IMG/VR virus record: IMGVR_UViG_3300035698_018317
Location: 1 to 64,000 of that record
Direction: 5' to 3' (one strand)
Source of the DNA: a virus
DNA length: 64,000 bases
Within the stretch, counting starts at the first letter, position 1, and each line of letters opens with the position of its first letter. A program made the translations under genes and the position numbers. The notes under the pieces are model-generated. The model did not search any database. It was not told where the DNA came from and worked only from the letters and a program-made list of their open reading frames with translations. Shown here in pieces: positions 1-64,000 of this stretch.

Positions 1-117
1 AACGAAATGCTTATCAGAGAATACAAAGGCGTCAAGTTCCCTTGCCCCGGTGTCTGCACAAATAAGTGGGATACCGAAGATTGGAAACAGTGGATTGAAA
101 ATCACAGAACCAATTAG
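1..117 (+). CDS. C-terminal end of an unknown small protein (partial)
   Basis: The first frame is open from base 1 and ends at TAG 115-117, giving the last 38 residues of a protein whose start lies outside the window. The tail has two cysteines (CPGVC) and is rich in Trp and charged residues (WKQWIENHR). The codon use, with many C-ending codons, matches the GC-rich small genes that follow. No family is recognised. Confidence 0.6.
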   Translation, partial: NEMLIREYKGVKFPCPGVCTNKWDTEDWKQWIENHRTN

Positions 118-142
118 TTATTAATTAACTTGTACATGATTG
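114..142 (+). promoter_or_regulatory. TGTACA box, copy 1 (promoter-like)
   Basis: An AT-rich TTATTAATTAAC tract runs into TTGTACATGAT (TGTACA at 131-136), 55 bases before the next start codon. It is the first of ten copies of a box found in front of the small genes of the first 2.8 kb. Position and conservation suggest a promoter or operator; this is inference. Confidence 0.5.
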
Positions 143-190
143 GTCAGTAAGTAAACGAACGAAACACTTTAGTAAAGGATTACCACCACC

Positions 191-664
191 ATGCCGAAGA
201 AACCCACCGAAACAACTGCACTCGAAGACATCCGAGCCAAAATCGAAGAAACCAAACAGGAAATGGCCGAAAGAGACCAAGTAATCGAGGCGGCGCAAGA
301 ACTGAACGAACTGAATAAGAAAGCCAATCAGCAAATCGACATGCTGAACCGACTCGCAATCTGCGCCGACGACACCGATGTTGACTGGTTGATGGTTTAC
401 AAAACGCAGTCCCACCGCTTCAACAAAGGCGGTACGCCGCTCGAAATTCTCCATCTGCTGATTGCGGGGAAAATCGAAACCAACGATAAAAACTGCCTGA
501 CCCCGGCAGATGTACGGGACCAGTTGATAGCACTGGGATACCACAAATACGCCGCTTTCAATAACAACCAAGGCTATGCGTTGGTCTACGGTGCCTTGCG
601 AAAAATCGGGGCAATGGCCGGAATGCAATGGATGAACGCCATCCGAGTCGGCATCTACATCTAA
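191..664 (+). CDS. unknown protein, 157 aa, with N-terminal coiled coil
   Basis: ATG at 191 follows a good ribosome site (AAAGGA at 174-179). Residues about 10-50 are highly charged and helical, with a heptad-like pattern (AKIEETKQEMAERDQ), and suggest a coiled coil. The C-terminal half is compact and mixed, ending in hydrophobic RVGIYI. It follows a TGTACA box and is followed directly by a hairpin terminator, so it looks like a one-gene transcription unit. No family is recognised. In the first 3 kb of a phage segment such units are often early host-takeover genes, but nothing here proves that. Confidence 0.75.
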   Translation: MPKKPTETTALEDIRAKIEETKQEMAERDQVIEAAQELNELNKKANQQIDMLNRLAICADDTDVDWLMVYKTQSHRFNKGGTPLEILHLLIAGKIETNDKNCLTPADVRDQLIALGYHKYAAFNNNQGYALVYGALRKIGAMAGMQWMNAIRVGIYI

Positions 665-678
665 AACCCACTAACCAC

Positions 679-725
679 GATATCCCGTTAGGTGAAGCTC
701 ATACCTAACGGGATATCTGTTTATA
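679..725 (+). terminator. rho-independent terminator
   Basis: Arms 679-693 and 703-717 are perfectly complementary over 15 bp (core CCCGTTAGGT / ACCTAACGGG) with a 9-base loop, followed by TGTTTATATT. It ends the unit of the gene at 191-664. Confidence 0.8.
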
Positions 726-730
726 TTCAA

Positions 731-868
731 CCCCCTGTACATGATAATCAATTGCTTATAATAAACTAATTCGTTAGCATGTACACAATGGAGCATGAAG
801 CAAAGTAACACAATACAACGAAACTGACGAAAAGAAAAGAAAAGTAATTAGTTAAGTTGTACATGATG
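731..868 (+). promoter_or_regulatory. three TGTACA boxes between two small genes
   Basis: TGTACA occurs at 736-741, 780-785 and 858-863. The second and third sit in the full context (TTCGTTAGCATGTACA and TTAGTTAAGTTGTACAT). A possible sigma70 -10 (TATAAT near 758) lies between the first two. No ORF of credible length lies between the boxes. This is the longest gap between genes in the small-gene array and carries the densest cluster of boxes. Confidence 0.45.
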
Positions 869-935
869 AGATGTAAAGTAAAACAAACAATCGCCACACT
901 AACCAAAGACGCACAGAGAAGAGAAGGAAAAGCCC

Positions 936-1292
936 ATGATTACACCGGAATCAATCACGACCCTGACCGAAGCCGAAAAGCTCCAAGCAGATGCGCTCGA
1001 AGCACACTGCGACGGAATCATCGGACCCGCAAGCCAGTTGGACCCCGCCCAGAAAGATTACGTTGTCGATATGGGTGCTTACGCCAAGGCCGCCAAGAAA
1101 GCCGACAAGGACTTTGTCCTGTCCATCAAGGTCCGGGCGAACGTAGCCACACGCTACGAAGAGGCGAACTGGAAAGTCGCTTACGATGTCGCAACGTCCA
1201 AGCTGACTTTCACCATGCCCAAGGTGAAACGCACGTACAAGAAACGTGACCCCTCGCCCGCCGTAGTCGTACCGCCCGCCGAAGCTGCATAA
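936..1292 (+). CDS. unknown small acidic/alanine-rich protein, 118 aa
   Basis: ATG at 936 follows GAGAAGGAAAAG, a strong ribosome site 7-9 bases upstream. An overlapping frame opening at 857 has no such site and an arginine-rich shadow composition, so this frame is preferred. The protein is helix-rich at the N-terminus (TEAEKLQADALEAH), has a basic stretch near residues 95-105 (KVKRTYKKRD) and ends in a Pro/Ala/Val-rich tail. It sits in its own unit between a TGTACA box and a terminator. No family is recognised. Confidence 0.7.
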   Translation: MITPESITTLTEAEKLQADALEAHCDGIIGPASQLDPAQKDYVVDMGAYAKAAKKADKDFVLSIKVRANVATRYEEANWKVAYDVATSKLTFTMPKVKRTYKKRDPSPAVVVPPAEAA

Positions 1293-1338
1293 CTGCATAA
1301 CCGCATAACTCCGAAGCTGTAAAAATATTATCGGAACG

Positions 1339-1374
1339 GCCCCGCTGGAATTCCACCAGCGGGGCTTTGTTTTA
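1339..1374 (+). terminator. rho-independent terminator
   Basis: Arms 1339-1348 and 1356-1365 (GCCCCGCTGG / CCAGCGGGGC) with a 7-base loop are followed by TTTGTTTTA. It ends the unit of the gene at 936-1292. Confidence 0.85.
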
Positions 1375-1404
1375 TATTAAGTTATTAGTTAGCATGTACA
1401 TAAG
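1371..1404 (+). promoter_or_regulatory. TGTACA box (promoter-like)
   Basis: TATTAAGTTATTAGTTAGCA precedes TGTACATAAG; TGTACA is at 1395-1400. The 34-base block is almost identical to those at 1516 and 2097. The next plausible coding start is well over 100 bases downstream, past another terminator. Confidence 0.55.
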
Positions 1405-1405
1405 A

Positions 1406-1520
1406 AGGTAGTTAAAAGGCAACGTGACGCAACACCCCCGACCGGATGGCCCTATATAACTGGGCACTGCGGGGGAAGCCCCGGCATCGTCCCCCGAAGG
1501 GATGCCGGGGCTTTGTTTTA
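1406..1520 (+). ncRNA. candidate small structured RNA
   Basis: A complete promoter-like box (1371-1404) and a complete terminator (1477-1520) enclose about 110 bases with no ATG-initiated ORF. The only possible start is a GTG at 1424 that gives 11 codons. The segment can fold: 1435-1440 pairs with 1470-1475 (CCCCCG/CGGGGG), enclosing GCCC 1449-1452 paired with GGGC 1462-1465. The spacing mimics a gene unit without a gene. A leader peptide or a decayed gene are alternatives. Confidence 0.4.
1477..1520 (+). terminator. rho-independent terminator
   Basis: Arms 1477-1488 and 1501-1512 (AGCCCCGGCATC / GATGCCGGGGCT) form a perfect 12-bp stem with a 12-base loop, then TTGTTTTA. It ends the candidate RNA unit. 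Confidence 0.85.
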
Positions 1521-1570
1521 TATTAAGTTATTAATTAGCATGTACATAAGTAAGTGTTCAGAATGAAAGG
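1516..1570 (+). promoter_or_regulatory. TGTACA box plus conserved leader
   Basis: The TTTATATTAAG...TTAGCATGTACATAAG block (TGTACA 1541-1546) is followed by TAAGTGTTCAGAATGAAAGG, which supplies the ribosome site. The same block plus leader recurs at 2097-2150 with very few changes. Start codons lie 37 bases after the box in both cases. Confidence 0.6.
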
Positions 1571-1577
1571 AACAACA

Positions 1578-2018
1578 ATGTCATTGAACGTGAATTTCGA
1601 CGAATGTAAACCAGCCTTTGAAAAATGCGACAAAGGCTACAAACCCGAAGGACCATTTGCCATGGTCAAACGTGACGAAAAGGGCAATATCACACATCGT
1701 CTTACCCATACATGTCGAGCCATCGTTGGAATGCTCATGGGCCTCGGCATGGGAAGAATCACAGGAAAGACGGTTAACGAGTTCACCGAAAGAAGCGAAC
1801 TCTGGCAGGATGTAATCGGACCATGTGGACCGGGATGGTGCGATGATGCAGAGGACGAAATCAAATACGTGCGAATAACCCCCGAAGATATCCGCAACCA
1901 TATCGGCTTGGCCTCCAACGTGTCCAAAGAGACAAATGCAGTCTTCTACAAGAAGCTGCGGGGCAACGTCAAGGACCGTCTGTGGAGACTGGCCCAGAAA
2001 GCCGCCCAAGCTGCATAA
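1578..2018 (+). CDS. unknown protein, 146 aa
   Basis: The ATG at 1578 is chosen because GAAAGG (1564-1569) lies 8 bases upstream and the same leader-to-ATG geometry is seen at 2158. The protein has cysteines in CGPGWC, a Gly/Met-rich hydrophobic stretch (GMLMGLGMGR, about residues 53-62) and a basic alanine-rich C-terminus. No family is recognised. It is a single-gene unit between a TGTACA box and the terminator at 2065. Confidence 0.75.
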   Translation: MSLNVNFDECKPAFEKCDKGYKPEGPFAMVKRDEKGNITHRLTHTCRAIVGMLMGLGMGRITGKTVNEFTERSELWQDVIGPCGPGWCDDAEDEIKYVRITPEDIRNHIGLASNVSKETNAVFYKKLRGNVKDRLWRLAQKAAQAA

Positions 2019-2064
2019 CGAAGGTCGATGAGGTGCGACCCGCCATGCAAACCAGCTCAACAAG

Positions 2065-2098
2065 AAGTCCCCGCCCCGGATGGGTGGGGACTTTCCTT
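2065..2098 (+). terminator. rho-independent terminator
   Basis: AAGTCCCC (2065-2072) pairs with GGGGACTT (2086-2093), with further GC pairing inside, followed by TCCTTTATATT. Confidence 0.75.
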
Positions 2099-2150
2099 TA
2101 TATTAAGTTATTAGTTAGCATGTACATAAGTAAGTGTTCAGAACGAAAGG
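2097..2150 (+). promoter_or_regulatory. TGTACA box plus conserved leader
   Basis: A near-copy of 1516-1570: TGTACA is at 2121-2126 and the leader ends in GAACGAAAGG. Confidence 0.6.
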
Positions 2151-2157
2151 AAACGAC

Positions 2158-2343
2158 ATGGACGCAAATCAGGCAGCAGACAAACTGGCAAAAGCCGCTA
2201 GTAAAGACACCAAAGGCAAAGGCACCGACCATCTAGGCACCAGTATGAGAGACATGCTGAAGGCTGGTGTAAGCGACGAGGTGCTGCTGACAGGCATGAG
2301 TGTGGCATCAGGGTACTTATCCCCCGAGTCCGCCGTAGCCTAA
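2158..2343 (+). CDS. unknown small protein, 61 aa
   Basis: ATG at 2158 lies 8 bases after GAAAGG and 37 bases after the TGTACA box start. The 61 residues are Ala/Lys/Asp-rich at the N-terminus (MDANQAADKLAKAA) with a mildly hydrophobic C-terminal half (LLTGMSVASGYLS). No family is recognised. The start (ATGGACGCA) and leader resemble those of the gene at 2807. Confidence 0.65.
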   Translation: MDANQAADKLAKAASKDTKGKGTDHLGTSMRDMLKAGVSDEVLLTGMSVASGYLSPESAVA

Positions 2344-2363
2344 CCCCCCGCCCCCTAACCCTT

Positions 2364-2392
2364 GGCCCCGCCCCCTCCGGGCGGGGTCTCTT
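2364..2392 (+). terminator. rho-independent terminator
   Basis: CCCCGCCC (2366-2373) pairs with GGGCGGGG (2379-2386) over a 5-base loop, followed by TCTCTTATAT. Confidence 0.75.
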
Positions 2393-2450
2393 ATATATTA
2401 AGGTATTAATTAGCATGTACAGGGATTACTTTACTAATTAGCATGTACAA
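2391..2450 (+). promoter_or_regulatory. tandem pair of TGTACA boxes
   Basis: Two boxes lie 28 bases apart: TAATTAGCATGTACA with TGTACA at 2416-2421 and again at 2444-2449. The second ends only 9 bases before the ATG at 2459. If the box were a -10 region, the transcript from the second copy would be nearly leaderless. Confidence 0.5.
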
Positions 2451-2458
2451 GATAGTGC

Positions 2459-2659
2459 ATGAGCAAGTCGAAGACCCTCATCATTGCTGCTCTGCTGTTG
2501 GCCCTCCCTGCTGGTATCGTACTCGCAGGAACATGGCTGACAGTGCAACGGCACAAACGGAAAGGACTCACCGATGAACATCAAGCTCGAAGCAATGGAA
2601 CAGGCACGCAGACAGGAGCAGGAACGACTCACCACGAACTGCTCACCGTGTACTCCTGA
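2459..2659 (+). CDS. small single-pass membrane protein, 66 aa
   Basis: ATG at 2459. Residues 6-28 form one strong hydrophobic segment (LIIAALLLALPAGIVLAG) preceded by MSKSK, so a signal anchor is likely. After the basic QRHKRKG the sequence becomes Gly/Thr-rich, and it overlaps another reading frame from 2574, so the true C-terminus is uncertain. No recognisable ribosome site precedes the ATG. Confidence 0.5.
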   Translation: MSKSKTLIIAALLLALPAGIVLAGTWLTVQRHKRKGLTDEHQARSNGTGTQTGAGTTHHELLTVYS

Positions 2660-2693
2660 CGAACACTGTGCCGAGTGCCCCGGTCAAGGGTAA
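2574..2693 (+). CDS. small cysteine-rich protein, 39 aa, overlapping
   Basis: This short frame starts at ATG 2574, with AAAGGA (2561-2566) 7 bases upstream, and overlaps the preceding gene in another frame by 86 bases. The product starts MNIKLEAMEQARRQEQERL and has four cysteines (CSPC and CAEC), arranged as two CxxC pairs that could bind one zinc ion. It may be a separate gene, or the true 3' part of a frameshifted gene. Confidence 0.4.
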   Translation: MNIKLEAMEQARRQEQERLTTNCSPCTPDEHCAECPGQG

Positions 2694-2712
2694 CACGACA
2701 ACATACCAGCAT

Positions 2713-2746
2713 CCCCGACCCCGCAGCAATGCGGGGCGGGGTTGCT
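2713..2746 (+). terminator. rho-independent terminator
   Basis: CCCCGACCCCGC pairs with GCGGGGCGGGG across AGCAAT, with one bulged base, followed by TTGCTTAGTT. Confidence 0.65.
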
Positions 2747-2769
2747 TAGTTACCTTGTACATGATGGGG
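2746..2769 (+). promoter_or_regulatory. TGTACA box, last copy
   Basis: TTAGTTACCTTGTACATGAT, with TGTACA at 2756-2761, matches the form of copy 1 (TTGTACATGAT). It lies 45 bases before the ATG at 2807. Confidence 0.5.
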
Positions 2770-2806
2770 TGTAAGATACACCACCATGAACGAAAGGAAA
2801 CACATC

Positions 2807-3100
2807 ATGGACGCATCGAGAGACGAGAGAGTGATAGCAATCAGAGCCGACAACCTCATCGGTACAGACTCATGCTCATTCATTGATGAATGCTTGAGTG
2901 ATGCTGACATCGTAGAGGAACTAGACAGGCGTAACATAGTGTCACCTGTCGATGCTATCAAGCACCTCATCGACGCACAGCATGGACAGTACGAGCGAGG
3001 GTTGGGTACACGAGCAGGCGACGATGATGACCCCATCCTCATTCAGTTCAACGACTGGGTAGTCAGACGTGACGCTCACCTACTCACACTACCCAGCTAA
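2807..3100 (+). CDS. unknown acidic protein, 97 aa
   Basis: ATG 2807 is preferred over ATG 2786 because CGAAAGGAAACA just upstream is the same leader used at 2158, and both proteins begin ATGGACGCA. The product is rich in Asp, Arg and Ile (DASRDERVIAIRADNLIG) and looks soluble. No family is recognised. It is the last of the GC-rich small genes. Confidence 0.7.
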   Translation: MDASRDERVIAIRADNLIGTDSCSFIDECLSDADIVEELDRRNIVSPVDAIKHLIDAQHGQYERGLGTRAGDDDDPILIQFNDWVVRRDAHLLTLPS

Positions 3101-3112
3101 CCCAGCCCAGCC

Positions 3113-3146
3113 CCCAGCCCTGCCCCGGTCAGGGGGCAGGGCTGGG
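3113..3146 (+). terminator. strong GC hairpin after the small-gene array
   Basis: Arms 3113-3126 and 3133-3146 (CCCAGCCCTGCCCC / GGGGCAGGGCTGGG) are perfectly paired. No T-run follows, so it may act as an RNA-end or pausing structure instead of a classical terminator. Confidence 0.55.
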
Positions 3147-3547
3147 TGACGTAGTGACGTACCATGGTATGTTGCTACCTATATATGTAAAGGTATTGAT
3201 ACGATGCACCCGAAAAAAAACCACGCCACACTAAAACATAATTTAAAATTAAAAAATTATTTTCAAAAAAGTATGGCACCCACCCCCCTACCCCCCCCTC
3301 CCCCACAATAACGCACCTCTGTCTTAGTTTTGGGCCGTGGGGAAATTCGCATACATGTTACATAATTGATAACATATCAACTTTTGGGGTTTTGTATAGG
3401 GGTTAAAAAATATACACCGAATAAGGTCCAAAAAATCGGCGGGGAGTTTTGCCATATCTACATAACTTTTTTGTCAGAAATTGTTGTTTTTCCGTATAGT
3501 GTTGATATAATCCACTAATCAACTGTTAACCCAAAAGGAATAAGATT
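3147..3547. other. gene-free stretch at a composition break
   Basis: About 400 bases with no credible ORF. It has a homopolymer-rich centre (A-runs at 3210-3217 and 3264-3269, C-runs around 3281-3305) and separates GC-rich genes on the left from AT-rich genes on the right. The last 65 bases hold the promoter of the next gene. I see no iterons or clear origin. A module boundary or replication or packaging site is possible but not shown. Confidence 0.5.
3484..3511 (+). promoter_or_regulatory. sigma70-like promoter
   Basis: TTGTTT (3484-3489), a 16-base spacer and TATAAT (3506-3511). It lies 36 bases before the ATG at 3548, which has AAAAGGAAT as its ribosome site. Confidence 0.6.
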
Positions 3548-4156
3548 ATGCTAATAGGTCTCGAAAAAGAGTTTTTTTTACTGAAAGATGGTAAGCCCCA
3601 ACCTTTGAATGCGATTTCACTTCCATGTGATGAGTGTGGTTGGCTGGTAGAAGCTAGAGGTGGACCTCATCTATCAATCATAGATGCTGTTTTTAGCCTT
3701 AAATCTGCCGTTTATAAGATAGAAAGGTCTATTGCAGCGATGAATGCCAAACTGCCTGCTGACGAACCCCCATATGTTTTGAGCGACAATCCTGTAATGA
3801 AAATTGACCGTGCTACTAAAGTGAAGTGTGCTCGTAACTTTGCTAAAGGTATCATTAGTTATCAAAACTTACATGGTCATCAAAGCCACCGTCATTCTCT
3901 TTCAGAAGGTACAGCGGGTGTTCATGTAAGCTTTACAGAGAGCCAAGCGGTTTACCACGATAAGAAAAAGTATGAATATCATCGCAATTTCGATTGGCCG
4001 CAGATTTTCATCAAGTTAGATAAAGCTTTTGCTGAAGAAATCAAAGAATCAAAACGGCGTCCCGGTTTCTATGAATTGAAAACAGACGGTAGGGTAGAAT
4101 ATCGTTCCCTTCCTGCTAATGTAGATTTGGATAAGCTGATTAACGTATTGATGTAA
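3548..4156 (+). CDS. amidoligase / COOH-NH2 ligase-like protein, 202 aa
   Basis: The N-terminus IGLEKEFFLL fits the G-x-E-x-E metal/ATP site of glutamate-cysteine-ligase-fold enzymes, as in the phage COOH-NH2 ligase families. EARGGPH (about residues 36-42), AGVHVSF (about 120-126) and a C-terminal VEYRSLPANVD, where an arginine follows a glutamate, also fit that fold. Such enzymes join an amine to a carboxylate and in phages are suspected to modify the cell wall or proteins. The start is set by AAAAGGAAT 8-15 bases upstream. The gene stands alone with its own promoter and terminator. It is short for the family, so the assignment is by motif only. Confidence 0.5.
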   Translation: MLIGLEKEFFLLKDGKPQPLNAISLPCDECGWLVEARGGPHLSIIDAVFSLKSAVYKIERSIAAMNAKLPADEPPYVLSDNPVMKIDRATKVKCARNFAKGIISYQNLHGHQSHRHSLSEGTAGVHVSFTESQAVYHDKKKYEYHRNFDWPQIFIKLDKAFAEEIKESKRRPGFYELKTDGRVEYRSLPANVDLDKLINVLM

Positions 4157-4178
4157 ATAAATAGTCCTGTTTCGTTCT

Positions 4179-4226
4179 AGCAGCGTGCTCCGTCTTTGGC
4201 GAGATGATTGGCCCGCTGCTTTTTTA
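4179..4226 (+). terminator. terminator after the ligase-like gene
   Basis: AGCAGCG (4179-4185) pairs with CGCTGCT (4214-4220), followed by a run of six T. The loop is long (28 bases) and partly structured. It separates this gene from the convergent minus-strand genes. Confidence 0.6.
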
Positions 4227-4463
4227 TAGTTCTGCCCGTGCTTGTCGTCTATCTTCTAAGTCATCCCAGAGTCCACATTGGGCTAATTCGTTATCTGACA
4301 TTTGAGCGGTTGCTCGTTCTATTTGGGCTTCTAGTCTAGCTACTTTATCTTGGTCATAGTCCATAGCGTTTTCGGCTCTGCTTAGAGTGTCCATCCAGCC
4401 CAGTACTCTTTCTATTCTTTGGGTGGCTTCTTTTAACTTGATATGTTCTAAGAATGATTTCAT
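4224..4463 (-). CDS. small helical protein with putative capsid-targeting N-terminus
   Basis: 79 residues starting MKSFLEHIKLKEA. The pattern Lys-[S/T]-[F/Y]-x-[E/K] followed by L-x-E matches the N-terminal capsid-targeting peptide of T4 internal proteins, which the prohead protease cleaves after (I/L)-x-E. Here the predicted cut is after LKE. The rest is almost entirely charged helix. The ATG overlaps the stop of the upstream gene (ATGA, 4460-4463), so the two are translationally coupled. Packaging into the head is inference from the peptide. Confidence 0.6.
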   Translation of the reverse strand: MKSFLEHIKLKEATQRIERVLGWMDTLSRAENAMDYDQDKVARLEAQIERATAQMSDNELAQCGLWDDLEDRRQARAEL

Positions 4464-4738
4464 TGTTTCCTGATGGATGGGAATTTAGGCATCGGCACAC
4501 CGGGAATCTGTCGTGTTGGTTCAGGTTCAGTATCAATGAGTTCATCGGCGAATTGTTCAACAGCTTGTCCGTATTGTTTATACAAGTTTTGTAATTGTTG
4601 TATTTTCCCTCTGTCATCCAGTTCGACATGTTCCCAGCTATCTTTTATACCTTGAAGTTGTCTTATTATTACATCGAGTAATTTATCTACGCCAAATTCA
4701 CGTTCTTCTTTAAGTTGCCATTCTTTATATGATTTCAT
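4460..4738 (-). CDS. small protein with putative capsid-targeting N-terminus
   Basis: 92 residues starting MKSYKEWQLKEER. The same kind of N-terminal peptide occurs in both neighbours, with a predicted prohead-protease site after LKE. The body is helical and charged (LLDVIIRQLQGIKDSW), and the C-terminus is proline-rich (PEPTRQIPGVPMPKFP). It is the middle gene of a three-gene cluster with this leader. No other family is recognised. Confidence 0.6.
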   Translation of the reverse strand: MKSYKEWQLKEEREFGVDKLLDVIIRQLQGIKDSWEHVELDDRGKIQQLQNLYKQYGQAVEQFADELIDTEPEPTRQIPGVPMPKFPSIRKQ

Positions 4739-4743
4739 AATCG

Positions 4744-4959
4744 TTATTGTAAAACTCTCATCAGGTCGGTTAATTCTCCCACAGTTGCTAACTCTCCTTC
4801 TTCGCCATTAACATTTAAATGGTCTTGATATGCGAACGCTTTGTTAGCTTCATGTACATTAGAAATCATGTATAAAACTGCCATGCGTATCAGATATTTT
4901 TGTCGCTCACGAGTGTCTTCATTTAATTGTACGTTTTTATATTCTTTGAATGATTTCAT
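4744..4959 (-). CDS. small protein with putative capsid-targeting N-terminus
   Basis: 71 residues starting MKSFKEYKNVQLNEDT, with a predicted cleavage after LNE. The mature part would be about 56 residues, mostly helical (QKYLIRMAVLYMISNVHEANK). It is first in the cluster 4959 to 4224, with a 5-base gap to the next gene. Small, basic or helical proteins carrying such a leader are packaged internal head proteins in T4; here that is inferred. Confidence 0.6.
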   Translation of the reverse strand: MKSFKEYKNVQLNEDTRERQKYLIRMAVLYMISNVHEANKAFAYQDHLNVNGEEGELATVGELTDLMRVLQ

Positions 4960-4995
4960 AACTTTATATACTCATTCTAAAATTATTATTTTGGA

Positions 4996-5340
4996 TTAGC
5001 CATTTAATCTATAGACGAGTAGTGCATCTTCCATATTATAAGCTTCATATGAGTTCCATTTGATTGGATATTTATCAGGGTTATTTACGTAATTTATAAT
5101 TTGGAATTTTGAAACATATTTGTTTATTATGGCTTTAATGCCATCTTTAGAGATGGATGTTTTATGACATGCTCTTGTTTCAGGTGTAAAATCCCAACGT
5201 ATTTCAATATCTTTGTATTCGCTATAATCGGTCCATTTTGATGTTGACCGTTTGGAAAGTTTAAGTAATCTCTTAGAGAGGGGTGGGTTTAAGGTTATGG
5301 CTGGTTTTTCCCATCCTAATTTTAGTTTCCTTGTATTCAT
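4996..5340 (-). CDS. unknown protein, 114 aa
   Basis: Starts MNTRKLKLGWEKP at 5340 and lacks the targeting peptide seen in its neighbours. It is basic overall, with aromatic-rich segments (WTDYSEYKDIEIRWDF, YPIKWNSYEAYNM). The C-terminus is rich in Asp, Tyr and Asn. No family is recognised. It diverges from the plus-strand gene at 5407. Confidence 0.6.
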   Translation of the reverse strand: MNTRKLKLGWEKPAITLNPPLSKRLLKLSKRSTSKWTDYSEYKDIEIRWDFTPETRACHKTSISKDGIKAIINKYVSKFQIINYVNNPDKYPIKWNSYEAYNMEDALLVYRLNG

Positions 5341-5406
5341 AACATATTATAAGGAATAATTAGGATTTTGCAAAGACTAATGGATTTATATTTAAAAGGG
5401 AGCACC

Positions 5407-5610
5407 ATGAAATTTGAAGAATTTGTTATTTCTAAAGAAGGCCAACTTAACGAAGGAGATACCTCACAGAGTTATTCCCTTGCAAACAGATTATATATTG
5501 CTTTAGAAGAGGAAGTAGCTCGTTGGGGACCAATGCAACGTTTTGGCCGTGAAATTAGGGCCAATGAAGAACTTTTACAAGCTCTTTCAGCTTGGCGTAA
5601 GATACACTAG
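5407..5610 (+). CDS. small protein with putative capsid-targeting N-terminus
   Basis: 67 residues from ATG 5407, with AAAAGGGAG (5395-5403) as the ribosome site. It starts MKFEEFVISKEGQLNEGD. The F-x-E-F core and a downstream LNE give the same targeting and cleavage pattern as the three genes on the other strand. After the cut about 50 residues would remain, helical with a Trp (SYSLANRLYIALEEE). The leader is longer than in the others. Confidence 0.55.
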   Translation: MKFEEFVISKEGQLNEGDTSQSYSLANRLYIALEEEVARWGPMQRFGREIRANEELLQALSAWRKIH

Positions 5611-5612
5611 GT

Positions 5613-6092
5613 TTATTCACCATGCCATTCATTTATATGGCCACTATATGGAATACATTCTTTAAATTTTTGTATTAATACTGAATCTGGTAATGCTTCG
5701 TTAATACAATCGTTATAGTCTTCCATATTGAGGGATATTTTATAGACATGAGATGAATTACATCCATACCAATTATCTGACATTGACCGCATCGCAAGTT
5801 CTTTGTTATCTACGGATAAACAAATTGCTTCATACCAACTTGTTTTTTTGCCTGTAAATTCATCAAATTTATGGTTTAACTTTAGAGTCCAGAAATCCCA
5901 TCTTAAAGGTTTGCCTTGTTTTTTACAATATTGAGGCAAGTTGGTTGATTCAACGAATTTCAAGAAACACTTTTTTATAAATTGTTTAACTTTGTTTCTA
6001 TCTTTTCTTCTTTCTCTAGACTCTTCAGTGCCTCGTACTACTAACACGGCAAAGGCAATAACGGCTGTTGTGATTATTATTGGTATCAACAT
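5613..6092 (-). CDS. membrane-anchored unknown protein, 159 aa
   Basis: Residues 1-20 (LIPIIITTAVIAFAVLVV) form a signal anchor, followed by a strongly basic segment (RERRKDRNKVKQFIKKC). The remaining part is a soluble domain with several Trp and Cys residues (YCKKQGKPLRWDFWTLKLNH). The basic cluster after the first segment favours a cytoplasmic C-terminal domain. No family is recognised. Confidence 0.6.
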   Translation of the reverse strand: MLIPIIITTAVIAFAVLVVRGTEESRERRKDRNKVKQFIKKCFLKFVESTNLPQYCKKQGKPLRWDFWTLKLNHKFDEFTGKKTSWYEAICLSVDNKELAMRSMSDNWYGCNSSHVYKISLNMEDYNDCINEALPDSVLIQKFKECIPYSGHINEWHGE

Positions 6093-6149
6093 AGTTTTCT
6101 CCTATCACATTCATTATAGGTGTGATATGGGGTCTTGTAAATCAGGTTA

Positions 6150-6178
6150 TTGACAACTGTATAGAATAATGATATACT
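6150..6178 (+). promoter_or_regulatory. sigma70-like promoter
   Basis: TTGACA (6150-6155), exactly 17 bases, then TATACT (6173-6178). It is the best sigma70 match in the window, only 7 bases before the ATG at 6185, so the transcript would be leaderless or start inside the gene. It may also serve the gene from a later start. Confidence 0.6.
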
Positions 6179-6184
6179 GTATTT

Positions 6185-6373
6185 ATGAGTGAATGGAAAG
6201 CGTATCCTGTAGAGTCATTAGGCATTGTTAGAATGATAGCCCATCCTACTACTGGTAGTGATTCGGACCTTTTAGATGATGAGAAAGTCATAGTTGCTTT
6301 GTCTCATCAGCTTGCTGCTGTGACATCAGAATTAAATGAATGTAAAGAATATATTCTTAGTTTTGACACTTAA
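6185..6373 (+). CDS. unknown small protein, 62 aa
   Basis: ATG 6185; acidic, with a helical C-terminal half (DEKVIVALSHQLAAVTSELNECK). It overlaps the convergent lipoprotein gene by 17 bases at their 3' ends. The consensus promoter lies almost on top of the start, and there is no clear ribosome site. No family is recognised. Confidence 0.5.
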   Translation: MSEWKAYPVESLGIVRMIAHPTTGSDSDLLDDEKVIVALSHQLAAVTSELNECKEYILSFDT

Positions 6374-6641
6374 TCCAAGTTTTATTAACAACCCCTTCGA
6401 ACGTATCATCTGTGAACATATATGTTTTTGAGGATAATCCACCTTCATCAATTCTAATTGTGGCTTCCCATTGGCTATCATCTGAGCCTTTATCGAATTT
6501 GATATACCAAGCTACGTCATCAATTTCTTTTAATTGATTTTGTATTGTGCTTGGTTTAGAATTGTTTGAGGGGTCATTTGGTTTAGAGGGGCATCCTAAA
6601 ACAAACATAAGCATAGTCAATAACAGGATTGTAGATTTCAT
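6357..6641 (-). CDS. small predicted lipoprotein, 94 aa
   Basis: N-terminal signal peptide MKSTILLLTMLMFVLGC ends in a lipobox (VLGC) with cysteine at residue 17. The residue after Cys is Pro, so it is not an inner-membrane retention signal by the Asp+2 rule. A Ser/Asn/Pro linker leads to a small domain with Trp residues (DVAWYIKFDKGSDDSQW). It is unrelated in sequence to the lipoprotein family at 22-25 kb. Confidence 0.65.
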   Translation of the reverse strand: MKSTILLLTMLMFVLGCPSKPNDPSNNSKPSTIQNQLKEIDDVAWYIKFDKGSDDSQWEATIRIDEGGLSSKTYMFTDDTFEGVVNKTWIKCQN

Positions 6642-6653
6642 ACTGTTATATAG

Positions 6654-6705
6654 GTTATTAACTTGGTATAATACTGTGGGCGAGATATTTTTTGGAGATG
6701 GGACT
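6654..6705 (+). repeat. dispersed repeat, copy 1
   Basis: GTTATTAACTTGGTATAATACTG followed by GGGCGAGATATTTTTTGG. Copies 2 and 3 lie at 6981 and 7042. The GAGAT..TTTTTT..GATGGGA core also occurs inside the minus-strand gene at 7869-8078 (bases 7955-7975), where it encodes EMFFPDGSR. Confidence 0.6.
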
Positions 6706-6985
6706 CTTATATGTTATGGAATTGAAAGAAAGTATGCGAGAGTGGATGGATGTGGACATGGCTCAACATGAGTTAGCTAAGTGTTTAGGTGTTTTTGGTC
6801 TTCATACGGAAATGCGGCATTATAAAAGTGTTTATTGGTGTAACAATGATTGGGGTAATGAGTTATATGAAATTTTATTAAAATTGGCATCATTAGGTTT
6901 GCTTGAGCATCGTGAAGAGCCGGATATTCAATTTAGGTGGAACCCTAGATGTTCGCCACCTGATGATGACGGGTTGATAAGTTAA
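6698..6985 (+). CDS. unknown protein, 95 aa
   Basis: The frame is open from a TTG at 6692; ATG 6698 follows GGAG directly, and ATG 6716 is also possible, so the start is uncertain. The product is helical with a MAQHELAKCLGVFGLH segment that resembles a small helix-turn-helix-like unit, several Trp, and a C-terminal Pro/Asp tail. No family is recognised. The start region overlaps repeat copy 1, so it may have been assembled from a duplicated fragment. Confidence 0.5.
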   Translation: MGLLYVMELKESMREWMDVDMAQHELAKCLGVFGLHTEMRHYKSVYWCNNDWGNELYEILLKLASLGLLEHREEPDIQFRWNPRCSPPDDDGLIS

Positions 6986-7100
6986 TAACTTGGTATAATA
7001 CTGGGGGCGAGAAATTTTTTGATGGTGGGAGCCGCTGGAAAGTTATTAACTTGATATACTACTGGGAGCGAGATATTTTTTTGCGATGGGAGCCGCTGGG
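6981..7100 (+). repeat. dispersed repeats, copies 2 and 3 in tandem
   Basis: Two head-to-tail copies with a 61-base period (6981-7041 and 7042-7100). Each has GTTA(A/T)TAACTTG(G/A)TAT, CGAGA(A/T)(A/T)TTTTT and GGGAGCCGCTGG. Read in frame, copy 2 encodes a YNTGGEKFFDGGSR-like string close to KYYSEMFFPDGSR of the gene at 7869-8078. They look like decayed gene fragments; TATAAT in copies 1 and 2 also gives a promoter-like look. Confidence 0.55.
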
Positions 7101-7110
7101 TGCCCGGACA

Positions 7111-7162
7111 CGTCTTGGGTAACAATATACAACGTTAGTGTTGTATATTGTTACCCAAGACG
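7111..7162. repeat. perfect 23-bp inverted repeat
   Basis: Arms 7111-7133 and 7140-7162 are exact reverse complements (outer part CGTCTTGGGTAAC) around a 6-base loop GTTAGT. It lies between convergent genes, but neither side has a T-run. It could be an RNA end structure for both strands or a recombination or protein-binding site. Confidence 0.85.
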
Positions 7163-7167
7163 AGATG

Positions 7168-7425
7168 TTAATTCGTTGTGGATAGCACAACTGCGGGGAC
7201 GCCGCCATCTGGGATGTCTTCTTCATCCCAACCGTTCTTCCTGTCTGATTCGGTTATAGGCCACGGGTATGTGTCGCCGCTCCAGCTATTCTCTGCTACA
7301 TACTTAACACCTTGGTAAGCATTATACAGAGGCGAGTAACTATTACCTTCACCATCTTTAGACATCACAACAATACTATCTTGGTCAAGCTTTTGTAGTT
7401 CGGCTATCAATTCAGAAACTTTCAT
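7168..7425 (-). CDS. unknown small soluble protein, 85 aa
   Basis: Starts MKVSELIAELQKLDQDSIVVMSKDGEG. This opening (L...L....V......G..Y.P) is seen in short uncharacterised proteins of bacteria and phages. The rest has YSPLYNAYQGVKYV and an acidic DEEDIPDGGVPAVVL tail. It overlaps the upstream gene by 4 bases (7422-7425), so the two are coupled. No function is known. Confidence 0.65.
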   Translation of the reverse strand: MKVSELIAELQKLDQDSIVVMSKDGEGNSYSPLYNAYQGVKYVAENSWSGDTYPWPITESDRKNGWDEEDIPDGGVPAVVLSTTN

Positions 7426-7805
7426 TTTTTAAGCCCTAACATTCTTAGTATCGTTGGAAGGGCTTCGTGACGTTTAACTATTCTGTTATACCTTCTTTTT
7501 ACTAATCTCGCTTTTTTGGATGTTCTAGTAGTCCATACAGGAGTTTTACTTAATCTTTTAATATTATAAACGGACGATATAGAGATGGCCAATTGCTCTT
7601 CTTTTTTGATATGAGCCTCAAGGATTTTCCCAAGGGATTTCCAAGAATAATAACTGATACGGAAGTTTTCACGTTCTAAGAAACGATTCATTATTACAAG
7701 ACCATCGGAGATTTCTAAGTCTTTTCCCCAAACCATATACTTCTTACGTGAGCCATACTCTTTCTTAAGTGTTATCAGATATTTGTCGCTCTCATTTATT
7801 TGCAT
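7422..7805 (-). CDS. unknown basic protein, 127 aa
   Basis: Starts MQINESDKYLITL. It is strongly basic in the C-terminal half (RTSKKARLVKRRYNRIVKRHEALP), which suggests nucleic-acid binding. There is no recognised domain. It is coupled by ATGA overlap to the next gene. Confidence 0.6.
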   Translation of the reverse strand: MQINESDKYLITLKKEYGSRKKYMVWGKDLEISDGLVIMNRFLERENFRISYYSWKSLGKILEAHIKKEEQLAISISSVYNIKRLSKTPVWTTRTSKKARLVKRRYNRIVKRHEALPTILRMLGLKK

Positions 7806-7868
7806 GTTGTTTTCCTTGGTAAGCGTCTAGTATACCAAAAAATTATGATTTTGTAAAACATCTTTTTA

Positions 7869-8078
7869 TTACGACACTTTGTTGATAGCATCTTTCCACG
7901 ACGCAAACCACAGAGCATCTTCAAACGCTTCTTCCCAACCATTACTGCGGCTCCCATCGGGAAAAAACATCTCGCTATAATACTTATTCCCTTGGACTAA
8001 GACGTACCTAGGATATTCTTCTGGACCTACACGTTTAATTATTTTTTGTTTAGCAAATTCTGGGTTGTATTCATTCAT
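7869..8078 (-). CDS. unknown small protein, paralogue of the next gene upstream
   Basis: 69 residues from the ATG at 8078 (MNEYNPEF). Residues IIKRVGPEEYPRYVLVQGNKYY align closely with TIKRVGPEKFPRYVLAQGGKYY of the neighbour at 8071-8307, and both end near a DALWF motif. They are a tandem duplicated pair. The DNA for EMFFPDGSRS in this gene matches the dispersed repeats at 6654-7100. No function is known. Confidence 0.6.
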   Translation of the reverse strand: MNEYNPEFAKQKIIKRVGPEEYPRYVLVQGNKYYSEMFFPDGSRSNGWEEAFEDALWFASWKDAINKVS

Positions 8079-8307
8079 TTTTGTTTTTCTTAAAGAAGTT
8101 TCGATTAAAGTATGATTCTCCACCAGCTAGCGTTTCAAACCACAATGCGTCTGGAAACGCTCCAAACTCACCATCGGCACAATAATACTTACCTCCTTGA
8201 GCCAAGACGTACCTTGGAAATTTTTCTGGACCTACACGTTTAATAGTGATATCAAAATTATCACGAATCCATTCTTTCCATAATTTCAAACTCTTATATT
8301 CTTTCAT
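8071..8307 (-). CDS. unknown small protein, paralogue pair member
   Basis: 78 residues from the ATG at 8307 (MKEYKSLKLWKEW), with GAAAGGTAATAAA as ribosome site. It has the shared RVGPE-[FY]-PRYVL core at about residues 25-35, a Gly/Tyr stretch and FPDALWF, then a basic Asn/Lys tail. It overlaps the downstream paralogue by 8 bases. It lies just beyond the distal end of CRISPR array 1. Confidence 0.6.
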   Translation of the reverse strand: MKEYKSLKLWKEWIRDNFDITIKRVGPEKFPRYVLAQGGKYYCADGEFGAFPDALWFETLAGGESYFNRNFFKKNKNE

Positions 8308-8333
8308 TTTATTACCTTTCAAAATATCCTAGT

Positions 8334-8973
8334 CAAACACCCCTACGCATGTAGGGAAAACCTCGGACGACGCTGTTTATGGCGGACCCTCCGTAGGGAC
8401 ACCCCTACGCATGTAGGGAAAACGACCTGCTTGAACGCTTGGAAATTTCTGGTACAGGGACACCCCTACGCATGTAGGGAAAACAAATAAAACAATCAGG
8501 AGACAAAGAGTTGGCTAAGGGACACCCCTACGCATGTAGGGAAAACGCTCTGTAAGCTGTCGTAAGGAAGACTCAGTGGGGACACCCCTACGCATGTAGG
8601 GAAAACTTAGAACTTTCTATGTTGCCGTTAGAACCCTCAATGGGGACACCCCTACGCATGTAGGGAACACGCTGCTGATTTGGCAACATTCAGAGCAGAT
8701 GAAGGGACACCCCTACGTTGTAGGGAAAAATTAAACAATCGTTTTTTCAACAGAAAACCCATTGGTACACCCCTACGCATATGTAGGGAAAACATAAAAA
8801 GAGGAGAAATAAAACGAGAACACTGGGTACACCCCTACGAATGTAGGGAACCTATCGTTGCGATACTCAGACGTGGTATTCCTTGGGGACACCCCTACGC
8901 ATGGTAGGGAAAATGGCCAAGTGGTTCACCGTGGCCAACCATGAACCGGGAACACCCTTACATGTAGGGATAC
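8334..8973 (-). CRISPR. CRISPR array 1, 11 repeats / 10 spacers, type I-E like
   Basis: The plus strand shows 28-base units of the form GGGACACCCCTACGCAT plus GTAGGGAAAAC with 32-36-base spacers. Read on the minus strand the unit starts GTTTTCCCTAC and ends GTAGGGGTGTCCC, which has the type I-E layout: a short 5' flank, a CCCTAC/GTAGGG hairpin and a 7-8-base 3' flank that becomes the crRNA handle. Transcription is therefore with the cas genes. Repeats start at 8334, 8396, 8457, 8519, 8579, 8643, 8704, 8764, about 8825, 8886 and 8948. The last five (nearest cas6e) vary in loop length. Only 2 bases separate the last repeat from the cas6e stop, so there is no leader. Confidence 0.95.
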
Positions 8974-8975
8974 AA

Positions 8976-9545
8976 TCATCGGCTTAACAGCAACATTCCA
9001 AATCCAAAAGATTTACCTTTGCCTATACCTTTTTTAATGGTTTGAGAGAAATCTTCTGTAGAAGTTATTTTTAACTTACCTTTGAAAACAACTTTGTTAT
9101 GTGTTTGTTTACCTATTTTGTCTTTGAATTGTATTGATGATGGTTGTCCTATATTAAGACCACATATAGTAAACCCATGCTGTTTACCTTTTCTCACAAT
9201 CCAACGCACTAAATCTTTTTCTTCAGTAATAGCTCTATATTTTTTATTTTGTTTAACAACAGGATTTGCTGTTAATACAAAATTAAATATTTTTCCGTCC
9301 TTTACACCGACATCAAATTGTTTAACATCTGCGTGGAACTTTTTATCTGACCAATTAGGTTTTGTTTCAGACTGTACCAAAACAGAGTCATCACAAACAA
9401 CATATAGGACATTATGGTTCTGTCTAGCCATTCCTTTTTCATCGGGGAATCCAGACATTACGGTTCTATGTATTTGATAATTTGATGCAATAAGTCTATA
9501 ACATTCTGGGGTTGGTTTAAATTTTAATTTTGATAAGAACATCAT
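8976..9545 (-). CDS. cas6e: Cas6e (Cse3, CasE) crRNA-processing endoribonuclease
   Basis: 189 residues, near the usual size of about 200. Cas6e cuts CRISPR transcripts at the 3' base of the repeat hairpin and stays bound to the crRNA 3' end in Cascade. Residues 24-34 (QIHRTVMSGFP) match the family's catalytic-His segment (H-R...FP). The C-terminal GKGKSFGFGMLLL (about 175-187) is the glycine-rich RNA-binding loop. It starts with an ATGATG that overlaps the cas5 stop and is last in the operon, running straight into array 1. Confidence 0.93.
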   Translation of the reverse strand: MMFLSKLKFKPTPECYRLIASNYQIHRTVMSGFPDEKGMARQNHNVLYVVCDDSVLVQSETKPNWSDKKFHADVKQFDVGVKDGKIFNFVLTANPVVKQNKKYRAITEEKDLVRWIVRKGKQHGFTICGLNIGQPSSIQFKDKIGKQTHNKVVFKGKLKITSTEDFSQTIKKGIGKGKSFGFGMLLLSR

Positions 9546-10162
9546 TCTCCTTTACCAAAGTCAACATGAACAGATTGGATGTTTCTAGCCCCATATACTT
9601 TATCTGATATAGGAACATCCTCAACTCGTTCGCTGTCTATTGTTTTTTCATTAGTTTCTACAATAAATCTAACAACATTTTTTGCAGGTAGTTGTTTAAG
9701 AGCATCAAATGGGTTTTCATCATTTGTGACTTTAGAGATAATTGGTGTCGTAATAGGACATGCCAACCTTCCCATATAAAGATGATAACATGGATGGTTT
9801 AAGCCTTCAGTTATTTCATCCACGAGTATGTCATCGCCTGTCAATGCGACAGTGAATTGACTATCGGAAGAGAGGTAATATCTCCATGTTTGAACACTTT
9901 GTTTCCCTTTTCCAATCAATTTAACGAAATTACCAGCATTTTGGTAGTCGCATTCTTTTACACCTTGATTATCAACTCGCACCGCCATTCGAAGGCTAAG
10001 AAGTTCCTTAGCCTTCGAATGGTTAGAACGGATTCCCATAGCGGATTTAATTAAGCCTAGTATTCCGCTATAAGTTGGTTCATTGCGAGTTTCTCGATAA
10101 ACATGCTTGCTGCTATCGCCCCAACTCTGCATACCTTTAAGTGTTAATATAATGGTTTTCAT
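9542..10162 (-). CDS. cas5e: Cas5e (CasD), Cascade subunit binding the crRNA 5' handle
   Basis: 206 residues from the ATG at 10162, chosen because AAGGGA at the end of cas7 serves as ribosome site and the protein then starts with the family's MKTIILTLKGMQSWG. R-x-T...PTYSGILGLIKSAMGI (about 22-45) is the conserved Cas5 N-terminal region. Cas5 caps the 5' handle of the crRNA and contacts Cse1 in Cascade. A perfect 16-bp inverted repeat (9985-10022) lies inside the coding region. The gene starts 4 bases after the cas7 stop. Confidence 0.93.
   Translation of the reverse strand: MKTIILTLKGMQSWGDSSKHVYRETRNEPTYSGILGLIKSAMGIRSNHSKAKELLSLRMAVRVDNQGVKECDYQNAGNFVKLIGKGKQSVQTWRYYLSSDSQFTVALTGDDILVDEITEGLNHPCYHLYMGRLACPITTPIISKVTNDENPFDALKQLPAKNVVRFIVETNEKTIDSERVEDVPISDKVYGARNIQSVHVDFGKGE
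9985..10022. repeat. 16-bp perfect inverted repeat inside cas5e
   Basis: Arms 9985-10000 (CCATTCGAAGGCTAAG) and 10007-10022 are exact reverse complements around AAGTTC. It codes for part of HSKAKELLSLRM just after the conserved N-terminal motif. A stem this long in coding DNA would form a stable hairpin in the mRNA before the cas6e gene. Confidence 0.85.
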
Positions 10163-10166
10163 TTTT

Positions 10167-11267
10167 TTATCCCTTAAGAGTATCCACAACTTTTTCGCAT
10201 ACTTCTTGTAAGGACATCTTGCCGTCAATATCCTTTAAGGAGCATACAAACGTGTGAGAAGGTTTATTTCCAAAAGTTTCTTCTACTGCTTGTCGATATT
10301 CGAAGAAGTTACGGATAGCCACATCAGTAAGGCTTTCTTTATCTTTATGATTGGGAACTACTGGAGTCTCAAAAGCGTTCACATCGCTATTTGGTTGAGT
10401 ATCCAAAATGTCCACAACCACAAGGGCAGGCACAACATTATTGGCAAATGTATTAGCTTTTCCTTTTGGTACGTCCATAGCGAATGCTGAAATGAATTCA
10501 GCACATGCCTCTGCTGTAAGATTGGCGTCATCAAGATTTTCCATAAGTTTATCAACGCAAATTGAAGCATATTGATAATAGCAGGAAGAATTAAACGACA
10601 ATGAGCCAAGGTGACCAGCCCCAGTGGTATCCTCTTCCCCAGAGTCAATCTTAAGGTCATCTATTGCTGTAAAATAATCAAATTCTTCAGCAAGGGCATT
10701 CACACCCATTGCATGGGCGACCTGTACAGCGGCATAAACTTCATGGGTTTTGACGGTAGCTTGCATTCTTCCGAACATGGCAACATCGACAGTGATGCCA
10801 ATAGGTTTCCCATGAAGTATTTTCTTGATATTCTTGATATCAAAATCGTCTTCCTTCATTGCCACAACAACTCTGTCAATAATGCTATCAATTTCTTTAT
10901 CAGACGTAAAAATCAAACAGGATGTAAGGTTTTCTTTTCCTTTTTTACTATTTCTCTTCTTGTCGAAAACTGTGTTAACGATAGCATTGGCAATATTAAC
11001 ACGAGTTTTTTCATCTTCTACAAAATCCAACTTGTTGATGATTCGTTTAAGAATCATCTGTGTTCGAATTCCGTGATAAGCATGAACTTTTTCAGCGTCC
11101 ATGTTCTCATGCCAGAATTCACGAACCATTCTCTTAAGACATTGGCTAGAAATTCTGGAGCGGCGGGAGCCACCAAATACACAATCTTTTTGTTCTCCAC
11201 TATCATCCGCATTAGGTCTAGACACGGGGTAGTTCTTCAATAATCCAATCTTTACAAATTTTGACAT
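10167..11267 (-). CDS. cas7e: Cas7e (Cse4, CasC), Cascade backbone
   Basis: 366 residues, as in E. coli CasC (363). Six copies normally line the crRNA and form the backbone of the surveillance complex. The N-terminal part (IGLLKNYPVSRPNADDSG, then FGGSRRSRISSQCLKRM at about 31-47) carries the hallmark GG-x-RxRISSQ-x-KR segment. The middle has GHLGSLSFNSSCYYQY, also typical. The ATG at 11267 follows AGAAGGAATT. It lies between cse2 and cas5e in the standard order. Confidence 0.95.
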   Translation of the reverse strand: MSKFVKIGLLKNYPVSRPNADDSGEQKDCVFGGSRRSRISSQCLKRMVREFWHENMDAEKVHAYHGIRTQMILKRIINKLDFVEDEKTRVNIANAIVNTVFDKKRNSKKGKENLTSCLIFTSDKEIDSIIDRVVVAMKEDDFDIKNIKKILHGKPIGITVDVAMFGRMQATVKTHEVYAAVQVAHAMGVNALAEEFDYFTAIDDLKIDSGEEDTTGAGHLGSLSFNSSCYYQYASICVDKLMENLDDANLTAEACAEFISAFAMDVPKGKANTFANNVVPALVVVDILDTQPNSDVNAFETPVVPNHKDKESLTDVAIRNFFEYRQAVEETFGNKPSHTFVCSLKDIDGKMSLQEVCEKVVDTLKG

Positions 11268-11284
11268 TTTTTTAATTCCTTCTG

Positions 11285-11815
11285 TTATGCCATTTCTGGC
11301 GAGTTAATTTTTTCTTTTTTTGATTCTACTTTTTTTACTGGTTGTTCCCAAAAATCTTTTGAGAATTTGTTTTGAACCCACATATCATCTTCTTTCCACC
11401 ATGTTAATCCTTGTAACAAATCAGCCCAATTAATCGGAATTCTTTTAGCTGCTGATAATCGTATCAGTGTTCCAAGATGTTGGAATACTGGGATTTCTTC
11501 TGTAGCATCTAGGAAAGAAAGAAATTTCCTATTCATTCCTTCTTCGCTATATTCCTTAATTAATGGTTTAATACTTTTACCAAATGATTTTGTGTCTGTA
11601 TGACGTGGGTTGATTGCGAATAAGCGTGCTGTATGAATGAAACAGAGATTACTCCAAGATTCATTTTGTGTTGGAAGGTATGGGTAAATATACCTACCAA
11701 TTTGAAACAGCTTAGTTGGGTTACTTTTCTTAAATTTTGACAATATAGCTGGGCCTCTTTTGCTTTTTGTCAATTTAACTAAATGGTCTATAAAATTGTC
11801 TATTCTTTTATTCAT
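11285..11815 (-). CDS. cse2: Cse2 (CasB, Cas11e), Cascade small subunit
   Basis: 176 residues, slightly longer than E. coli Cse2 (160). The family is weakly conserved. The supports are position between cse1 and cas7, the all-helical basic composition (FIDHLVKLTKSKRGPAIL), and a C-terminal LIRLSAAKRIPINWADLLQGL, like the conserved region near the end of Cse2 proteins. Two Cse2 copies stabilise the R-loop by holding the displaced strand. The start overlaps the cse1 stop by 8 bases. Confidence 0.88.
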   Translation of the reverse strand: MNKRIDNFIDHLVKLTKSKRGPAILSKFKKSNPTKLFQIGRYIYPYLPTQNESWSNLCFIHTARLFAINPRHTDTKSFGKSIKPLIKEYSEEGMNRKFLSFLDATEEIPVFQHLGTLIRLSAAKRIPINWADLLQGLTWWKEDDMWVQNKFSKDFWEQPVKKVESKKEKINSPEMA

Positions 11816-13232
11816 TTTTCTTTCCTTTATTAAACAGGATGATTTCGAAACTTTTTAAATTTCCTTTTTGGTACAAGTATTCTAACACATTTTTTCGGCT
11901 CCCACTCATTAACTTTCTTGTTTCGTTCATGAATAATTTGTGGGCCACTTCTCTTATTTTTTTCACAAAAGATATTTTTGCTTCTACTGTCTTTTGAGAC
12001 ATGAATTCTAGAAATAAGGTGTTAGCTTCGCTCCAGAATAAAACTTTAACTTGTTCTGGACTTTCTAAAGTAAATTGTTTATAGAGACGATAAACAAAAC
12101 TTCTCAGGTGAACTCCTACACGATTAGCTTCTTCAACAACTTGACATATAATTTCCTGAATATCATCATTTTTGATACAGTCGGTTGAAAGAGGTAGTAC
12201 ATCTTCTGAAATCATTTTATATTTGGTTAATTTATCATCCATATAAAATCCATATGATTGATATCCAAAATCAATCATATCATCGAAGATGTCTAAGTTT
12301 TCATTGTTTGCAAAAACATACTCACCGTCTGCAACTCCAGCCTTGACAGAAATCACAAAGGATTTGAAATTATTCCATAAATGTTCAGCATGGGAAAAAC
12401 GGAGAGGTTTATACCCATCTTTGGTGTTTTTGTATACTACGAATGGGTCACGTAATCCTTCAATCGGTTCATTACCCTTATCCCAATACATATAGGAAAA
12501 AGTTCCATTGTCATTAGGAAGTAATTTGATGCTTCTGGAGCAACGAGTCAAATATTGCATATATCCACGGACTTTGTTATCATTTAATACCGGGGACTCA
12601 TCCTCCCAAACGGGACTATCTTCTTCTGTCTGCGGAATGTTAAGATTTTCATCTAAAGGATGGGCATTAAGCATAAATGTTTGGAATAAATTCTTTCCAG
12701 TAAGAAGAACGGGCATTCCACGTTGGCTAGACGCATGAAAAGTAGAACGATGTTCGCCAAGTCCTTTGCCAGTATTTAAGGCAAAAGATTGAAGTGTCAT
12801 CAATTGAATAGCTACATCTTCAGCTTGAACAGACGTAGTTTTGATAAAATTTCTTGATGACCATGATGCATCGGCATCTGTTAAAAAATTAAGTCTATTA
12901 ACAGATTCCTTTTTCTTTGTTTGAAGTTTGGGGTCTTGTAGGAAAGGCTTTTTGGTGTCTAGTAAATCAAAGCAAAAAGAGTTCAAATAATTGGTGGTTG
13001 ATTTATCAAAACAACCTTTTTCCCAAAGTGCTTTCCACTCTTCCTCATTGTTCAATCCGTAAGCTCTATAAAGAACGGGCAGGAACATCCTAGTGAAGGC
13101 CAAATTTTGAAGAGGCTGAGAAAATGCCGTAGATTCAATTTCGTGAGCATGTTCAAAGACGGAGATAAGGTTATGGCTTCCTTGTAACGTTGAAATCCAA
13201 TTTTCAGTTTTTAAGTCGTATGATGTCGTCAT
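11808..13232 (-). CDS. cse1: Cse1 (CasA, Cas8e), Cascade large subunit
   Basis: 474 residues from the ATG at 13232, picked because AAGAAAGGAAAT precedes it and the next in-frame methionines upstream fall on the predicted transcription start. Cse1 reads the PAM, helps open the target DNA and recruits Cas3. Family signs are the N-terminal NWIS...ISVFEHAHEI, the LAFTRMFLPVLYRAYG helix (about 42-57) and a SPVWEDESP acidic-Trp loop near residue 210. It is first gene of the Cascade operon, with its own promoter at 13266-13294. Confidence 0.93.
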   Translation of the reverse strand: MTTSYDLKTENWISTLQGSHNLISVFEHAHEIESTAFSQPLQNLAFTRMFLPVLYRAYGLNNEEEWKALWEKGCFDKSTTNYLNSFCFDLLDTKKPFLQDPKLQTKKKESVNRLNFLTDADASWSSRNFIKTTSVQAEDVAIQLMTLQSFALNTGKGLGEHRSTFHASSQRGMPVLLTGKNLFQTFMLNAHPLDENLNIPQTEEDSPVWEDESPVLNDNKVRGYMQYLTRCSRSIKLLPNDNGTFSYMYWDKGNEPIEGLRDPFVVYKNTKDGYKPLRFSHAEHLWNNFKSFVISVKAGVADGEYVFANNENLDIFDDMIDFGYQSYGFYMDDKLTKYKMISEDVLPLSTDCIKNDDIQEIICQVVEEANRVGVHLRSFVYRLYKQFTLESPEQVKVLFWSEANTLFLEFMSQKTVEAKISFVKKIREVAHKLFMNETRKLMSGSRKNVLEYLYQKGNLKSFEIILFNKGKKNE

Positions 13233-13265
13233 GTTATTTCCTTTCTTAATTATCATCATGTCAAG

Positions 13266-13294
13266 AATATACAGTATGATAAAATAAAAAGCAA
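13266..13294 (-). promoter_or_regulatory. sigma70-like promoter of the Cascade operon
   Basis: On the minus strand TTGCTT (13294-13289), 17 bases, then TATATT (13271-13266). The predicted start of transcription is about 13259, giving a leader of about 27 bases before the cse1 ATG at 13232. It lies between array 2 and cse1, so Cascade and array 1 can be transcribed apart from cas3 and array 2. Confidence 0.65.
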
Positions 13295-13341
13295 GAGAAA
13301 TCCCATATTGTTTTTATTTGAAAAACATATTTTTTAGAAAC

Positions 13342-13740
13342 TTAACACCCCTACGAATGTAGGGAAAACAAAAAAAAGAAGAAGGAATTTCTCCCACGAT
13401 AAGGGACACCCCTACGTTTGTAGGGAAAACTTCTCTAAAAATTTACGAGCATCAGCAACTAGCGGGACACCCCTACGCATGTAGGGAAAACCAGCCGCAG
13501 AGAGATTCCAGAGCGTTCAGTTAGGGGCACCCCTACGCATGTAGGGAAAACGCTAGGTCAGTTCTTCGGGGCCACGTCGCACGAAAGGAACACCCCTACG
13601 TATGTAGGGAAAACCTTTCTGAGTTGCAGATTCGGTCGTGACAACGTTAGGGACACCCCTACGCATGTAGGGAAAACAAGCAATAGATAAAGCATTGAGC
13701 GAAGCTCAATGAGGGACACCCCTACGCATGTAGGGAAAAC
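13342..13740 (-). CRISPR. CRISPR array 2, 7 repeats / 6 spacers
   Basis: Repeats start at 13342, 13403, 13464, 13524, 13587, 13650 and 13713, each 28 bases, with spacers of 32-35 bases. The unit is the same as in array 1. The leftmost repeat has lost the GGG end (TTAACACCCC), as expected for the distal repeat of a minus-strand array. Loop variants GAAT, GTTT and GTAT replace GCAT, while the CCCTAC/GTAGGG stem is intact in all seven. It lies 33 bases after the cas3 stop; that AT-rich gap is too short for a normal leader. Confidence 0.95.
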
Positions 13741-13773
13741 TATAACATTTAGTAGTAGAGTAATATGTTGTGT

Positions 13774-16368
13774 TTAGTATTTTTTTAGTCTTTTGAGTTG
13801 TAGTCCATTTTCTAAATCATATTTGGCTTCGAAATTTGCTCGTTTTAAATAATTATTTTCATCTAGAATCAAAAGTCCGCAATATCTAAGTGGTGTGCGT
13901 TCCCACTCTTCTCGTATTGTTTTTTGGAAATAATTAAAGTAAGGGTTTCCAATAATTGGACATTGACTTTTTTGTAATAGTTCTATTTCTTTTTTATTTG
14001 GTATTTTTGTTAAATCGGGTGCAAGTATTTTCCTTTTTGGGTCTAAGTACCACCTTTTATCCCCTTGTTTATAGAATAAAATGACCACTTTCATTGCTGA
14101 AACAATATTTCTAGTGGATAGTTTATTCTCTTTTTCTTGTTTCTTAGAAGGATTTATGTTTAAATCATTATCTTCTTTTAAAACTATACTATTTGCTAAG
14201 TTTTCTTCTTTAACTTCTTTTTTTTCTAATTTGTCATGAGCTTTATTATAAGTTTCTTGTTCTTTTTTTGTAAGTTTTTCAAATGGTTTATACACATATT
14301 CAATTAATTCTTCAACCATATCTGGGATTTTTAATTGGGTCTTATTATGCAGTATATCATAAGTTCTTTGCATAGTATAAGAATCATAGACATAATTTTC
14401 TAGCACACCATCTTCATCGAATTCATAAACGACCCCTATTCTTGGAGAACGAAGCCCTAATGGTCGATTTATGATAAAGCGATGATTCCTGCCGCCTCGT
14501 TGTAACAATAAGTCAATTGGGCATAGAAATGTTAACATATAATCGAAATCTACATTAAGACTTTGTTCTATTATCTGAGTTCCTACTAAAATGGATATGA
14601 AAGGTCTTTTAGTACCATCTTTTCCATAATCACTAAGAACTTCTTGTGTTAATTTATCTTTATCTTCATCTCTAAATCGTGCATGAATTAATTTACGATG
14701 AATATCTGGGACCATTTTAGCTAGTAATTTATTTATTCTTTGTGCTTGTTTCACTGTGTTACAGACAATAGCTAGACATCCTCCATTTTTTATTTTTTTC
14801 AGAACATGTCCCAATAATTCATAATATTGTTGAACTACAATACCATTTTTTATTTTAAAATTAGGGTTTATATAAAAATGGTCTAATTTAATTGTTTTAG
14901 TTTTTTCAGGAGGTAATTTTTTAACAATTGTTTTATTTCCAGAAACTACACATACCCTAGGGTATGGAACGTCTTCTTTTAATTCGCCACCATAAGCTTC
15001 AACAAATTCTTTTTTCATTTGTTTTGTTAAGGTGGCAGATAGCATAATGACTGAACATCTTAGATTTTTAAGTTCTTTTAACAATCTTTTAATTAAGACT
15101 TGCATATAAGTGTCATAAGCGTGTATTTCATCAAAAATTACTACTTTATTTACTAGTCCATATAAACGGAGGAAGAAGTATTTTACAGGGACGACACCAA
15201 ACAGAGCTTGGTCTATTGTGCTATCACCAAACTGTGAGAAAAACTTACGCTTTCCACTATTGAACCATTCAAATGGGGAGACAGTATCTTTTGTGTCTAT
15301 TTTTTTATACCATTCATGAGCATTAGCATTGCCATGTCCTATTTGGAAATTTGCCTCTCCATCTGTTATATTTTCTAAATAGTTAACTGTTCTATCTACC
15401 ATGGCATTTGTAGTTGCTTGAGTTGGCATAAGAATATGCATCCCACGATGTCCAACATTTGTCATTAACTTATCTGAGGCATAGAAGCCCACTTCTGTCT
15501 TTCCCTGCCCCGTACTCATTTCGACAATCAAAAGAGATGGTTCTTTTAACTTATCTGCAATTTCTATAATTGTTTTTTGTGATTCATATGGAGTTATATT
15601 CGGGAACATTTCCTCAAAGCTTAAATCTTTAATAGGACATAAATCCATTTTGATATTATCTAATGCAAATTTAGCCTTTTGAGGAAGGTCTTTTACATAT
15701 TCTTGCCATGTTGTTTCTTCCCCTGCAAAGGGGAAGAAATTTTCATCGGAAGCAATCCAATCGGAGAGAGAAAGTAATCCTGAAAAGAAGAAATAAAAGT
15801 GTTGAGGCAACTTTGCTTTCTTCCATATTTTTGACGGAATTGGGAACACCTTTTGAATCACATCTATTGCTAATTCTTGTTGTTCTTTCCACTTATCATC
15901 TTTTAAACATTTAAAGAAAAATCTTCCATCTTGTTTTCTAGGTTTTGGGAGAACTGAGTATCGCCCATGATGACCACCAAGAAGGGAACAAAGTGTATCA
16001 GGCAATTTTCCATTCATTATTTGTTTAGAAAATACTTCATGTCGGAAATGTGGTTTGTTCTTTCCATCTAGACCAAAAAAGTTATACCCATCATCTTGTA
16101 ACGGCTTATAAGCTTCAGATTGAATAGCAAAATTTGGTGTTATTTTACCAATATCATGATATGGAACTATTCCAACTACAAATTGTATTGCTTCATCTTT
16201 AGTTAATCCCAATGAATTAGCCATATATTCTAATTCTTCATCAGGCAGTATCCTAAGAAGAATTTCTTTAGCAATAAAACCCGAATCTAACATATGAAAT
16301 AAAGCAGGATGTGTTTTCTTTGTTGCTCTGTCAAATTTACCCCAAATTTTATAATCTATTTTATTCAT
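13774..16368 (-). CDS. cas3: Cas3 helicase-nuclease
   Basis: 864 residues from the ATG at 16368, which overlaps the upstream stop as ATGA; a longer frame from 16449 is less likely. Cas3 is recruited by Cascade and degrades target DNA. The N-terminal HD nuclease shows H25 (LFHMLDSG), HD at 71-72 (YHDIGK), GGHHG at 131-135 and SDWIASD near 202. The helicase follows with Walker A (STGQGKT, about 285-291), box II DEIH, a SAT motif (MLSATLT) and TQIIEQSLNVDFD...QRGGRNHR (motifs V/VI). All catalytic positions look intact. Its operon has three unknown genes upstream and array 2 downstream. Confidence 0.95.
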   Translation of the reverse strand: MNKIDYKIWGKFDRATKKTHPALFHMLDSGFIAKEILLRILPDEELEYMANSLGLTKDEAIQFVVGIVPYHDIGKITPNFAIQSEAYKPLQDDGYNFFGLDGKNKPHFRHEVFSKQIMNGKLPDTLCSLLGGHHGRYSVLPKPRKQDGRFFFKCLKDDKWKEQQELAIDVIQKVFPIPSKIWKKAKLPQHFYFFFSGLLSLSDWIASDENFFPFAGEETTWQEYVKDLPQKAKFALDNIKMDLCPIKDLSFEEMFPNITPYESQKTIIEIADKLKEPSLLIVEMSTGQGKTEVGFYASDKLMTNVGHRGMHILMPTQATTNAMVDRTVNYLENITDGEANFQIGHGNANAHEWYKKIDTKDTVSPFEWFNSGKRKFFSQFGDSTIDQALFGVVPVKYFFLRLYGLVNKVVIFDEIHAYDTYMQVLIKRLLKELKNLRCSVIMLSATLTKQMKKEFVEAYGGELKEDVPYPRVCVVSGNKTIVKKLPPEKTKTIKLDHFYINPNFKIKNGIVVQQYYELLGHVLKKIKNGGCLAIVCNTVKQAQRINKLLAKMVPDIHRKLIHARFRDEDKDKLTQEVLSDYGKDGTKRPFISILVGTQIIEQSLNVDFDYMLTFLCPIDLLLQRGGRNHRFIINRPLGLRSPRIGVVYEFDEDGVLENYVYDSYTMQRTYDILHNKTQLKIPDMVEELIEYVYKPFEKLTKKEQETYNKAHDKLEKKEVKEENLANSIVLKEDNDLNINPSKKQEKENKLSTRNIVSAMKVVILFYKQGDKRWYLDPKRKILAPDLTKIPNKKEIELLQKSQCPIIGNPYFNYFQKTIREEWERTPLRYCGLLILDENNYLKRANFEAKYDLENGLQLKRLKKY

Positions 16369-16685
16369 CACCCACCAATGCCCATGTTGTTCTTGTAAGG
16401 CCATATGATACGGCCAGATTGTAAGATATCCCACACCATTTTTTTCCATACTTTTCTTATATGGATATGAAATTCTTCAGATGTTACTAATTTTTTTTCA
16501 ATAAGTTGGAATCCCAATTCAGAATCATCAACACCCATTCTATTAAGAGCTTCCCACAAATATCCTACTATTTTATCAACTGTTCTATATTTCTTTCTAA
16601 TATCTTTATCATGCATTGCGACTTCTGCATGTTCGAATATTAGTTCGGCTGCTTCGCACACACGTTCTGATAATTCTGTACACAT
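16368..16685 (-). CDS. unknown protein coupled to cas3, paralogue of next gene
   Basis: 105 residues starting MCTELSERVCEAAELIFEH. Its stop overlaps the cas3 start (ATGA), which implies coupled translation. It is a tandem paralogue of the gene at 16691-16981: both start MCTELSERV.EA.ELVFEH and share KVWK.MVW.I near the end. Both are helical and soluble. I recognise no family. Constant linkage to cas3 would make it a candidate regulator or accessory of the CRISPR system; that is inference. Confidence 0.65.
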   Translation of the reverse strand: MCTELSERVCEAAELIFEHAEVAMHDKDIRKKYRTVDKIVGYLWEALNRMGVDDSELGFQLIEKKLVTSEEFHIHIRKVWKKMVWDILQSGRIIWPYKNNMGIGG

Positions 16686-16690
16686 TTATT

Positions 16691-16981
16691 TTACCTTTTA
16701 ATAGCGCCAGTTCGGATAATTGTCCACACCATTTGTTTCCACACAGTCTTTAAAGATTTTGCTCTATCACGGAAGTGTATCTCTGTCACAAGATTATCAT
16801 TAATGAGTTGCATCCCAAATTCGGTATCGTCTATACCAATGTTTAGAAGAACATCCCACAAATATTCTTCTACTTTAAGCTTTGTTTTGTAATAATGATT
16901 TGCATTATGTAAGGCGGCATCTCTATGTTCAAACACTAACTCAGTTGCTTCAAATACACGTTCTGATAATTCTGTACACAT
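16691..16981 (-). CDS. unknown protein, paralogue of the cas3-coupled gene
   Basis: 96 residues starting MCTELSERVFEATELVFEH, with GG(T/A)AAA-type ribosome site. It shares the N-terminal helix, the YLW..L...G.DD.E.G.QLI.. centre and the C-terminal MVW.I of its neighbour. The 5-base gap to that gene and their similarity mark a tandem duplication. No function is known. Confidence 0.65.
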   Translation of the reverse strand: MCTELSERVFEATELVFEHRDAALHNANHYYKTKLKVEEYLWDVLLNIGIDDTEFGMQLINDNLVTEIHFRDRAKSLKTVWKQMVWTIIRTGAIKR

Positions 16982-16991
16982 TATTTTTCCT

Positions 16992-17672
16992 TTACCAGCG
17001 TCCTCTTCTTTGGAGGGCGTTTAATCCACCACCACATCCACCTTGAGGAAATTGTAATCCATTTCTATTTTGGTTAGGTCGGTTATTATAGTTTAAGGCG
17101 TTAAGTCTTGCTCTTTCTACCTTCTGAGCGGCCAGTTTCTTTTCTGCTCTTAATTTTCTAGCCGCAGATTTTTCTAATTTTGCTTTTTTAGCAAGTTCTT
17201 CCCGAATGTATTTCCCATTTTTTATTTTAGATATTTTGGACCCTAGGGTGAACCACGTATTTTTTATAATAGGCAGATTATCTTTTAAACAAGACATGAC
17301 GAACTTCCCATTAGGAAGTTTACCAACCCTAATGGTATTATTTCCAGCTTTACAAGCGGTTACTTTTGCATCAGGGTTTAGATATAATTTATTCCTATGT
17401 CTTCTAATTGGGTATTTCTTAGTATCTACTTCCCCCATACTTGTTCGGGGCATACTTCTCAGTCTCATATCTGGTATAACGTATAATTTAAAATTGTTGA
17501 ATTGATAATATGCTCCACTTGACCTTCTTCTGGTGTCATCGGGTGCGCTGAACAGAAAACGTAGGATACAGGCTGATATGTCTAGAACACAGGCCAAGAA
17601 TATTATAAACCTGTTTTTTGCGTACCAGCTACCTATACCGTCCCATATATTCTCGTGTGGGAGTTTCATATT
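16992..17672 (-). CDS. membrane protein with basic coiled tail, 226 aa
   Basis: Starts at ATG 17672 (MKLPHENIW), set by AAGGAAGAGATAAT. Residues about 18-40 (FIIFLACVLDISACILRFLF) span the membrane once. The centre is a soluble part (KLYVIPDMRLRSM). Near residues 155-190 there is an alanine/lysine/arginine-rich helix (KKAKLEKSAARKLRAEKKLAA), then an Asn/Gly/Gln-rich end. First gene of the minus-strand operon that leads to cas3. No family is recognised. Confidence 0.6.
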   Translation of the reverse strand, partial: NMKLPHENIWDGIGSWYAKNRFIIFLACVLDISACILRFLFSAPDDTRRRSSGAYYQFNNFKLYVIPDMRLRSMPRTSMGEVDTKKYPIRRHRNKLYLNPDAKVTACKAGNNTIRVGKLPNGKFVMSCLKDNLPIIKNTWFTLGSKISKIKNGKYIREELAKKAKLEKSAARKLRAEKKLAAQKVERARLNALNYNNRPNQNRNGLQFPQGGCGGGLNALQRRGRW

Positions 17673-17756
17673 ATCTCTTCCTTGCATCGGTTGGTTACGA
17701 ATTATCCGTTAACTTTATCCGATTCTGCTCTACATAACAATAGGAAAGGGGAAAAA

Positions 17757-18047
17757 ATGCCTAAATTAACACGAAAAAGCCCAAAAACTAAGACGAAGAT
17801 TAAAACAGTAATCAAGCGAGTTATGGTTAAAGAGAAAAAGGAGTCTAAGAAGATTCCTTATAAAATCGAGATATTTTCTGACAAGAGCAAAAAGCCTCGA
17901 TGGAGATTGGTAAGTACAAACGGTAATATTTTAGCTACCAGTGAAGCTTACGCTCGTAAGAACACTCGAACGAAGATAGCAGAGAACCTTGCAAGTGGTT
18001 TAGGGCTATCTGGCGTAGAGGAATCTGATAGAGTTGATTTGTCGTAA
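17757..18047 (+). CDS. YegP/DUF1508-like small protein, 96 aa
   Basis: ATG 17757 follows AGGAAAGGGG. After a very basic N-terminus (LTRKSPKTKTKIKTVIKR) residues about 42-72 read IEIFSDKSKKPRWRLVSTNGNILATSEAY, which fits the short beta-hairpin repeat of YegP/DUF1508 proteins (F.dk...yRW.L...NG..ia.S..Y). One repeat is present where many have two. Function of the family is unknown. It is divergent from the cas3 operon and followed by two terminators. Confidence 0.6.
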   Translation: MPKLTRKSPKTKTKIKTVIKRVMVKEKKESKKIPYKIEIFSDKSKKPRWRLVSTNGNILATSEAYARKNTRTKIAENLASGLGLSGVEESDRVDLS

Positions 18048-18104
18048 GATGTGACGAGTTACATTAGGATATCGGCTATAAGTCGCCATATGTTGCGATA
18101 TACA

Positions 18105-18140
18105 AATACCCCCGGATGTTATATCCGGGGGTATTATTTT
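18105..18140 (+). terminator. terminator 1 after the DUF1508-like gene
   Basis: AATACCCCCGGAT (18105-18117) pairs with ATCCGGGGGTATT (18122-18134) over a 4-base loop, followed by ATTTT. Confidence 0.75.
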
Positions 18141-18204
18141 CGGTTATTTGCATATCAGTTTAAATTACCGGGGAGATGGTTTTTAGTCTTCAATGCTTTT
18201 CGTT

Positions 18205-18256
18205 ATAACCTACTGTTCCACTCCAAAATATAAGAGTAGGTTATTTTCTTTTTTTT
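18205..18256 (+). terminator. terminator 2 (tandem)
   Basis: ATAACCTACT pairs with AGTAGGTTAT around 18 bases, followed by TTTCTTTTTTTT. It protects the convergent minus-strand gene at 18260-18535 from readthrough. Confidence 0.65.
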
Positions 18257-18259
18257 AAA

Positions 18260-18535
18260 TTATTCAATAATTACTTCTTCTATCCAATACATGTCATCAG
18301 CCAGATAGCCTTTTGTGGTTAGTGCTATTTCGGTAATTTGAGAAGCTTCTAATTCACACGTAAAATTGAACGTAGTGTAGATATAGCCTGCATCTTGTTT
18401 AATACTGGGTGAATCAACTACTGAAGAGCTAAGGACTTCTCCCCATCCATTTTCGGTTGAAACATGTTGTAGGATGGCGGCGAGTTCTTTATCTTCAACG
18501 GTTGTATCTTGAATTGTATCGAGTGCTAATACCAT
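18260..18535 (-). CDS. unknown acidic protein, 91 aa
   Basis: Starts MVLALDTIQDTTVEDKELAAIL. Acidic with beta-rich centre (YIYTTFNFTCELEA) and a strongly acidic C-terminus. It lies 2 bases downstream of the sigma-like gene and is last in that unit. No family is recognised. Confidence 0.6.
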   Translation of the reverse strand: MVLALDTIQDTTVEDKELAAILQHVSTENGWGEVLSSSVVDSPSIKQDAGYIYTTFNFTCELEASQITEIALTTKGYLADDMYWIEEVIIE

Positions 18536-18537
18536 TT

Positions 18538-19200
18538 TTATCTTTCTGAGGTGATTTTTAAATAACGTTTAAGTCTAATTTGTTTATTTTTTATTATATT
18601 TTGTTGTACGGCCTCTAGTTCTTGAAGTTGTTTTCCTGTAGTGTCATCTCGTTCGGCAAGATTTTTTCTAATTTTATTTAAAGCTTGCGTGATACGGGCA
18701 GAAACATTTGTAACGTGGATGCCTCTTCGTTCGGCCATTACACATCTTTTTTCTTCATCTAAAAATCGTTCTCTAAGCAATTGTTTTTCTATACTTGAGA
18801 GTTCTTTAGCGACATGTGCCATTGTTTCTTCAAAATGACATGTTCGTTGATATGGGCTAATCTTTTTATCTTCGAAATGGCTTCTTCGTTGATAAGAATC
18901 TTCGTTGTGGTACGAGATGTGATGAAGATAGCTGTTTGGCGACCGCATTTTAAATTCAGTTCTGAGTATATCGTAAGCTAGGAAATAGCCTTTAGAAACG
19001 ATATATCCCATAACATTTTTGCTTCGTTGGGCATCGTAGTATTTTTTATATGCTAATACGATTCCCAAATCTGCTGCGGAGCGTAAATCATTTAGGTGTA
19101 GGTAAGCGAAGCATGGCGTCTGTCGCAGTTTTTTGACGACATAATTGAACAACTTTGTCCAATCTTCGTCGGTAGTAGGTTGCGTTTGCACAGCTATCAT
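18538..19200 (-). CDS. sigma-70 family-like RNA polymerase sigma factor, 220 aa
   Basis: The layout fits a short sigma factor. Residues about 40-90 (DLRSAADLGIVLAYKKYYD...VMGYIVSKGYFLAYDILR) resemble region 2, which binds core polymerase and the -10 element. Residues about 134-175 (LSSIEKQLLRERFLDEEKRCVMAERRGIHVTNVSARITQALNKIRKNL) fit region 4 with its helix-turn-helix. Region 3 is absent, as in ECF factors. Phage sigma factors redirect host polymerase to late or middle genes. It also has a basic C-terminal extension of about 40 residues. The call rests on pattern alone. Confidence 0.6.
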   Translation of the reverse strand: MIAVQTQPTTDEDWTKLFNYVVKKLRQTPCFAYLHLNDLRSAADLGIVLAYKKYYDAQRSKNVMGYIVSKGYFLAYDILRTEFKMRSPNSYLHHISYHNEDSYQRRSHFEDKKISPYQRTCHFEETMAHVAKELSSIEKQLLRERFLDEEKRCVMAERRGIHVTNVSARITQALNKIRKNLAERDDTTGKQLQELEAVQQNIIKNKQIRLKRYLKITSER

Positions 19201-19202
19201 AA

Positions 19203-19901
19203 TTACCTATCATTTTGCATATACTCCCTTGGTACATTCTCGGTTAACCAGACACCGTTTGTAGAAAGGTAGAATACGAATCCATCTGAAGACATTTTAC
19301 CAGAATCCACAGAAATAACAATAGGTTTTCCCCTTCTTTTCCCGACTTGTATTGCTGTGTCCTTATCTACAGACAGATGCACATGATGTCGTTTCATCTT
19401 TTTTAACCCATCATGTTGTATAATATCCCAATTTTTTTGTACGGTGCCATGATATAGCGTATCAGGAGGGGTTTGTGCCTCATAATTCAGATTTATTTTG
19501 ACACTATGGCCTTGAGACGCCCGAATTTGAGATTTATCTTCATTGAATTCGAATCGCTTTTTGTTGTTATGTTCTACAATTTCTTCCAGTTCATCCATAG
19601 AGATGTGGCAACCGGACAAAACTGCTCCTACATCTGCCCAACCTTGTTCATCGAGGGTGAGGTTGATGGTTTCTGGTTTATGCCTAAGAACTAGGCTAAG
19701 AAATTTACTTTGATTTACCATCTGCATCCCTCTTAACGGTGTCAATCCGCCACAGCAATCAATTCTTGGGTCTGGGTTACGGGAGTATTCTTCATTTTCA
19801 CTCCAGCCGCAGCTAAAGCAACCCCAAGGGCCGTGTATCACGCCGACACCTACATCGACCACATCTTGTTCACATTTACAATTACATTCTGGACATTTCA
19901 T
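19203..19901 (-). CDS. kptA: KptA/Tpt1 RNA 2'-phosphotransferase with N-terminal zinc ribbon
   Basis: 232 residues. From about residue 63 the KptA domain is clear: SKFLSLVLRHKPETINLTLDEQGWADV, then LYHGT, a KMKRHHVHLSVD stretch, VGKRRGKPIVISVD, and DGFVFYLSTNGVWLTENVP. It holds the conserved R-H, H-G-T and H-x-H-L-S positions. KptA moves a 2'-phosphate from RNA to NAD+. An extra N-terminus (CPECNC...CFSCGW, residues 3-33) looks like a zinc ribbon, and a further CC follows near 49; standard KptA lacks it. It is 38 bases from a Nudix gene on the same strand. Confidence 0.88.
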   Translation of the reverse strand: MKCPECNCKCEQDVVDVGVGVIHGPWGCFSCGWSENEEYSRNPDPRIDCCGGLTPLRGMQMVNQSKFLSLVLRHKPETINLTLDEQGWADVGAVLSGCHISMDELEEIVEHNNKKRFEFNEDKSQIRASQGHSVKINLNYEAQTPPDTLYHGTVQKNWDIIQHDGLKKMKRHHVHLSVDKDTAIQVGKRRGKPIVISVDSGKMSSDGFVFYLSTNGVWLTENVPREYMQNDR

Positions 19902-19939
19902 ATGAATGATTATAGTGCTTTTAGAGGTATTTGTAAATC

Positions 19940-20365
19940 TTATTTAAGATATTTTTTGATAAGGTCACTGGAATTTTTTAGAAGAGCGGTTAAACCGAAG
20001 TGTTTTGGAGAAACTTGTTTTAATTCTGCGAGTGTTGCCCACTTAGCTTTATCTGTTTCGAAGTTTAGTTTTGGTTTGAATTCATTTACTAAGCCGATAA
20101 AGTTATGGAATTTAAGGTGTTTATCTTCATAAACATAGGCTGGGAAGAGTTCCATATCGCCTTTAAAGCCTGTTTCTTCCCTAAATTCACGTAGGGCTTC
20201 CTTTTTCATATCACTTGATTCAGCTTTCCCGCCGAAGGATGCCCATGTTCCCGGTTCAGGTCCGTCTTGCCCTCTGAGTCCAACAAGGATTTTTCCCTCC
20301 GGTGAAATAGCTAGTATTCCGGCCCCGGTGATACGATTTATATATTTTTTGAATTCAAGTAGCAC
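19940..20365 (-). CDS. Nudix hydrolase, 141 aa
   Basis: A complete Nudix box lies at about residues 46-68 (GGKAESSDMKKEALREFREETGF), matching G-x5-E-x7-R-E-x2-E-E-x-G. Upstream GAGILAISPEGKILVGLRG forms the usual first strands. The family cleaves nucleoside diphosphates linked to other groups. Next to KptA, an ADP-ribose-type or capped-RNA substrate is an attractive guess but not shown. The size is normal for a single-domain member. Confidence 0.88.
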   Translation of the reverse strand: MLLEFKKYINRITGAGILAISPEGKILVGLRGQDGPEPGTWASFGGKAESSDMKKEALREFREETGFKGDMELFPAYVYEDKHLKFHNFIGLVNEFKPKLNFETDKAKWATLAELKQVSPKHFGLTALLKNSSDLIKKYLK

Positions 20366-20382
20366 ATCTTATGTATCTTAGT

Positions 20383-20652
20383 TCATCTGTTTTTTACGGC
20401 ATTTCTTTCATAGCAGAATTTACAATTACCTTTATGGGTAAGTCCACCCGGAGACCCATTTCCAAGTTTTTCTCGGTATAAGACATATTCACAGTCTTCT
20501 ACAATAATGACCACGCATACACCTTTTGGATTCTGCTTGATGTCTGATTTACTTGTGCTTTCAGTGCATCCAGATAATCCAGACAATAAACCTGTCATAA
20601 TAAATACGACTAACGCTGTTTCTATTCCAAATTTTTTAATTCTTTTCAACAT
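20383..20652 (-). CDS. predicted lipoprotein, 89 aa
   Basis: A signal peptide with positive start (MLKRIKKF) and a hydrophobic core ends in lipobox LSGC (Cys about residue 29), followed by Thr. The mature part holds four more cysteines, including CKFC near the C-terminus, suggesting disulphides in the periplasm. The stop is 18 bases before the Nudix start. No family is recognised. Confidence 0.65.
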   Translation of the reverse strand: MLKRIKKFGIETALVVFIMTGLLSGLSGCTESTSKSDIKQNPKGVCVVIIVEDCEYVLYREKLGNGSPGGLTHKGNCKFCYERNAVKNR

Positions 20653-20653
20653 G

Positions 20654-21355
20654 TTAACTCCTAATAACTTTTTCTATATTTTCTCGTGCTTTAGCTTCGA
20701 ATTTTTCTTTAAACAAATCTGTTCTGAATATGCTTTTTCTCGCTAGAAGAGTTTGGAAGAACTCTATTCTTCCTTTTTCGTATTCTTCTTCCCCGACAAC
20801 GGGAACGAATTCTTCTTTAACTAATTGGTCAGCATACAGGAAGACTTCTTCTTCTCGTGCAAAATGGGACAGGTCAAGGTCCATTACTAAGTCAGACCCT
20901 TCTGGCCAAGTATTATCAGTATCTTTCATAAAATCTTTTGTGTATAGAATAATGCATTGTGCGTGAGAACCAACATGTGGCGGATTAGTTTCACCCACAA
21001 GAGCTTTCATAAACAAAGAACTTCTTTCTTCGGAATCTTCCCTTAGTACTTCATATATGGAATCATGAAACCAGATAGCAAGTTGCTGTGCTTTTGATAG
21101 TTTTATATTATGTTTTTCTGCCCATTCGAACATACTAAGCACATGTACTAGCGTATGGTATTTCCGGTCAGTACCTAGCATATACTTAAGAACGGTGTTG
21201 GTAATAGCACGAGGATATGGTGTCTGTAACCCTAAATCATGAAGAAGTGTAGACAGACCCCAAAACATATCTATAGCTCTACGGTAATCGTCCACCCAAA
21301 TAAGATTATTCTTAAATGACTCGGACATTTTGATATAATCGAAATCTTCGTACAT
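20654..21355 (-). CDS. HD-superfamily metal-dependent phosphohydrolase-like, 233 aa
   Basis: YHTLVHVLSMFEWAEKHNIKLSKAQQLAIWFHDSIYEV (about residues 76-113) carries H...HD, spaced as in the predicted small HD hydrolases; a further D in LVMDLDLSHF (about 155-165) can be the final metal ligand. The family cleaves phosphate esters, often of nucleotides. It starts 3 bases after the next-upstream stop and lies directly before a lipoprotein gene. Confidence 0.75.
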   Translation of the reverse strand: MYEDFDYIKMSESFKNNLIWVDDYRRAIDMFWGLSTLLHDLGLQTPYPRAITNTVLKYMLGTDRKYHTLVHVLSMFEWAEKHNIKLSKAQQLAIWFHDSIYEVLREDSEERSSLFMKALVGETNPPHVGSHAQCIILYTKDFMKDTDNTWPEGSDLVMDLDLSHFAREEEVFLYADQLVKEEFVPVVGEEEYEKGRIEFFQTLLARKSIFRTDLFKEKFEAKARENIEKVIRS

Positions 21356-21358
21356 AAT

Positions 21359-21949
21359 TTACCTCAATAATTCGACAAAGCAGATTAGCCCATCACCATG
21401 TTGGGCTGACGGTGGTGAATAACGATTGTTTGTTATTAATCTGGATTTAAACATTTTACCCTTTTCAAGTTTTATGTAATCAGTCCAATAAAAGATGTGG
21501 TATATTTTATCTTTATTTGTTTTAACAAAAGCTAAATTACCAAATACGTATTTTTCTTTAACGACAAAAGTTGTATATTTTTTTTCTTCTTTCTTTTCTA
21601 CCTTTTCTACTACTTTCTCTACTTTCTTTTCCACTTTCTTTTCTTCTACTGCTTTTTCTACTATTACTTCTATTTTTGCTTCTGCTTCTACTTTTTCTAC
21701 TATTACTTCTATTTCTGCTTCTTCTTCTACTTCTGCCACTACTTCTATTTTTGCTTCTGCTACTGCTACTTCTTCCACTACTTCTGTTTCCACTTCTGCT
21801 TCTTCCACTACTTCTATTTTTGCTTCTGCTATCTTTTCTGTTTCTGCTACTTCCGGGGCATCAGGAAAACAAACAGTGAAGAAGAAAAACAAAGATGCAA
21901 ACAGGGCAAGGAAACAGAGTGTGGTTAGTGTGATTTTTTTAAGAGTCAT
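21359..21949 (-). CDS. membrane protein with Glu/Val/Lys/Ala-repeat stalk, 196 aa
   Basis: Residues 7-28 (LTTLCFLALFASLFFFFTVCF) anchor the protein. About residues 36-120 are a low-complexity stalk built from units like AEAKIEVIVEK and VEKVEKK, with no aromatic residues, shifting from acidic to basic along its length. The last 75 residues form a normal domain (YTTFVVKEKYVFGNLAFVKTN). The layout is like a periplasm-spanning TonB-type protein, but no TonB C-terminal motif is present. The opposite strand reads as a long Leu/Ser-rich frame, which is an artefact. Confidence 0.65.
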   Translation of the reverse strand: MTLKKITLTTLCFLALFASLFFFFTVCFPDAPEVAETEKIAEAKIEVVEEAEVETEVVEEVAVAEAKIEVVAEVEEEAEIEVIVEKVEAEAKIEVIVEKAVEEKKVEKKVEKVVEKVEKKEEKKYTTFVVKEKYVFGNLAFVKTNKDKIYHIFYWTDYIKLEKGKMFKSRLITNNRYSPPSAQHGDGLICFVELLR

Positions 21950-22142
21950 GATTTATGGGCCTCGGTCTTGGTCTCAAAGATTCGGAAAAAGCTTCGGATA
22001 TTTTGGCCATTGCATTCTCATCAATTTCAAATGAGAGTCTATTAGCAAGCATCGGTATCGAATGCTGGACATTCATAGGGCCGAAAGTGCCAAAAGCTAT
22101 TGCTTGTACACATAGTTCTATTTCACGTTCGGTCAATTTCAT
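21939..22142 (-). CDS. unknown small helical protein, 67 aa
   Basis: Starts MKLTEREIELCVQAIAFGTFGP. Helical, with an acidic middle (FEIDENAMAKISEAF) and a Pro/Arg-rich end. Its start overlaps, as ATGA, the frame-restored stop of the broken lipoprotein gene upstream, and its 3' end overlaps the next gene by 11 bases. No family is recognised. Confidence 0.6.
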   Translation of the reverse strand: MKLTEREIELCVQAIAFGTFGPMNVQHSIPMLANRLSFEIDENAMAKISEAFSESLRPRPRPINHDS

Positions 22143-22452
22143 TTATTTTCTTCTTCTTCTTCTTTTGTGAATTTTACGAACTCGGATATTTCTACTAATT
22201 TATGTCGCTCAATGATATGCGACCTTAATTTTTTATTATACAATTTAATATGGTAAACATCGAAAGGCTCACCATCTTTATTTTTTCTTCAGTAATTCTG
22301 AATATTTCACCTACGGGATAAGGGTATCCTCTGGGATACGGGAGATTGTTTGTTACACAAACTACTTGTCCAACTTCGTACATTCTTTCTTTTTTGCATC
22401 CTGCCAAAGAAAAAAGAGTGAGAATCAAAATTATTGGTAATATTTTATACAT
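22139..22452 (-). pseudogene. frameshifted member of the tandem lipoprotein family
   Basis: The frame from ATG 22452 starts MYKILPIILILTLFSLAGCKKERMYEVGQ, close to the paralogue at 23283, but ends early at 22225. A shift of one base near the A6 run at about 22285-22290 restores KDGEPFDVYHIKLYNKKLRSHIIE...EISEFVKF, which matches the C-terminal half of the family. The restored stop overlaps the next ATG as ATGA (22139-22142), as in an intact operon. A lost A, a programmed slip on the A-run or a sequence error can each explain it. Confidence 0.8.
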
Positions 22453-22473
22453 TGGTTAGCTCCAATTCGGCAT

Positions 22474-22704
22474 TCATCCTATGATACCATGAGAATACGC
22501 CGCTAACATGGCGGCTTTTTCTTTAATTTCAACTGCCGTTACAGGATTTGGGTCAAAGGCAACGGCTTCTTGTGCTTTCTCGTGCCAATAAGCACGGGTT
22601 GGGTCTTCAAGGCATGACAAGTGTTTGAGAGCGATACTCAAAGCGGTCTCTGGCTCTGAATTCATAGACTCAGAATTAAGTGTATTTGGTTTAAATGGCC
22701 ACAT
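22474..22704 (-). CDS. unknown small protein, 76 aa
   Basis: ATG 22704 (MWPFKPNTLNSE) is chosen because GAGGTAAAAAAG precedes it. The core ETALSIALKHLSCLEDPTRAYWHEKAQEAVAF is helical, and the C-terminus hydrophobic/small (AAMLAAYSHGIIG). It is the only member of this stretch not resembling the lipoprotein family. No function is known. Confidence 0.6.
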   Translation of the reverse strand: MWPFKPNTLNSESMNSEPETALSIALKHLSCLEDPTRAYWHEKAQEAVAFDPNPVTAVEIKEKAAMLAAYSHGIIG

Positions 22705-22709
22705 CTTTT

Positions 22710-23003
22710 TTACCTCGGGTCTGGAATGAGTTGACATAAAACATCTTTTTTATGTCTTATGACTACATGGCCTTTCATTTGGCCGCAGAGAACTTTTATG
22801 TGATAAACAATATCTCTTGTTGAATTATCACATCTTGTGATACGGTGTATTGGGCCTCTCCATTCTTGGTCATCTTTTAAGCAAACAACGTCACCTACTT
22901 GGAAAATCTGTTCTTCATTATTGGATAACTGCTGGTATATTGTGATGCCTATGGCACTAAATACAATGCCAACAATGAGTATAATCACTATTATTTTTCC
23001 CAT
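22710..23003 (-). CDS. tandem lipoprotein family member with membrane anchor, 97 aa
   Basis: Shares the family domain: FQVGDVVCLKDD, GPIHRITR, YHIKVLCGQMKGHVVIR. Unlike the others it has a plain membrane anchor (MGKIIVIILIVGIVFSAIGITIYQQ) with no lipobox cysteine. It is one of nine adjacent related genes from 25078 to 22139. Confidence 0.7.
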   Translation of the reverse strand: MGKIIVIILIVGIVFSAIGITIYQQLSNNEEQIFQVGDVVCLKDDQEWRGPIHRITRCDNSTRDIVYHIKVLCGQMKGHVVIRHKKDVLCQLIPDPR

Positions 23004-23004
23004 T

Positions 23005-23283
23005 TTATTTACCCTTTTCTATTTCTATGAATTCACGTATATTACTTAACTGGTTTAGCACGATGACATGCCCTTTTAATTTTGGCTTATACAATTTGAC
23101 ATGATAAGTGAATTTTTTATCGACGTTATGTTCATGTATATCTTTAGTGATTTTGAACACTTCACCAACGGCATAGTCGTCGTCTACGATGCAAACCTTT
23201 TGACCAACTTTGTACATAGGTTCTTGTTTGCATCCTGTCAGAAGAAAAAGGGCTAAAATTAAAATTATGGATGTTTTATACAT
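23005..23283 (-). CDS. tandem lipoprotein family member, 92 aa
   Basis: Signal peptide ends LLTGC (Cys 18) followed by Lys. The mature domain reads YKVGQKVCIVDDDYAVGEVFKIT...YHVKLYKPKLKGHVIV. It is the nearest relative of the frameshifted copy at 22139-22452. The start follows CCAAGGTAAAATATA. Confidence 0.75.
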   Translation of the reverse strand: MYKTSIILILALFLLTGCKQEPMYKVGQKVCIVDDDYAVGEVFKITKDIHEHNVDKKFTYHVKLYKPKLKGHVIVLNQLSNIREFIEIEKGK

Positions 23284-23289
23284 TATATT

Positions 23290-23574
23290 TTACCTTGGGT
23301 CTGGAATGATTTGAAACACTTCATTTGTTTTTTGTCTAAAGACGATATAGCCTTTTCTGTTTTTGTATAAAATTTTCACATGATAAACACAATATGTATC
23401 GGTAAGACCCTTTTCGGTCATTTTTGTACTTTTTGTGACACGAATTATTGGTCCTTGGAGTGTGGGGTTGTCTTTTATACAGACAGTTTCACCTATTGAG
23501 TAAATCTGTTTTTCATCTTTCCCGCATCCAATGACGCAAAACAAGAGAACAAGTATAATCCATATTTTATTCAT
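23290..23574 (-). CDS. tandem lipoprotein family member, 94 aa
   Basis: The ATG at 23574 follows AAGGTG; a GTG at 23583 overlapping the previous stop is an alternative start. The lipobox is CVIGC followed by Gly. The domain has YSIGETVCIKDNPTLQGPIIRVTK and YHVKILYKNRKGYIVFR, and ends IIPDPR like the copy at 22710. Confidence 0.75.
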   Translation of the reverse strand: MNKIWIILVLLFCVIGCGKDEKQIYSIGETVCIKDNPTLQGPIIRVTKSTKMTEKGLTDTYCVYHVKILYKNRKGYIVFRQKTNEVFQIIPDPR

Positions 23575-23579
23575 TTTGT

Positions 23580-23855
23580 TCACCTTGGGTCTTCTGAGAA
23601 TTTGTTTATTTCACTTGCCCTTTTTTCATAAATCACACTTCCACCTAAATCCTTTTTGTGAACCGAAACGTAATAAATGAACATTATACGATTGTTACTG
23701 GGGTTGGTTGCTTGTTCTACCTTGTCTATCGTTCCAACCATACTTCCATCTATGATACAGACCTTTTCGCCGACTACGAACTTTTTCTTTTCATCTTTGC
23801 ACCCCACAATACAGAGGGCACAAAGTAGAAGGGGTATAAATAGTAGCTTTTTCAT
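23580..23855 (-). CDS. tandem lipoprotein family member, 91 aa
   Basis: Signal MKKLLFIPLLLCALCIVGC then Lys. Domain FVVGEKVCIIDGSMVGTIDKVEQ and YYVSVHKKDLGGSVIY; it is the most divergent of the set in the second half but keeps the SEDPR-like end. Confidence 0.72.
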   Translation of the reverse strand: MKKLLFIPLLLCALCIVGCKDEKKKFVVGEKVCIIDGSMVGTIDKVEQATNPSNNRIMFIYYVSVHKKDLGGSVIYEKRASEINKFSEDPR

Positions 23856-23857
23856 AA

Positions 23858-24124
23858 TTATCTTTCTTGTGCTATGAATTCGAATACATCTTCTTCTATC
23901 ATTCTGTATACAGCGTATCCTTTTTCGGGTACTAAAACCTTTACATGGAAGATGCTATATGGGCCTTTTACAATAATGCGTTGGATAGTTCCTACTTCTC
24001 CGGTTCGCAAAACCACTTTATCTCCCTCTTTGAAAATTGCTTCTTTTTTTTTGCAATCTGGGTTATGCCCACATCCCATGAAGAAGCAACAAAGCATCAA
24101 AATGACAATTAGTTTTTTTGGCAT
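23858..24124 (-). CDS. tandem lipoprotein family member, 88 aa
   Basis: Signal MPKKLIVILMLCCFFMGC, then Gly; the same 18 residues occur in the next copy at 24425, with nearly identical DNA, so this pair duplicated recently. Domain FKEGDKVVLRTGEVGTIQRI and FHVKVLVPEKGYAVYRMIEEDVFEFI. Confidence 0.75.
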   Translation of the reverse strand: MPKKLIVILMLCCFFMGCGHNPDCKKKEAIFKEGDKVVLRTGEVGTIQRIIVKGPYSIFHVKVLVPEKGYAVYRMIEEDVFEFIAQER

Positions 24125-24131
24125 AGCATCC

Positions 24132-24425
24132 TTATCTTTCTTGTTCTATGAATTCGAGTATATTTTCTTCTGCCATTCGGTGAACAACATATCCTTTTTC
24201 TGTTTTGCTGAAAATTTTTACATGGTAGCTGTAGATGGGTGCATTACAGCCGCCTTTACCTTTCTTTGATACACGATGGATAGTTCCTGTGTCTCCTGTA
24301 ACCCGCAGAGACACTTTATCTCCCACTTTGAAAATTGCTTTATTGTTGCTTGCGCAATTATCGCTATGTTCACATCCCATGAAGAAGCAACAAAGCATCA
24401 GAATGACAATTAGTTTTTTTGGCAT
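24132..24425 (-). CDS. tandem lipoprotein family member, 97 aa
   Basis: Signal MPKKLIVILMLCCFFMGC then Glu. Domain FKVGDKVSLRVTGDTGTIHRVSKKG and YHVKIFSKTEKGYVVHRMAEENILEFIEQER. The signal peptide is shared with the copy at 24124 while the domains have diverged. Confidence 0.75.
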   Translation of the reverse strand: MPKKLIVILMLCCFFMGCEHSDNCASNNKAIFKVGDKVSLRVTGDTGTIHRVSKKGKGGCNAPIYSYHVKIFSKTEKGYVVHRMAEENILEFIEQER

Positions 24426-24434
24426 AGATAATCC

Positions 24435-24770
24435 TTATCTTGGTTGTTCTACAAATTCGAATACGTTTGATTCGGGAACTCTGTGTACAACATGTCCTTT
24501 TAAATCTTCATTAAAAACCTTTATATGATAAAGGCTATCTGGACCTTTTGTTATACGAAGAATAGTTCCTATAATATTAGGTCGCATAACAACTTTGTCT
24601 CCGACTTTTAAAATCCCAACTTGTAAAACATATTCTTCTTTAGCCTCTTTAGCTGTCTCAGGAGTATTTGTAGTATCTGTAGTAGTATCTGTAGCTGCAC
24701 ATCCTATTATTAGAGCACAAAGCAATGCCGTCAACATCGGTACAAACATAATATCAATCAGTTTTGACAT
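24435..24770 (-). CDS. tandem lipoprotein family member, 111 aa
   Basis: Longest copy. The signal peptide ends LIIGC followed by Ala, then comes a Thr/Asp/Glu-rich linker (TDTTTDTTNTPETAKEAKEE) of about 25 residues. Domain LKVGDKVVMRPNIIGTILRITKG and YHIKVFNEDLKGHVVHR. Confidence 0.75.
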   Translation of the reverse strand: MSKLIDIMFVPMLTALLCALIIGCAATDTTTDTTNTPETAKEAKEEYVLQVGILKVGDKVVMRPNIIGTILRITKGPDSLYHIKVFNEDLKGHVVHRVPESNVFEFVEQPR

Positions 24771-24778
24771 AGGTTATC

Positions 24779-25078
24779 CTACTTTGGATTTTCGATGAAT
24801 TCTAATATGTCTTTTTCTTTTATTTTGTATACGATATGGCCTTTTTTCTTTTCATCGTAAACTTTTACAGAATACACATATGAAGGCCACGTTTCTGTGA
24901 CCTTACAGATAACTCCAACTATGGTTGGTTTTTCTATGATAACTCGTGCTATGGAAGTGGGTTTATAAATAACCACTTTTTCTCCAACCTTGTAAATGGC
25001 TGGCGTGGACTCAAGAGCATCGCCACATCCTACTATGAAGCAACAAAGCATGAGAATAGAAATCAGTTTTTTTGACAT
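24779..25078 (-). CDS. tandem lipoprotein family member, first in row, 99 aa
   Basis: Signal MSKKLISILMLCCFIVGC then Gly. Domain YKVGEKVVIYKP, an extra insert, then VGVICKVTE and YSVKVYDEKKKGHIVYKIKEKDILEFI. It is the promoter-proximal copy; the 75 bases upstream separate it from the helicase gene. Confidence 0.75.
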   Translation of the reverse strand: MSKKLISILMLCCFIVGCGDALESTPAIYKVGEKVVIYKPTSIARVIIEKPTIVGVICKVTETWPSYVYSVKVYDEKKKGHIVYKIKEKDILEFIENPK

Positions 25079-25153
25079 AGGTTCACCTTCTGGCCGTTAT
25101 CATATAAGCATAGCCAGAAGGATTATAGGTTCCCCTTATCTGTTTGTAAAGTC

Positions 25154-26224
25154 TTAGCTGACCCAAATCACATGTTTTTTTGCTCTGGAAGCGGCTGTAT
25201 AGGCCCATCTCGTATGGTCCCAAAACTTACATTGCTGTTCAAGGACCATTACATTGTCCCATTCATCCCCTTGAGATTTATGTGCTGTGATGCAATATCC
25301 ATAATCGAAAGGCAACGGGTCATCCTGTGAACCTTGGAAATCACATTTTTCCTGATTAAACTGTTCTGGGTCAAAGAATACACGATACATTTCATCATTA
25401 GAAGTGAATTCTATTTGGTTTTTCAATTTTCCTGACATAGTTGTTATATGTCCTTGCATCCCATTGAATACCCCTAATTTTTTATGATTTTTCAAGCACA
25501 TGATTTTGTCACCAACTACAGGCCAGTCAGCATCGAATTCTTTTCTATATCTGACTTTTTTGTTCATAGCGACTCGTGTTTTGTTGAATGCACATATGAT
25601 TTGGTCTGCATCATCAATATAATTGTTTATCTCATAGTTTTTTATAAAAACTACTTTTCCTTCTATACTTCGGAAGGAGGTGGCCGGATAACCCATTCTG
25701 ATATGTTGAGCGAAGTGAGCAATTTCTCCAGCATTTCTATGTATTTTTTCTAATCGTAAATCCGGGTCCATCATTAACTTCATTCCTTCACCAACGGGTT
25801 CTAATTGCCCGTGGTCGCCCACAAAGATGATAGGCAGTCCAAAGGAGCATAAGTCTTGATAAATGGTCTTACTGACCATTGAGGCTTCATCTACGATGAT
25901 TCCATCGAAGGCCAAGAACTCGGCCAGCCTAAAGACAGGACTTCCATGTTTATCGAGAATCATTTTCCCGTCTTTATCTAAAACAGGTTTATATATTAAA
26001 CTATGAATTGTAGAAGCGGAATCTATCCCTTTTTGCCTTAAAACATTTGCTGCTTTTCCTGTGAATGCACATATGGCATAAGTAGGTAATACTTCATGAA
26101 GGTAAGAAACGACTGTCGATTTGCCCGACCCTGCCCAGCCTCCAATTGTGGTTATTTTGTTGTCAAATTTAAGAACTTCTTGTACAACATATTCTTGTTC
26201 ATTAGTTAATTTAATATTTTTCAT
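25154..26224 (-). CDS. Dda/RecD-like superfamily 1 DNA helicase, 356 aa
   Basis: Walker A at about residues 27-35 (GGWAGSGKST), FTGKAANVLR (motif Ia), DEASM (motif II, about 116-120), FVGDHGQLEPV (motif III), and a C-terminal DYGYCITAHKSQGDEWDNVMV plus YTAASRAKKHVIWV (motifs V and VI). This is the full set of the RecD/Dda branch, 5'-3' helicases that in T4 help start replication and strip proteins from DNA. At 356 residues it is compact, close to T4 Dda (439) without its extra domains. Confidence 0.9.
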   Translation of the reverse strand: MKNIKLTNEQEYVVQEVLKFDNKITTIGGWAGSGKSTVVSYLHEVLPTYAICAFTGKAANVLRQKGIDSASTIHSLIYKPVLDKDGKMILDKHGSPVFRLAEFLAFDGIIVDEASMVSKTIYQDLCSFGLPIIFVGDHGQLEPVGEGMKLMMDPDLRLEKIHRNAGEIAHFAQHIRMGYPATSFRSIEGKVVFIKNYEINNYIDDADQIICAFNKTRVAMNKKVRYRKEFDADWPVVGDKIMCLKNHKKLGVFNGMQGHITTMSGKLKNQIEFTSNDEMYRVFFDPEQFNQEKCDFQGSQDDPLPFDYGYCITAHKSQGDEWDNVMVLEQQCKFWDHTRWAYTAASRAKKHVIWVS

Positions 26225-26288
26225 ATTTTATTTCTTTTGTTGGTGGACTCGCAGGCACCGGACTATATAATTGTATAAGGATTATACC

Positions 26289-27164
26289 ATGAATGAATTT
26301 ACAAAACAATGCCCATCTTGCGGAAAATTAATTAATTGCAAAACAAAATATTACTTAAAAGAGTCAAAAAGAAAAAATAGGAATTGCCAATCATGTGCAG
26401 CAAAAGAAAGAATAAAAAAATACGGAAACAATGATAGTTTTAATAAAATATCAAAAAAAGGAGCACAATCCGGCGAGCTAAACCCATTTTATGGAAAAAA
26501 ACATTCTGACGACGCTAGAAAAAAAATAAGTGAAAATACCAACCGAGAATGGATGAATACAGCAGAATATAAAGCAAAGGTGTCTAAGCAATGTTCTGGT
26601 AAGGGCAATCCAATGTATGGAAAAATATGTTATCAAATTTGGTTGGAAAAATATGGCAAAGAAGAAGCAGATAGACGTAAAGAAGCAAGAAGACAGAAAG
26701 CTTCCAAAAGTCTTTCTGGAGCTAATAATCCGATGTACGGCAAACCATCACCACAGGGGTCAGGTAATGGTTGGAATGGATGGTATAAAGATTGGTTTTT
26801 CAGAAGTTTGTTAGAATTGTCCTATGTTGTAAATGTATTGGAAAAACAAAATAAAAAATGGGTAAGTGCTGAATATATTAAAATACCATATGAATCATAT
26901 GATGGACATCAAAGGACTTACCGACCAGATTTTTTAGTCGATAGTCATTTGCTTATAGAAATTAAGCCCGCTAAACTTGTTAATACACGTTTGGTGCAAA
27001 TTAAAAAACAAGCGGCTATCCAATATGCAAAACAAAAAGACATGGATTATCAAATTATATCACCACAAATGATATCTAAGTCTAATTTGATACAATTGCA
27101 TCAGGATGGACAATTTAAATTTACTGAAAAATATGAAGAGAAGTTCATTCAATATTATAGATAA
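26289..27164 (+). CDS. homing-type endonuclease with NUMOD3 repeats and PD-(D/E)XK-like domain, 291 aa
   Basis: ATG 26289 with AAGG 8 bases upstream. The N-terminus has a zinc-finger-like CPSCGKL...CQSC (residues 9-43). Three NUMOD3-type DNA-binding repeats follow: NPFYGKKHSDDARKKIS, NPMYGK and NPMYGKPSP (about 68-165). The C-terminal RSLLELSYVV...YRPDFLVDSHLLIEIKPAKL (about 180-240) fits a PD-(D/E)XK or Vsr-like nuclease, with E, D and E-x-K as metal ligands. It sits alone on the plus strand between a minus-strand gene and a virion-type gene, as free-standing phage homing genes do. Confidence 0.75.
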   Translation: MNEFTKQCPSCGKLINCKTKYYLKESKRKNRNCQSCAAKERIKKYGNNDSFNKISKKGAQSGELNPFYGKKHSDDARKKISENTNREWMNTAEYKAKVSKQCSGKGNPMYGKICYQIWLEKYGKEEADRRKEARRQKASKSLSGANNPMYGKPSPQGSGNGWNGWYKDWFFRSLLELSYVVNVLEKQNKKWVSAEYIKIPYESYDGHQRTYRPDFLVDSHLLIEIKPAKLVNTRLVQIKKQAAIQYAKQKDMDYQIISPQMISKSNLIQLHQDGQFKFTEKYEEKFIQYYR

Positions 27165-27215
27165 TTGTTTAAAGTCTATATATAAAATTTTAATATAAAG
27201 ACCATATATAAATTC

Positions 27216-27785
27216 ATGAGCATAACTTGTCAATATACAGATAACAACGGGGAGTTACAGTCAGCCCAAATTTGTGCTGGCTTAACTGAAGAGGGAATGG
27301 TTCCGGCTATCACCTTATGTCAACAGCCAGAACTTCTTGTAACGATTCCTAGTTACGGAAATGAATGTGAAGTAGTGGCTTTAGAAACAGACCCTATTCC
27401 GCCTACACCTACTCCCACAGGAAACGTCCAAAAACAATTATGGTTTTCATCGGTTATTGACTTTACGTTTGCCGGTAATACAAACATATACCGAGTTCCA
27501 GATGGTTATTATTTAATGATTGACACATTAGAGATTGTCACGCTACAGATAACTACTCCGGGGACCGCCCCAACTGTAAAGTTTGGTACTAGCGCAAATG
27601 ATGATTTATTCTTTGGGCCAACCTTAAGTCAATCAAATGCCGAAAATGCTCGTCATGTGGCTGAAATACCTCAGAATTTAGTTACTGCAACTAATTACGT
27701 ATCAGGTGGGGTTCATTTGAAATCTACGGCAGCGGTTCATATTGGATTGTTTATTTTTACTGGATACTTAATCGAAACAGTTTAA
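27216..27785 (+). CDS. putative virion or fibre-associated protein, 189 aa
   Basis: N-terminal MSITCQYTDNNGELQSAQICAG, then a Pro/Thr linker (PIPPTPTPTG, about residues 63-72), then a beta-rich domain (LWFSSVIDFTFAGNTNIYRVPDGYYLMI). The composition (Thr/Asn/Ala/Val, few Lys) fits a surface beta-sandwich as in phage decoration or fibre proteins. It is preceded by an AT-rich tract (TATATATAAA, ATATATAAAT). No family is recognised. Confidence 0.55.
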   Translation: MSITCQYTDNNGELQSAQICAGLTEEGMVPAITLCQQPELLVTIPSYGNECEVVALETDPIPPTPTPTGNVQKQLWFSSVIDFTFAGNTNIYRVPDGYYLMIDTLEIVTLQITTPGTAPTVKFGTSANDDLFFGPTLSQSNAENARHVAEIPQNLVTATNYVSGGVHLKSTAAVHIGLFIFTGYLIETV

Positions 27786-27786
27786 A

Positions 27787-28092
27787 CTATTTTAAGAATT
27801 TTTTTTCGTAAGCTCTGTATATTTTGCTGTACTCTTTACCCCATATTGTACCATGAAATTCGTCTTCTTTTTCCCATGCTTTTGCATGACCCATTTCATG
27901 TAATAATGTATCTATTGCTGCCTCTTCAGATAGCATCTTATTAATTCTTATGAGATATTTGCCCTTTATCAGTTCACAATCCCCACAATAATCATCTGGC
28001 ATTTTTACTCGACGCACCCTAATGGGATGGTCAAATAAACAATGACTTCTTAGATATTTCGAAATTCTGTAATATCTGTCGTACTCACTCAT
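27787..28092 (-). CDS. SprT/zincin-like metalloprotease-fold protein, 101 aa
   Basis: LLHEMGHAK (about residues 63-71) is a HExxH zinc-binding motif followed by H at HGTIWGKEYSKIY, the downstream third ligand arrangement of SprT-like zincins. Short size suggests a minimal catalytic domain. SprT-like proteins cut DNA-crosslinked proteins in cells; the phage role is unknown. It is convergent with the gene before it. Confidence 0.65.
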   Translation of the reverse strand: MSEYDRYYRISKYLRSHCLFDHPIRVRRVKMPDDYCGDCELIKGKYLIRINKMLSEEAAIDTLLHEMGHAKAWEKEDEFHGTIWGKEYSKIYRAYEKKFLK

Positions 28093-28205
28093 TAAAAATA
28101 TTTATTCATCATAAAAAATATATCTTATCTATATTAAGATAGGTTCAGACCTTGATGGCTGACCAACGACCGGATGCATAGTGCAACGGTAAGAAAGGAA
28201 AAAAG

Positions 28206-28718
28206 ATGTTAAGAGTACGAGAATTATCAAAAAGAGACGATTTTTTATGGCCCATTCAGTTCCAATTCAATAAGTTGTTTGATGAGTTTTTTTCAAATAA
28301 GAAATTAGATGCCTCAAAACATTCTGTTGGATATCCCAAAATGGACATTTTTGAAACAAAAAATAAATGGGTTATTCAGGTAGCTATTCCGGGTGTTGAC
28401 CCTGACCTTATAGGAGTAGAAATTACTCCTGAGAATACTGTTCGAATATATGGGGAAATGACTGAAAAACGACTTCCTTCTAACCTTGAACTCGGTGGTA
28501 AATTCGAGAAATCACCTGCCCGAGGGGAACATTATGAAGCCATATATTACATGAAAGAACTTAGAAGGTCTAAGTTTGAACGTGAAATATATTTACCTGA
28601 AAATCTAGCGGGAGAGCCAGAAGCTATTGTGAAAGATGGAATGCTCACATTATCATGGGATTTTGAAGTAACAGAAGAAGAACCAGAACCCAAGTTGGTC
28701 GAAATTAAACGAGGGTAA
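28206..28718 (+). CDS. Hsp20/alpha-crystallin small heat-shock protein, 170 aa
   Basis: KMDIFETKNKWVIQVAIPGVDPDLIGVEITPENTVRIYGEM (about 45-85) and EREIYLPENL...AIVKDGMLTLSWDF (about 124-156) are the two halves of the alpha-crystallin domain, with the A-x-x-x-n-G-v-L-type ending. An insert of about 25 residues (KSPARGEHYEAIYYMKELRR) separates them. Such chaperones bind unfolded proteins; T4-like and cyanobacterial phages carry them too. RBS AAGAAAGGAAAAAAG precedes the ATG. Confidence 0.88.
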   Translation: MLRVRELSKRDDFLWPIQFQFNKLFDEFFSNKKLDASKHSVGYPKMDIFETKNKWVIQVAIPGVDPDLIGVEITPENTVRIYGEMTEKRLPSNLELGGKFEKSPARGEHYEAIYYMKELRRSKFEREIYLPENLAGEPEAIVKDGMLTLSWDFEVTEEEPEPKLVEIKRG

Positions 28719-28726
28719 TATCAACT

Positions 28727-28756
28727 AAAAGACCCCGCTTCGGCGGGGTCTTTTTT
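28727..28756. terminator. bidirectional terminator
   Basis: GACCCCGC (28731-28738) TTCG GCGGGGTC (28743-28750), with AAAA before and TTTTTT after. It serves Hsp20 on the plus strand and the convergent minus gene at 28763. Confidence 0.9.
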
Positions 28757-28762
28757 ATTTAT

Positions 28763-29524
28763 TTAACGTTTGTTACGCCAAACGGAGTCTAGGGTAACAG
28801 GCATATGTACGATATTTGCTTCTGCACCGGGATAAGGCGGATAAACTTGATGGATGATAAATTGTTTTGTTTTTCCGGCTTTGAGTAATTCTCGTGCCAC
28901 ATTTTTAAACGCCTCAATGTGGTCTTTTCTATCATCCCATATTTCAATGATATCAAATCCTTTGTAATTTGCTACAAGTGTATTGACAACATATGTTTTA
29001 TGAGCAAGCGTATTGGAATCAGGTTTTTCTGTGCCTTTTTTCGATGTTCTTGTAGGATAACCTTTTTCGGTCATAAAGTCTCCCGTATAGTACTCTTGAT
29101 GAGAATTGGGAGACTTTTCTTCTGGGTGAACCATATCTTCTTTTGAGTCAACGGCTGATTGGAATTTTTCCCGAGATTTTTCATTGGCAGAACCAATGAC
29201 TCTTCGGCCATACAATTCTTGTTGTCTTAGGACGTTTCTAACGTGGGCAGAAGCAACGCCTCTTCTCCCGGTAAGAAGAATAGCTACAGTATTAGGGTCG
29301 TTCTTTGCTTCTTTAAAAGCATCAACCACTTCTTGATTTACGCTTCCATCATAGAATGGTGCCGTAAGGGAGTCTTTACTTCCCCACCAATCTTTACCGC
29401 TCCATCCGTGTTGAGGGTCATCTGTTTTTGGTCTTTCTGGTACATTAGCAATTGTACCATCAAAGTCGAAAACAGATAGACGACGAGTAGGAGCTTCTTC
29501 CACATATTGTCGAAATTCGCCCAT
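28763..29524 (-). CDS. HAD-superfamily phosphatase/kinase-like protein, 253 aa
   Basis: FDFDGTIANVPERP (about residues 18-31) is HAD motif I (D-x-D-G-T), AILLTGRRGVA motif II (Thr), and IIEIWDDRKDHIEAF (about 196-210) motif IV (D-D). The layout resembles HAD domains of nucleic-acid repair or polynucleotide-phosphatase type. The start MGEFRQYVEEAP resembles, more weakly, the putative capsid-targeting leader of its neighbours. Last gene of the four-gene minus-strand unit 32158-28763. Confidence 0.75.
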   Translation of the reverse strand: MGEFRQYVEEAPTRRLSVFDFDGTIANVPERPKTDDPQHGWSGKDWWGSKDSLTAPFYDGSVNQEVVDAFKEAKNDPNTVAILLTGRRGVASAHVRNVLRQQELYGRRVIGSANEKSREKFQSAVDSKEDMVHPEEKSPNSHQEYYTGDFMTEKGYPTRTSKKGTEKPDSNTLAHKTYVVNTLVANYKGFDIIEIWDDRKDHIEAFKNVARELLKAGKTKQFIIHQVYPPYPGAEANIVHMPVTLDSVWRNKR

Positions 29525-29539
29525 TCTTTCATTCCTAGC

Positions 29540-31096
29540 TTACTTTAACGTTTTTTTGAATGCTTCAGCTTCTAAGCCACTGATGATTTCACCACGTTGA
29601 TGCGGTGGTACTTTACCAGAACCATTGCACTCTTCGCAACCCATTCCGTTACATTTTTTACAGGTATCTCCACCTGATGCTTCTATATCACCCCATTTTA
29701 CTGAGGGTTGATGACCTGCGAAGGCTTTAACTCGTTTTGCCCACCAGCCACCTCTACGGTTTCTTTTGGTGCCGGGAGCGTTGAACATTTCTACCCAATC
29801 TCTAATTTGTTGGGCTGATAAACCAGTTCCTTGTTTTCCTTTAAAGAACTGACTAACTTGGTTGGGTTGGAAATTCTTTAATTTAAGCAGAAACAGGACG
29901 GCTCGACGTTCTTCTATTTGCCAACCAGTCGCTTTTGATTCTTTCCCAACTTGTCGCAGGGAGCTTAATGTTTCAGCTACTTTTTCAATAGGATTATACC
30001 TAAGAAGCCAAGCAAGAGCCAGAGGTTTATCATTTTTATCAGAAAATTCTGCTGGAACTCCTTTAGCTTGAGCAAAATTGACTCCGGGGAATATAACCGG
30101 AAGTAATTTTGTCCTATCATAAATAGTAAGATATTTCTTTGAATCTATGTCTGGGTCTAATAGACCTTTCAAAAATTCATCTCTGATTCTTTCAAGAGAG
30201 ATACGTTCTGGGAGATTCATGAAATTTGGAATTGCCTTGGCAATTTCCGGGTCAAGTTTATCTCCTTGTCCAAATCGGCATTGGAATCGGATTGCTCTCA
30301 TAATACGAACAGGGTCTTCCTCAAATCTTTCTTGAGCTTTTCCAACTGTTTTTACCTTACCATGTTTCAAGTCATGAAGACCTCTTCCAGTTGGGTCATA
30401 TAACTTTTTATTTTCTCCATCTGCTTTAGTCAATTCAATATAAAGAGCATTAATTGTCAAATCTCTTCTACTGGCATCTTCCTTCGGATTATCCACAAAA
30501 TCAACTTCTGATTGGCCATTTTCTGTACCTTGGCCGACCTTTGCATCTTTACGGAAGGTTGCGATTTCAAATTCTTCTTTTTCTACCACAGCGCTAATAA
30601 CAAAGACTTTTTTCTCTTCACTATTATCTCTTCCTTTTATGAACCAAAGTTTTGTATCACCCTTTTGGGCATCTTCTATTTTTCTTGTTTGTCCATCTTC
30701 ATCATAGAATTTTGAAGGAAGGTTTAGTTCATCTCCTTCTTTTCCGCTTTTATCACCAGTTCTTTTGAATCCGGCTGATGCGAGGATGGTTGCCACTTGA
30801 GCGGGAGTAGCATTGGTGGCTAAATCATAATCTTTAACAGTTTTACCTTTGATGAAGTCACGCACGGGACCACCTACCAAGTAAAGTGTTTTCTTGGGCA
30901 TGGCTACGTCTTTACCGCTGGTATCTTTTTGAAGTACGATGCTTCCGCTATTCAGAAACGCTCTAACTATTGGGCGTAATTTTTGTGGAGGTATAAATCC
31001 TTTGTCAAGAGGGGCCGCAGCAGATTCGGCTTTCCAATCTTTGCTACCTTTTTCCTCTTTCAACATCACGTATTTTTTAAAGCTTCTTGTATTCAT
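29540..31096 (-). CDS. CCA-adding/poly(A)-polymerase-family tRNA nucleotidyltransferase with added zinc finger, 518 aa
   Basis: LYLVGGPVRDFIKG...DYDLATNA (about residues 70-92) is the class II nucleotidyltransferase core with D-x-D. EDASRRDLTINALYIEL (about 206-222) and RFEEDPVRIMRAIRFQCRFG (about 259-277) are the other family motifs. The enzyme adds or repairs the CCA end of tRNA. At the C-terminus one DnaJ-type finger (CKKCNGMGCEECNGSG) is fused, which is unusual. The start MNTRSFKKYVMLKEEK fits the putative capsid-targeting peptide with a cut after LKE, so the enzyme might be injected with the DNA (inference). Confidence 0.85.
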   Translation of the reverse strand: MNTRSFKKYVMLKEEKGSKDWKAESAAAPLDKGFIPPQKLRPIVRAFLNSGSIVLQKDTSGKDVAMPKKTLYLVGGPVRDFIKGKTVKDYDLATNATPAQVATILASAGFKRTGDKSGKEGDELNLPSKFYDEDGQTRKIEDAQKGDTKLWFIKGRDNSEEKKVFVISAVVEKEEFEIATFRKDAKVGQGTENGQSEVDFVDNPKEDASRRDLTINALYIELTKADGENKKLYDPTGRGLHDLKHGKVKTVGKAQERFEEDPVRIMRAIRFQCRFGQGDKLDPEIAKAIPNFMNLPERISLERIRDEFLKGLLDPDIDSKKYLTIYDRTKLLPVIFPGVNFAQAKGVPAEFSDKNDKPLALAWLLRYNPIEKVAETLSSLRQVGKESKATGWQIEERRAVLFLLKLKNFQPNQVSQFFKGKQGTGLSAQQIRDWVEMFNAPGTKRNRRGGWWAKRVKAFAGHQPSVKWGDIEASGGDTCKKCNGMGCEECNGSGKVPPHQRGEIISGLEAEAFKKTLK

Positions 31097-31097
31097 T

Positions 31098-31655
31098 TTA
31101 TTGTTGACCTTTTAACATGGCAGTCATTCTTTCAGGATGCGTTTTCGATATTCTCACTACATAGACTTCTTTACCGTCTTGTGTCGTCCATGATTGTAGT
31201 ACCTTTCCTAATTCTGACAAGTTCCCATTTTGAATTTCTTTTTGGACTCTATCATCTGAGATAGCAGCCTTTACCGCTTGTGTTTTTCTCTTTTTAGCAT
31301 ATTCTGTCGGAGAAAGTAGTCCTTTATCTCCTGAAGGGTCCATTTGAATCTCTATTTCTAAATCATTTGCGCCCATTTCATATTTATTTACATCCATGCC
31401 TGTGAAGCCCATAAATGGTTCTGCACCAGAATCTTTCATGGTATCTAGCATTCTATTTCTGAAAGCACTACCGATTCCTGTTGTGGCTTGAGTAGTCCAT
31501 TTTCCTAAAGTAGAATGTCCTTTTTGAGATAAATAATCTCCGACTCCTCTTGGCATATCCATTGCGGGTTGTGAATACCTCATTTGCCGAACTTGTCTGG
31601 TTCCCGGCAAATTACCTTGTAACTCTTGAAGTTGTAACCACTCTTTAAATTTCAT
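31098..31655 (-). CDS. unknown protein with putative capsid-targeting N-terminus, 185 aa
   Basis: Starts MKFKEWLQLQELQG, the same leader type, with a predicted cut after LQE. The body is basic and Met/Gln-rich at first (RQVRQMRYSQPAMDMP), with an alpha/beta C-terminal part (EVYVVRISKTHPERM). The stop lies 2 bases before the start of the nucleotidyltransferase gene. No family is recognised. Confidence 0.6.
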   Translation of the reverse strand: MKFKEWLQLQELQGNLPGTRQVRQMRYSQPAMDMPRGVGDYLSQKGHSTLGKWTTQATTGIGSAFRNRMLDTMKDSGAEPFMGFTGMDVNKYEMGANDLEIEIQMDPSGDKGLLSPTEYAKKRKTQAVKAAISDDRVQKEIQNGNLSELGKVLQSWTTQDGKEVYVVRISKTHPERMTAMLKGQQ

Positions 31656-31663
31656 ATCTTTTC

Positions 31664-32158
31664 CTATAACGGAGCTTGTAGTCCTAATCTAAATAGGAGA
31701 TACGCAGCCAAAAGTACCCAAACAATTTGTATTACAAATCCAAATGCTGATTTCCATCTTCCTTCATTTTGTTGTGATTGGCCTTGAAGTTCTTGAATAT
31801 TAGCAGCGTTTTGGTGACTTCTTTCATCTGATGCTTGAATAATAGGGATATTAGTATCACATTTATTCTGAAGCGATTCTAAATGAAGGTTCGTATCATG
31901 TACTCTGTCAAATAGTTTTCCTATGTCTCTTTTATATGAGTCAGGACTGGTTGCTTCTACCACAGAAAGTCTCGCAGACATTTTACTAATAGAGTCACTC
32001 ATGTTTTCTATTTTTTTATCTGTTTCATCTTGCTTTTTCATGACAACTTGAACTCGTTCGTCAATCCTAGTGGAAAGTTCGAATAAGTTCTTTATTGACT
32101 CGGAAACTTGCAAAAAATATTGTTCGCCGACTGTCGTGTTGTTCACTGAATCTCCCAT
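31664..32158 (-). CDS. coiled-coil protein with C-terminal membrane anchor, 164 aa
   Basis: Residues 1-135 are helical with clear heptads (SIKNLFELSTRIDERVQVV, KIENMSDSISKMSARLSVV, QNAANIQELQ). Residues about 140-160 (FGFVIQIVWVLLAAYLLF) span a membrane, so it is tail-anchored. This architecture resembles phage spanin-like or membrane-tethered coil proteins, but no function is known. First gene of its minus-strand unit; diverges from the late genes at 32209. Confidence 0.65.
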   Translation of the reverse strand: MGDSVNNTTVGEQYFLQVSESIKNLFELSTRIDERVQVVMKKQDETDKKIENMSDSISKMSARLSVVEATSPDSYKRDIGKLFDRVHDTNLHLESLQNKCDTNIPIIQASDERSHQNAANIQELQGQSQQNEGRWKSAFGFVIQIVWVLLAAYLLFRLGLQAPL

Positions 32159-32208
32159 TAACGTACCTTAAATAAATGAAACGTTGTATTCTCTACTATA
32201 TATACATC

Positions 32209-32673
32209 ATGGAAGCCAAAGAAAAAGAAAAGCTTGAGATAGAAGAATTACCTGAGAATATGAAAGACATGATTCCATCTATAAACGTGGGTGAAATTCA
32301 AAAAAAAGAAGAAGAAGAACCATTAATAACTGATGATGTCCTCCTAACTATGTATGCGGAGATTGCGAATAACATTCGAGGAGACCGTGGTGAAATAGAC
32401 AATATTTTAAATAATTTCGTAGATATGGTGTTTAATGAAGGAGACTCAACTACTTCAAGTAAAGAAGCAGTAGTCAACCTTATCAAGTTGAGGTCTGAAC
32501 AATCTGATAAGATGACAAAAGTTGCAGATTTAATGACAAGAATAAAATTAAAAGAAAGAGATACTTTTCCACGTTATATGGCAGCTTCTCAAAATAATAC
32601 CATAAATATAGGTGGAGATAGAAGAGCGTTGTTAGAAGCGATTACAAAAGCAAAAAGTGCCCAAAAGGATTAA
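32209..32673 (+). CDS. unknown protein at start of the late module, 154 aa
   Basis: ATG 32209 (MEAKEKEKLEIEELPENMKDMIP) is preferred over an ATG at 32176, because the extra residues (MKRCILYYIYI) overlap a hydrophobic AT-rich upstream. Acidic and helical, with GGDRRALLEAITKAKSAQ at the end. Position, first in a plus-strand run of virion genes, and size are like terminase small subunit or head proteins, but no motif proves it. Confidence 0.55.
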   Translation: MEAKEKEKLEIEELPENMKDMIPSINVGEIQKKEEEEPLITDDVLLTMYAEIANNIRGDRGEIDNILNNFVDMVFNEGDSTTSSKEAVVNLIKLRSEQSDKMTKVADLMTRIKLKERDTFPRYMAASQNNTINIGGDRRALLEAITKAKSAQKD

Positions 32674-32674
32674 T

Positions 32675-33973
32675 ATGAGTAATAGACATAATTTGGATGA
32701 TTGGTTGGTAGAGGCTGACACACCCGCTGCGTCGGGACAACCAGACCCGATGGGTATGACCCCATCTAGTGACCCTGCGGATATATCGCAGGACATGAGT
32801 GACCCTAATGTTGCAAATATGCAGCAGCAAAATGCTCCTTCGGAAGACCCAAACAATCCAGAGGATGTGAATCAAGACCCAATAGCACCGGATATGCCAG
32901 AACCACAAAACGAAGTAACAGATTTCGAAGTGTGGAAAAATGAATATCTGAAAGAGTCCATCATAGGAAATGCAAATGAACTGATGGACTTGTTGAACCA
33001 AGTACGTGACAAAGAAAATCTTAAACCTTATCAAAGAAAATTTGTTGAAGACAATGTAAATATCCAATTGGTCCGATTGAATTCTAATGTGGATAAAGCA
33101 TCTAAAGAAATACGAAGACAAATAAAACAACAGTTAGATAAAAACAATCCGGCTACGTCAGTAGTCAACCATGTAACATCAGTATTAGAGACAATGCCTG
33201 AATTGAACAGCATTTTCATCAAGTTATGTGGATACACAGGTCAAAAAGGTGATTTGCATAGAAAGTTTATCGCTGGTTTACTGGGTGGAGTTCAAGTTGG
33301 AAGTGGTGGAAATAATGAAGATATTATTTACAATGAAAAAGAATATTCAATATTGTTTTCCACTCGTTTCAATTCCAGATGGGGTGATGTCATGTTAGGC
33401 TCTTGGAGTTTAAGAAGTGATGACGCCGAAAGATATTTGGAAGAACCTGAATTAAAAAGATTACAAGAAGGAAGCCCAGAAGAAAAAGATGCGTTAAGAA
33501 GAAGAATCGTTATTGATTCAATAGCTCAACTTTTTGAAACAAGAGCTTTTTATATCAACGTAGTAGCAGATGATGGAACTCTCTTCACTCTTGGGTGGGA
33601 TATAGCTAACTCTTTGAGAAATGCGTTTGTAGAAGGAAAATTAGTTGTAAAAACAAGACAATCTGGTGACTCAGAAGCAATGATAGATGACCAAGGTAAA
33701 ATTATTCCTTTAATGGACATCAGTATTGCTTACGTAAAAGAGACGGGTCAACAGGATGAAGAAGGAAAGCCGGAAACTGAGGAAGTTGAATTTATAGACA
33801 GAAAAGACGGAATGCTTTTCTTAACTGCTGATTTGAAACTTATTCGAGAGGCATCCGTTGCTCTACAAGGTACATCATTTAAAGAAACACCTTATACGGG
33901 AAACCCCTCAGATTTAATGACGTTAAAACGATGTGTCTATTCTGCTCATGATTTGCTGATGAGGCAATGCTAA
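32675..33973 (+). CDS. conserved structural-type protein, 432 aa
   Basis: ATG 32675 follows AAAAGGAT. Starts MSNRHNLDDWLVEADTP, then a Pro/Asp/Asn/Met-rich disordered stretch to about residue 85, then a helical domain and a mixed domain (GWDIANSLRNAFVEGKLVV). The N-terminal WLVEA contains an L-x-E site of the prohead-protease type, so processing is possible. In large myophages proteins of this layout lie near tail-tube or head genes; I cannot assign it further. Confidence 0.65.
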   Translation: MSNRHNLDDWLVEADTPAASGQPDPMGMTPSSDPADISQDMSDPNVANMQQQNAPSEDPNNPEDVNQDPIAPDMPEPQNEVTDFEVWKNEYLKESIIGNANELMDLLNQVRDKENLKPYQRKFVEDNVNIQLVRLNSNVDKASKEIRRQIKQQLDKNNPATSVVNHVTSVLETMPELNSIFIKLCGYTGQKGDLHRKFIAGLLGGVQVGSGGNNEDIIYNEKEYSILFSTRFNSRWGDVMLGSWSLRSDDAERYLEEPELKRLQEGSPEEKDALRRRIVIDSIAQLFETRAFYINVVADDGTLFTLGWDIANSLRNAFVEGKLVVKTRQSGDSEAMIDDQGKIIPLMDISIAYVKETGQQDEEGKPETEEVEFIDRKDGMLFLTADLKLIREASVALQGTSFKETPYTGNPSDLMTLKRCVYSAHDLLMRQC

Positions 33974-33982
33974 AGGAAAATA

Positions 33983-34501
33983 ATGCAAAAATTTACAGAC
34001 TTTGTTGGCAAAAAAGAACGAGATGCTAGAAAACAACTCGGAATTATAAAGAAAATTCTTGAAAAGAATGATTATCAGGTCTCTGATTTTCTTGAAGAAA
34101 TAGGAGACCCTTACATATTCGTTAAGGCACCAAATACAAATGAAGAATTGTCATTTGAAGGCATTAGAATATACAAAATAGGAAGTGATATAGCATACAG
34201 AGTTCAAAACGAAGAAAAAACTCAGCCTTATGGAAAAGCTTATTCTATTGCTGTAGAAGAAATGTATGACGACTTTATTTCTGATAAGTTTAAAGAAGAA
34301 AAAGCTGGTCAAGAAGTAATGGAATCCGTATTTAAGGAAATAGAAAGATTTTTTACACAAAGTTTGATTGCTGAAAAGCAACTTCGTTCCGCAGAAATAG
34401 AAAAAAATAGGGACCAACTGGGCAGAGTCATCATAGGTGGAAGTGGCACAGGAACCGATTATAGCAACCTGATATCTAAAACAAGTGTTGGTAGCAACTA
34501 G
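33983..34501 (+). CDS. unknown protein of the tail region, 172 aa
   Basis: ATG 33983, RBS AAAGGAAAAT. Helical basic N-terminus (MQKFTDFVGKKERDARKQLG), alpha/beta centre with PYIFVKAPNTNEELSFEGIRIYKIG, and helical C-terminal half. Gly/Thr-rich end (IIGGSGTGTDYSNLIS). It lies two genes before the tape measure, the place of tail chaperones or tape-measure partners. No family is recognised. Confidence 0.6.
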   Translation: MQKFTDFVGKKERDARKQLGIIKKILEKNDYQVSDFLEEIGDPYIFVKAPNTNEELSFEGIRIYKIGSDIAYRVQNEEKTQPYGKAYSIAVEEMYDDFISDKFKEEKAGQEVMESVFKEIERFFTQSLIAEKQLRSAEIEKNRDQLGRVIIGGSGTGTDYSNLISKTSVGSN

Positions 34502-34517
34502 CCCGTTGTAATATAAT

Positions 34518-35003
34518 ATGCCTTTATTGCCGCAACCAACAAATCCTGTTGTAGGGAACCTCTTTCAAGCAATGAATAAACCTTCAACAGTAGGACAAAT
34601 ACAGAGGGGGAGTATAGTTGTCTTCAATTATATGATGTGGAGACATGACCCTTATCCTTTAGTTCTTGTTAGTAGCACAAGACCCGGACAAGGCATTAAA
34701 GGGGTTAATCTTCATTATTTGACATTCCCATACATCAAACAATTATTAAGAAATAGTTTGATGTTTTCCTACAGCAGTATTAAAGGGGATAAATATATGG
34801 TGAAATCATTCAGAAGTTATAAGTGGAATGGTATTCGTCAAGTAAAAGTTTTAGATACAGATTTCCTTTTAAGAGTAATGGGCACAGTAAGGTCGTTTGA
34901 CCCTAATCAAATTCAAGCAATACGAGAATCAGTACAAGAACAAATAAATCGTGTGGTAAATCCTCCAGCAGAACCTACACAACCTACAGGAGTTTTGGGA
35001 TAA
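34518..35003 (+). CDS. conserved phage protein of the tail region, 161 aa
   Basis: Starts MPLLPQPTNPVVGNLFQAM; then GQIQRGSIVVFNYMMWRHDPYPLVLVSS, a beta-rich SH3-like or small barrel segment, and a Pro/Thr-rich tail (PPAEPTQPTG). In many jumbo phages a small barrel protein precedes the tape measure, but I do not recognise a named family. No clear ribosome site precedes the ATG. Confidence 0.55.
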   Translation: MPLLPQPTNPVVGNLFQAMNKPSTVGQIQRGSIVVFNYMMWRHDPYPLVLVSSTRPGQGIKGVNLHYLTFPYIKQLLRNSLMFSYSSIKGDKYMVKSFRSYKWNGIRQVKVLDTDFLLRVMGTVRSFDPNQIQAIRESVQEQINRVVNPPAEPTQPTGVLG

Positions 35004-35082
35004 ATTTGATTATGAAGAACTAAATAGAATTAGGAGTCCTCACCCCGTTCACAAAGATGTTTCTAACTAGACGGAAATAAAT

Positions 35083-38000
35083 ATGGCACAAGATGGTATC
35101 GGAAGACAAATAGGCGATGTTGATGCTCAGCAACTCATGTCACAGATGATGAAGACTCTTGATGCGCAGAAAAAAGGCAAAAGTAAACCTTCGAAAGACA
35201 CAAAGGAAATGCTTGACCTTCTTACGAAGATGAGCGAGGACATAGAAGAAAGTCTAGAAGCAACTAAAACGTATTACAAAGAAGTAAAAAAATTCCAAAA
35301 CGACGAAAAGAAAACAGATAAAAAACAATTAAAAAATGATGTTGGGGTTCAGAAAGCATTAAATGATGTTGTAGCAGGCATGAAGAAAGGTGCTGGCGGC
35401 TTTGGTGGAGGTCTCGGTGGAGGCGGTGGCAAGGGCGGTGGCGGTGGTGCTGGCGGTGGGGGCTTGTCCGGTGGCAACAAAGCTTTAAGCATAGCAAGTG
35501 GTCAAATAACTGGAATGCTTGGTGGCACTGGAATGCTACAAAATATTTGGAAAGGAACTGTAGAGCATGAGATAGAATTCATGCAAAACATGCGTAAAAT
35601 TGCTTTCCAAACTCAAGGAATAACTGGTGACACTGAGGGACTACAAAAAGCATGGCAGGAAACAGGAAAGGTTGTAGCTCAAACAGGTAAAAACTTAACT
35701 ATGTTCCAAAGGACATTGGTTACACAATTGAAAAAAGGTGTGATGAGTCGTGAAGACGAGCTTAAATTAACCAAAACAAGTTTGAACTTATCAACAATGA
35801 TTGGTTCTCAAGCAGGGGCAACCGCAGACACCTTCCATAATATGCACGTAAGTCTTGGATTAAGTAATAATCAAATGGCTGAATTTTCTCGTGGTGCTCA
35901 AGAGGTTGCAAAATCTACTGGAGTTACAGGAGATAATTTACTTAAAGCAGTAAGTGCTGCTGAAGGTCTTGTCAAAGCAATGAGAAATGCTGCCACTATG
36001 AGTGCGCAAGCATCTAAAAATATATTAGCTATACAAGCTGGTGCTCAAAAGATGGGCGTCGGCGAACAAACCGATAAACTGATGAGGGGAATGGCTAGTA
36101 GTGCAGAATTGTATTTAAAAGCATCATCAGGCACACAAGCATTGTTATTCCAAGCGGCTGGTACTATGGGGAGGATGAATGAACTAACCAGTGGTACTAT
36201 TGCAAATAGTAAAGCTGGTATGGCAGATATGGCCCAAGGTTTGGAGCAAATATTCAAGAACTTTGGGACAACCATGGAAGGTATAGATAATTTAAGTCCT
36301 CAGAGATTAATGCAACTTAACATTGCTCTTGAATCCGCATATGGCATACAAGCTGGAGAGCTAAAAAGAGTCGTTAAAAATATCCAAGAACAATCAATGA
36401 CTTATGGACAAGTTGTAGGCAAATTGACTAAAGAGATGAAAAATGCCAATTTGACTACAGAAGAAAGAATTCATTTAGAGAAAAGACTTGCTGATGTTCA
36501 TATGGGTGCGGGATTCTCATTCTTAACAGCAGTTGATGAAGCTGGCAAAAAAGCCAAATCACTACCTGATGCTATATCAAAAGCAACGAAAAAACTGGGT
36601 CCAGAATTAATTAATGAATTAGGTCTTAAGGGAATGGGGCCATTACAAAAATTCCAGAAAATGGCGTTGCTTACTGCAAATAAATTAAAAGAAGCAGGAG
36701 GAAAAGATTTTTCTGCTGACATACAAAATGCAATTTCTGGAGGAGATGTAGGAAAAGTTCGAGAATTATTGTCTGACATGAATACCGAACAACAGAAAAT
36801 AGGTATTGCACAAGCTAAAAACTTAGACCCAATTACTGCAATTCAACATACCACAGATAAAATAAACGAAAGTATTCGTGCCCTTACTGGTCCTCTTATT
36901 ATAGGAGTTCTGGGAATTTTAGGGCAAACAGGTCTTATGGCAGCATATCTTCTCGCTATGCTGGCACAAATGGGCGTCTTTGGCAAAATGGCCGGTGGAA
37001 TTAAGAAATTATTTGGTGGTGGCGGTGGTGGGGCCGCTGCTGGAGCTAGTAAAGTTAGTCAAGGATTCGGGGGCAAGGCTGCTGGGGGAGCTATCGGCGG
37101 TGCTGCTGGGGGAGGTGGCGGAGCAGACGCTATAAATAAACCAGTTGGCATGATGGGCAAAGTTGGGGAAGCAATTAAAAATGGAATAAAGAAGCTTAAA
37201 ACATTTAAATTTGCCGATGCCAAAAAACTAGTAGGATTACTGTTAAAGGGAGCTGTTGTTATTATCCTTTTATCGACGGCATTAATAGCTATAGCGGCAG
37301 CTATCATCCTAATTGCTAAAGGCATTTTGTACTTAACAGGCATGGACCCACAAGAGGCTGTTGATACTGCAATGGTAATAGCTAAATTATTATTTGCAGT
37401 GGCATTAATTGCCGGAGCAGTATTGCTAGGAGCAGCAGGATTATCTGTACTGGCTCTTTTACTTCCTGCTGTTGGTTGGATTGCATTAGCGATGGGATTA
37501 GGAGCGATTGCTTTAATGGCTCTTACTGCACCTTTAATTCTTTTAGCTGGTGCAATAATAAGTTTTACTCAAGGAATGTTAGAAACAGTTCCTAATCCAG
37601 AAGAAGCCTCTAAAGTTGTCGGTAATTTAGCAAGTGTTTTGTGGACTGCTGCAAAAATCGCAGGAGTTATTATTGGAATGACTGCCATGTTGACTGGATT
37701 AGCTGTAATGGCATTCTTTACTTGGATATTAATTCCTTTAATGTATCTTGGAGGGATAGCGTTAATGGCTCTTGCTCCTGCCGTTATATGGTTTGCTGGA
37801 GCAATAATAAGTTTGACATCATCATTATTGTCAACTATTCCTGACCCAAAAGCCGCTGCTGAGACAGCAACAAATTTATCTGATATTTTGGAATCCACTG
37901 GGTCAATTGCAGACTCTATAATTAAGGGTGTAGGTCAATTAGAAAAATTAGGGGAAATATCTATATGGTCCATAATATTTGGAGATGCAGCTAGAGGATT

Positions 38001-39594
38001 GTGGATAATTGGCCCTGTTGTAGGTATGTTAGCGAGGGCAATTAACAATATCATAACCATTCTTAAAGCAGCTTTTCCAAATGCATCAGGAGTTACCCAT
38101 AATATAAAAATAGCACAAGAAGTAATGGAAGCCATGACTTCTGTGATAGAGTCTATATCTGAAACATCTGATGCGATGGCAGGATTGGCAGCATTAACAG
38201 ATAAATGGATGTTTGGTATTTTTGGAGACAGCATCGCAGATGACATCAGAGAAGCAATCCCCGGATTAACAAAACTAGTAAGTTCTATGGCAGATTTTAC
38301 TAAGTCTGTAATAAACATTCTTCAAAAGAAGTTCCCCAATGAGGAAGGGGTTACCCACAATATAAAAATTGCTAAAGATGTTTTAGTTACTATGTCAGAA
38401 ATGTTGATGTCTTTCAGTGAGGCATCAGGTGCAATGAGTGAGCATTTAGTAGGGCTAACTGATAATTGGTTCTGGTTTGATTCGGTTGCGGATGATATTA
38501 CAGAATCAATGCCAGAATTAAAAAAACTCGTAGGTTCTATGGCAGAATTTACTGGGGGTGTAATAGACATTCTTAAAAGAGAATTCCCTAACAAGGAAGG
38601 CGTTGCGCACAATATAAATGTTGCCGCAAAGGTTTTAACAGCAATTGCTACAGCGATGACTAAGATAGCAGAAGTGACTGATGTTCTTGGTGAAAAATTA
38701 ATGCCATTAACTGATAGTTGGTTCTGGTTTGATTCTGTTGCAGACGATATTTTAGAATCAACAGATGATTTTAAAATATTTTTCCAAAGTATAACTACCT
38801 TTTTCAAAGAAGGGATTATCGGTCCAATTGATGGTCTTTTCTTAGATAATGGAGACAAAACAGTACAGAGCCTTATAAATCTGGCAAAATTAATTTCTGT
38901 TCTTCCTGAGTTCATAAATGGTGTTGGGGGAAAAATGGAAAAGCTTATGTCTGGTAACTCTAGTTTGGAAAAATTAGCTGGAATGAAAGACTCGTTTGGA
39001 GATAAATTCAGAGGAGTATCTGAATTTATTAAGCAAGGAATTCTTGACCCAATTGACGCATTGCCTGCTGCTAGTGAAATAAATAAATCATTACAAAAGG
39101 TGAATATACTATCCAATGTTTTGGGAAAACTTGTTGGTGTAATGGACCATCTTTCAAAAATCATGTCCATAATGTCTAGGACTAAGTTTGAGCCATCAAA
39201 AGCTGTTGAAGAAATAAATGGTTTAATGGCTTCTCTTGGGGGAATAGGAGGCGCTGATTTAGGAGAAGCAAAAACTGGAACTGCAATGACAGCACCAATG
39301 TCTGATGCTCATGACAAAATAAGAGCTAGACGTGCTTTAGAAAAAGAACAAAGTGGTGGTGGTAGTGGAGATATGGCACAAATTTCTGCTTCGACTTTGG
39401 ACCAAATATCTTTGTTGGGCATACTGCACGAAGATAATATGAAGATTATTAACTTGCTAACACCTTCTGATTTAACAGGAAGTGAGGAAACAGCTTCTAC
39501 TATGACTCAGAATAATAACCCAGCAACTCCGGCCCAATATGGAGGTTGGCAACAGGGTACTTCTAGCAAGAATACCACTAGAGGCGTAACATAA
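35083..39594 (+). CDS. tail tape measure protein, 1503 aa
   Basis: It is by far the largest gene after the tail genes begin. Residues about 100-150 are Gly-rich, then long amphipathic helices (about 160-600), a second Gly-rich patch near 645-690, and a hydrophobic membrane-like region near 725-950 (VVIILLSTALIAIAAAIILIA and others). After that come three repeated modules: each has FPN..GV.HNI..A..V and SVADDI.ES (about 1000-1240). Tape measures set tail length and enter the inner membrane during DNA ejection. The ATG follows GACGGAAATAAAT and the gene precedes baseplate genes, as usual. Confidence 0.88.
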   Translation: MAQDGIGRQIGDVDAQQLMSQMMKTLDAQKKGKSKPSKDTKEMLDLLTKMSEDIEESLEATKTYYKEVKKFQNDEKKTDKKQLKNDVGVQKALNDVVAGMKKGAGGFGGGLGGGGGKGGGGGAGGGGLSGGNKALSIASGQITGMLGGTGMLQNIWKGTVEHEIEFMQNMRKIAFQTQGITGDTEGLQKAWQETGKVVAQTGKNLTMFQRTLVTQLKKGVMSREDELKLTKTSLNLSTMIGSQAGATADTFHNMHVSLGLSNNQMAEFSRGAQEVAKSTGVTGDNLLKAVSAAEGLVKAMRNAATMSAQASKNILAIQAGAQKMGVGEQTDKLMRGMASSAELYLKASSGTQALLFQAAGTMGRMNELTSGTIANSKAGMADMAQGLEQIFKNFGTTMEGIDNLSPQRLMQLNIALESAYGIQAGELKRVVKNIQEQSMTYGQVVGKLTKEMKNANLTTEERIHLEKRLADVHMGAGFSFLTAVDEAGKKAKSLPDAISKATKKLGPELINELGLKGMGPLQKFQKMALLTANKLKEAGGKDFSADIQNAISGGDVGKVRELLSDMNTEQQKIGIAQAKNLDPITAIQHTTDKINESIRALTGPLIIGVLGILGQTGLMAAYLLAMLAQMGVFGKMAGGIKKLFGGGGGGAAAGASKVSQGFGGKAAGGAIGGAAGGGGGADAINKPVGMMGKVGEAIKNGIKKLKTFKFADAKKLVGLLLKGAVVIILLSTALIAIAAAIILIAKGILYLTGMDPQEAVDTAMVIAKLLFAVALIAGAVLLGAAGLSVLALLLPAVGWIALAMGLGAIALMALTAPLILLAGAIISFTQGMLETVPNPEEASKVVGNLASVLWTAAKIAGVIIGMTAMLTGLAVMAFFTWILIPLMYLGGIALMALAPAVIWFAGAIISLTSSLLSTIPDPKAAAETATNLSDILESTGSIADSIIKGVGQLEKLGEISIWSIIFGDAARGLWIIGPVVGMLARAINNIITILKAAFPNASGVTHNIKIAQEVMEAMTSVIESISETSDAMAGLAALTDKWMFGIFGDSIADDIREAIPGLTKLVSSMADFTKSVINILQKKFPNEEGVTHNIKIAKDVLVTMSEMLMSFSEASGAMSEHLVGLTDNWFWFDSVADDITESMPELKKLVGSMAEFTGGVIDILKREFPNKEGVAHNINVAAKVLTAIATAMTKIAEVTDVLGEKLMPLTDSWFWFDSVADDILESTDDFKIFFQSITTFFKEGIIGPIDGLFLDNGDKTVQSLINLAKLISVLPEFINGVGGKMEKLMSGNSSLEKLAGMKDSFGDKFRGVSEFIKQGILDPIDALPAASEINKSLQKVNILSNVLGKLVGVMDHLSKIMSIMSRTKFEPSKAVEEINGLMASLGGIGGADLGEAKTGTAMTAPMSDAHDKIRARRALEKEQSGGGSGDMAQISASTLDQISLLGILHEDNMKIINLLTPSDLTGSEETASTMTQNNNPATPAQYGGWQQGTSSKNTTRGVT

Positions 39595-39606
39595 GAATAG
39601 GATAAC

Positions 39607-40143
39607 ATGGCAAACGGAAAAGCAACACTTGCTGGTGGCACACTTATAGAAATAGAAAATTGCTATATAGATGTTCCTAATTTTCAAAAAATTAAGATGA
39701 AAGCGCTTCCTGAATTAAGCGATTCCAAAAGTGCCTCATATAATGATGAGTCAATTATGGGAAGAGCTTTTCCATTAAAAACTTATTCTCACTCAGAAAA
39801 TAGAGCAATCTCAATGACTGTTCATTTCTACACTATTCAAGAAAAAGATAAAGATGAAAACTTAAGAGCCATGAGAGCTTTAGAAAGTGCCGTATATCCG
39901 AGAGAACAAAATGGTATGCCGTTTGTGCCTCCAGTAGTATGTAAAATTAAGTGTGGAAAATTATTGGCGGATGAGGATTTATGTGTTGTTTTAAAATCTT
40001 ATTCAGTAAAATTTCCCACAGATGTTGTCTGGGATACAACTACTTATCTACCATATAAGTTTGACGTAGAAACAACGTGGGAAGTAGTTTATAAAAGTAC
40101 AGATTTGCCGGGACAAAAAAAGATACTACAATCGGGCGGCTAG
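39607..40143 (+). CDS. tail protein between tape measure and LysM-like protein, 178 aa
   Basis: ATG 39607. Beta-rich with a DVPNFQKIKMKALPELSDSKSASY start and IENCYIDV. The order tape measure, this gene, LysM-like, hub fits a tail-tube-initiator or distal baseplate protein. HFYTIQEKDKDENLRAMRALESAVYPRE forms the helical middle; a lysine-rich end follows. No motif fixes the exact role. Confidence 0.6.
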   Translation: MANGKATLAGGTLIEIENCYIDVPNFQKIKMKALPELSDSKSASYNDESIMGRAFPLKTYSHSENRAISMTVHFYTIQEKDKDENLRAMRALESAVYPREQNGMPFVPPVVCKIKCGKLLADEDLCVVLKSYSVKFPTDVVWDTTTYLPYKFDVETTWEVVYKSTDLPGQKKILQSGG

Positions 40144-40154
40144 GAGAGAGAGCG

Positions 40155-40487
40155 ATGGCTAACAAAATAGAAAGAACTGAAATTCCAGCTACCGATATGG
40201 TAGACCCTTTAAGTCGATATGTTAATAGCGAAGTAATTTATTATGGAAAAAATAATCTTCTTACTTTCACCACATATAAAAGACAAGAAGTTGCAGCAGA
40301 CCAATCTGAAGATAAGTTTACAGTGATTACTTCAGGCAACGAATATCGTCCTGATAAATTATCTACTCAAGCATATGGCGCTCCTGATTTGTGGTGGAAG
40401 ATTATGGAAGCAAATGGCATATTTGATATTTGGGATTTCAAAGCTGGAATAAACATTCGCTTACCTTCAGACGCTAATATATTTTAA
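40155..40487 (+). CDS. LysM-like baseplate protein (gpX/gp53-type), 110 aa
   Basis: The C-terminal half QAYGAPDLWWKIMEANGIFDIWDFKAGINIRLPSD is the LysM-like AYG.p.LWW.I...N......l..G..i.iP pattern of the P2 gpX / T4 gp53-type baseplate proteins. The N-terminus (DPLSRYVNSEVIYY...) fits the peripheral arm. In myophages this protein joins tail tube and hub. RBS GGAGAGAGAGCG. It lies in the standard place before the hub gene. Confidence 0.75.
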   Translation: MANKIERTEIPATDMVDPLSRYVNSEVIYYGKNNLLTFTTYKRQEVAADQSEDKFTVITSGNEYRPDKLSTQAYGAPDLWWKIMEANGIFDIWDFKAGINIRLPSDANIF

Positions 40488-40496
40488 GGAGAATTG

Positions 40497-41924
40497 ATGC
40501 CTCAAAACGCTTGCACAACACTTAAAGGACGCAGACCCATTGACGGGTCCAATATATCTCCATTTGTTCATTTTGGGTTACGAAAAAGTTCTGGTTTTAG
40601 AGAGGGTGAATGGATAAGTGTCGGTAACATTTCTACTTCAGAAAGTTTAGGGAGAGAGGCGGTCATAAAAAGTTTTGAATTCGGAGCATCTGATGGGGTA
40701 ACAGCTACTATAGAAATTCTTGATGAACGTGGAGGTGCTTTTGATGCATCTGTAAGAGCAATGACATCATCTTTAGAAAATTTAGGCACAGCAGTATTCT
40801 GGTGGGGATGGATAGTTACTGATTGCGTAACTGGTGCCACTAGAATGGAAAAAGCAGGTCCAATTTATTTAAATTTAATAGACATGAATGTTACTTTTAG
40901 TGGTGGAAAAGTAAAATATAAAATAAACTGCAAAGATGCAGGAGGAATAGCAAAAGATATAACTGGTGAAGATAGCATTTGGGGTGATGAGAAAAATCCA
41001 ATGGGGATAAAAGATGGTCTAAAGAGGATGATGGAATCTACAGACCCAAAAATTAACATTAAATGGATTAACAAAGATGGCAAAGAGGGAGCCGTAGACT
41101 TCAAAGGCGACCCTAAAGGCGTATGGGAATCAAATGGTCAAGATAAATTAACTATTGTTTCAGAATGGCTGGAAAGTTTCGTTACTACAAATGATAGAGG
41201 AACATATCCTGTCTGGGATTATACAAAAGAAGAACCTACATTGTTGTTAATAGAATCAGGTAATCCCGCTTGTTATTCTACTAATTCTCAGAGAAAACCT
41301 TTTGCGGGTATTTATGTTGTAAATGGAGGAAAAGACAGTAATGTTATTTCGTTTAACCCTAGCTTAAATTGGAAGAGTTTTTGGTCCAAAGCAACCACTA
41401 GAGGTGGCTCTAGTGGTGCCCCTGCAACGGGTAAAATGGTAAGTAAAAACGAAGAAGGTGTAAAATGCGAGGCCAAATGGCAAAGCGAAAATCTAGGTAA
41501 ACAACAAAGCGTGACCGTTAACCGAAACAGCCAATGGAATGACGGAAAAGAAGGAAAAGATAAAGTTAACAAAAACCAAGTCACAAATAACCAAGCAAAT
41601 AGTGTTATAGTGTCAGCCGGACCAGTAAATGCAGAATTGAAGATGCAAGGTCAAGTAGATGACCAATTTTGGCACCCAACTCAATGCATAGGTCGAGATG
41701 CCCACATTGTTTTGATAAACCCTTTTCATTTGAGAGCGAAAGATGGTTGTGAGTGGTTAGCAGAGCCAGTTTGTAATGAAATATTCACTTCTAAAGAATG
41801 GTTAATCCAAGGAGTTGCACATTCTATTAGAGAAGGTTCATTTGTTACTACTTTAAAAGTAATGTTACCTCCTCCTTATGGTGGAAGTGGCAAAGGCGGT
41901 AAAACTTTAGAAGCGTGGTCATAA
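40497..41924 (+). CDS. baseplate hub protein, P2 gpD / T4 gp27-like, 475 aa
   Basis: ATG 40497 after AAGGAG. Position between the LysM-like and spike genes is that of gpD/gp27, which forms the hub trimer above the spike. The pattern fits: N-terminal beta barrels (SISTSESLGREAVIKSFEFGASDGVTATIEILDERGG), a long middle with a helical ADP-like insert, and a C-terminal FVTTLKVMLPPPYGG strand. Sequence similarity is weak by eye, so the call rests on order and size. Confidence 0.7.
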   Translation: MPQNACTTLKGRRPIDGSNISPFVHFGLRKSSGFREGEWISVGNISTSESLGREAVIKSFEFGASDGVTATIEILDERGGAFDASVRAMTSSLENLGTAVFWWGWIVTDCVTGATRMEKAGPIYLNLIDMNVTFSGGKVKYKINCKDAGGIAKDITGEDSIWGDEKNPMGIKDGLKRMMESTDPKINIKWINKDGKEGAVDFKGDPKGVWESNGQDKLTIVSEWLESFVTTNDRGTYPVWDYTKEEPTLLLIESGNPACYSTNSQRKPFAGIYVVNGGKDSNVISFNPSLNWKSFWSKATTRGGSSGAPATGKMVSKNEEGVKCEAKWQSENLGKQQSVTVNRNSQWNDGKEGKDKVNKNQVTNNQANSVIVSAGPVNAELKMQGQVDDQFWHPTQCIGRDAHIVLINPFHLRAKDGCEWLAEPVCNEIFTSKEWLIQGVAHSIREGSFVTTLKVMLPPPYGGSGKGGKTLEAWS

Positions 41925-41925
41925 T

Positions 41926-43818
41926 ATGGGTAAATTTGCAGATACATTTAAAAAGATGGAGCAAAGGATAAAATTCCTTGAAGGAAGATTTTCCGAATCT
42001 GGGTATGATATTGAGAAGATTGTCCATTCTCAATTAGGAACTATTCCTCAAGACCCACAACAGCATACCTTGTTTGGGATGTATACTGCTTTAGTTATTG
42101 ATACGGCTGACCCTCTCAAACAAAACAGAATAAGGTTTTTCACTCCTCTTCTTCATAATTTGAAAACAACAATAGAGTCTCTTCCATGGGCATATCCAAT
42201 TTCGTCTATGGGCGGGTTTGATGATTCTGGTCTTAGTTGGGTTCCCCCTGCTGGTTCCACAGCATGTTTGATATTTGCAGCGGGGAATAAAGCTTCTCCT
42301 TATTATATGGGAACAACATGGCATAGGGATAGAGGCCCAGACGGAGAACATAACTGGGGATATAATGTAAAAGAATATTACGATATTCATGAAGGTCACA
42401 GAAAAGGGTTTCTTGTTGGAGAAAATGATGGTTCTCAAGTGTTACCTCCATGGAATACTGAAAATTATAATGGAATAGATGTAGATTCTATCAACGATTT
42501 CATTGAAGACCCAGAAGCTCAAAGAAAAATCACATATTCAAACATTTATGGGTTTAAAACTCCTCAAAAACACATGTTGAAAATGGTGGATGGAGATTAT
42601 AAATGTGCCCATAAAAATAAAAGAATGGAAATGATGTCTAGTGGGGGCAATTGGCTCGTATTTAAAGATGATTTTTTACATTCATTTAATCCAGATAGTA
42701 CAACAGATGATGGATGTCCACCTGACGACCTCGAAACTGAATGTGTCACTGGCAGCGATGCAGTAGCAGGAAGTCCTTATTTTAAAAATGAGAATGAACT
42801 TACACCTTGGGTTGGAGTGGGCACTCCACAAGCAAACAAGGCGGAATTACCACAATCAGGAATACAGTTCCTTAGTAGGTCAGGTCATACTTTTGGTATG
42901 GATGATTCTGTAGAAGAACCGACTGGTGTGCCGGAATGGGAAACAAGTATAGAAGACTTTGATTTTGGTTGCACTGATAAATTTACCGGGAAATCTTTTT
43001 GGGTGAGTGCCACTGGTCATCGAATTGAGATGAGTGATAAAGAAGTAGAAACTAATGTAAGAGGAGAAGAAAATTACATTAGAATACTTAGTGCTTCTGG
43101 AAATAAAATAGAATTAAATGACCATAGTTTAGATGAAGAAACAGCAGGGTCTAAAAGAGGAATAACTCTTGAGTCTACTAGTAAACATACTATTGAAATG
43201 ATAGATGAAGAGAATGTTCAAGGCTCTCCACCAAGAAAAGAAGGGGGAGAACCTAAAGCTAAAGCTAAAAAAGCTTTTATAAAAATAAGAAGTGGTTATG
43301 GGTTGGAAATCATGATGAATGATACAAACTCTCAAGAAGAGACGGCAGACCAATATATACAAATTTTTGCACCTCAAAAAGATAATACTCTTCGTGGTCC
43401 ACATCAATTGAGATTTCAAGAAGCAGCAGAGGGTCCGGGCCAAGTATTTCTTAGAGTAGGTGGAGATTATTTTTGTTCAACATATGATGGTCATACAACC
43501 ATTGTTGGTGATGTAGATAATAATCCATCAGATATGTTTGTAAATGTAAGTAACAATACCGTACATAATTCGGCTCAGTTCTATTATAACATAGCAGATT
43601 TGCATATGTTATGGTCTAAACGAGTTATGTTCTTGTTAGCCGGAGAGGATTATGAGGTTGACGGCGAATTAGGGCCGGGTATGTTCCCGGTGTTATGTCA
43701 AGCTCCATGGGGAGTTGTGACAAGCGACAGAGTTTATGCTTCTGCTTCTCCAGATGCAGCTTGTACATCCGTATATAGTTTAATGCCGTTTCATCAGTGT
43801 GATAGTGGAGACGCATAA
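41926..43818 (+). CDS. baseplate spike protein (gpV/gp5-like), 630 aa
   Basis: N-terminal coiled helix, then residues about 35-120 (TLFGMYTALVIDTADPLKQNRIRFFTPLL...WAYPISSMGG) form the OB-fold typical of gp5/gpV spikes, with the GDSGLSW-like (FDDSGLSWVPPAGSTACLIF) signature. The rest has repeated HxIEMxDxE strings (GHRIEMSDKEV, GNKIELNDHSL, KHTIEMIDEEN), which are the beta-helix blades of gp5-type spikes. The spike pierces the outer membrane. It overlaps gpW-like by one base (TAATG). Confidence 0.82.
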   Translation: MGKFADTFKKMEQRIKFLEGRFSESGYDIEKIVHSQLGTIPQDPQQHTLFGMYTALVIDTADPLKQNRIRFFTPLLHNLKTTIESLPWAYPISSMGGFDDSGLSWVPPAGSTACLIFAAGNKASPYYMGTTWHRDRGPDGEHNWGYNVKEYYDIHEGHRKGFLVGENDGSQVLPPWNTENYNGIDVDSINDFIEDPEAQRKITYSNIYGFKTPQKHMLKMVDGDYKCAHKNKRMEMMSSGGNWLVFKDDFLHSFNPDSTTDDGCPPDDLETECVTGSDAVAGSPYFKNENELTPWVGVGTPQANKAELPQSGIQFLSRSGHTFGMDDSVEEPTGVPEWETSIEDFDFGCTDKFTGKSFWVSATGHRIEMSDKEVETNVRGEENYIRILSASGNKIELNDHSLDEETAGSKRGITLESTSKHTIEMIDEENVQGSPPRKEGGEPKAKAKKAFIKIRSGYGLEIMMNDTNSQEETADQYIQIFAPQKDNTLRGPHQLRFQEAAEGPGQVFLRVGGDYFCSTYDGHTTIVGDVDNNPSDMFVNVSNNTVHNSAQFYYNIADLHMLWSKRVMFLLAGEDYEVDGELGPGMFPVLCQAPWGVVTSDRVYASASPDAACTSVYSLMPFHQCDSGDA

Positions 43819-44243
43819 TGGAAATTTTAGGACTACCGTATCCGATACAAAAAGACCCCAGAGGATTTTTGCATACTCAAAAAGGAGTAGAACAAGTTAA
43901 ATCCGATATGTTGGTTTTATTGCTTACGAATCCCGGTGAGAGAGTTATGTTACCAGAATTTGGAACTCCATTAAGAGACTTAATGTTTGAACCTAATGAT
44001 GGACAAATAGAAGCAAAAGCAAGAGAAATGATAATTGATTCTATCAATTTGTGGGAGCCAAGAATTGTAGTTAGTGCAATAGAGGTTTCCTCAGACGTTG
44101 ATACAGACGATTTGAACCCCCAAGACAACCAAACACAAAAAGAACATGTATTAAGTATAAAAATTATGTTCTCTGACCCCGAAAATATTCAGCAGATTCA
44201 AGAATTAAAATTGAATTTACCATTAGATGCTGGTTTAGGATAA
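43818..44243 (+). CDS. baseplate wedge protein gpW / T4 gp25-like, 141 aa
   Basis: PIQKDPRGFLHTQKGVEQVKSDMLVLLLTNPGERVMLPEFGTPLRDLMFEPND is the classic GPW/gp25 pattern, with the conserved E-R..R.pefG..l.d..fe. The protein links sheath and baseplate and shares a lysozyme-like fold without its activity. Here it continues with an acidic C-terminal segment (SSDVDTDDLNPQDN) that is longer than typical. Confidence 0.9.
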   Translation: MEILGLPYPIQKDPRGFLHTQKGVEQVKSDMLVLLLTNPGERVMLPEFGTPLRDLMFEPNDGQIEAKAREMIIDSINLWEPRIVVSAIEVSSDVDTDDLNPQDNQTQKEHVLSIKIMFSDPENIQQIQELKLNLPLDAGLG

Positions 44244-44250
44244 ATAAAAT

Positions 44251-45819
44251 ATGCCGACATTAAATACAACACCGACGCCTTATGAAGAATCTGGAATAGT
44301 TAAGAAGCCTAATATATTAAGCCTTAGTTATACCAATCAAGATTTTTGGTCTATGAAGGCTAGATTGATTCAGTTCATTAATGAGAGATTTGGCCCTAAT
44401 GGAACTGTCCTACCAAATACATTTAATGATTTGGTAGAATCATCTGTAGCAATAATGCAGATAGAGAACTGGTCTTTCTTGGCTGATACTTTATCGTTTA
44501 AGATAGACCAAATTGTAAATGAAATATTCATAGACACAGTTACCGAAATAGATAACGCATTTAGATTATCTAAATTAGTAGGTTTTCAACCACAAGCACC
44601 AATAGCTTCTCGTTCGATGTGGGTTGCAACAATGAACAATCCATTATTAACAGATATTTCAATCAATACCCCTATTGCTGTAGATGTTGTTTCTGATAAT
44701 ACGCCTATCACAATAGAGCTATTCCAAGCAGACATCTTTAGGAACCCATTGTTTGATTCCCCAATAATAATCCCTGCTGGAAGTGTTACTAATACCAGCA
44801 TTATAGGATTAGAGGGAAGAACTAGAGTTGATACAATTACGGGCGATGGCTCTGTAAGTCAAACATATCAACTCGAAGATTTCCCGGTAATTTATGATTC
44901 TGTTCGTGTAACTGTTGATGGGGTATTATGGGACCAAGTAACTTATTTTACAGATTCGAATCCAAGACGAGAATATAGAATAGAATTTGATTCTGATTGG
45001 AATTGTTTTTTAATTTTCGGAAACAACAGAGCGGGTGTTATTCCATCAGTAAATTCTCAAATTCAAGCAACCTACAGAGTAGGTGGCGGAACTGTCGGTA
45101 ATATCGTAACTGGATATGTACAAACACAAACTCAAGTAAGTGTTCCGGGGTTAGGATATGCTGTGCCTGTTGATTTAAGAAACTACACAAGAGGCGAATT
45201 TGGCTACGACGGAGATACTATTGAGGATATAAGGTTAAAACTCCCATTGTGGCTACGTACCCAAGACAGGGCCGTATCAGGAGAAGATTATAAAATATTA
45301 GCAGACCAATTTGTGACAACATATCATGGACAAATTGGGAAATCAACAGCGGTACTTAGAAATCATGGATGTTCTGGAAACATAATAGATTTATATGTAT
45401 TAGCGAAAGATGGTATAAACGGTCTACAAGAAGCAGGGAATGAATTAAAAGTAGACTTAAATGAAGAGCTTGTTGATAAAAAAATGTTCACTGATTTCAT
45501 TTGTATTAAAGATGGAACTATTGTAGAGGTAGACGTACAGGTTGATGTAGCAATGGATAAATTCTACAAAAGGTCAGAAGCCGAATTTAGAACTCAAATA
45601 ATAAATAAAATTAATGAATTCTTTGATTTGAATAATTGGGAGTATGGAAAAACATTGCGAGATACTGATTTAATAAGAAGTCTATCAGACATCAAAGAAA
45701 TAGCGACAATGGACATTAATTTTGTAAAATTATCTGGTGATGATGGAACAACAATAACTACTAATTTTTTCGAAATCATCCGACCAGATGAAACAGACGT
45801 AGCGTTCATATACTCATAA
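44251..45819 (+). CDS. baseplate wedge protein gpJ / T4 gp6-like, 522 aa
   Basis: Order (after gpW) and size fit gpJ/gp6. The N-terminal part is helical (FWSMKARLIQFINERF), the centre is beta-rich with REYRIEFDSDWNCFLIFGNNRAGVIPSVNSQIQATYRVGGGTVGNI, the usual gpJ/gp6 domain signature (Y..gGG..GNi..G). SGEDYKILADQF and YVLAKDG precede the C-terminal wedge. The protein forms the iris ring of the baseplate. RBS is weak (GGATAAATAAAAT). Confidence 0.82.
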   Translation: MPTLNTTPTPYEESGIVKKPNILSLSYTNQDFWSMKARLIQFINERFGPNGTVLPNTFNDLVESSVAIMQIENWSFLADTLSFKIDQIVNEIFIDTVTEIDNAFRLSKLVGFQPQAPIASRSMWVATMNNPLLTDISINTPIAVDVVSDNTPITIELFQADIFRNPLFDSPIIIPAGSVTNTSIIGLEGRTRVDTITGDGSVSQTYQLEDFPVIYDSVRVTVDGVLWDQVTYFTDSNPRREYRIEFDSDWNCFLIFGNNRAGVIPSVNSQIQATYRVGGGTVGNIVTGYVQTQTQVSVPGLGYAVPVDLRNYTRGEFGYDGDTIEDIRLKLPLWLRTQDRAVSGEDYKILADQFVTTYHGQIGKSTAVLRNHGCSGNIIDLYVLAKDGINGLQEAGNELKVDLNEELVDKKMFTDFICIKDGTIVEVDVQVDVAMDKFYKRSEAEFRTQIINKINEFFDLNNWEYGKTLRDTDLIRSLSDIKEIATMDINFVKLSGDDGTTITTNFFEIIRPDETDVAFIYS

Positions 45820-45827
45820 GGAGTGAA

Positions 45828-48800
45828 GTGAGTAAAAAGATATATGAAAATCCAACAATTGCCGATGAAGTTCTGTTCGAGTTTGAAACTCCAGATGCAG
45901 AAGGTTGTTTAACAGCTAATCCTTATCGTATTGATACGGTAAAGATATTCTACATAGAAAGAAATTTCACAGGTGGAAACTACGGAAGATTAATTGAAGA
46001 AACCCCTAATGCTGATTTAAACGCAGAATTAGCATTGGCCCTAGAAGTTGCTTGTGATGACCCGACAGAAGAAAATTTGGCTAATGTTACTTTTATTCGA
46101 ACCGAATTAGAATTAAACACAAATAGGGAAGTAACATTTTATTCTGAAGCTAAGGTTGTAAAACAAAACGGTAATGACACGATACCAGCGTGGTTGTCTA
46201 CTGGGGACGAAGAAGATTATGAAGTAGAATTAGTTTCAGAAGACTCAGATGGATTCACCCAATATGGTCATTTCCAATTATTGTGGAATCCTCTTGGAAT
46301 GATGGCTGGAGACTATGTTTTCCAATGGACATGGACATCATATGATTCTTCACTGGATGACAAAATATCTAATTATTTTGCTTTTTCTTTAGGTGGTGCT
46401 ACCCAAATGACAACAAGCATCCCTACTCACTTTACGGACCCTGAAAAATATATAACATTGCTTGAACGATATAGAGCAGAGATGTTCAAAATGACATTGA
46501 GTGATGTAGATTTAAGTCCATGGGTTCTTTTAGGAATGGACAACGCTGTTGCAGATGGGTTTAAATTCCTTGAAGATTTAGCCAATCAAACAGTAGATTT
46601 AGTAGACGCTAATGCCGTAGCTGAAGGATTTCTCCCCGTTCTGGGAGATACATTTGGTTTACAGTTAAGGTCAGAAGACCCGACATTATGGAGAAGGCAG
46701 ATTAAAAGAGCTATTCCTTTGTTCAAACAAAAAGGAACATTAAAAGGTCTTAATTCGGCATTGTCACAAGCTAACATCATACTCAAAAAACTTACAATAT
46801 ATTGGCAAGTCATTTCAAGTTACACATACCAAGAAGATTTTGATGTAACAGAAGATTATGAAACAGTATTCGATTTGACAAGAACTGCCTTAGTTCCTGT
46901 TGATTCTAATTTTGAAATGTATTACAGGGCCGCAGATAGCGAAACATGGGATGAATTAGTTATCTCTGATTATGGAACCTTTGCGGCATCTACTGTGACG
47001 TGGATTGGTTCTACTGCTCCTACACCTTTGGCTTTGATGACAGGTGATTCCATAAGAGTAATTTATAAAGTAAAAGAAATACCCAATGCAACGGAACAGG
47101 CTCTTGAAACATACATCAGGACTCTTCCAATATCTGACCAACGTGATGAAAGAGACCAGCTTTATCCTCCTAAGAACTGGAACGTTCGTCTTATTGAAGA
47201 AGATGATGCATTATTCGATGAAATTATTGAAGTACGAAACCCATATTTCGACTCACTTGTATATGGAGATGTAAGAACCGAATTCCCATATTCTGAAAAC
47301 ATATACAATATGGAAGAATATAACGGCAGTAAAAGGGAATCTACAAATCCTTGTGATATAGATAAAGAATTCTTAGACCCTTGTTCGGGAGGGATAAGTA
47401 GTAAATTTAGCGTAGACATAGAAATAGAAAACATGTCGAATGAACGAGTTCTTGAAGCTCAAGAAATTATACAAGAATTCAAGCCATTCCACGCCGTATT
47501 ATATTCAATTAATTTATTAGGAAGTTTAAACGAATTCATTGAACCTCCTGTTGAACAAATTACGACTTTAATCCAAATAGACAAAACGGATGTTACATTA
47601 GTAGACCCAGTACAAACGATATTCAATAGAAGCATGGACCCGTCTACATATGAATCTATTTTGAGAGATACGCTTGCCACTTCTACAACTGTTGTATCAG
47701 GAGTAGGGGGGACAGGCAGTAATTCAGATGTTGCATTGTTTGCTCCTAATGTATTGATAAACGCATTCACCCCAGATTTAGATGATGATACTTTGACTCA
47801 ATTAAAAGTCTTGGCTCCATCTGCTAATGTGGGCACTTATTCAATAGATAACCCAACAGAACATGAAGCAATAATTTCTGGGTCATTACCACCCGAAGCT
47901 CCTTTGTTGAATACGTCTTCTTTCACATTCCGATTATCTAATGAAATAATTAGACAAACAGCGGCGGCAAGCATAACTCAGGACGACGTATTTGGCTTTA
48001 GTGATGATTCTGTGAACTACGTTGCATTAGGTGTTCAGACTGAACGTGATGTTTTAGAGGGTTTTGCCACTAATCCATATCAAATAAATATACCAGCTTA
48101 TGGTGGACCATTTAATATAGAGCAAATTCTACCCGATGGGTCTCTTGTTCTGGATACAGATGGTTCATTACCTCTTATAAATACAACAGGAATCACATAC
48201 ACCTTATTAGATGGTGATGGAGCAACCGTTGCTACAAGCGCTAGCGGGGTGCTAACGGTAAAACGCCGTGCTATTGTGACATTAAGAGATAACTTGGGAG
48301 ATGTAGTTCTCATAAGAGGAGTTTCTATAACTGCTACAACGATAGACGACATAAGAAACTATATTGATATCGGAAATTATACGACATATAATAGTGTTGA
48401 ATATTTCGTAAGTGGATTTATAGAAAATGAAACATTAAGTTTTTATATTGATGGATTTACAGATGGTTCTGTAAGTGGAGTTACAGTAATAGTAGAAGAT
48501 AGAGTAATTGAAAACGAAACTGGATATTTTAGTTATAGAGGACTAACTCTTACCACGGTAATAGATTACGAGGCAACATTAGATATACAAAATGGTGCTA
48601 ATCCTCCTGCTGTTCCAGTTGATGAGGATATTTTTAAAGAAAACTTCTTAATTCTTATTGGCAGTGATTATTTCGCAATTTCTGAAATAGATGGCACTAC
48701 GATAACCTTAAGTGGTCTACCACAAAATTGGCCTACAGGAGGAACCCCGGTTACGTTTGATATATTACAATTTGAAAAAGATGAAGTTTCTATAGCAGAA

Positions 48801-49004
48801 AGAATTTATCCACCACAACCGGGATATGATTTCGACTCCATAGATAGAAGAGGGCAGGAAATAATCGAATACGAAATAGCAACCGCAACGCCCCTAGCCA
48901 TGCTTGGGCTTCCTATGGCATTGAGTGCCACCCCCGGAGAAGACCATACTGTGCAACAAGAAAGTATTAATTTTGTAGTTGAGTGGCAAGATGAAGGAAA
49001 ATAA
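45828..49004 (+). CDS. large baseplate protein with gpI-like domain, 1058 aa
   Basis: GTG start at 45828 with AAGGAG 5 bases upstream. Residues about 200-310 carry the phage tail protein I signature: YITLLERYRAEMFKMTLSD, then FLPVLGDTFGLQLRSEDPTLWRRQIKRAIPLFKQKGTLKGLNSAL. gpI sits at the wedge tip and holds tail fibres. N-terminal residues 1-200 and the large beta-rich, Thr/Asp-rich C-terminal region are extra. T4 gp7 is of similar size and may be the equivalent, so fusion of gpI with fibre-carrier parts is likely. Confidence 0.78.
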   Translation: MSKKIYENPTIADEVLFEFETPDAEGCLTANPYRIDTVKIFYIERNFTGGNYGRLIEETPNADLNAELALALEVACDDPTEENLANVTFIRTELELNTNREVTFYSEAKVVKQNGNDTIPAWLSTGDEEDYEVELVSEDSDGFTQYGHFQLLWNPLGMMAGDYVFQWTWTSYDSSLDDKISNYFAFSLGGATQMTTSIPTHFTDPEKYITLLERYRAEMFKMTLSDVDLSPWVLLGMDNAVADGFKFLEDLANQTVDLVDANAVAEGFLPVLGDTFGLQLRSEDPTLWRRQIKRAIPLFKQKGTLKGLNSALSQANIILKKLTIYWQVISSYTYQEDFDVTEDYETVFDLTRTALVPVDSNFEMYYRAADSETWDELVISDYGTFAASTVTWIGSTAPTPLALMTGDSIRVIYKVKEIPNATEQALETYIRTLPISDQRDERDQLYPPKNWNVRLIEEDDALFDEIIEVRNPYFDSLVYGDVRTEFPYSENIYNMEEYNGSKRESTNPCDIDKEFLDPCSGGISSKFSVDIEIENMSNERVLEAQEIIQEFKPFHAVLYSINLLGSLNEFIEPPVEQITTLIQIDKTDVTLVDPVQTIFNRSMDPSTYESILRDTLATSTTVVSGVGGTGSNSDVALFAPNVLINAFTPDLDDDTLTQLKVLAPSANVGTYSIDNPTEHEAIISGSLPPEAPLLNTSSFTFRLSNEIIRQTAAASITQDDVFGFSDDSVNYVALGVQTERDVLEGFATNPYQINIPAYGGPFNIEQILPDGSLVLDTDGSLPLINTTGITYTLLDGDGATVATSASGVLTVKRRAIVTLRDNLGDVVLIRGVSITATTIDDIRNYIDIGNYTTYNSVEYFVSGFIENETLSFYIDGFTDGSVSGVTVIVEDRVIENETGYFSYRGLTLTTVIDYEATLDIQNGANPPAVPVDEDIFKENFLILIGSDYFAISEIDGTTITLSGLPQNWPTGGTPVTFDILQFEKDEVSIAERIYPPQPGYDFDSIDRRGQEIIEYEIATATPLAMLGLPMALSATPGEDHTVQQESINFVVEWQDEGK

Positions 49005-49474
49005 TGAAAATAGATGAAATAAAACCTAAAGGTCAAGTAGAGATTGTTATAGAAAATACTGACGGTGAAGTAGAAACCCGAGTGTTTGACAATACTGTAT
49101 TAACAAACGGACGTAATGCATTGGCCAATTGTTTGGCAAATCAAATCGGTGATAGTTTTACTTTCTATATAGACAGAATGTTATATGGAGGTAGTGGAAC
49201 TTCTGGTGGAGTTCCTAAATATGTAAGTACGAGTAGGAACGGGTTATTTGGAGCTACATTGGCTAACAAGCCAGTCATAGCAACAATCGACCCTGCAATA
49301 CCTTCTCAAGTAACATTTACATCTGTTTTATCATTTGATGATGCAAACACCACATTGAATGAAATAGCATTACGAATGAATAATGAAGATTTATACAGTA
49401 TGGCGACATTCCCAGATTTAAACAAAACAAATAGCGTACAAATTACATTCAATTGGCGTATTTCTTTTGTTTAG
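49004..49474 (+). CDS. baseplate or fibre-linked protein, 156 aa
   Basis: ATG 49004 overlaps the preceding stop (ATAATG). Starts MKIDEIKPKGQVEIVIENTDGEVETRVFDNTVLTNGRNALANCLAN, a layout common in short phage tail proteins that begin with a beta hairpin, then a n-G-r-n-x-L-a helix. The rest is beta-rich (DSFTFYIDRMLYGG). A role as fibre connector is inferred from position only. Confidence 0.6.
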   Translation: MKIDEIKPKGQVEIVIENTDGEVETRVFDNTVLTNGRNALANCLANQIGDSFTFYIDRMLYGGSGTSGGVPKYVSTSRNGLFGATLANKPVIATIDPAIPSQVTFTSVLSFDDANTTLNEIALRMNNEDLYSMATFPDLNKTNSVQITFNWRISFV

Positions 49475-49492
49475 GATATATAAGATAGAAAA

Positions 49493-50344
49493 ATGCCTGA
49501 TATTTCATTAATACCGGAAGTTCTATATGACCCGCTGCAACCTTATCAGTGGATATACGATAATCTACCTTTAGAGAATATTCTTCTCAGACAGGATATG
49601 ATTAATTCAGCAGTTGATGTTAACTCGGATATCCTTGTTGATAGTATCGGTACAGCCGGGACATTAAGCAATAGATTAGATGTATCTTTAGAGGATAATG
49701 GATATCTGAAAGTTTCGGCAATTAATGTTGCTGACCATGACATCGCTTTTCATACGGATGGAGTTAGAACATTAACGGCATCAGATATTTCTATAATAGA
49801 CCCTCTTGATGTTTATCAATTACCAAGTATTGTTTCTTTCATAAGAATGTTAGGAGCAGAAAGAGATAAATTACTTTTAGTTTCTGATGAGGCAACATCA
49901 TTACGACTTCAACTTTTCACAGAAGATATATCTAATACTGTTTTATTTGATGATGAAATTGTTGAATTAGTAGATACAGATACCATTACATGGGAGATAG
50001 AAGAACCCAACAAAATTAAGGCAAGAATGGCCTTTCCTTCTGCTGCAGCGCATGAACATAATTATGATTTAACTCCTGTCCATGCAAATATACCGACACC
50101 AGACTATACTAATTATAAGACTACTTCTGCTTCAACACCGTATATGGAAGATAGCTTAAGAGTTTATATAAATGGAATCAGGCTAAACGAAGATGATTTA
50201 GTATATGTCCCTAGTGCTGCCGCCAGTCCTACTTTCTCACAACTAAAGTTTACCGGGAATTATTCCGCTGGAACTTTTGCTCTAAGCAGTGCTATTACAG
50301 TAGCCGATGTAATCAAAATCGACTTTGACGTAAGCCTAGTTTAA
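49493..50344 (+). CDS. tail fibre-type protein, 283 aa
   Basis: ATG 49493. Beta-rich, Asp/Thr/Ser-rich throughout (DSIGTAGTLSNRLDVSLEDNGYLKVSA), with a C-terminal LRVYINGIRLNEDDLVYVPSAAASPTFSQLKFTGNYS domain that resembles the distal domain of other phage appendage proteins (v-YINGirl...). No catalytic motif. It follows the baseplate genes directly. Confidence 0.6.
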   Translation: MPDISLIPEVLYDPLQPYQWIYDNLPLENILLRQDMINSAVDVNSDILVDSIGTAGTLSNRLDVSLEDNGYLKVSAINVADHDIAFHTDGVRTLTASDISIIDPLDVYQLPSIVSFIRMLGAERDKLLLVSDEATSLRLQLFTEDISNTVLFDDEIVELVDTDTITWEIEEPNKIKARMAFPSAAAHEHNYDLTPVHANIPTPDYTNYKTTSASTPYMEDSLRVYINGIRLNEDDLVYVPSAAASPTFSQLKFTGNYSAGTFALSSAITVADVIKIDFDVSLV

Positions 50345-50364
50345 ATATTAAATTGGTTTTAAAA

Positions 50365-50919
50365 ATGATTGATAAAAAACATGAATTCGGGTTCATTGTG
50401 CTTTCCCCAGAACATAATATGGGTTTGCTGCAATCTACCATGATGTCAATAAATCGTGAGTATAAAAAATCCAATGTATTATGTGTTGTAGGAGATACCG
50501 CAAAAGAAAAAGACATAGAAAATATGACTAAGTTCTGTCCTGTGGTTAAAGGAAAGAACACAATTACATCTCTTATTAATACAGGGCTTGAAAATGGCTG
50601 GCCTGAATGGAATATATTAGTTTTTGCTGGGACTCAAGTAAAAAGAATTCTTACAAAAAAGATTTTCTTATTCGCAACGAATAAGAAAGATGTCTTATTT
50701 CCTATTGTTGTAGATTATAACAGGCGTGGTTTTCCTATTCATATTTATAAAGATTTTCCAGAAGCCACATTAAATGGAATGACAATGCATAAAAGTACAT
50801 TTGATGCTGTTGGAAAATTTTCTGAAAACCCCATAAAAGTATCTAAGCAATTTTGGGGACTAGATGCCATAGACTATGGATGTAAATTTAAAGCTGTTCT
50901 TGGGGCTAAAGTAATTTAA
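50365..50919 (+). CDS. glycosyltransferase-like protein, 184 aa
   Basis: ATG 50365; a TTG at 50353 is a weaker alternative. EFGFIVLSPEHNMGLLQSTMMSINREYKKSNVLCVVGDTAKEKD begins like the first Rossmann strand and helix of GT-A-type sugar transferases. ITSLINTGLENGWPEWNILVFAGTQVKR supports this, but I do not see a clean DxD. It might glycosylate tail proteins or host surface; this is tentative. Confidence 0.45.
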   Translation: MIDKKHEFGFIVLSPEHNMGLLQSTMMSINREYKKSNVLCVVGDTAKEKDIENMTKFCPVVKGKNTITSLINTGLENGWPEWNILVFAGTQVKRILTKKIFLFATNKKDVLFPIVVDYNRRGFPIHIYKDFPEATLNGMTMHKSTFDAVGKFSENPIKVSKQFWGLDAIDYGCKFKAVLGAKVI

Positions 50920-51440
50920 ACGTCCCCATAAACAAAACTCCATTCATCTTTATCTTTATGAAGTCCTTCATCTACCTCTTTTAGATACTCAAATAACTTT
51001 TCCCAATTAGGGAACATGAATTCAATGGGGATGAAGCCATAATACCAAACGGGGATATAAGAAATATCATTTTGATTAGTTACTAATAAAGCAGGTTTTT
51101 TTAAGTTATCTGCCACTACGATTTCATGAACGGTTCCTGCTGTGGGAACTTTATATGGCAGATAAGAGATTGTAAAATCTTGTCTGTCTATTGTGCCCAA
51201 ATCTTTTCTAACGAAGGCTTTAGCGATTTGGGCTATTTTTTCATAATCTTTAGCGGCTTGTGCTTTTTTGATTTCTGGAACCCATTGTTGTTTAGGGTCT
51301 GTAAATGGGTCAAATACGTTTATGCCTAAATTTTCAGATAATACATTTTTAGGATAATCTCTCCATCCTGCTTGTCCGTATTGAATTGGACCACCTAAAT
51401 AGCAAGACTTTCCTTTTAAATAACCTGTTTTTATACTCAT
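50916..51440 (-). CDS. nucleoside 2-deoxyribosyltransferase-like protein, 174 aa
   Basis: The ATG at 51440 (MSIKTGYLKGKSCYLGGPIQYG) is preferred over one at 51476 whose extra residues are hydrophobic and overlap the divergent gene. CYLGGPI near the N-terminus, VRKDLGTIDRQDFTISYLPYKVPTAGTVHEIVVAD (about 80-117) with a D, then a G-x-x-x-E, match the family's nucleoside-binding and catalytic E pattern. Such enzymes exchange bases between deoxynucleosides. It is the only minus-strand gene inside the plus-strand late module. Confidence 0.65.
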   Translation of the reverse strand: MSIKTGYLKGKSCYLGGPIQYGQAGWRDYPKNVLSENLGINVFDPFTDPKQQWVPEIKKAQAAKDYEKIAQIAKAFVRKDLGTIDRQDFTISYLPYKVPTAGTVHEIVVADNLKKPALLVTNQNDISYIPVWYYGFIPIEFMFPNWEKLFEYLKEVDEGLHKDKDEWSFVYGDV

Positions 51441-51469
51441 ATAATATAAGATAAAAAAAAGGAGTTCAA

Positions 51470-52117
51470 ATGTCAAGTGAATTAAAGAATAAAATAAAAA
51501 AATTAATGAAAAATGAGATAGTAGAAAGACACAGCTTTTTTCAGCTTAAATATTTTGTCATAGGCAAAGAACCCACCACACAAGCAAAATTGTGGAGATG
51601 CATAAGAGAATTAGAATCACGTAACAAATCTTTGCAAGCCATTGAGTTAGAGATTGAAGAAGCAAATGATGATGTTGAACTGCTACATATAAAGACAAAA
51701 GACATGATTCATAACGGGACGGCGTTTGTGGATGATGATGAAACAAACAAAATATTAGTAAGAAAAAATGAAAGAAAAACAAAATCATTAGTTGATAAGT
51801 TAAATGATTTAAAAAGAAAAAAGAGATATATAGAAGAAGAGGCTGCGTTCTTCGTGGAAGCGTTTGAGTCTCTTGAAAAAGTAGAAAAGATTAAATCTTT
51901 TGACGATTTAGAAGCTCAAACAGAATATTGGAATGAAAAATTAAAACAAGACCTTAATCTTAAAATGATTTTGCGTCAACCGTTTGATACAGAGCTTACG
52001 AAAACTATATTAGCGTTAGATGATAAAACACCTGTAAAACAACAGATGTGCAACGTATTAGAAACATTAAGAGGCCCAGATGCAGCGTCGAAAAAACCAC
52101 AATTGGAGAATAAATAA
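51470..52117 (+). CDS. coiled-coil protein of the tail region, 215 aa
   Basis: ATG 51470 after AAAAGGAG. Almost all helical: basic N-terminus (NKIKKLMKNEIVERHSFF), a long coiled segment (RELESRNKSLQAIELEIEEANDD and KLNDLKRKKRYIEEEAAFF). No family is recognised. Position between the fibre-type and PKD-domain genes suggests fibre assembly or head-tail scaffold; not shown. Confidence 0.55.
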   Translation: MSSELKNKIKKLMKNEIVERHSFFQLKYFVIGKEPTTQAKLWRCIRELESRNKSLQAIELEIEEANDDVELLHIKTKDMIHNGTAFVDDDETNKILVRKNERKTKSLVDKLNDLKRKKRYIEEEAAFFVEAFESLEKVEKIKSFDDLEAQTEYWNEKLKQDLNLKMILRQPFDTELTKTILALDDKTPVKQQMCNVLETLRGPDAASKKPQLENK

Positions 52118-52120
52118 ATA

Positions 52121-53110
52121 ATGCCTACTAGGATTTCTAGTTTAGATGATGGATATGAGGCGGGGCAACTTTCTGTATTCCCAGAAGCTTTGGATGATAA
52201 GGAAGATTTATACGAGGCCCATAATAATGCCGAATCTGTTTTAACCCAGAGTTTAACATATAATGGGAGAAATATTGTTGTTGAAGATGCAACAGGATTT
52301 CCTCAAACGGGTATTGTTCGCTTAGGACAAAGAGCTAATTCATACCCTTCCCCAGAATTAATTTACTATGGTTCAAGAAGTGATAATGTATTCACAGACC
52401 TTGTACGTGGTTTTGCGGGTTCAACCACTGGGGCATGGCCAAGTCACAACACTTATGTGTCAAATTCTGTAGTGGCAGAGCATCACAATGCTTCTAAGGA
52501 TGCAATAATAAATATAGAGAATGATTTAGGTTTAGAAAAATTTCCAGATGAAGATTCTCTAAATGGAATTTTACAGGCATTAGAAATAAAATATCTTGCT
52601 CCAAAACCAAGTTATCGTGCCTACCCATTAAAAGGACCGCCGCCAATGGACGTTACTTTTCATAGTGTTTCAGAAGGTCATATTATAAGATATTTCTGGG
52701 ATTTCGGAGATGGGACTACTTCCACAGAAAGGAACCCTTTCCACACGTATACGCAGGAAGGAATTTACACAGTTAGATTAAATACTATTTCTTCTAGTGG
52801 TGCTCAGGGCATATCCATCAAAAGTGGGTATATAACTATTGATGAAAACGAAGTAATACCGTTTGCTTACACAACGGCTACTACTGGAACTACAGCCGAT
52901 ACGTTTACTTTCGTAGACCAAACAGATGGAGATATAGCACAAAGACACTGGGTTTTCGGAGATGGTAATAGCTCAACAATTACCGACCCAGACGTTCATA
53001 CTACGACGCATAGTTATAGCACGGCGGGTGAATACAGACCAACATTAGTTGTTGTCTTTAGTGACCAAACGTATAAACGTGCTTTTTTAGAAACAATTAC
53101 GGTGACATAA
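52121..53110 (+). CDS. PKD-domain tail protein, 329 aa
   Basis: N-terminal domain (YEAHNNAESVLTQ...VAEHHNASKDAIINIENDLGL, about residues 30-145) is shared with the next two genes. Then two PKD-type Ig folds: DVTFHSVSEGHIIRYFWDFGDGTTSTERNPFHTYTQEGIYTVRL (about 178-225) and FTFVDQTDGDIAQRHWVFGDGNSSTITDP...HSYSTAGEYRPTLVV (about 265-315). PKD domains on phage fibres bind sugars or proteins. RBS GGAGAATAAATA precedes the ATG. Confidence 0.78.
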   Translation: MPTRISSLDDGYEAGQLSVFPEALDDKEDLYEAHNNAESVLTQSLTYNGRNIVVEDATGFPQTGIVRLGQRANSYPSPELIYYGSRSDNVFTDLVRGFAGSTTGAWPSHNTYVSNSVVAEHHNASKDAIINIENDLGLEKFPDEDSLNGILQALEIKYLAPKPSYRAYPLKGPPPMDVTFHSVSEGHIIRYFWDFGDGTTSTERNPFHTYTQEGIYTVRLNTISSSGAQGISIKSGYITIDENEVIPFAYTTATTGTTADTFTFVDQTDGDIAQRHWVFGDGNSSTITDPDVHTTTHSYSTAGEYRPTLVVVFSDQTYKRAFLETITVT

Positions 53111-53111
53111 T

Positions 53112-55403
53112 ATGACGATACCTACATCAAGCAATTTCCCTACAACATTTGATTCCGATAGTAATCTGTACGAGGTACATGATGCTCTGAGGGTTCGTCT
53201 ATCAGAAGATTATACTCCGGGGGATACGTCTATAACAATAGAAGGTGATGCGGATACAATAGCAAAATTTCCATCCACTGGATTGATTACTCTTACAGAG
53301 CAAATAAGTGAAATTGATGACCGAGCAATAAGTTTTTATTATGCTTCTAGAACTTTAACTACATTTGATGGATTAGAAATATTATCTGGATTTGACGATG
53401 ATGTTGTGAAACCAGCCACATTAACAAATGTAACACAAAATGTTATGGCATCTCATCACAATAACATCAAAGATGCTATTATTGCTATAGAAGAATTTGT
53501 TGGAGTACAAGGAACTGTTGACACAATGCCTTTTGGGGATACTATGACTGGAAGAATTAATTTTCTTCGTAATTTAGTTTTAACACCTAGAGCTTGGTTC
53601 ACTTCAGATAAAAAGGTTGGCCTTGTCCCGTTAGAAGTAGATTTTACAGACCAGAGTTTTCGTCTAGGTGACGGTTCCGTTACTTTCTTATGGGATTTTG
53701 GAGACCAAAACCCATCATACATTTCATTTGCATCACTCAATACAATATCTGTTATTAGTTATGTGCCAACAGACGAAGTAAATGTTCTGGTGCAAGACCT
53801 AGATGGTGGAAATGTAACAAAAACTTATTCTACTCCCGGCATTTATGATGTAACACTTACAGTTACGAATGAACATGGACAAGATGTAGTAGAGTTTAAA
53901 AACTTCATAGAAGCACGAACAGCCGCTCCTTTAGAGGCTGATGTAGAGTTTGATGCCACCACTGTTCAAAACAGTTCTCTTGGAGACACTACTCCTTTAT
54001 TTGACAGATTAGCAACGGCTCCGGGTGGTCCTTGGACTATACCACCTACAATACGTTCAAAAATAAATACGCTTGTAACAATGGAAGTACCAACTGGAGA
54101 AGACCCGTTAACACCGGGATACTCATATGCTGGCGAAGAATTAAGTAATGGAGTGGCTATTGACCCAATTATTAGCTATACGTGGTCGCTTGGAGACGAT
54201 TTAACGCATTCTAACAGCATGGGAGCCAGAGCTTCATACGGAATTGGTGGTGTATATGATATGAAACTCAGAACAGATACAAGTTTTGGGTCATATAGAA
54301 TTACAACATATGAAAACGTAATTGATATTATTGAAAATAGAAACCTTTGGTTGTTTACGAAGAACGGGAATGAAGTAAAAGGCAATGAGTTTGGACTAAT
54401 AAGTGAAACATTCAAAATAGCAACACAAACACTAACAGTTGCTCAGAATGATAAATTTTTGAATGGGACCGGAGAAGAAACAAGAGCCAAAAGAGAATTT
54501 AATAGGAATGTAAGTTTCACAAATGTTAATACAACTTCTTCAGGTAGTAGTGGAGAAGGACTTGCTGTATGGTCTAGTGGCGGAATTGCTGGTAGCGCAT
54601 TAAGCATACAAACTGTAGAGGCTTTTAAATATAATGGGTTTGATGACACATACACAGACCCCGCAATTACTATAACAAGACCGTGGAACTGGGTCTTCTT
54701 AAATTCTGGTAATCTTGCATACTTCCTGTTTGGCCCTGACCCACTTGCTACTCCAAACACAAACTTAACTAATCAAGAAAAAACAATATTAAACATGTCA
54801 ACGTTTACTGACTCGGATGAAACATTAGTGAATTCGAATTATTTAAACGGTGCTGAAGAGTTGCAAGAAAATCCAACAGACGGTTATACAGCAGGAGAAC
54901 CAGATTCAGGAAGGTTCTCAGTATATCGCTCTGCTTGGAAAGACCAATCAGGTTATTTCTTAAGAAATGATGGAGTGGGAGAGTTCTTCAGAATAAAAAG
55001 TTTTTATCAAACAAGTGGCACGTTAACAGAAACCGTTCAAAACTTGATAAAGTTACCAGATATGACGGGAACCACTAAATTAGAAGGTGAATTAGTAAGC
55101 ATGAGTAATGGCTTGTTCTTCTTTAACAATAGTGGAAGTATTTCCGCATATAATGATAATTCTGGGGTTTGGGAAACAGGGTCTTCTATAGTTACTAGTT
55201 TTAGAAATCTACAAGATTCAACGGCAAATGATTTCGATAACCCTGCCAATACTCTTTTGGCGACAAGTGATGGAGACAGAATAGCCTACCTCAGTTATGA
55301 TTATAGTACTAATGCAATGATAAAATTCAATGGAGTAGATTTAACATTTACTTTACTTAGTTCACGACCTAGTGGAGACCAATGGGCGATGGGAGTATAT
55401 TAA
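53112..55403 (+). CDS. PKD-domain tail/adhesin protein, 763 aa
   Basis: Begins MTIPTSSNFPTTFDSDSNLYEVHDALRVRLSED. It has the shared N-terminal domain with ASHHNNIKDAIIAIEEFVG at about 113-131. One PKD unit (VDFTDQSFRLGDGSVTFLWDFGDQNPS...KTYSTPGIYDVTLTVTNEHG, about 175-262) follows, with one more PKD-like segment near 350-395 (ISYTWSLGDDLTHS). The C-terminal 350 residues are beta-rich with Asn/Ser/Thr patches and may be the receptor-binding end. A 1-base gap separates it from the preceding gene. Confidence 0.75.
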   Translation: MTIPTSSNFPTTFDSDSNLYEVHDALRVRLSEDYTPGDTSITIEGDADTIAKFPSTGLITLTEQISEIDDRAISFYYASRTLTTFDGLEILSGFDDDVVKPATLTNVTQNVMASHHNNIKDAIIAIEEFVGVQGTVDTMPFGDTMTGRINFLRNLVLTPRAWFTSDKKVGLVPLEVDFTDQSFRLGDGSVTFLWDFGDQNPSYISFASLNTISVISYVPTDEVNVLVQDLDGGNVTKTYSTPGIYDVTLTVTNEHGQDVVEFKNFIEARTAAPLEADVEFDATTVQNSSLGDTTPLFDRLATAPGGPWTIPPTIRSKINTLVTMEVPTGEDPLTPGYSYAGEELSNGVAIDPIISYTWSLGDDLTHSNSMGARASYGIGGVYDMKLRTDTSFGSYRITTYENVIDIIENRNLWLFTKNGNEVKGNEFGLISETFKIATQTLTVAQNDKFLNGTGEETRAKREFNRNVSFTNVNTTSSGSSGEGLAVWSSGGIAGSALSIQTVEAFKYNGFDDTYTDPAITITRPWNWVFLNSGNLAYFLFGPDPLATPNTNLTNQEKTILNMSTFTDSDETLVNSNYLNGAEELQENPTDGYTAGEPDSGRFSVYRSAWKDQSGYFLRNDGVGEFFRIKSFYQTSGTLTETVQNLIKLPDMTGTTKLEGELVSMSNGLFFFNNSGSISAYNDNSGVWETGSSIVTSFRNLQDSTANDFDNPANTLLATSDGDRIAYLSYDYSTNAMIKFNGVDLTFTLLSSRPSGDQWAMGVY

Positions 55404-55404
55404 T

Positions 55405-57309
55405 ATGGCAACGAGTTTTCCACCAATTCCGGTTTTTCCAGCAGCAATAGATTCTGATTATACATTATTCTTAGTGTATAATACTTCTGAAGCTCAATTG
55501 TCTAGCAATAATCAGCCATGGTCAAATGAAATTTCAATAGTGCCAGTAGGCGACAATGACCTTGAACAATGGGGCGACAATGGTTTTGCTAATATATCTG
55601 GTGAATTATTTTACTATGATGCCGTTACCAAGAATGCCGCTGGAAAGATAAAAACACTTAGAAGGTGTGCTAGAAATTTGTCCGGTTCTCAAACTCAATA
55701 CAATCCATCTGGAACTTGGGTGAGGGGATATGTTGTAGCAGAACATCATAATCAATTGGTAGACACTACCTTAAAATTAGAAAACTATATTGGGATAAAC
55801 TACTCGACAAACACACTTACTTTAGATTATAAAATAAGAGATTTATTATCTGTTCCTGATTTCACAGATGACCACGGATGTGCTGACGTAGTGTTTACTT
55901 TTATTATTGACGAAAGTGCAAGCAATAATTCTGTTGGGACAGTAGTTGTTTTTAAGGTAGTTATAACTGGTACTTTTAATAGTTATGTGTTAGATTTTGG
56001 AGACGGCAACACAACAACAGATTTAGAAGGAACTCACACATACGCCACAAATATCACCCCAGAACCAGTTGTAATTGTTTCTAATGAAACATGCGAGATT
56101 GTTCAAACTCCGTATAATTTTGCTAATCCTAATGAGCCACCTACAGAGGAAGATGAAAGATTTGAAATACCAATACCGGAAGTGCCTGAATTCCCGGCAA
56201 TACTTATACCTGAAATAGATGTACCAGAAACAACGTTGACATTACCTCAAATAGTTTTCCCGTGTTTGGATATTGCGTTAAATCCAATGAGTATTATTTT
56301 TGTTCCACCAAATCCAGTGCCAAGTATCATTGAATTTGGGCCTGTGGATATACCTTCTATTATCAGTGTAACTGATAGCATACCTTCTATTATCAGTGTA
56401 ATAGATAGTATACCTTCTGTTATCAGTTTAATAGGTAGCCTACCTTCTGTTATCAGTTTAATAGCTGATTTAACAAATATTACTCTTATTGGACTAGCAG
56501 ATATTACTCTTATTGGCGTAACAGATATTACTCTTATTGGCATATCAGATATTAGTCTTCTAGGAGTAGAAGATATTACTCTTATTGGCATATCAGATAT
56601 TAGCCTTCTTGGAATATCAGACATTAATCTTCTAGGAGTAGAAGATATTACTCTTATTGGAATATCAAATATTAATCTTCTTGGAATATCAGACATTAAT
56701 CTTCTTGGAATACGAGATATTAGCCTTTATGGAATACGGGATATTAGTCTTATTGTTCCTGATATTACCGTATCTATTGTATGTAGTAGTGGTGCCGCTG
56801 TCATGGGCTTGGAAGCTCCTGTTGAAGCTATGGCTAGTTTCGATACTGGTTCCGAAGCTATCCCCAATGTAACTGAGTTCAGTAAAGAAGACGGGACTAT
56901 TTTGGACCAAAGGGAAGTAGAAAGATTATCAGAAGATATAAAATTAATTCATAATTTACCGATGGAAATACAACTTAATTCTGAAACCCTTCCAGAATCT
57001 ATTAAAATAGATTCATCAGATATTCCCGGTGTAATAGATTTGAAATTAGACGGCAATTTCCCATCTGTGTTGAAAATAGATGCTAGTGGTTTGCCAGAAA
57101 GTATTCAGGTCATTGGTATACCTGAATCTATAGAATTAAAAGGAACTATTCCTGACGAAATTAAAATAACTGCACCAGAAGATTTAGAAGTGCCACTAGT
57201 TTATAGAGGTGGCCCTATACCTATAAAATTTGATGAAACGGCATTCCAAAATGCGGATGGTGAAGACTTCCCGTGTTTTGCTATCGTTCCTTGTCCTTCT
57301 AAAAAATGA
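55405..57309 (+). CDS. PKD-like tail protein with 8-residue hydrophobic repeats, 634 aa
   Basis: ATG 55405 is used; a frame from 55372 lies inside the previous gene. The shared N-terminal domain ends EHHNQLVDTTLKLENYIGI (about 112-130). A PKD-like segment has FNSYVLDFGDGNTTTDLEGTHTY (about 190-212). Residues about 320-455 are tandem repeats: first a 10-residue type (SIPSIISVID), then an 8-residue type (DITLIGIS, DISLLGVE). The end returns to Pro/Glu/Ile strings (LPESIQVIGIPESIELKG). The repeats suggest a beta-solenoid or stalk. Confidence 0.72.
   Translation: MATSFPPIPVFPAAIDSDYTLFLVYNTSEAQLSSNNQPWSNEISIVPVGDNDLEQWGDNGFANISGELFYYDAVTKNAAGKIKTLRRCARNLSGSQTQYNPSGTWVRGYVVAEHHNQLVDTTLKLENYIGINYSTNTLTLDYKIRDLLSVPDFTDDHGCADVVFTFIIDESASNNSVGTVVVFKVVITGTFNSYVLDFGDGNTTTDLEGTHTYATNITPEPVVIVSNETCEIVQTPYNFANPNEPPTEEDERFEIPIPEVPEFPAILIPEIDVPETTLTLPQIVFPCLDIALNPMSIIFVPPNPVPSIIEFGPVDIPSIISVTDSIPSIISVIDSIPSVISLIGSLPSVISLIADLTNITLIGLADITLIGVTDITLIGISDISLLGVEDITLIGISDISLLGISDINLLGVEDITLIGISNINLLGISDINLLGIRDISLYGIRDISLIVPDITVSIVCSSGAAVMGLEAPVEAMASFDTGSEAIPNVTEFSKEDGTILDQREVERLSEDIKLIHNLPMEIQLNSETLPESIKIDSSDIPGVIDLKLDGNFPSVLKIDASGLPESIQVIGIPESIELKGTIPDEIKITAPEDLEVPLVYRGGPIPIKFDETAFQNADGEDFPCFAIVPCPSKK
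56355..56772 (+). repeat. tandem coding repeats, periods 30 and then 24 bases
   Basis: Bases 56355-56470 have a 30-base period (ATACCTTCTATTATCAGTGT-type units). From 56473 to about 56765 the period is 24 bases with units such as GATATTACTCTTATTGGCAT and GATATTAGTCTTCT. DNA identity is high between non-adjacent copies, so copy number is likely to vary. Confidence 0.85.
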
Positions 57310-58145
57310 GAATAAAAAAACATTCAAATAACAACAAATACTTATCTACTGATTCTGGTGTTTGGGTAAGAGATTTCTGTACAACTGCAAAAAGGTTTGA
57401 AGATATTAATCACTTAATTCCTCAGAAAGACTTTTCTGTTCTTCTTAATAATGAATTAGAAAATAGAAAAAGACGACATCCCAATATTGATAACGAAAAT
57501 GTTGTGATGCGTAATATCGTCATTGTTTCTGATGGGTATGATTTTGAAAGCAAACAAGAAATTTTGGCTGATTTGCCAGATGATGTTTTTATAATAGGAA
57601 CTAACAAGGCGTTAAAGCGTTGGTCTCTTGTCGGCAGAAAGACAATGAATTATTATGTGATAAATAATCCATATGTGGATGCTATGTCTTTTATTCCTAA
57701 AAAATATTTTCCAACATGTATTGCTTCCTCAAGAACATATCTTGAATTTCTAAAAAACTATCGAGGAACAAAATATACATATTTTCCTGTTTCAGAAGAG
57801 GGGTACTCTGGATTGAATATGGACTCGAATTATAAAATAGATGATTATAGAAACCCAATATGTGCTGCTATTGGTTTGGCTTACAAATTTGGGGTTCGAA
57901 AATTAGCACTATTTTGTTGTGACACTTCGTTTAAGGATAATCGTCCCGGTGCTGAAAAATTGGAAAATGGATTCTGGGCTTATCCACAACAAAAATTATC
58001 CCACGAGTTAATTGATGGTAATTTACATTGGCTTTCTGCTCAGGGTGTTAAAATATGTGAACATACTAATGATTACAAATTTACTAATGCTACATATATA
58101 AAAGAGGAAGATATTAAAAGGTTTTTTGAAGATGACAATGAATGA
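57306..58145 (+). CDS. putative DUF115/6-hydroxymethylpterin-type or glycosyltransferase-like protein, 279 aa
   Basis: ATG 57306 overlaps the preceding stop (ATGA). NVVMRNIVIVSDGYDFESKQEILADLPDDVFIIGTNKALKRWSLVGRKTMNYYVINNPY (about 64-125) has a Rossmann-type strand-helix-strand like MptE/DUF115-type proteins. PICAAIGLAYKFGVRKLALFCCDTSFKDNRPGAEKL continues this. The family includes sugar-related enzymes next to glycosyltransferases. The assignment is tentative. Confidence 0.4.
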   Translation: MRIKKHSNNNKYLSTDSGVWVRDFCTTAKRFEDINHLIPQKDFSVLLNNELENRKRRHPNIDNENVVMRNIVIVSDGYDFESKQEILADLPDDVFIIGTNKALKRWSLVGRKTMNYYVINNPYVDAMSFIPKKYFPTCIASSRTYLEFLKNYRGTKYTYFPVSEEGYSGLNMDSNYKIDDYRNPICAAIGLAYKFGVRKLALFCCDTSFKDNRPGAEKLENGFWAYPQQKLSHELIDGNLHWLSAQGVKICEHTNDYKFTNATYIKEEDIKRFFEDDNE

Positions 58146-58440
58146 TAAATTTTCGGTAGATGATTTCAAAAAGTGGATGACAACTCACAATGAATCCCAA
58201 CATGATTTTATTAAACAAAAAACTAATGCTCTTGTTGGAACAAAAGTAGAATCCAAAATAGATGCAGATAGAATCGCTGCAAAGATAACAACAGATGATT
58301 TCGTTGATGAATTTTCTCTTGCAGAATCTTTTTCAAAAGATGGTGGGGAAATTTGCGAAGTCGATGGAAAACAATTTAAAATTCAATTGGAAAGTGGTGA
58401 TACATTTTATATCCATCGTTGTTACGTAACACGTATTTAA
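58132..58440 (+). CDS. unknown small protein, 102 aa
   Basis: ATG 58132 with AAAAGG 9 bases upstream; ATG 58138 is also possible. The start overlaps the preceding gene. Acidic, helix then beta (ISTENDEN-like end: FKIQLESGDTFYIHRCYVTRI). It ends exactly where the convergent gene on the minus strand begins its stop. No family is recognised. Confidence 0.55.
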   Translation: MTMNDKFSVDDFKKWMTTHNESQHDFIKQKTNALVGTKVESKIDADRIAAKITTDDFVDEFSLAESFSKDGGEICEVDGKQFKIQLESGDTFYIHRCYVTRI

Positions 58441-58823
58441 TATTTCTTTCTTCTTAACATTGTCTTAATTGGATTATTCAATTTTCTATTGATTTCTATT
58501 GGTTTTGGTTTATCTTTTGGAACATATACTTTACTTTCATATTCTTGGCAAACGGACGAATAGCTTAATGGAAGATTTTTATACTTTCTTTTCTTAAGAC
58601 CCTTTCTCAAAGAATCATAATTTTCTGCTCCTTCAACCCATAACTCCCATAGCATTTTATTTTCTAATATTTCTTTGGATATTATAGATTCCATTTTAGA
58701 AGGAAGACTAAGCTCTTCTACATTATTGACTCTTGTTGGTGGAAAGTAATCTTTTCCATTAATGACGCTGAGAACTCGAATTCCCTTTTTGTCTCGTCTT
58801 GCTAGATATAGGTAAAGTTTCAT
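58437..58823 (-). CDS. unknown protein, 128 aa
   Basis: Starts MKLYLYLARRDKKGIRVLSVINGKDYFPPTRVNNVEELSLP; the N-terminal 30 residues are a beta hairpin with basic loops. The rest is helical and basic (RKGLKKRKYKNLPL). It overlaps the next gene upstream by 65 bases and is probably coupled to it. No family is recognised. Confidence 0.55.
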   Translation of the reverse strand: MKLYLYLARRDKKGIRVLSVINGKDYFPPTRVNNVEELSLPSKMESIISKEILENKMLWELWVEGAENYDSLRKGLKKRKYKNLPLSYSSVCQEYESKVYVPKDKPKPIEINRKLNNPIKTMLRRKKY

Positions 58824-58944
58824 ATAGTTTTTTGAACAACTCCTCTAATACTATAGTAGTATAATTATCTGGTGTAGAGCCAAATTGATTAAAAAAATCA
58901 AAGAAAGCTTGTTGAGACATCTGTTTTCTCATATCCTTACTCAT
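58759..58944 (-). CDS. unknown small protein, 61 aa, overlapping
   Basis: Starts MSKDMRKQMSQQAFFDFFNQFG from ATG 58944. The C-terminal 20 residues overlap the downstream gene out of frame and look like shadow sequence, so the true end is questionable. Helical N-terminus with aromatic-rich FFDFFNQF. It diverges from the plus-strand gene at 58956 with 11 bases between. Confidence 0.4.
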   Translation of the reverse strand: MSKDMRKQMSQQAFFDFFNQFGSTPDNYTTIVLEELFKKLYETLPISSKTRQKGNSSSQRH

Positions 58945-58955
58945 ATACCATAGAT

Positions 58956-59630
58956 ATGGTAAGAATAGCATTTAATGATAGAGAAAAATTTGGTCATGTT
59001 TTAGTACCTGCCCATCATTATTCGGTAATAAAAAATAGATATTGCATAGCATACTTTGGTCCTATGACAGAGTATATTATCCAATTAAATGCTTTATTCC
59101 CAATTATAGAAAAACAATTTCCAAAATTAGAATTATATTTAGCAATAAGAAATGAATTATTGTGCCTTGTGGAAGATAGGCAAAGAATCATACTAAAAAA
59201 TGAAATGCCTGACTTTAAAGATAAAATAGCGTACATTAGAGAAATAAAATCTGATTTACGCCAGCATCCCGTGCTTACAATATTAGAAGAGTCCGAGATA
59301 AAAATACCCAAAAACTCATTTCCTGTTAATGAAGAACCCAGCACAAAATGCGTCATAGTTACACACGGAATCAATCCTCCCACACAATCATTAAATGAAA
59401 AACAAATCAAAAAACTACATGACATGTGCCAAGCAGAAGGATATCAGGTAGAAATAGATTCTAATATAGAAAACGCAGGATGGGTAGTTGGTGTAGAAAG
59501 CCCAAAACTATACAAAGCAGGAATAAAAGGTATTAGAACTTCTCTAGTACCTACAGGCATTGGGACTAAATTATATAAAATGATGTTTTCTAATGGTAAT
59601 ATATTACTAGAATTAAGTTCGCAAGTATAG
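58956..59630 (+). CDS. unknown protein, 224 aa
   Basis: ATG 58956. Alpha/beta pattern: VLVPAHHYSVIKNRYCIAYFGPMTEYIIQLNALFPIIEKQF, KCVIVTHGINPPTQSL (about 131-146) and GWVVGVESPKLYKAGIKGIRTSLVPTGIGTKLY. The second motif and the ending resemble glycosyltransferase or ATP-binding loops (GxKGIRTSLVPTGIGTK), as in GT9-type proteins, and a GT9 gene lies 700 bases downstream. Not firm enough for a call. Confidence 0.5.
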   Translation: MVRIAFNDREKFGHVLVPAHHYSVIKNRYCIAYFGPMTEYIIQLNALFPIIEKQFPKLELYLAIRNELLCLVEDRQRIILKNEMPDFKDKIAYIREIKSDLRQHPVLTILEESEIKIPKNSFPVNEEPSTKCVIVTHGINPPTQSLNEKQIKKLHDMCQAEGYQVEIDSNIENAGWVVGVESPKLYKAGIKGIRTSLVPTGIGTKLYKMMFSNGNILLELSSQV

Positions 59631-59679
59631 ATAACTTGAAGACGAAATGTTAGACACTTGACATCATAGGGAGATAAAA

Positions 59680-60258
59680 ATGAGTGTATTTAGAGTAGCC
59701 TTAAACAACATTGACCAAGGTAGATTAGACATTAATCCTATTACTGGTCTACAATCAGACCCAAGTATCCAGAGAACTGTTTATGTCATGGGACCGAACC
59801 AAGTAAATCGTCTGCTAGCAGACGGCGAAACGTTCACGGATTGCAACTACTGGAAACAGTTTGCTTATCCTCAGACGACCAAGGCATTAGCGTTCGTAGA
59901 AGTAGTCACAGATGACGGAAGTGTTTGGGCCAATGGTTCAAGCAGCAATGTCGTTGACAGTGACACCTTGACTGGTGCTGCTGGTAGCATTTATTCCACA
60001 GCCGGAAATACGTGGGATATCGAAGCTGAGCATGATAGTTATGCAATTTACACCCGTATCATTAACACTGCCGCAACTGGCACTGTTAACATTCAGTTGA
60101 ATGATACCGCAATCTTCTCGCTGGGTGGCGGCGAAGAAATGGTATTCGATATCGGCGACCTTGCTATAACCAAGGTAGCAGTTGGAAACAACAGTTCTGG
60201 TGCTGTAGATTCGCCAATCGAAGTTATTGCTTTGATTCAGTCGATTTGCACTAGCTAA
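59680..60258 (+). CDS. putative abundant virion protein, 192 aa
   Basis: ATG 59680 after GGGAGAT. Starts MSVFRVALNNIDQGRLDINPITGLQSDPSIQRTVYVMGPNQVNRLLADGETF, then a beta-rich domain with DSYAIYTRIINTAATGTVNIQL. Its codons are richer in G/C at third positions than in neighbouring genes, a pattern of highly expressed genes. It has a strong own terminator. Such features suit a decoration or tail-fibre-type protein made in many copies; identity is unknown. Confidence 0.6.
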   Translation: MSVFRVALNNIDQGRLDINPITGLQSDPSIQRTVYVMGPNQVNRLLADGETFTDCNYWKQFAYPQTTKALAFVEVVTDDGSVWANGSSSNVVDSDTLTGAAGSIYSTAGNTWDIEAEHDSYAIYTRIINTAATGTVNIQLNDTAIFSLGGGEEMVFDIGDLAITKVAVGNNSSGAVDSPIEVIALIQSICTS

Positions 60259-60283
60259 TCCATGGTAAATTTTATGGGGAGAG

Positions 60284-60316
60284 AAAAAGCCCGCTCTTTT
60301 GAGCGGGCTTTTTTGC
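60284..60316 (+). terminator. strong rho-independent terminator
   Basis: AAAAAGCCCGCTC (60284-60296) TTTT GAGCGGGCTTTTTT (60301-60314). A near-perfect 13-bp stem with a T-run; it ends the virion-type gene at 59680-60258. Confidence 0.92.
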
Positions 60317-60335
60317 ATTTTAACTATATTAAAAC

Positions 60336-61331
60336 ATGGTTAAACTTTTTCAAAAACGACGTAATAGAAAACCAAGAACATCTGAGTTCAAACCTTTGTC
60401 TATAAAGAGATTTAGTGAAATAAGAAACAATATCTTAGTAATAAGAAAATTAGGCGGAATCGGAGATATTGTTATGCATCGTTATATTTTCGAAAGTCTG
60501 AAAAAAGTAAATGAAGACATAAAAATCACATTTGCATGTCCACCAGAATTTCATGAATTTGTAGATGAACACCCTTATATTGATAAATTAGAAAATAGTA
60601 ATACAATAGATTATTCAGATTATATCATATCATTTGATACCACAAGGTGTTGTTTAAGAACCGAATACTCTACCTCTCCAAAAGTAACAATGAATCGTCC
60701 AGATATATGGGCAAAGCATTGTGGCATAAAAATCAATAATTATGATATGCATTTCGATTTAACGGATGAGCAGAAGAAATGGGGAGAAGATAAAATAAAA
60801 GAAATAAGAAATGGCGTAGATGGGCCTTCTGTTTTGTTATCTCCATTATCAGTAGCTATGGATAGAAGTTTTACGAATGACCAAATAAGGATGATAGTAA
60901 AAAACTTACGCAAGATGGGATATTTTGTATTTGGCACACATCATCTTCCCGTTTCGGTATTTAGTGAACTTAATGTTCCATTATTAAGGAAACTACCTCC
61001 AAAAAATTGGATATCAACAATTAATGCTGCTGATTATGTGATAACTGTTGATACAGGTACGTTTCATATAGCCGGGGGATTAGGTAAGCCTATGGCTGCT
61101 ATGTTTACATGGACTGACGGGAAAGTTCGTGGGAATCATTATGATTTTATCCTAATGCAAAATCATCGTGATGATGGATGGAATTGTGGTCCTTGTTGGG
61201 TTCCTTGCAAAAGATATAACGGACCATATAAGCCTTGTTGTACTGAACTATCTGAAGATATGATTATGGCAAGCATAAATAAAATGTTAAATAAATGGCC
61301 GTATCAAACTAAGGTAATCATAGATGGTTAG
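60336..61331 (+). CDS. glycosyltransferase family 9 (heptosyltransferase-like), 331 aa
   Basis: ILVIRKLGGIGDIVMHRYIFESLKKVNEDIKITFACPPEFHEFVDEHPYIDKL (about 32-85) is the classic start of GT9 proteins: RxxGLGD(l/v)...l..l....i......p....l....p.id. VDTGTFHIAGGLGKPMAAMFTWTDG (about 235-260) fits the sugar-donor site (D-[ST]-[GA]-x-x-H-[IL]-A-g..G.P). GT9 enzymes add heptose or similar sugars to lipopolysaccharide. A phage copy could modify host surface or its own virion. Start ATG with TATATTAAAAC upstream. Confidence 0.8.
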   Translation: MVKLFQKRRNRKPRTSEFKPLSIKRFSEIRNNILVIRKLGGIGDIVMHRYIFESLKKVNEDIKITFACPPEFHEFVDEHPYIDKLENSNTIDYSDYIISFDTTRCCLRTEYSTSPKVTMNRPDIWAKHCGIKINNYDMHFDLTDEQKKWGEDKIKEIRNGVDGPSVLLSPLSVAMDRSFTNDQIRMIVKNLRKMGYFVFGTHHLPVSVFSELNVPLLRKLPPKNWISTINAADYVITVDTGTFHIAGGLGKPMAAMFTWTDGKVRGNHYDFILMQNHRDDGWNCGPCWVPCKRYNGPYKPCCTELSEDMIMASINKMLNKWPYQTKVIIDG

Positions 61332-61569
61332 AAATATAAAACCTGATAAAGTGAAAACAAGTGTCGTTACCAAAAATGGTGAATGCAAAATTGAACTTAC
61401 TCTTAATATTAATATAAATTCTGAAGGCGTGACTGTTAACGCAAATGCAACTGCCGCTGAAGAAAAGAAGAAAAAATATATTGATAAGGAAGAAGACAAT
61501 GTGGCATGGGCTATCCCTGAATTTGACAGTGAAAAAATAGACTTTGGTAAACAAAAAATTGGAGATTAA
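61324..61569 (+). CDS. unknown small protein, 81 aa
   Basis: ATG 61324 overlaps the GT9 stop by 8 bases. Lys/Glu-rich: ends DKEEDNVAWAIPEFDSEKIDFGKQKIGD. The middle is beta-like and then Ala-rich (VTVNANATAAEEKKKKY). It is followed after one base by the actin-like gene. No family is recognised; it could be a partner of that filament. Confidence 0.55.
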   Translation: MVRNIKPDKVKTSVVTKNGECKIELTLNININSEGVTVNANATAAEEKKKKYIDKEEDNVAWAIPEFDSEKIDFGKQKIGD

Positions 61570-61570
61570 T

Positions 61571-62587
61571 ATGGCTGGAATAGGCTTTGATTGCGGAACA
61601 TACAATTTAGTTTGTTGTAAACGCAACGAAAAAAACGAATTAGAATATAAAAGAGAAGTAAATGCTTTCATTGAAATGCCTATAGAAAATAGGTTCGTTT
61701 TCAACATGATGAAAGATGCTGGAGTTCCTCTTATTGAAAGAGCGGATGCGGGTGTTGCATATGCTTTGGGTGAAGCAGCAGTTAACATTGCTTATACCAT
61801 GAATAATGTAGAACTAAAAAGGCCCATGAAAGATGGATGCCTAAATCCAAAAGAAAAATATGCTCAACAGATTATGAGCATCATGATGCATAGTCTTATA
61901 GACACATCGGATAATGGCGAACCTGTTTATTACAGTGTTCCCGCAAATGCAATTAACGAAGAGACGGATTCGGATTATCATGGAAAAGTATTAGAAGCCG
62001 TATTCAAAGCATTTAAGGATGATGATGATAATAAGGTTGAACCATTCCCCATTAATGAAGGTTTGGCATTAGTTTATTCTGAATTAAAGAAAAAAGCTTA
62101 TACTGGATTGGGAATTAGTTTTGGAGCAGGAATGGTAAATGTTTGTTTTGCAAACAGTGGATTCCCTGTGTTTGAGTTTTCAATAGTAAACTCGGGTGAC
62201 TGGATTGATAAGATGGCGGCAAAAGCCACTGGCGAAACATCAACTTTCATTAATAAAGAAAAAGAAAAGCTTGATTTGACGGTTGACTCAGATTCATTAG
62301 TTCAACGGGCAATTAAGGCTCAATATGAAATTATGGTTCAAAAGACTGTAACAGAAATAAAAAGAGGATTAGAAGAATCAAATAACAAAGCTAGAAACCC
62401 CGGACATCCTATTGATATAGTGATTTCTGGTGGAACTAGTTCCCCCAAGGGTTTTAAAGAATTATTTGCTGATATTGTGGAAAAATCACATCTCCCGATA
62501 GACTTAGGAGATATTATCAGGCCAAAAGACCCTCTTTATTCTGTGGCTCGTGGATGTCTATTCGCCGCAGAAATGTCGATGCAATAA
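61571..62587 (+). CDS. actin-like ATPase, 338 aa
   Basis: ATG 61571 (MAGIGFDCGTYNLVCCKRN). Residues 4-14 fit phosphate-1 loop of the actin/Hsp70/ParM fold (D-x-G-T/S). VYYSVPANAINE (about 119-130) lies in the connect-1 place, LGISFGAGMVNVCFA (about 180-195) fits phosphate-2 (D/S-x-G-g-g-t), DIVISGGTSSPKGFKELFADIV (about 277-297) the adenosine site (GG-x-x). Length matches ParM/Alp. Members polymerise on ATP and move DNA or particles. A filament for phage DNA or particle positioning is a guess. Confidence 0.78.
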   Translation: MAGIGFDCGTYNLVCCKRNEKNELEYKREVNAFIEMPIENRFVFNMMKDAGVPLIERADAGVAYALGEAAVNIAYTMNNVELKRPMKDGCLNPKEKYAQQIMSIMMHSLIDTSDNGEPVYYSVPANAINEETDSDYHGKVLEAVFKAFKDDDDNKVEPFPINEGLALVYSELKKKAYTGLGISFGAGMVNVCFANSGFPVFEFSIVNSGDWIDKMAAKATGETSTFINKEKEKLDLTVDSDSLVQRAIKAQYEIMVQKTVTEIKRGLEESNNKARNPGHPIDIVISGGTSSPKGFKELFADIVEKSHLPIDLGDIIRPKDPLYSVARGCLFAAEMSMQ

Positions 62588-62607
62588 ACCAAAGAAAGAA
62601 GGAAAGA

Positions 62608-63207
62608 ATGAATGAAATGAAAGAAAAGCTTCTAGACGAAATAAAAGAAGAGCTTAAAGGTACATTTAAACATCGTTTGTTTGATAAAAAAAATGATAGA
62701 GATTTTGAAACAGCATATAAAAACATGTGCGTTGATATGTTAAAAGATATATTAGACAATAACTCTGTGAAAATAAGATGGACTAAAGATGAAAATCTTG
62801 AAGAAAAGGAATTGAAAATGGATGAATATAAGCGAGGGTATATATATGACCCAATGAGTGAAGACAAAATATTGAGAGATGACATGCCAGCAAAACTAAC
62901 CTATGAAGACGCCCGAGAAAAAGCCACAGTTGACATCAGAAGCGAACATAAAGTGTGCGGAAATAATGATGATGGCTTCTGCGTTGAATCAGTAAGATTA
63001 GCAGGAAACAAAAAACATAAAACTCAAAACTCGTATGTTGATAAAATACACGAACATGTAGAAATACTTAGAAAATTCACCTCTGGAGAAGAAATGTTAA
63101 AAGAGATGTCGTATGTAGTTCGTGGTAAAATGAGTTCAATCATGCAGGAAATGTGCGATAAGATTATAGTAGAAACTAAGAATTTCAAACATTCTTTAAA
63201 TAAGTAA
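62608..63207 (+). CDS. unknown helical protein next to the actin-like gene, 199 aa
   Basis: ATG 62608, chosen for AAAGAAAGAAGGAAAGA upstream, which also precedes the gene at 63247; the longer frame from 62554 overlaps the actin-like gene. Lys/Glu/Met-rich throughout (EKLLDEIKEELKG, RGKMSSIMQEMCDKII). No motif is recognised. A ParR-like partner that links DNA to the filament would sit here, but no DNA-binding motif is visible. Confidence 0.6.
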   Translation: MNEMKEKLLDEIKEELKGTFKHRLFDKKNDRDFETAYKNMCVDMLKDILDNNSVKIRWTKDENLEEKELKMDEYKRGYIYDPMSEDKILRDDMPAKLTYEDAREKATVDIRSEHKVCGNNDDGFCVESVRLAGNKKHKTQNSYVDKIHEHVEILRKFTSGEEMLKEMSYVVRGKMSSIMQEMCDKIIVETKNFKHSLNK

Positions 63208-63246
63208 AATTCGTAATTCTCAAACAAAGAAAGAAGGAAAGAAAGT

Positions 63247-63477
63247 ATGGAACCCGTAATTCAAAAAGAAGTGTGCGATTTAGGTGCTGGTGCTTATATG
63301 CTTATGCATGGGTACAAAGTAATAGGTCGCAGAGGTCGTTGTATCATTTTTGAAGTAGAGCAAAGTGCAGATGACGAGTTCGAACAGAAGCAACTTGAAT
63401 ATTTATCTAGTGAATTTCACAGATTTGATTCTTGTTTAATGTCGTTGAAGAAGATTAATGAGTACATGCCCAAATAA
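63247..63477 (+). CDS. unknown small protein, 76 aa
   Basis: ATG 63247 after AAAGAAGGAAAGAAAGT. Starts MEPVIQKEVCDLGAGAYMLMHGYKVIGRRGRCIIFEVEQ: a beta-rich half with basic loop, then a helical acidic half. No family is recognised. Confidence 0.6.
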   Translation: MEPVIQKEVCDLGAGAYMLMHGYKVIGRRGRCIIFEVEQSADDEFEQKQLEYLSSEFHRFDSCLMSLKKINEYMPK

Positions 63478-63501
63478 TTATTATATGACTATATACCTAT
63501 A

Positions 63502-64000
63502 ATGATACAGCACAACACAATCATAGAAGCGGCAGACCCAGCATTTGAGCAATTAAAAAGCGATGTTGACCGAATTATATCTTCTTTTCAAGACAGACTT
63601 GTTCGTTCAGTAACAAATGTTGTTTCTAATGCGGTACAGTATGCTCGTCAGGAAGGCCCACAGGGACCACAGGGAGCCTCACAAGGGACTTCGCAAGGAG
63701 TATCACAGTCAGGGCATCCTAAATCTCTTCCTTGGTTTAAATATGGAGTACGTGGGTTTTTAAATAAACTCTGGCATGGAGATAGTTCAAGTAATCCAAA
63801 TTACCAAACCGAAGGTATGACGCTTGAATCATATATTCATCTAGAAGAAAAAGTAGATGAAGCCGTAGACATAATTATAGAAGAAATGCTATGCGAAGCA
63901 GGGGTTGCAACAGGTGACCTTCAATCTGGTTGGATGGATGTATTCAAAGATTTCAGAAATGAATTATTTGTAACAATACAAAAACATTTAGCTGGTAAAG
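63502..64000 (+). CDS. unknown protein, 5' part (166 codons, continues past the window)
   Basis: ATG 63502 opens a frame that runs to the window end without a stop. The visible part starts MIQHNTIIEAADPAFEQLKSDVDRI and has a short collagen-like/Gly-Gln stretch (GPQGPQGASQGTSQG, about residues 52-66). An aromatic WFKYGVRGFLNKLW and an acidic helical run follow. It could be a fibre or scaffold-type protein, but no family is recognised. Confidence 0.6.
   Translation, partial: MIQHNTIIEAADPAFEQLKSDVDRIISSFQDRLVRSVTNVVSNAVQYARQEGPQGPQGASQGTSQGVSQSGHPKSLPWFKYGVRGFLNKLWHGDSSSNPNYQTEGMTLESYIHLEEKVDEAVDIIIEEMLCEAGVATGDLQSGWMDVFKDFRNELFVTIQKHLAGK

Follow-up and report, generated by a model that had tools for sequence, protein, structure and literature searches.

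The window analysed here, a stretch of DNA made up of the initial 64 kb of an IMG/VR virus record of 225,284 bases, carries a complete type I-E CRISPR interference system. It rather probably belongs to a phage lineage that was once able to acquire spacers, with this particular copy having lost cas1, cas2 and the leader. The main support comes from a sister system on a second phage contig, in which the adaptation genes, a leader and a uniform array are still in place, and from the pattern of repeat decay in the window itself. The locus occupies positions 8337–16449; read along the minus strand, it comprises cas3, array 2, cse1, cse2, cas7e, cas5e, cas6e and array 1, in this succession. Its features, together with two small neighbouring reading frames, are as follows:

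8337–8913, minus strand: CRISPR array 1, 10 repeats with the consensus GTTTTCCCTACATGCGTAGGGGTGTCCC, spacers of 32–36 nt
~8948–8975, minus strand: dead repeat TTGTATCCCTACATGTAAGGGTGTTCCC, hairpin broken, beginning directly at the cas6e stop codon
8976–9545, minus strand: cas6e, 189 aa, pre-crRNA endonuclease (PF08798, 3.6e-36; TIGR01907 above cut-off; PDB 2y8w/1wj9)
9542–10162, minus strand: cas5e, the ORF opening with TTG at 10228 (PF09704, 3.9e-31; TIGR01868)
10167–11267, minus strand: cas7e, 366 aa, Cascade backbone (PF09344, 2.7e-88; TIGR01869)
11285–11815, minus strand: cse2, 176 aa, Cascade small subunit (PF09485, 9.2e-15; TIGR02548)
11808–13259, minus strand: cse1, 483 aa, Cascade large subunit, probable ATG at 13232 (PF09481, 1.2e-51; TIGR02547; PDB 4an8)
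13342–13740, minus strand: CRISPR array 2, between cas3 and cse1, 7 repeats and 6 spacers of 32–35 nt
13774–16449, minus strand: cas3, ORF of 891 aa, HD nuclease and SF2 helicase (PF18019, PF22590, TIGR01587; PDB 4q2c, 7.4e-82)
16368–16685 and 16691–16981, minus strand: two small paralogous ORFs upstream of cas3 that share 48% identity and may or may not belong to the system

All six cas genes are complete with open reading frames and are matched by Pfam and NCBIfam models for type I-E proteins or the Cas3 core. For the type I-E signature proteins Cse1 and Cse2 as well as for Cas7e, Cas5e and Cas6e, the matches lie above the cut-offs of both collections. In the case of Cas3, TIGR01587 and TIGR01596 pass their cut-offs, and the full-length equivalog NF007248 (NCBIfam) stays below its own. 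When aligned with bacterial Cas3, the catalytic residues of the HD domain (H52, D55, H98, D99, H137, H160, H161 and D230) and of the helicase (motifs GQGKT, DEIH, SAT and QRGGR) are invariant and all motifs are intact; the catalytic-type His26 of Cas6e is likewise invariant in an alignment with bacterial proteins. The profile matches and residue alignments thus bear out a preliminary description of this DNA, which had reported six complete genes with intact catalytic motifs.

The probable starts of cas3, cse1 and cas5e lie inside the mechanically called ORFs and were assigned by comparison with the sister locus and from ribosome-binding sites. For cas3, an ATG at 16368 yields a protein of 864 aa and corresponds to the beginning of the sister Cas3. 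The true ATG of cas5e, judged by the same comparison, lies at ~10162, where the gene adjoins the cas7e stop, and at its other end it overlaps the start of cas6e. The nearer of the two small ORFs (16368–16685) has a stop that overlaps the probable cas3 start, and neither of the two has a counterpart in the sister locus. About 1.2 kb of ORFs up to the right edge of the segment at 17672 gave no Cas match, and a promoter scan returned no more sites than were found in shuffled sequences.

Type I-E arrays consist of hairpin repeats of about 28–29 nt separated by spacers of about 32–33 nt. Both arrays in the window show the corresponding features, namely a 28-nt repeat with a 6–7 bp stem in operon orientation, with spacers of 32–36 nt that are more irregular than usual. 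Ten spacers in array 1 and six in array 2 add up to 16, in agreement with the earlier count of two arrays and 16 spacers. Terminator-like matches inside the arrays turned out to be largely the repeat hairpins themselves. Neither array leaves space for an AT-rich leader before its first repeat, with array 1 directly adjoining the cas6e stop and array 2 beginning ~35 nt past the cas3 stop, compared to a leader of ~120 nt in the sister locus.

The decay of array 1 is graded. Loop and flanks have deteriorated near cas6e, and the repeats at the far end are perfect; the damage is thus greatest on the side on which a functional leader would insert new repeats. Of the 26 edits counted in the 17 usable repeats of both arrays, all fall in the loop, the 5′ flank or the handle, and the 12 stem bases have been spared; the degenerate repeats include indels. 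If edits were spread evenly over the 28 positions, such sparing of the stem would have a probability of ~5e-7 (2e-5 without the two end repeats), a value to be read with the caveat that array copies are not strictly independent. For this count, repeats were anchored on their own stem sequence, with even spacing showing that none had been skipped, and the dead repeat at cas6e was left out. The variant repeats that were folded keep the stem, with the exception of this dead repeat. Sparing of the stem amid drift speaks for ongoing selection on the processing of crRNA, and from these sequences processing within the cell would be predicted.

The virus in question is a huge myovirus-type phage. Its record encodes a gp23 major capsid protein, a terminase and a prohead protease, which places the I-E locus within a phage genome, as well as a baseplate wedge protein; searching for relatives of the baseplate protein gave 301 candidate stretches in IMG/VR, with identities of 56–92% among the best 80. 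With the 595-kb phage LR756511 the window phage has 109 proteins in common, and its record is colinear with ~220 kb (364–584 kb) of that genome. The record is linear, with neither end repeats nor Ns. Since it lacks end repeats and corresponds to only ~220 kb of the 595-kb LR756511, the record may be a fragment, and the phage genome is probably incomplete.

Within the entire 225,284-base record, no match was obtained with models for Cas1 (PF01867), Cas2 (PF09707, PF09827) or Cas4 (PF01930), although the same Cas1 and Cas2 models do find both genes in the sister contig. The Cas1 protein of the latter, used as a tblastn query against the window record, returned nothing either (best E 3.9). The preliminary description had reported the lack of cas1 and cas2 for the 64 kb and had called for a search of the rest of the phage genome; its statement holds for the window and extends to the complete record. 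Because the record may be a fragment, and the portion it lacks might contain cas1-cas2, their absence from the phage is probable rather than proven. The central claim of that description, a complete phage-borne I-E interference set devoid of adaptation genes, is upheld by the phage structural genes in the record and by the missing leader room. Among 39 related records (LR756511 and 38 others, most of them short fragments), neither a credible Cas7e nor a Cas1 was detected; weak Cas7 matches in the related phages L093 and L094 (15 bits, with internal stops) were dismissed as chance.

The sister system was found on the 80-kb IMG/VR contig 3300035698_022762 (L121). A profile scan of IMG/VR with a Cas7e alignment returned six contigs, i. 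e. L121 and five more distant ones; a single-sequence Cas7 search gave no close relative, and scans with an alignment of the window and L121 pair revealed no third member. L121 is the best match for all six Cas proteins of the window by a wide margin (585 bits for Cas3 versus 317 for the next), at identities of 38–41% for Cas3 and 44–46% for Cas7. Both the Cas3 tree (84 rows) and the Cas7 tree (95 rows) join the two in a clade, with support values of 100 and 100/100. The stem of this clade measures 1.3 changes per site, and none of the ~90 bacterial sequences sampled falls inside. The L121 contig itself bears a gp23 capsid gene, the product of which is 77% identical to that of the window phage, and has 46 further non-cas proteins in common with it, the majority of which lie within a colinear block of structural genes. 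Hence, both I-E systems reside in one phage clade.

Both loci have the gene order cas3-cse1-cse2-cas7-cas5-cas6e as well as similar repeat flanks and a similar handle. Between their repeats, the stem shows paired changes, and the GTGTYCC handle is kept in both. In L121, cas6e is followed by cas1, cas2, a leader and an array, whereas in the window a decayed repeat sits at the cas6e stop codon. By residues, L121 Cas1 is catalytically intact (E141, H208 and D221 are kept), and Cas2e is present. The single uniform array of L121 comprises 16 repeats with spacers of a near-uniform 31–32 nt (one 18-nt exception) and decays only at its far end; the window, in contrast, has two arrays, one of them between cas3 and cse1, with decayed repeats and no cas1-cas2. 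Its spacer lengths are irregular, with a standard deviation of 1.2 as compared to 0.35 in L121 when the 18-nt exception is set aside. The loci also differ in position, with the window system located left of the tail module and that of L121 just after the capsid gene. The preliminary description had overlooked that the repeats decay on one side and that a related phage has this sister system with cas1-cas2.

There is, in our estimation, an even chance that a deletion took out cas1, cas2 and the leader, placed the array directly beside cas6e and turned a self-updating phage system into a frozen, interference-only arsenal, in which selection then maintained the repeat hairpins and the effector and no longer acquisition. 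The repeat at the cas6e stop, the lack of leader room, the irregular spacers and the decay at the cas6e end fit such a loss better than a still-growing system. In the working model, the operon and its embedded arrays would be transcribed on the minus strand, and Cas6e would cleave every repeat on the 3′ side of the conserved CCCUAC/GUAGGG hairpin. The resulting crRNAs with a GUGUCCC-type handle would then assemble with Cse1, Cse2, Cas7e and Cas5e, and Cas3 would shred DNA that matches them in the course of infection. As a fixed set, the 16 guides may be directed against rival phages, satellites or plasmids. Expression, activity and targets, as well as loss as opposed to never having had adaptation genes, are what we infer from gene content and sequence, the loss of adaptation being read from one sister system only.

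A separate origin of the two systems has to be weighed against this loss. The window and L121 phages may each have taken up a I-E system from an unsampled lineage of bacteria, with the donor for the window already lacking cas1-cas2. The different genome positions of the loci would fit such an origin, and the absence of Cas7e and Cas1 from LR756511 and the 38 other related records likewise makes two gains from an unsampled source possible. Yet, the fully supported clade with its long stem in both trees, without a bacterial member among ~90, and the common handle next to a stem that differs by paired changes render this course unlikely. Still further removed is an assembly chimera in which a bacterial I-E locus was joined to phage sequence. 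The record is a virus contig that was most likely assembled from a metagenome, but the GC content of the locus matches the phage, the third-position GC of the Cas genes is near the phage's own, and the closest relative likewise lies in a contig from this phage clade, so that an artefact of this kind appears extremely improbable.

If adaptation was indeed lost from the locus, the arrays need not be frozen, as host Cas1-Cas2 or unassembled phage cas1-cas2 could act in trans. Plasmid type IV-A systems are reported to borrow host I-E adaptation (PMC11656645), and the window record may be incomplete. Moreover, the first base is T or C in 13 of the 16 window spacers, and in all 15 L121 spacers when a 27-nt repeat is assumed for that array, a possible trace of past PAM-guided acquisition. 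Ongoing adaptation in trans is nevertheless quite unlikely, given that neither array has leader room in front of it, that decay in array 1 peaks at the end at which new repeats would arise, and that spacer lengths are so much more irregular than in L121. In addition, a search of 84,980 species genomes of bacteria and archaea and of IMG/VR for the exact repeat pattern (with two free bases) yielded nothing. Conversely, the system might be a dying relic that is out of use, with array decay and cas1-cas2 loss as steps to complete loss. This would be in line with the degenerate, indel-bearing repeats, the one dead repeat, the irregular spacers and the lack of spacer matches, but six open frames, preserved active-site residues and untouched stems in the 17 remaining repeats make it improbable.

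As to the targets, comparison of the 16 spacers with the phage's own genome gave no self-target, the longest exact run being 15 nt in a T-rich stretch. Searches against 50,697 phage and 72,556 plasmid records with E up to 10 gave chance-level partial matches only, and nothing beyond 16-nt runs was seen in LR756511, other large related contigs and the fetched loci. Two spacers used as 20-nt exact seeds through IMG/VR had no matches.

The window system is ordinary in kind, well preserved, and a member of the already known class of adaptation-less phage CRISPR systems. Compared to bacterial type I-E systems of the E. coli or Thermus type, it has the same effector families, repeat hairpin and spacer size range, but its proteins are only about 18–38% identical, adaptation genes are lacking and its two arrays are leaderless. 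The lytic phage ICP1 also encodes complete interference genes, in this case of type I-F (Seed et al. 2013, cited in PMC7162821); ICP1 acquires spacers and is directed against PLE (PMC6452262), whereas the window system has neither acquisition genes nor a known target. In the portions available of the reports on huge-phage systems (Al-Shayeb et al. 2020, PMC7162821; PMC12676247; PMC13037316), effector genes are likewise described with short arrays and without Cas1, Cas2 or Cas4. Acquisition genes are stated there to be missing from most phage CRISPR systems, with Cas1/2/4 absent in 250 of 299 (PMC12676247) and the same lack noted for jumbo phages (PMC13037316). The preliminary description, by presenting the lack of cas1-cas2 as a surprise, had thus overstated what these sources give as a rule, and its interpretation as a whole is partly supported. 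The same portions name mainly subtypes I-C, I-F, II-C and type V, with neither a I-E system of the window lineage nor a pair of sisters with and without adaptation. What is new is the comparison with a sister phage system that retains adaptation, a claim limited by the possibility that phage systems of type I-E are already listed in Al-Shayeb et al. 2022 (Cell).

Taken together, the effector proteins of the window, which are about 20–35% identical to their bacterial counterparts, widen the range of I-E effectors. To our knowledge, it is not settled whether phages captured effector modules alone or gained whole systems and then lost adaptation. With one phage clade holding both states of the same I-E lineage, this question of capture versus loss becomes testable.

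The type I-E locus of the window has a sister system on a huge-phage contig of the same clade, L121, and I-E effector genes are also carried by a further virus contig, L126. These two, together with the small genes around the window's own locus, are as follows:

L121 (IMGVR_UViG_3300035698_022762) 5244-14471: type I-E system, complete and adaptive, comprising cas3 through cas6e, cas1, cas2, a leader and an array
L126 (IMGVR_UViG_3300034069_002177, 202,737 bp) 4967-12450: I-E effector set (cas3, cse1, cas7, cas5, cas6e-like)
Window 7869-8322, minus strand: small ORFs immediately downstream of array 1, tandem duplicates (53% identical over 47 aa)
Window 16368-16981, minus strand: pair of small ORFs immediately upstream of cas3, paralogs sharing 48% identity
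Window 19203-19901 and 19940-20365: Tpt1/KptA RNA 2'-phosphotransferase gene and adjoining PADLOC PDC-S07 match, Nudix-like in sequence

On L121, the I-E locus is directly preceded by the gp23 capsid gene, and its array comprises 16 repeats, with one spacer tandemly duplicated. Two further ORFs adjoin this system, one resembling a TnsA-N/DUF4379 endonuclease and the other TnpB (OrfB_IS605). The L126 effectors group with Actinomycetota systems, and neither cas1, cas2 nor an array was found across this 202-kb virus record, a putative phage.

Within the window, spacer 1 of array 2 (13678-13712) contains a perfect 8-bp hairpin, CATTGAGCTTCGCTCAATG, with a run rich in T after it; together they may terminate transcription inside the array. 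At 6652-7099 a 60-nt element (AAGTTATTAACTTGGTATAATACTGGGGGCGAG...) occurs three times; it includes a TATAAT box and is possibly a repeated phage promoter. The left end (1-3300) has a GC content of 48% versus approximately 36% elsewhere, and harbors very short ORFs, between which lie strong GC hairpins and an element, ATTAAGTTATTAATTAGCATGTACATAA, that recurs; comparison of this region with the phage collection gave no match.

The paired ORFs upstream of cas3, the nearer of which overlaps the probable cas3 start, match no family and are not present in L121. They could encode regulators or accessory proteins.
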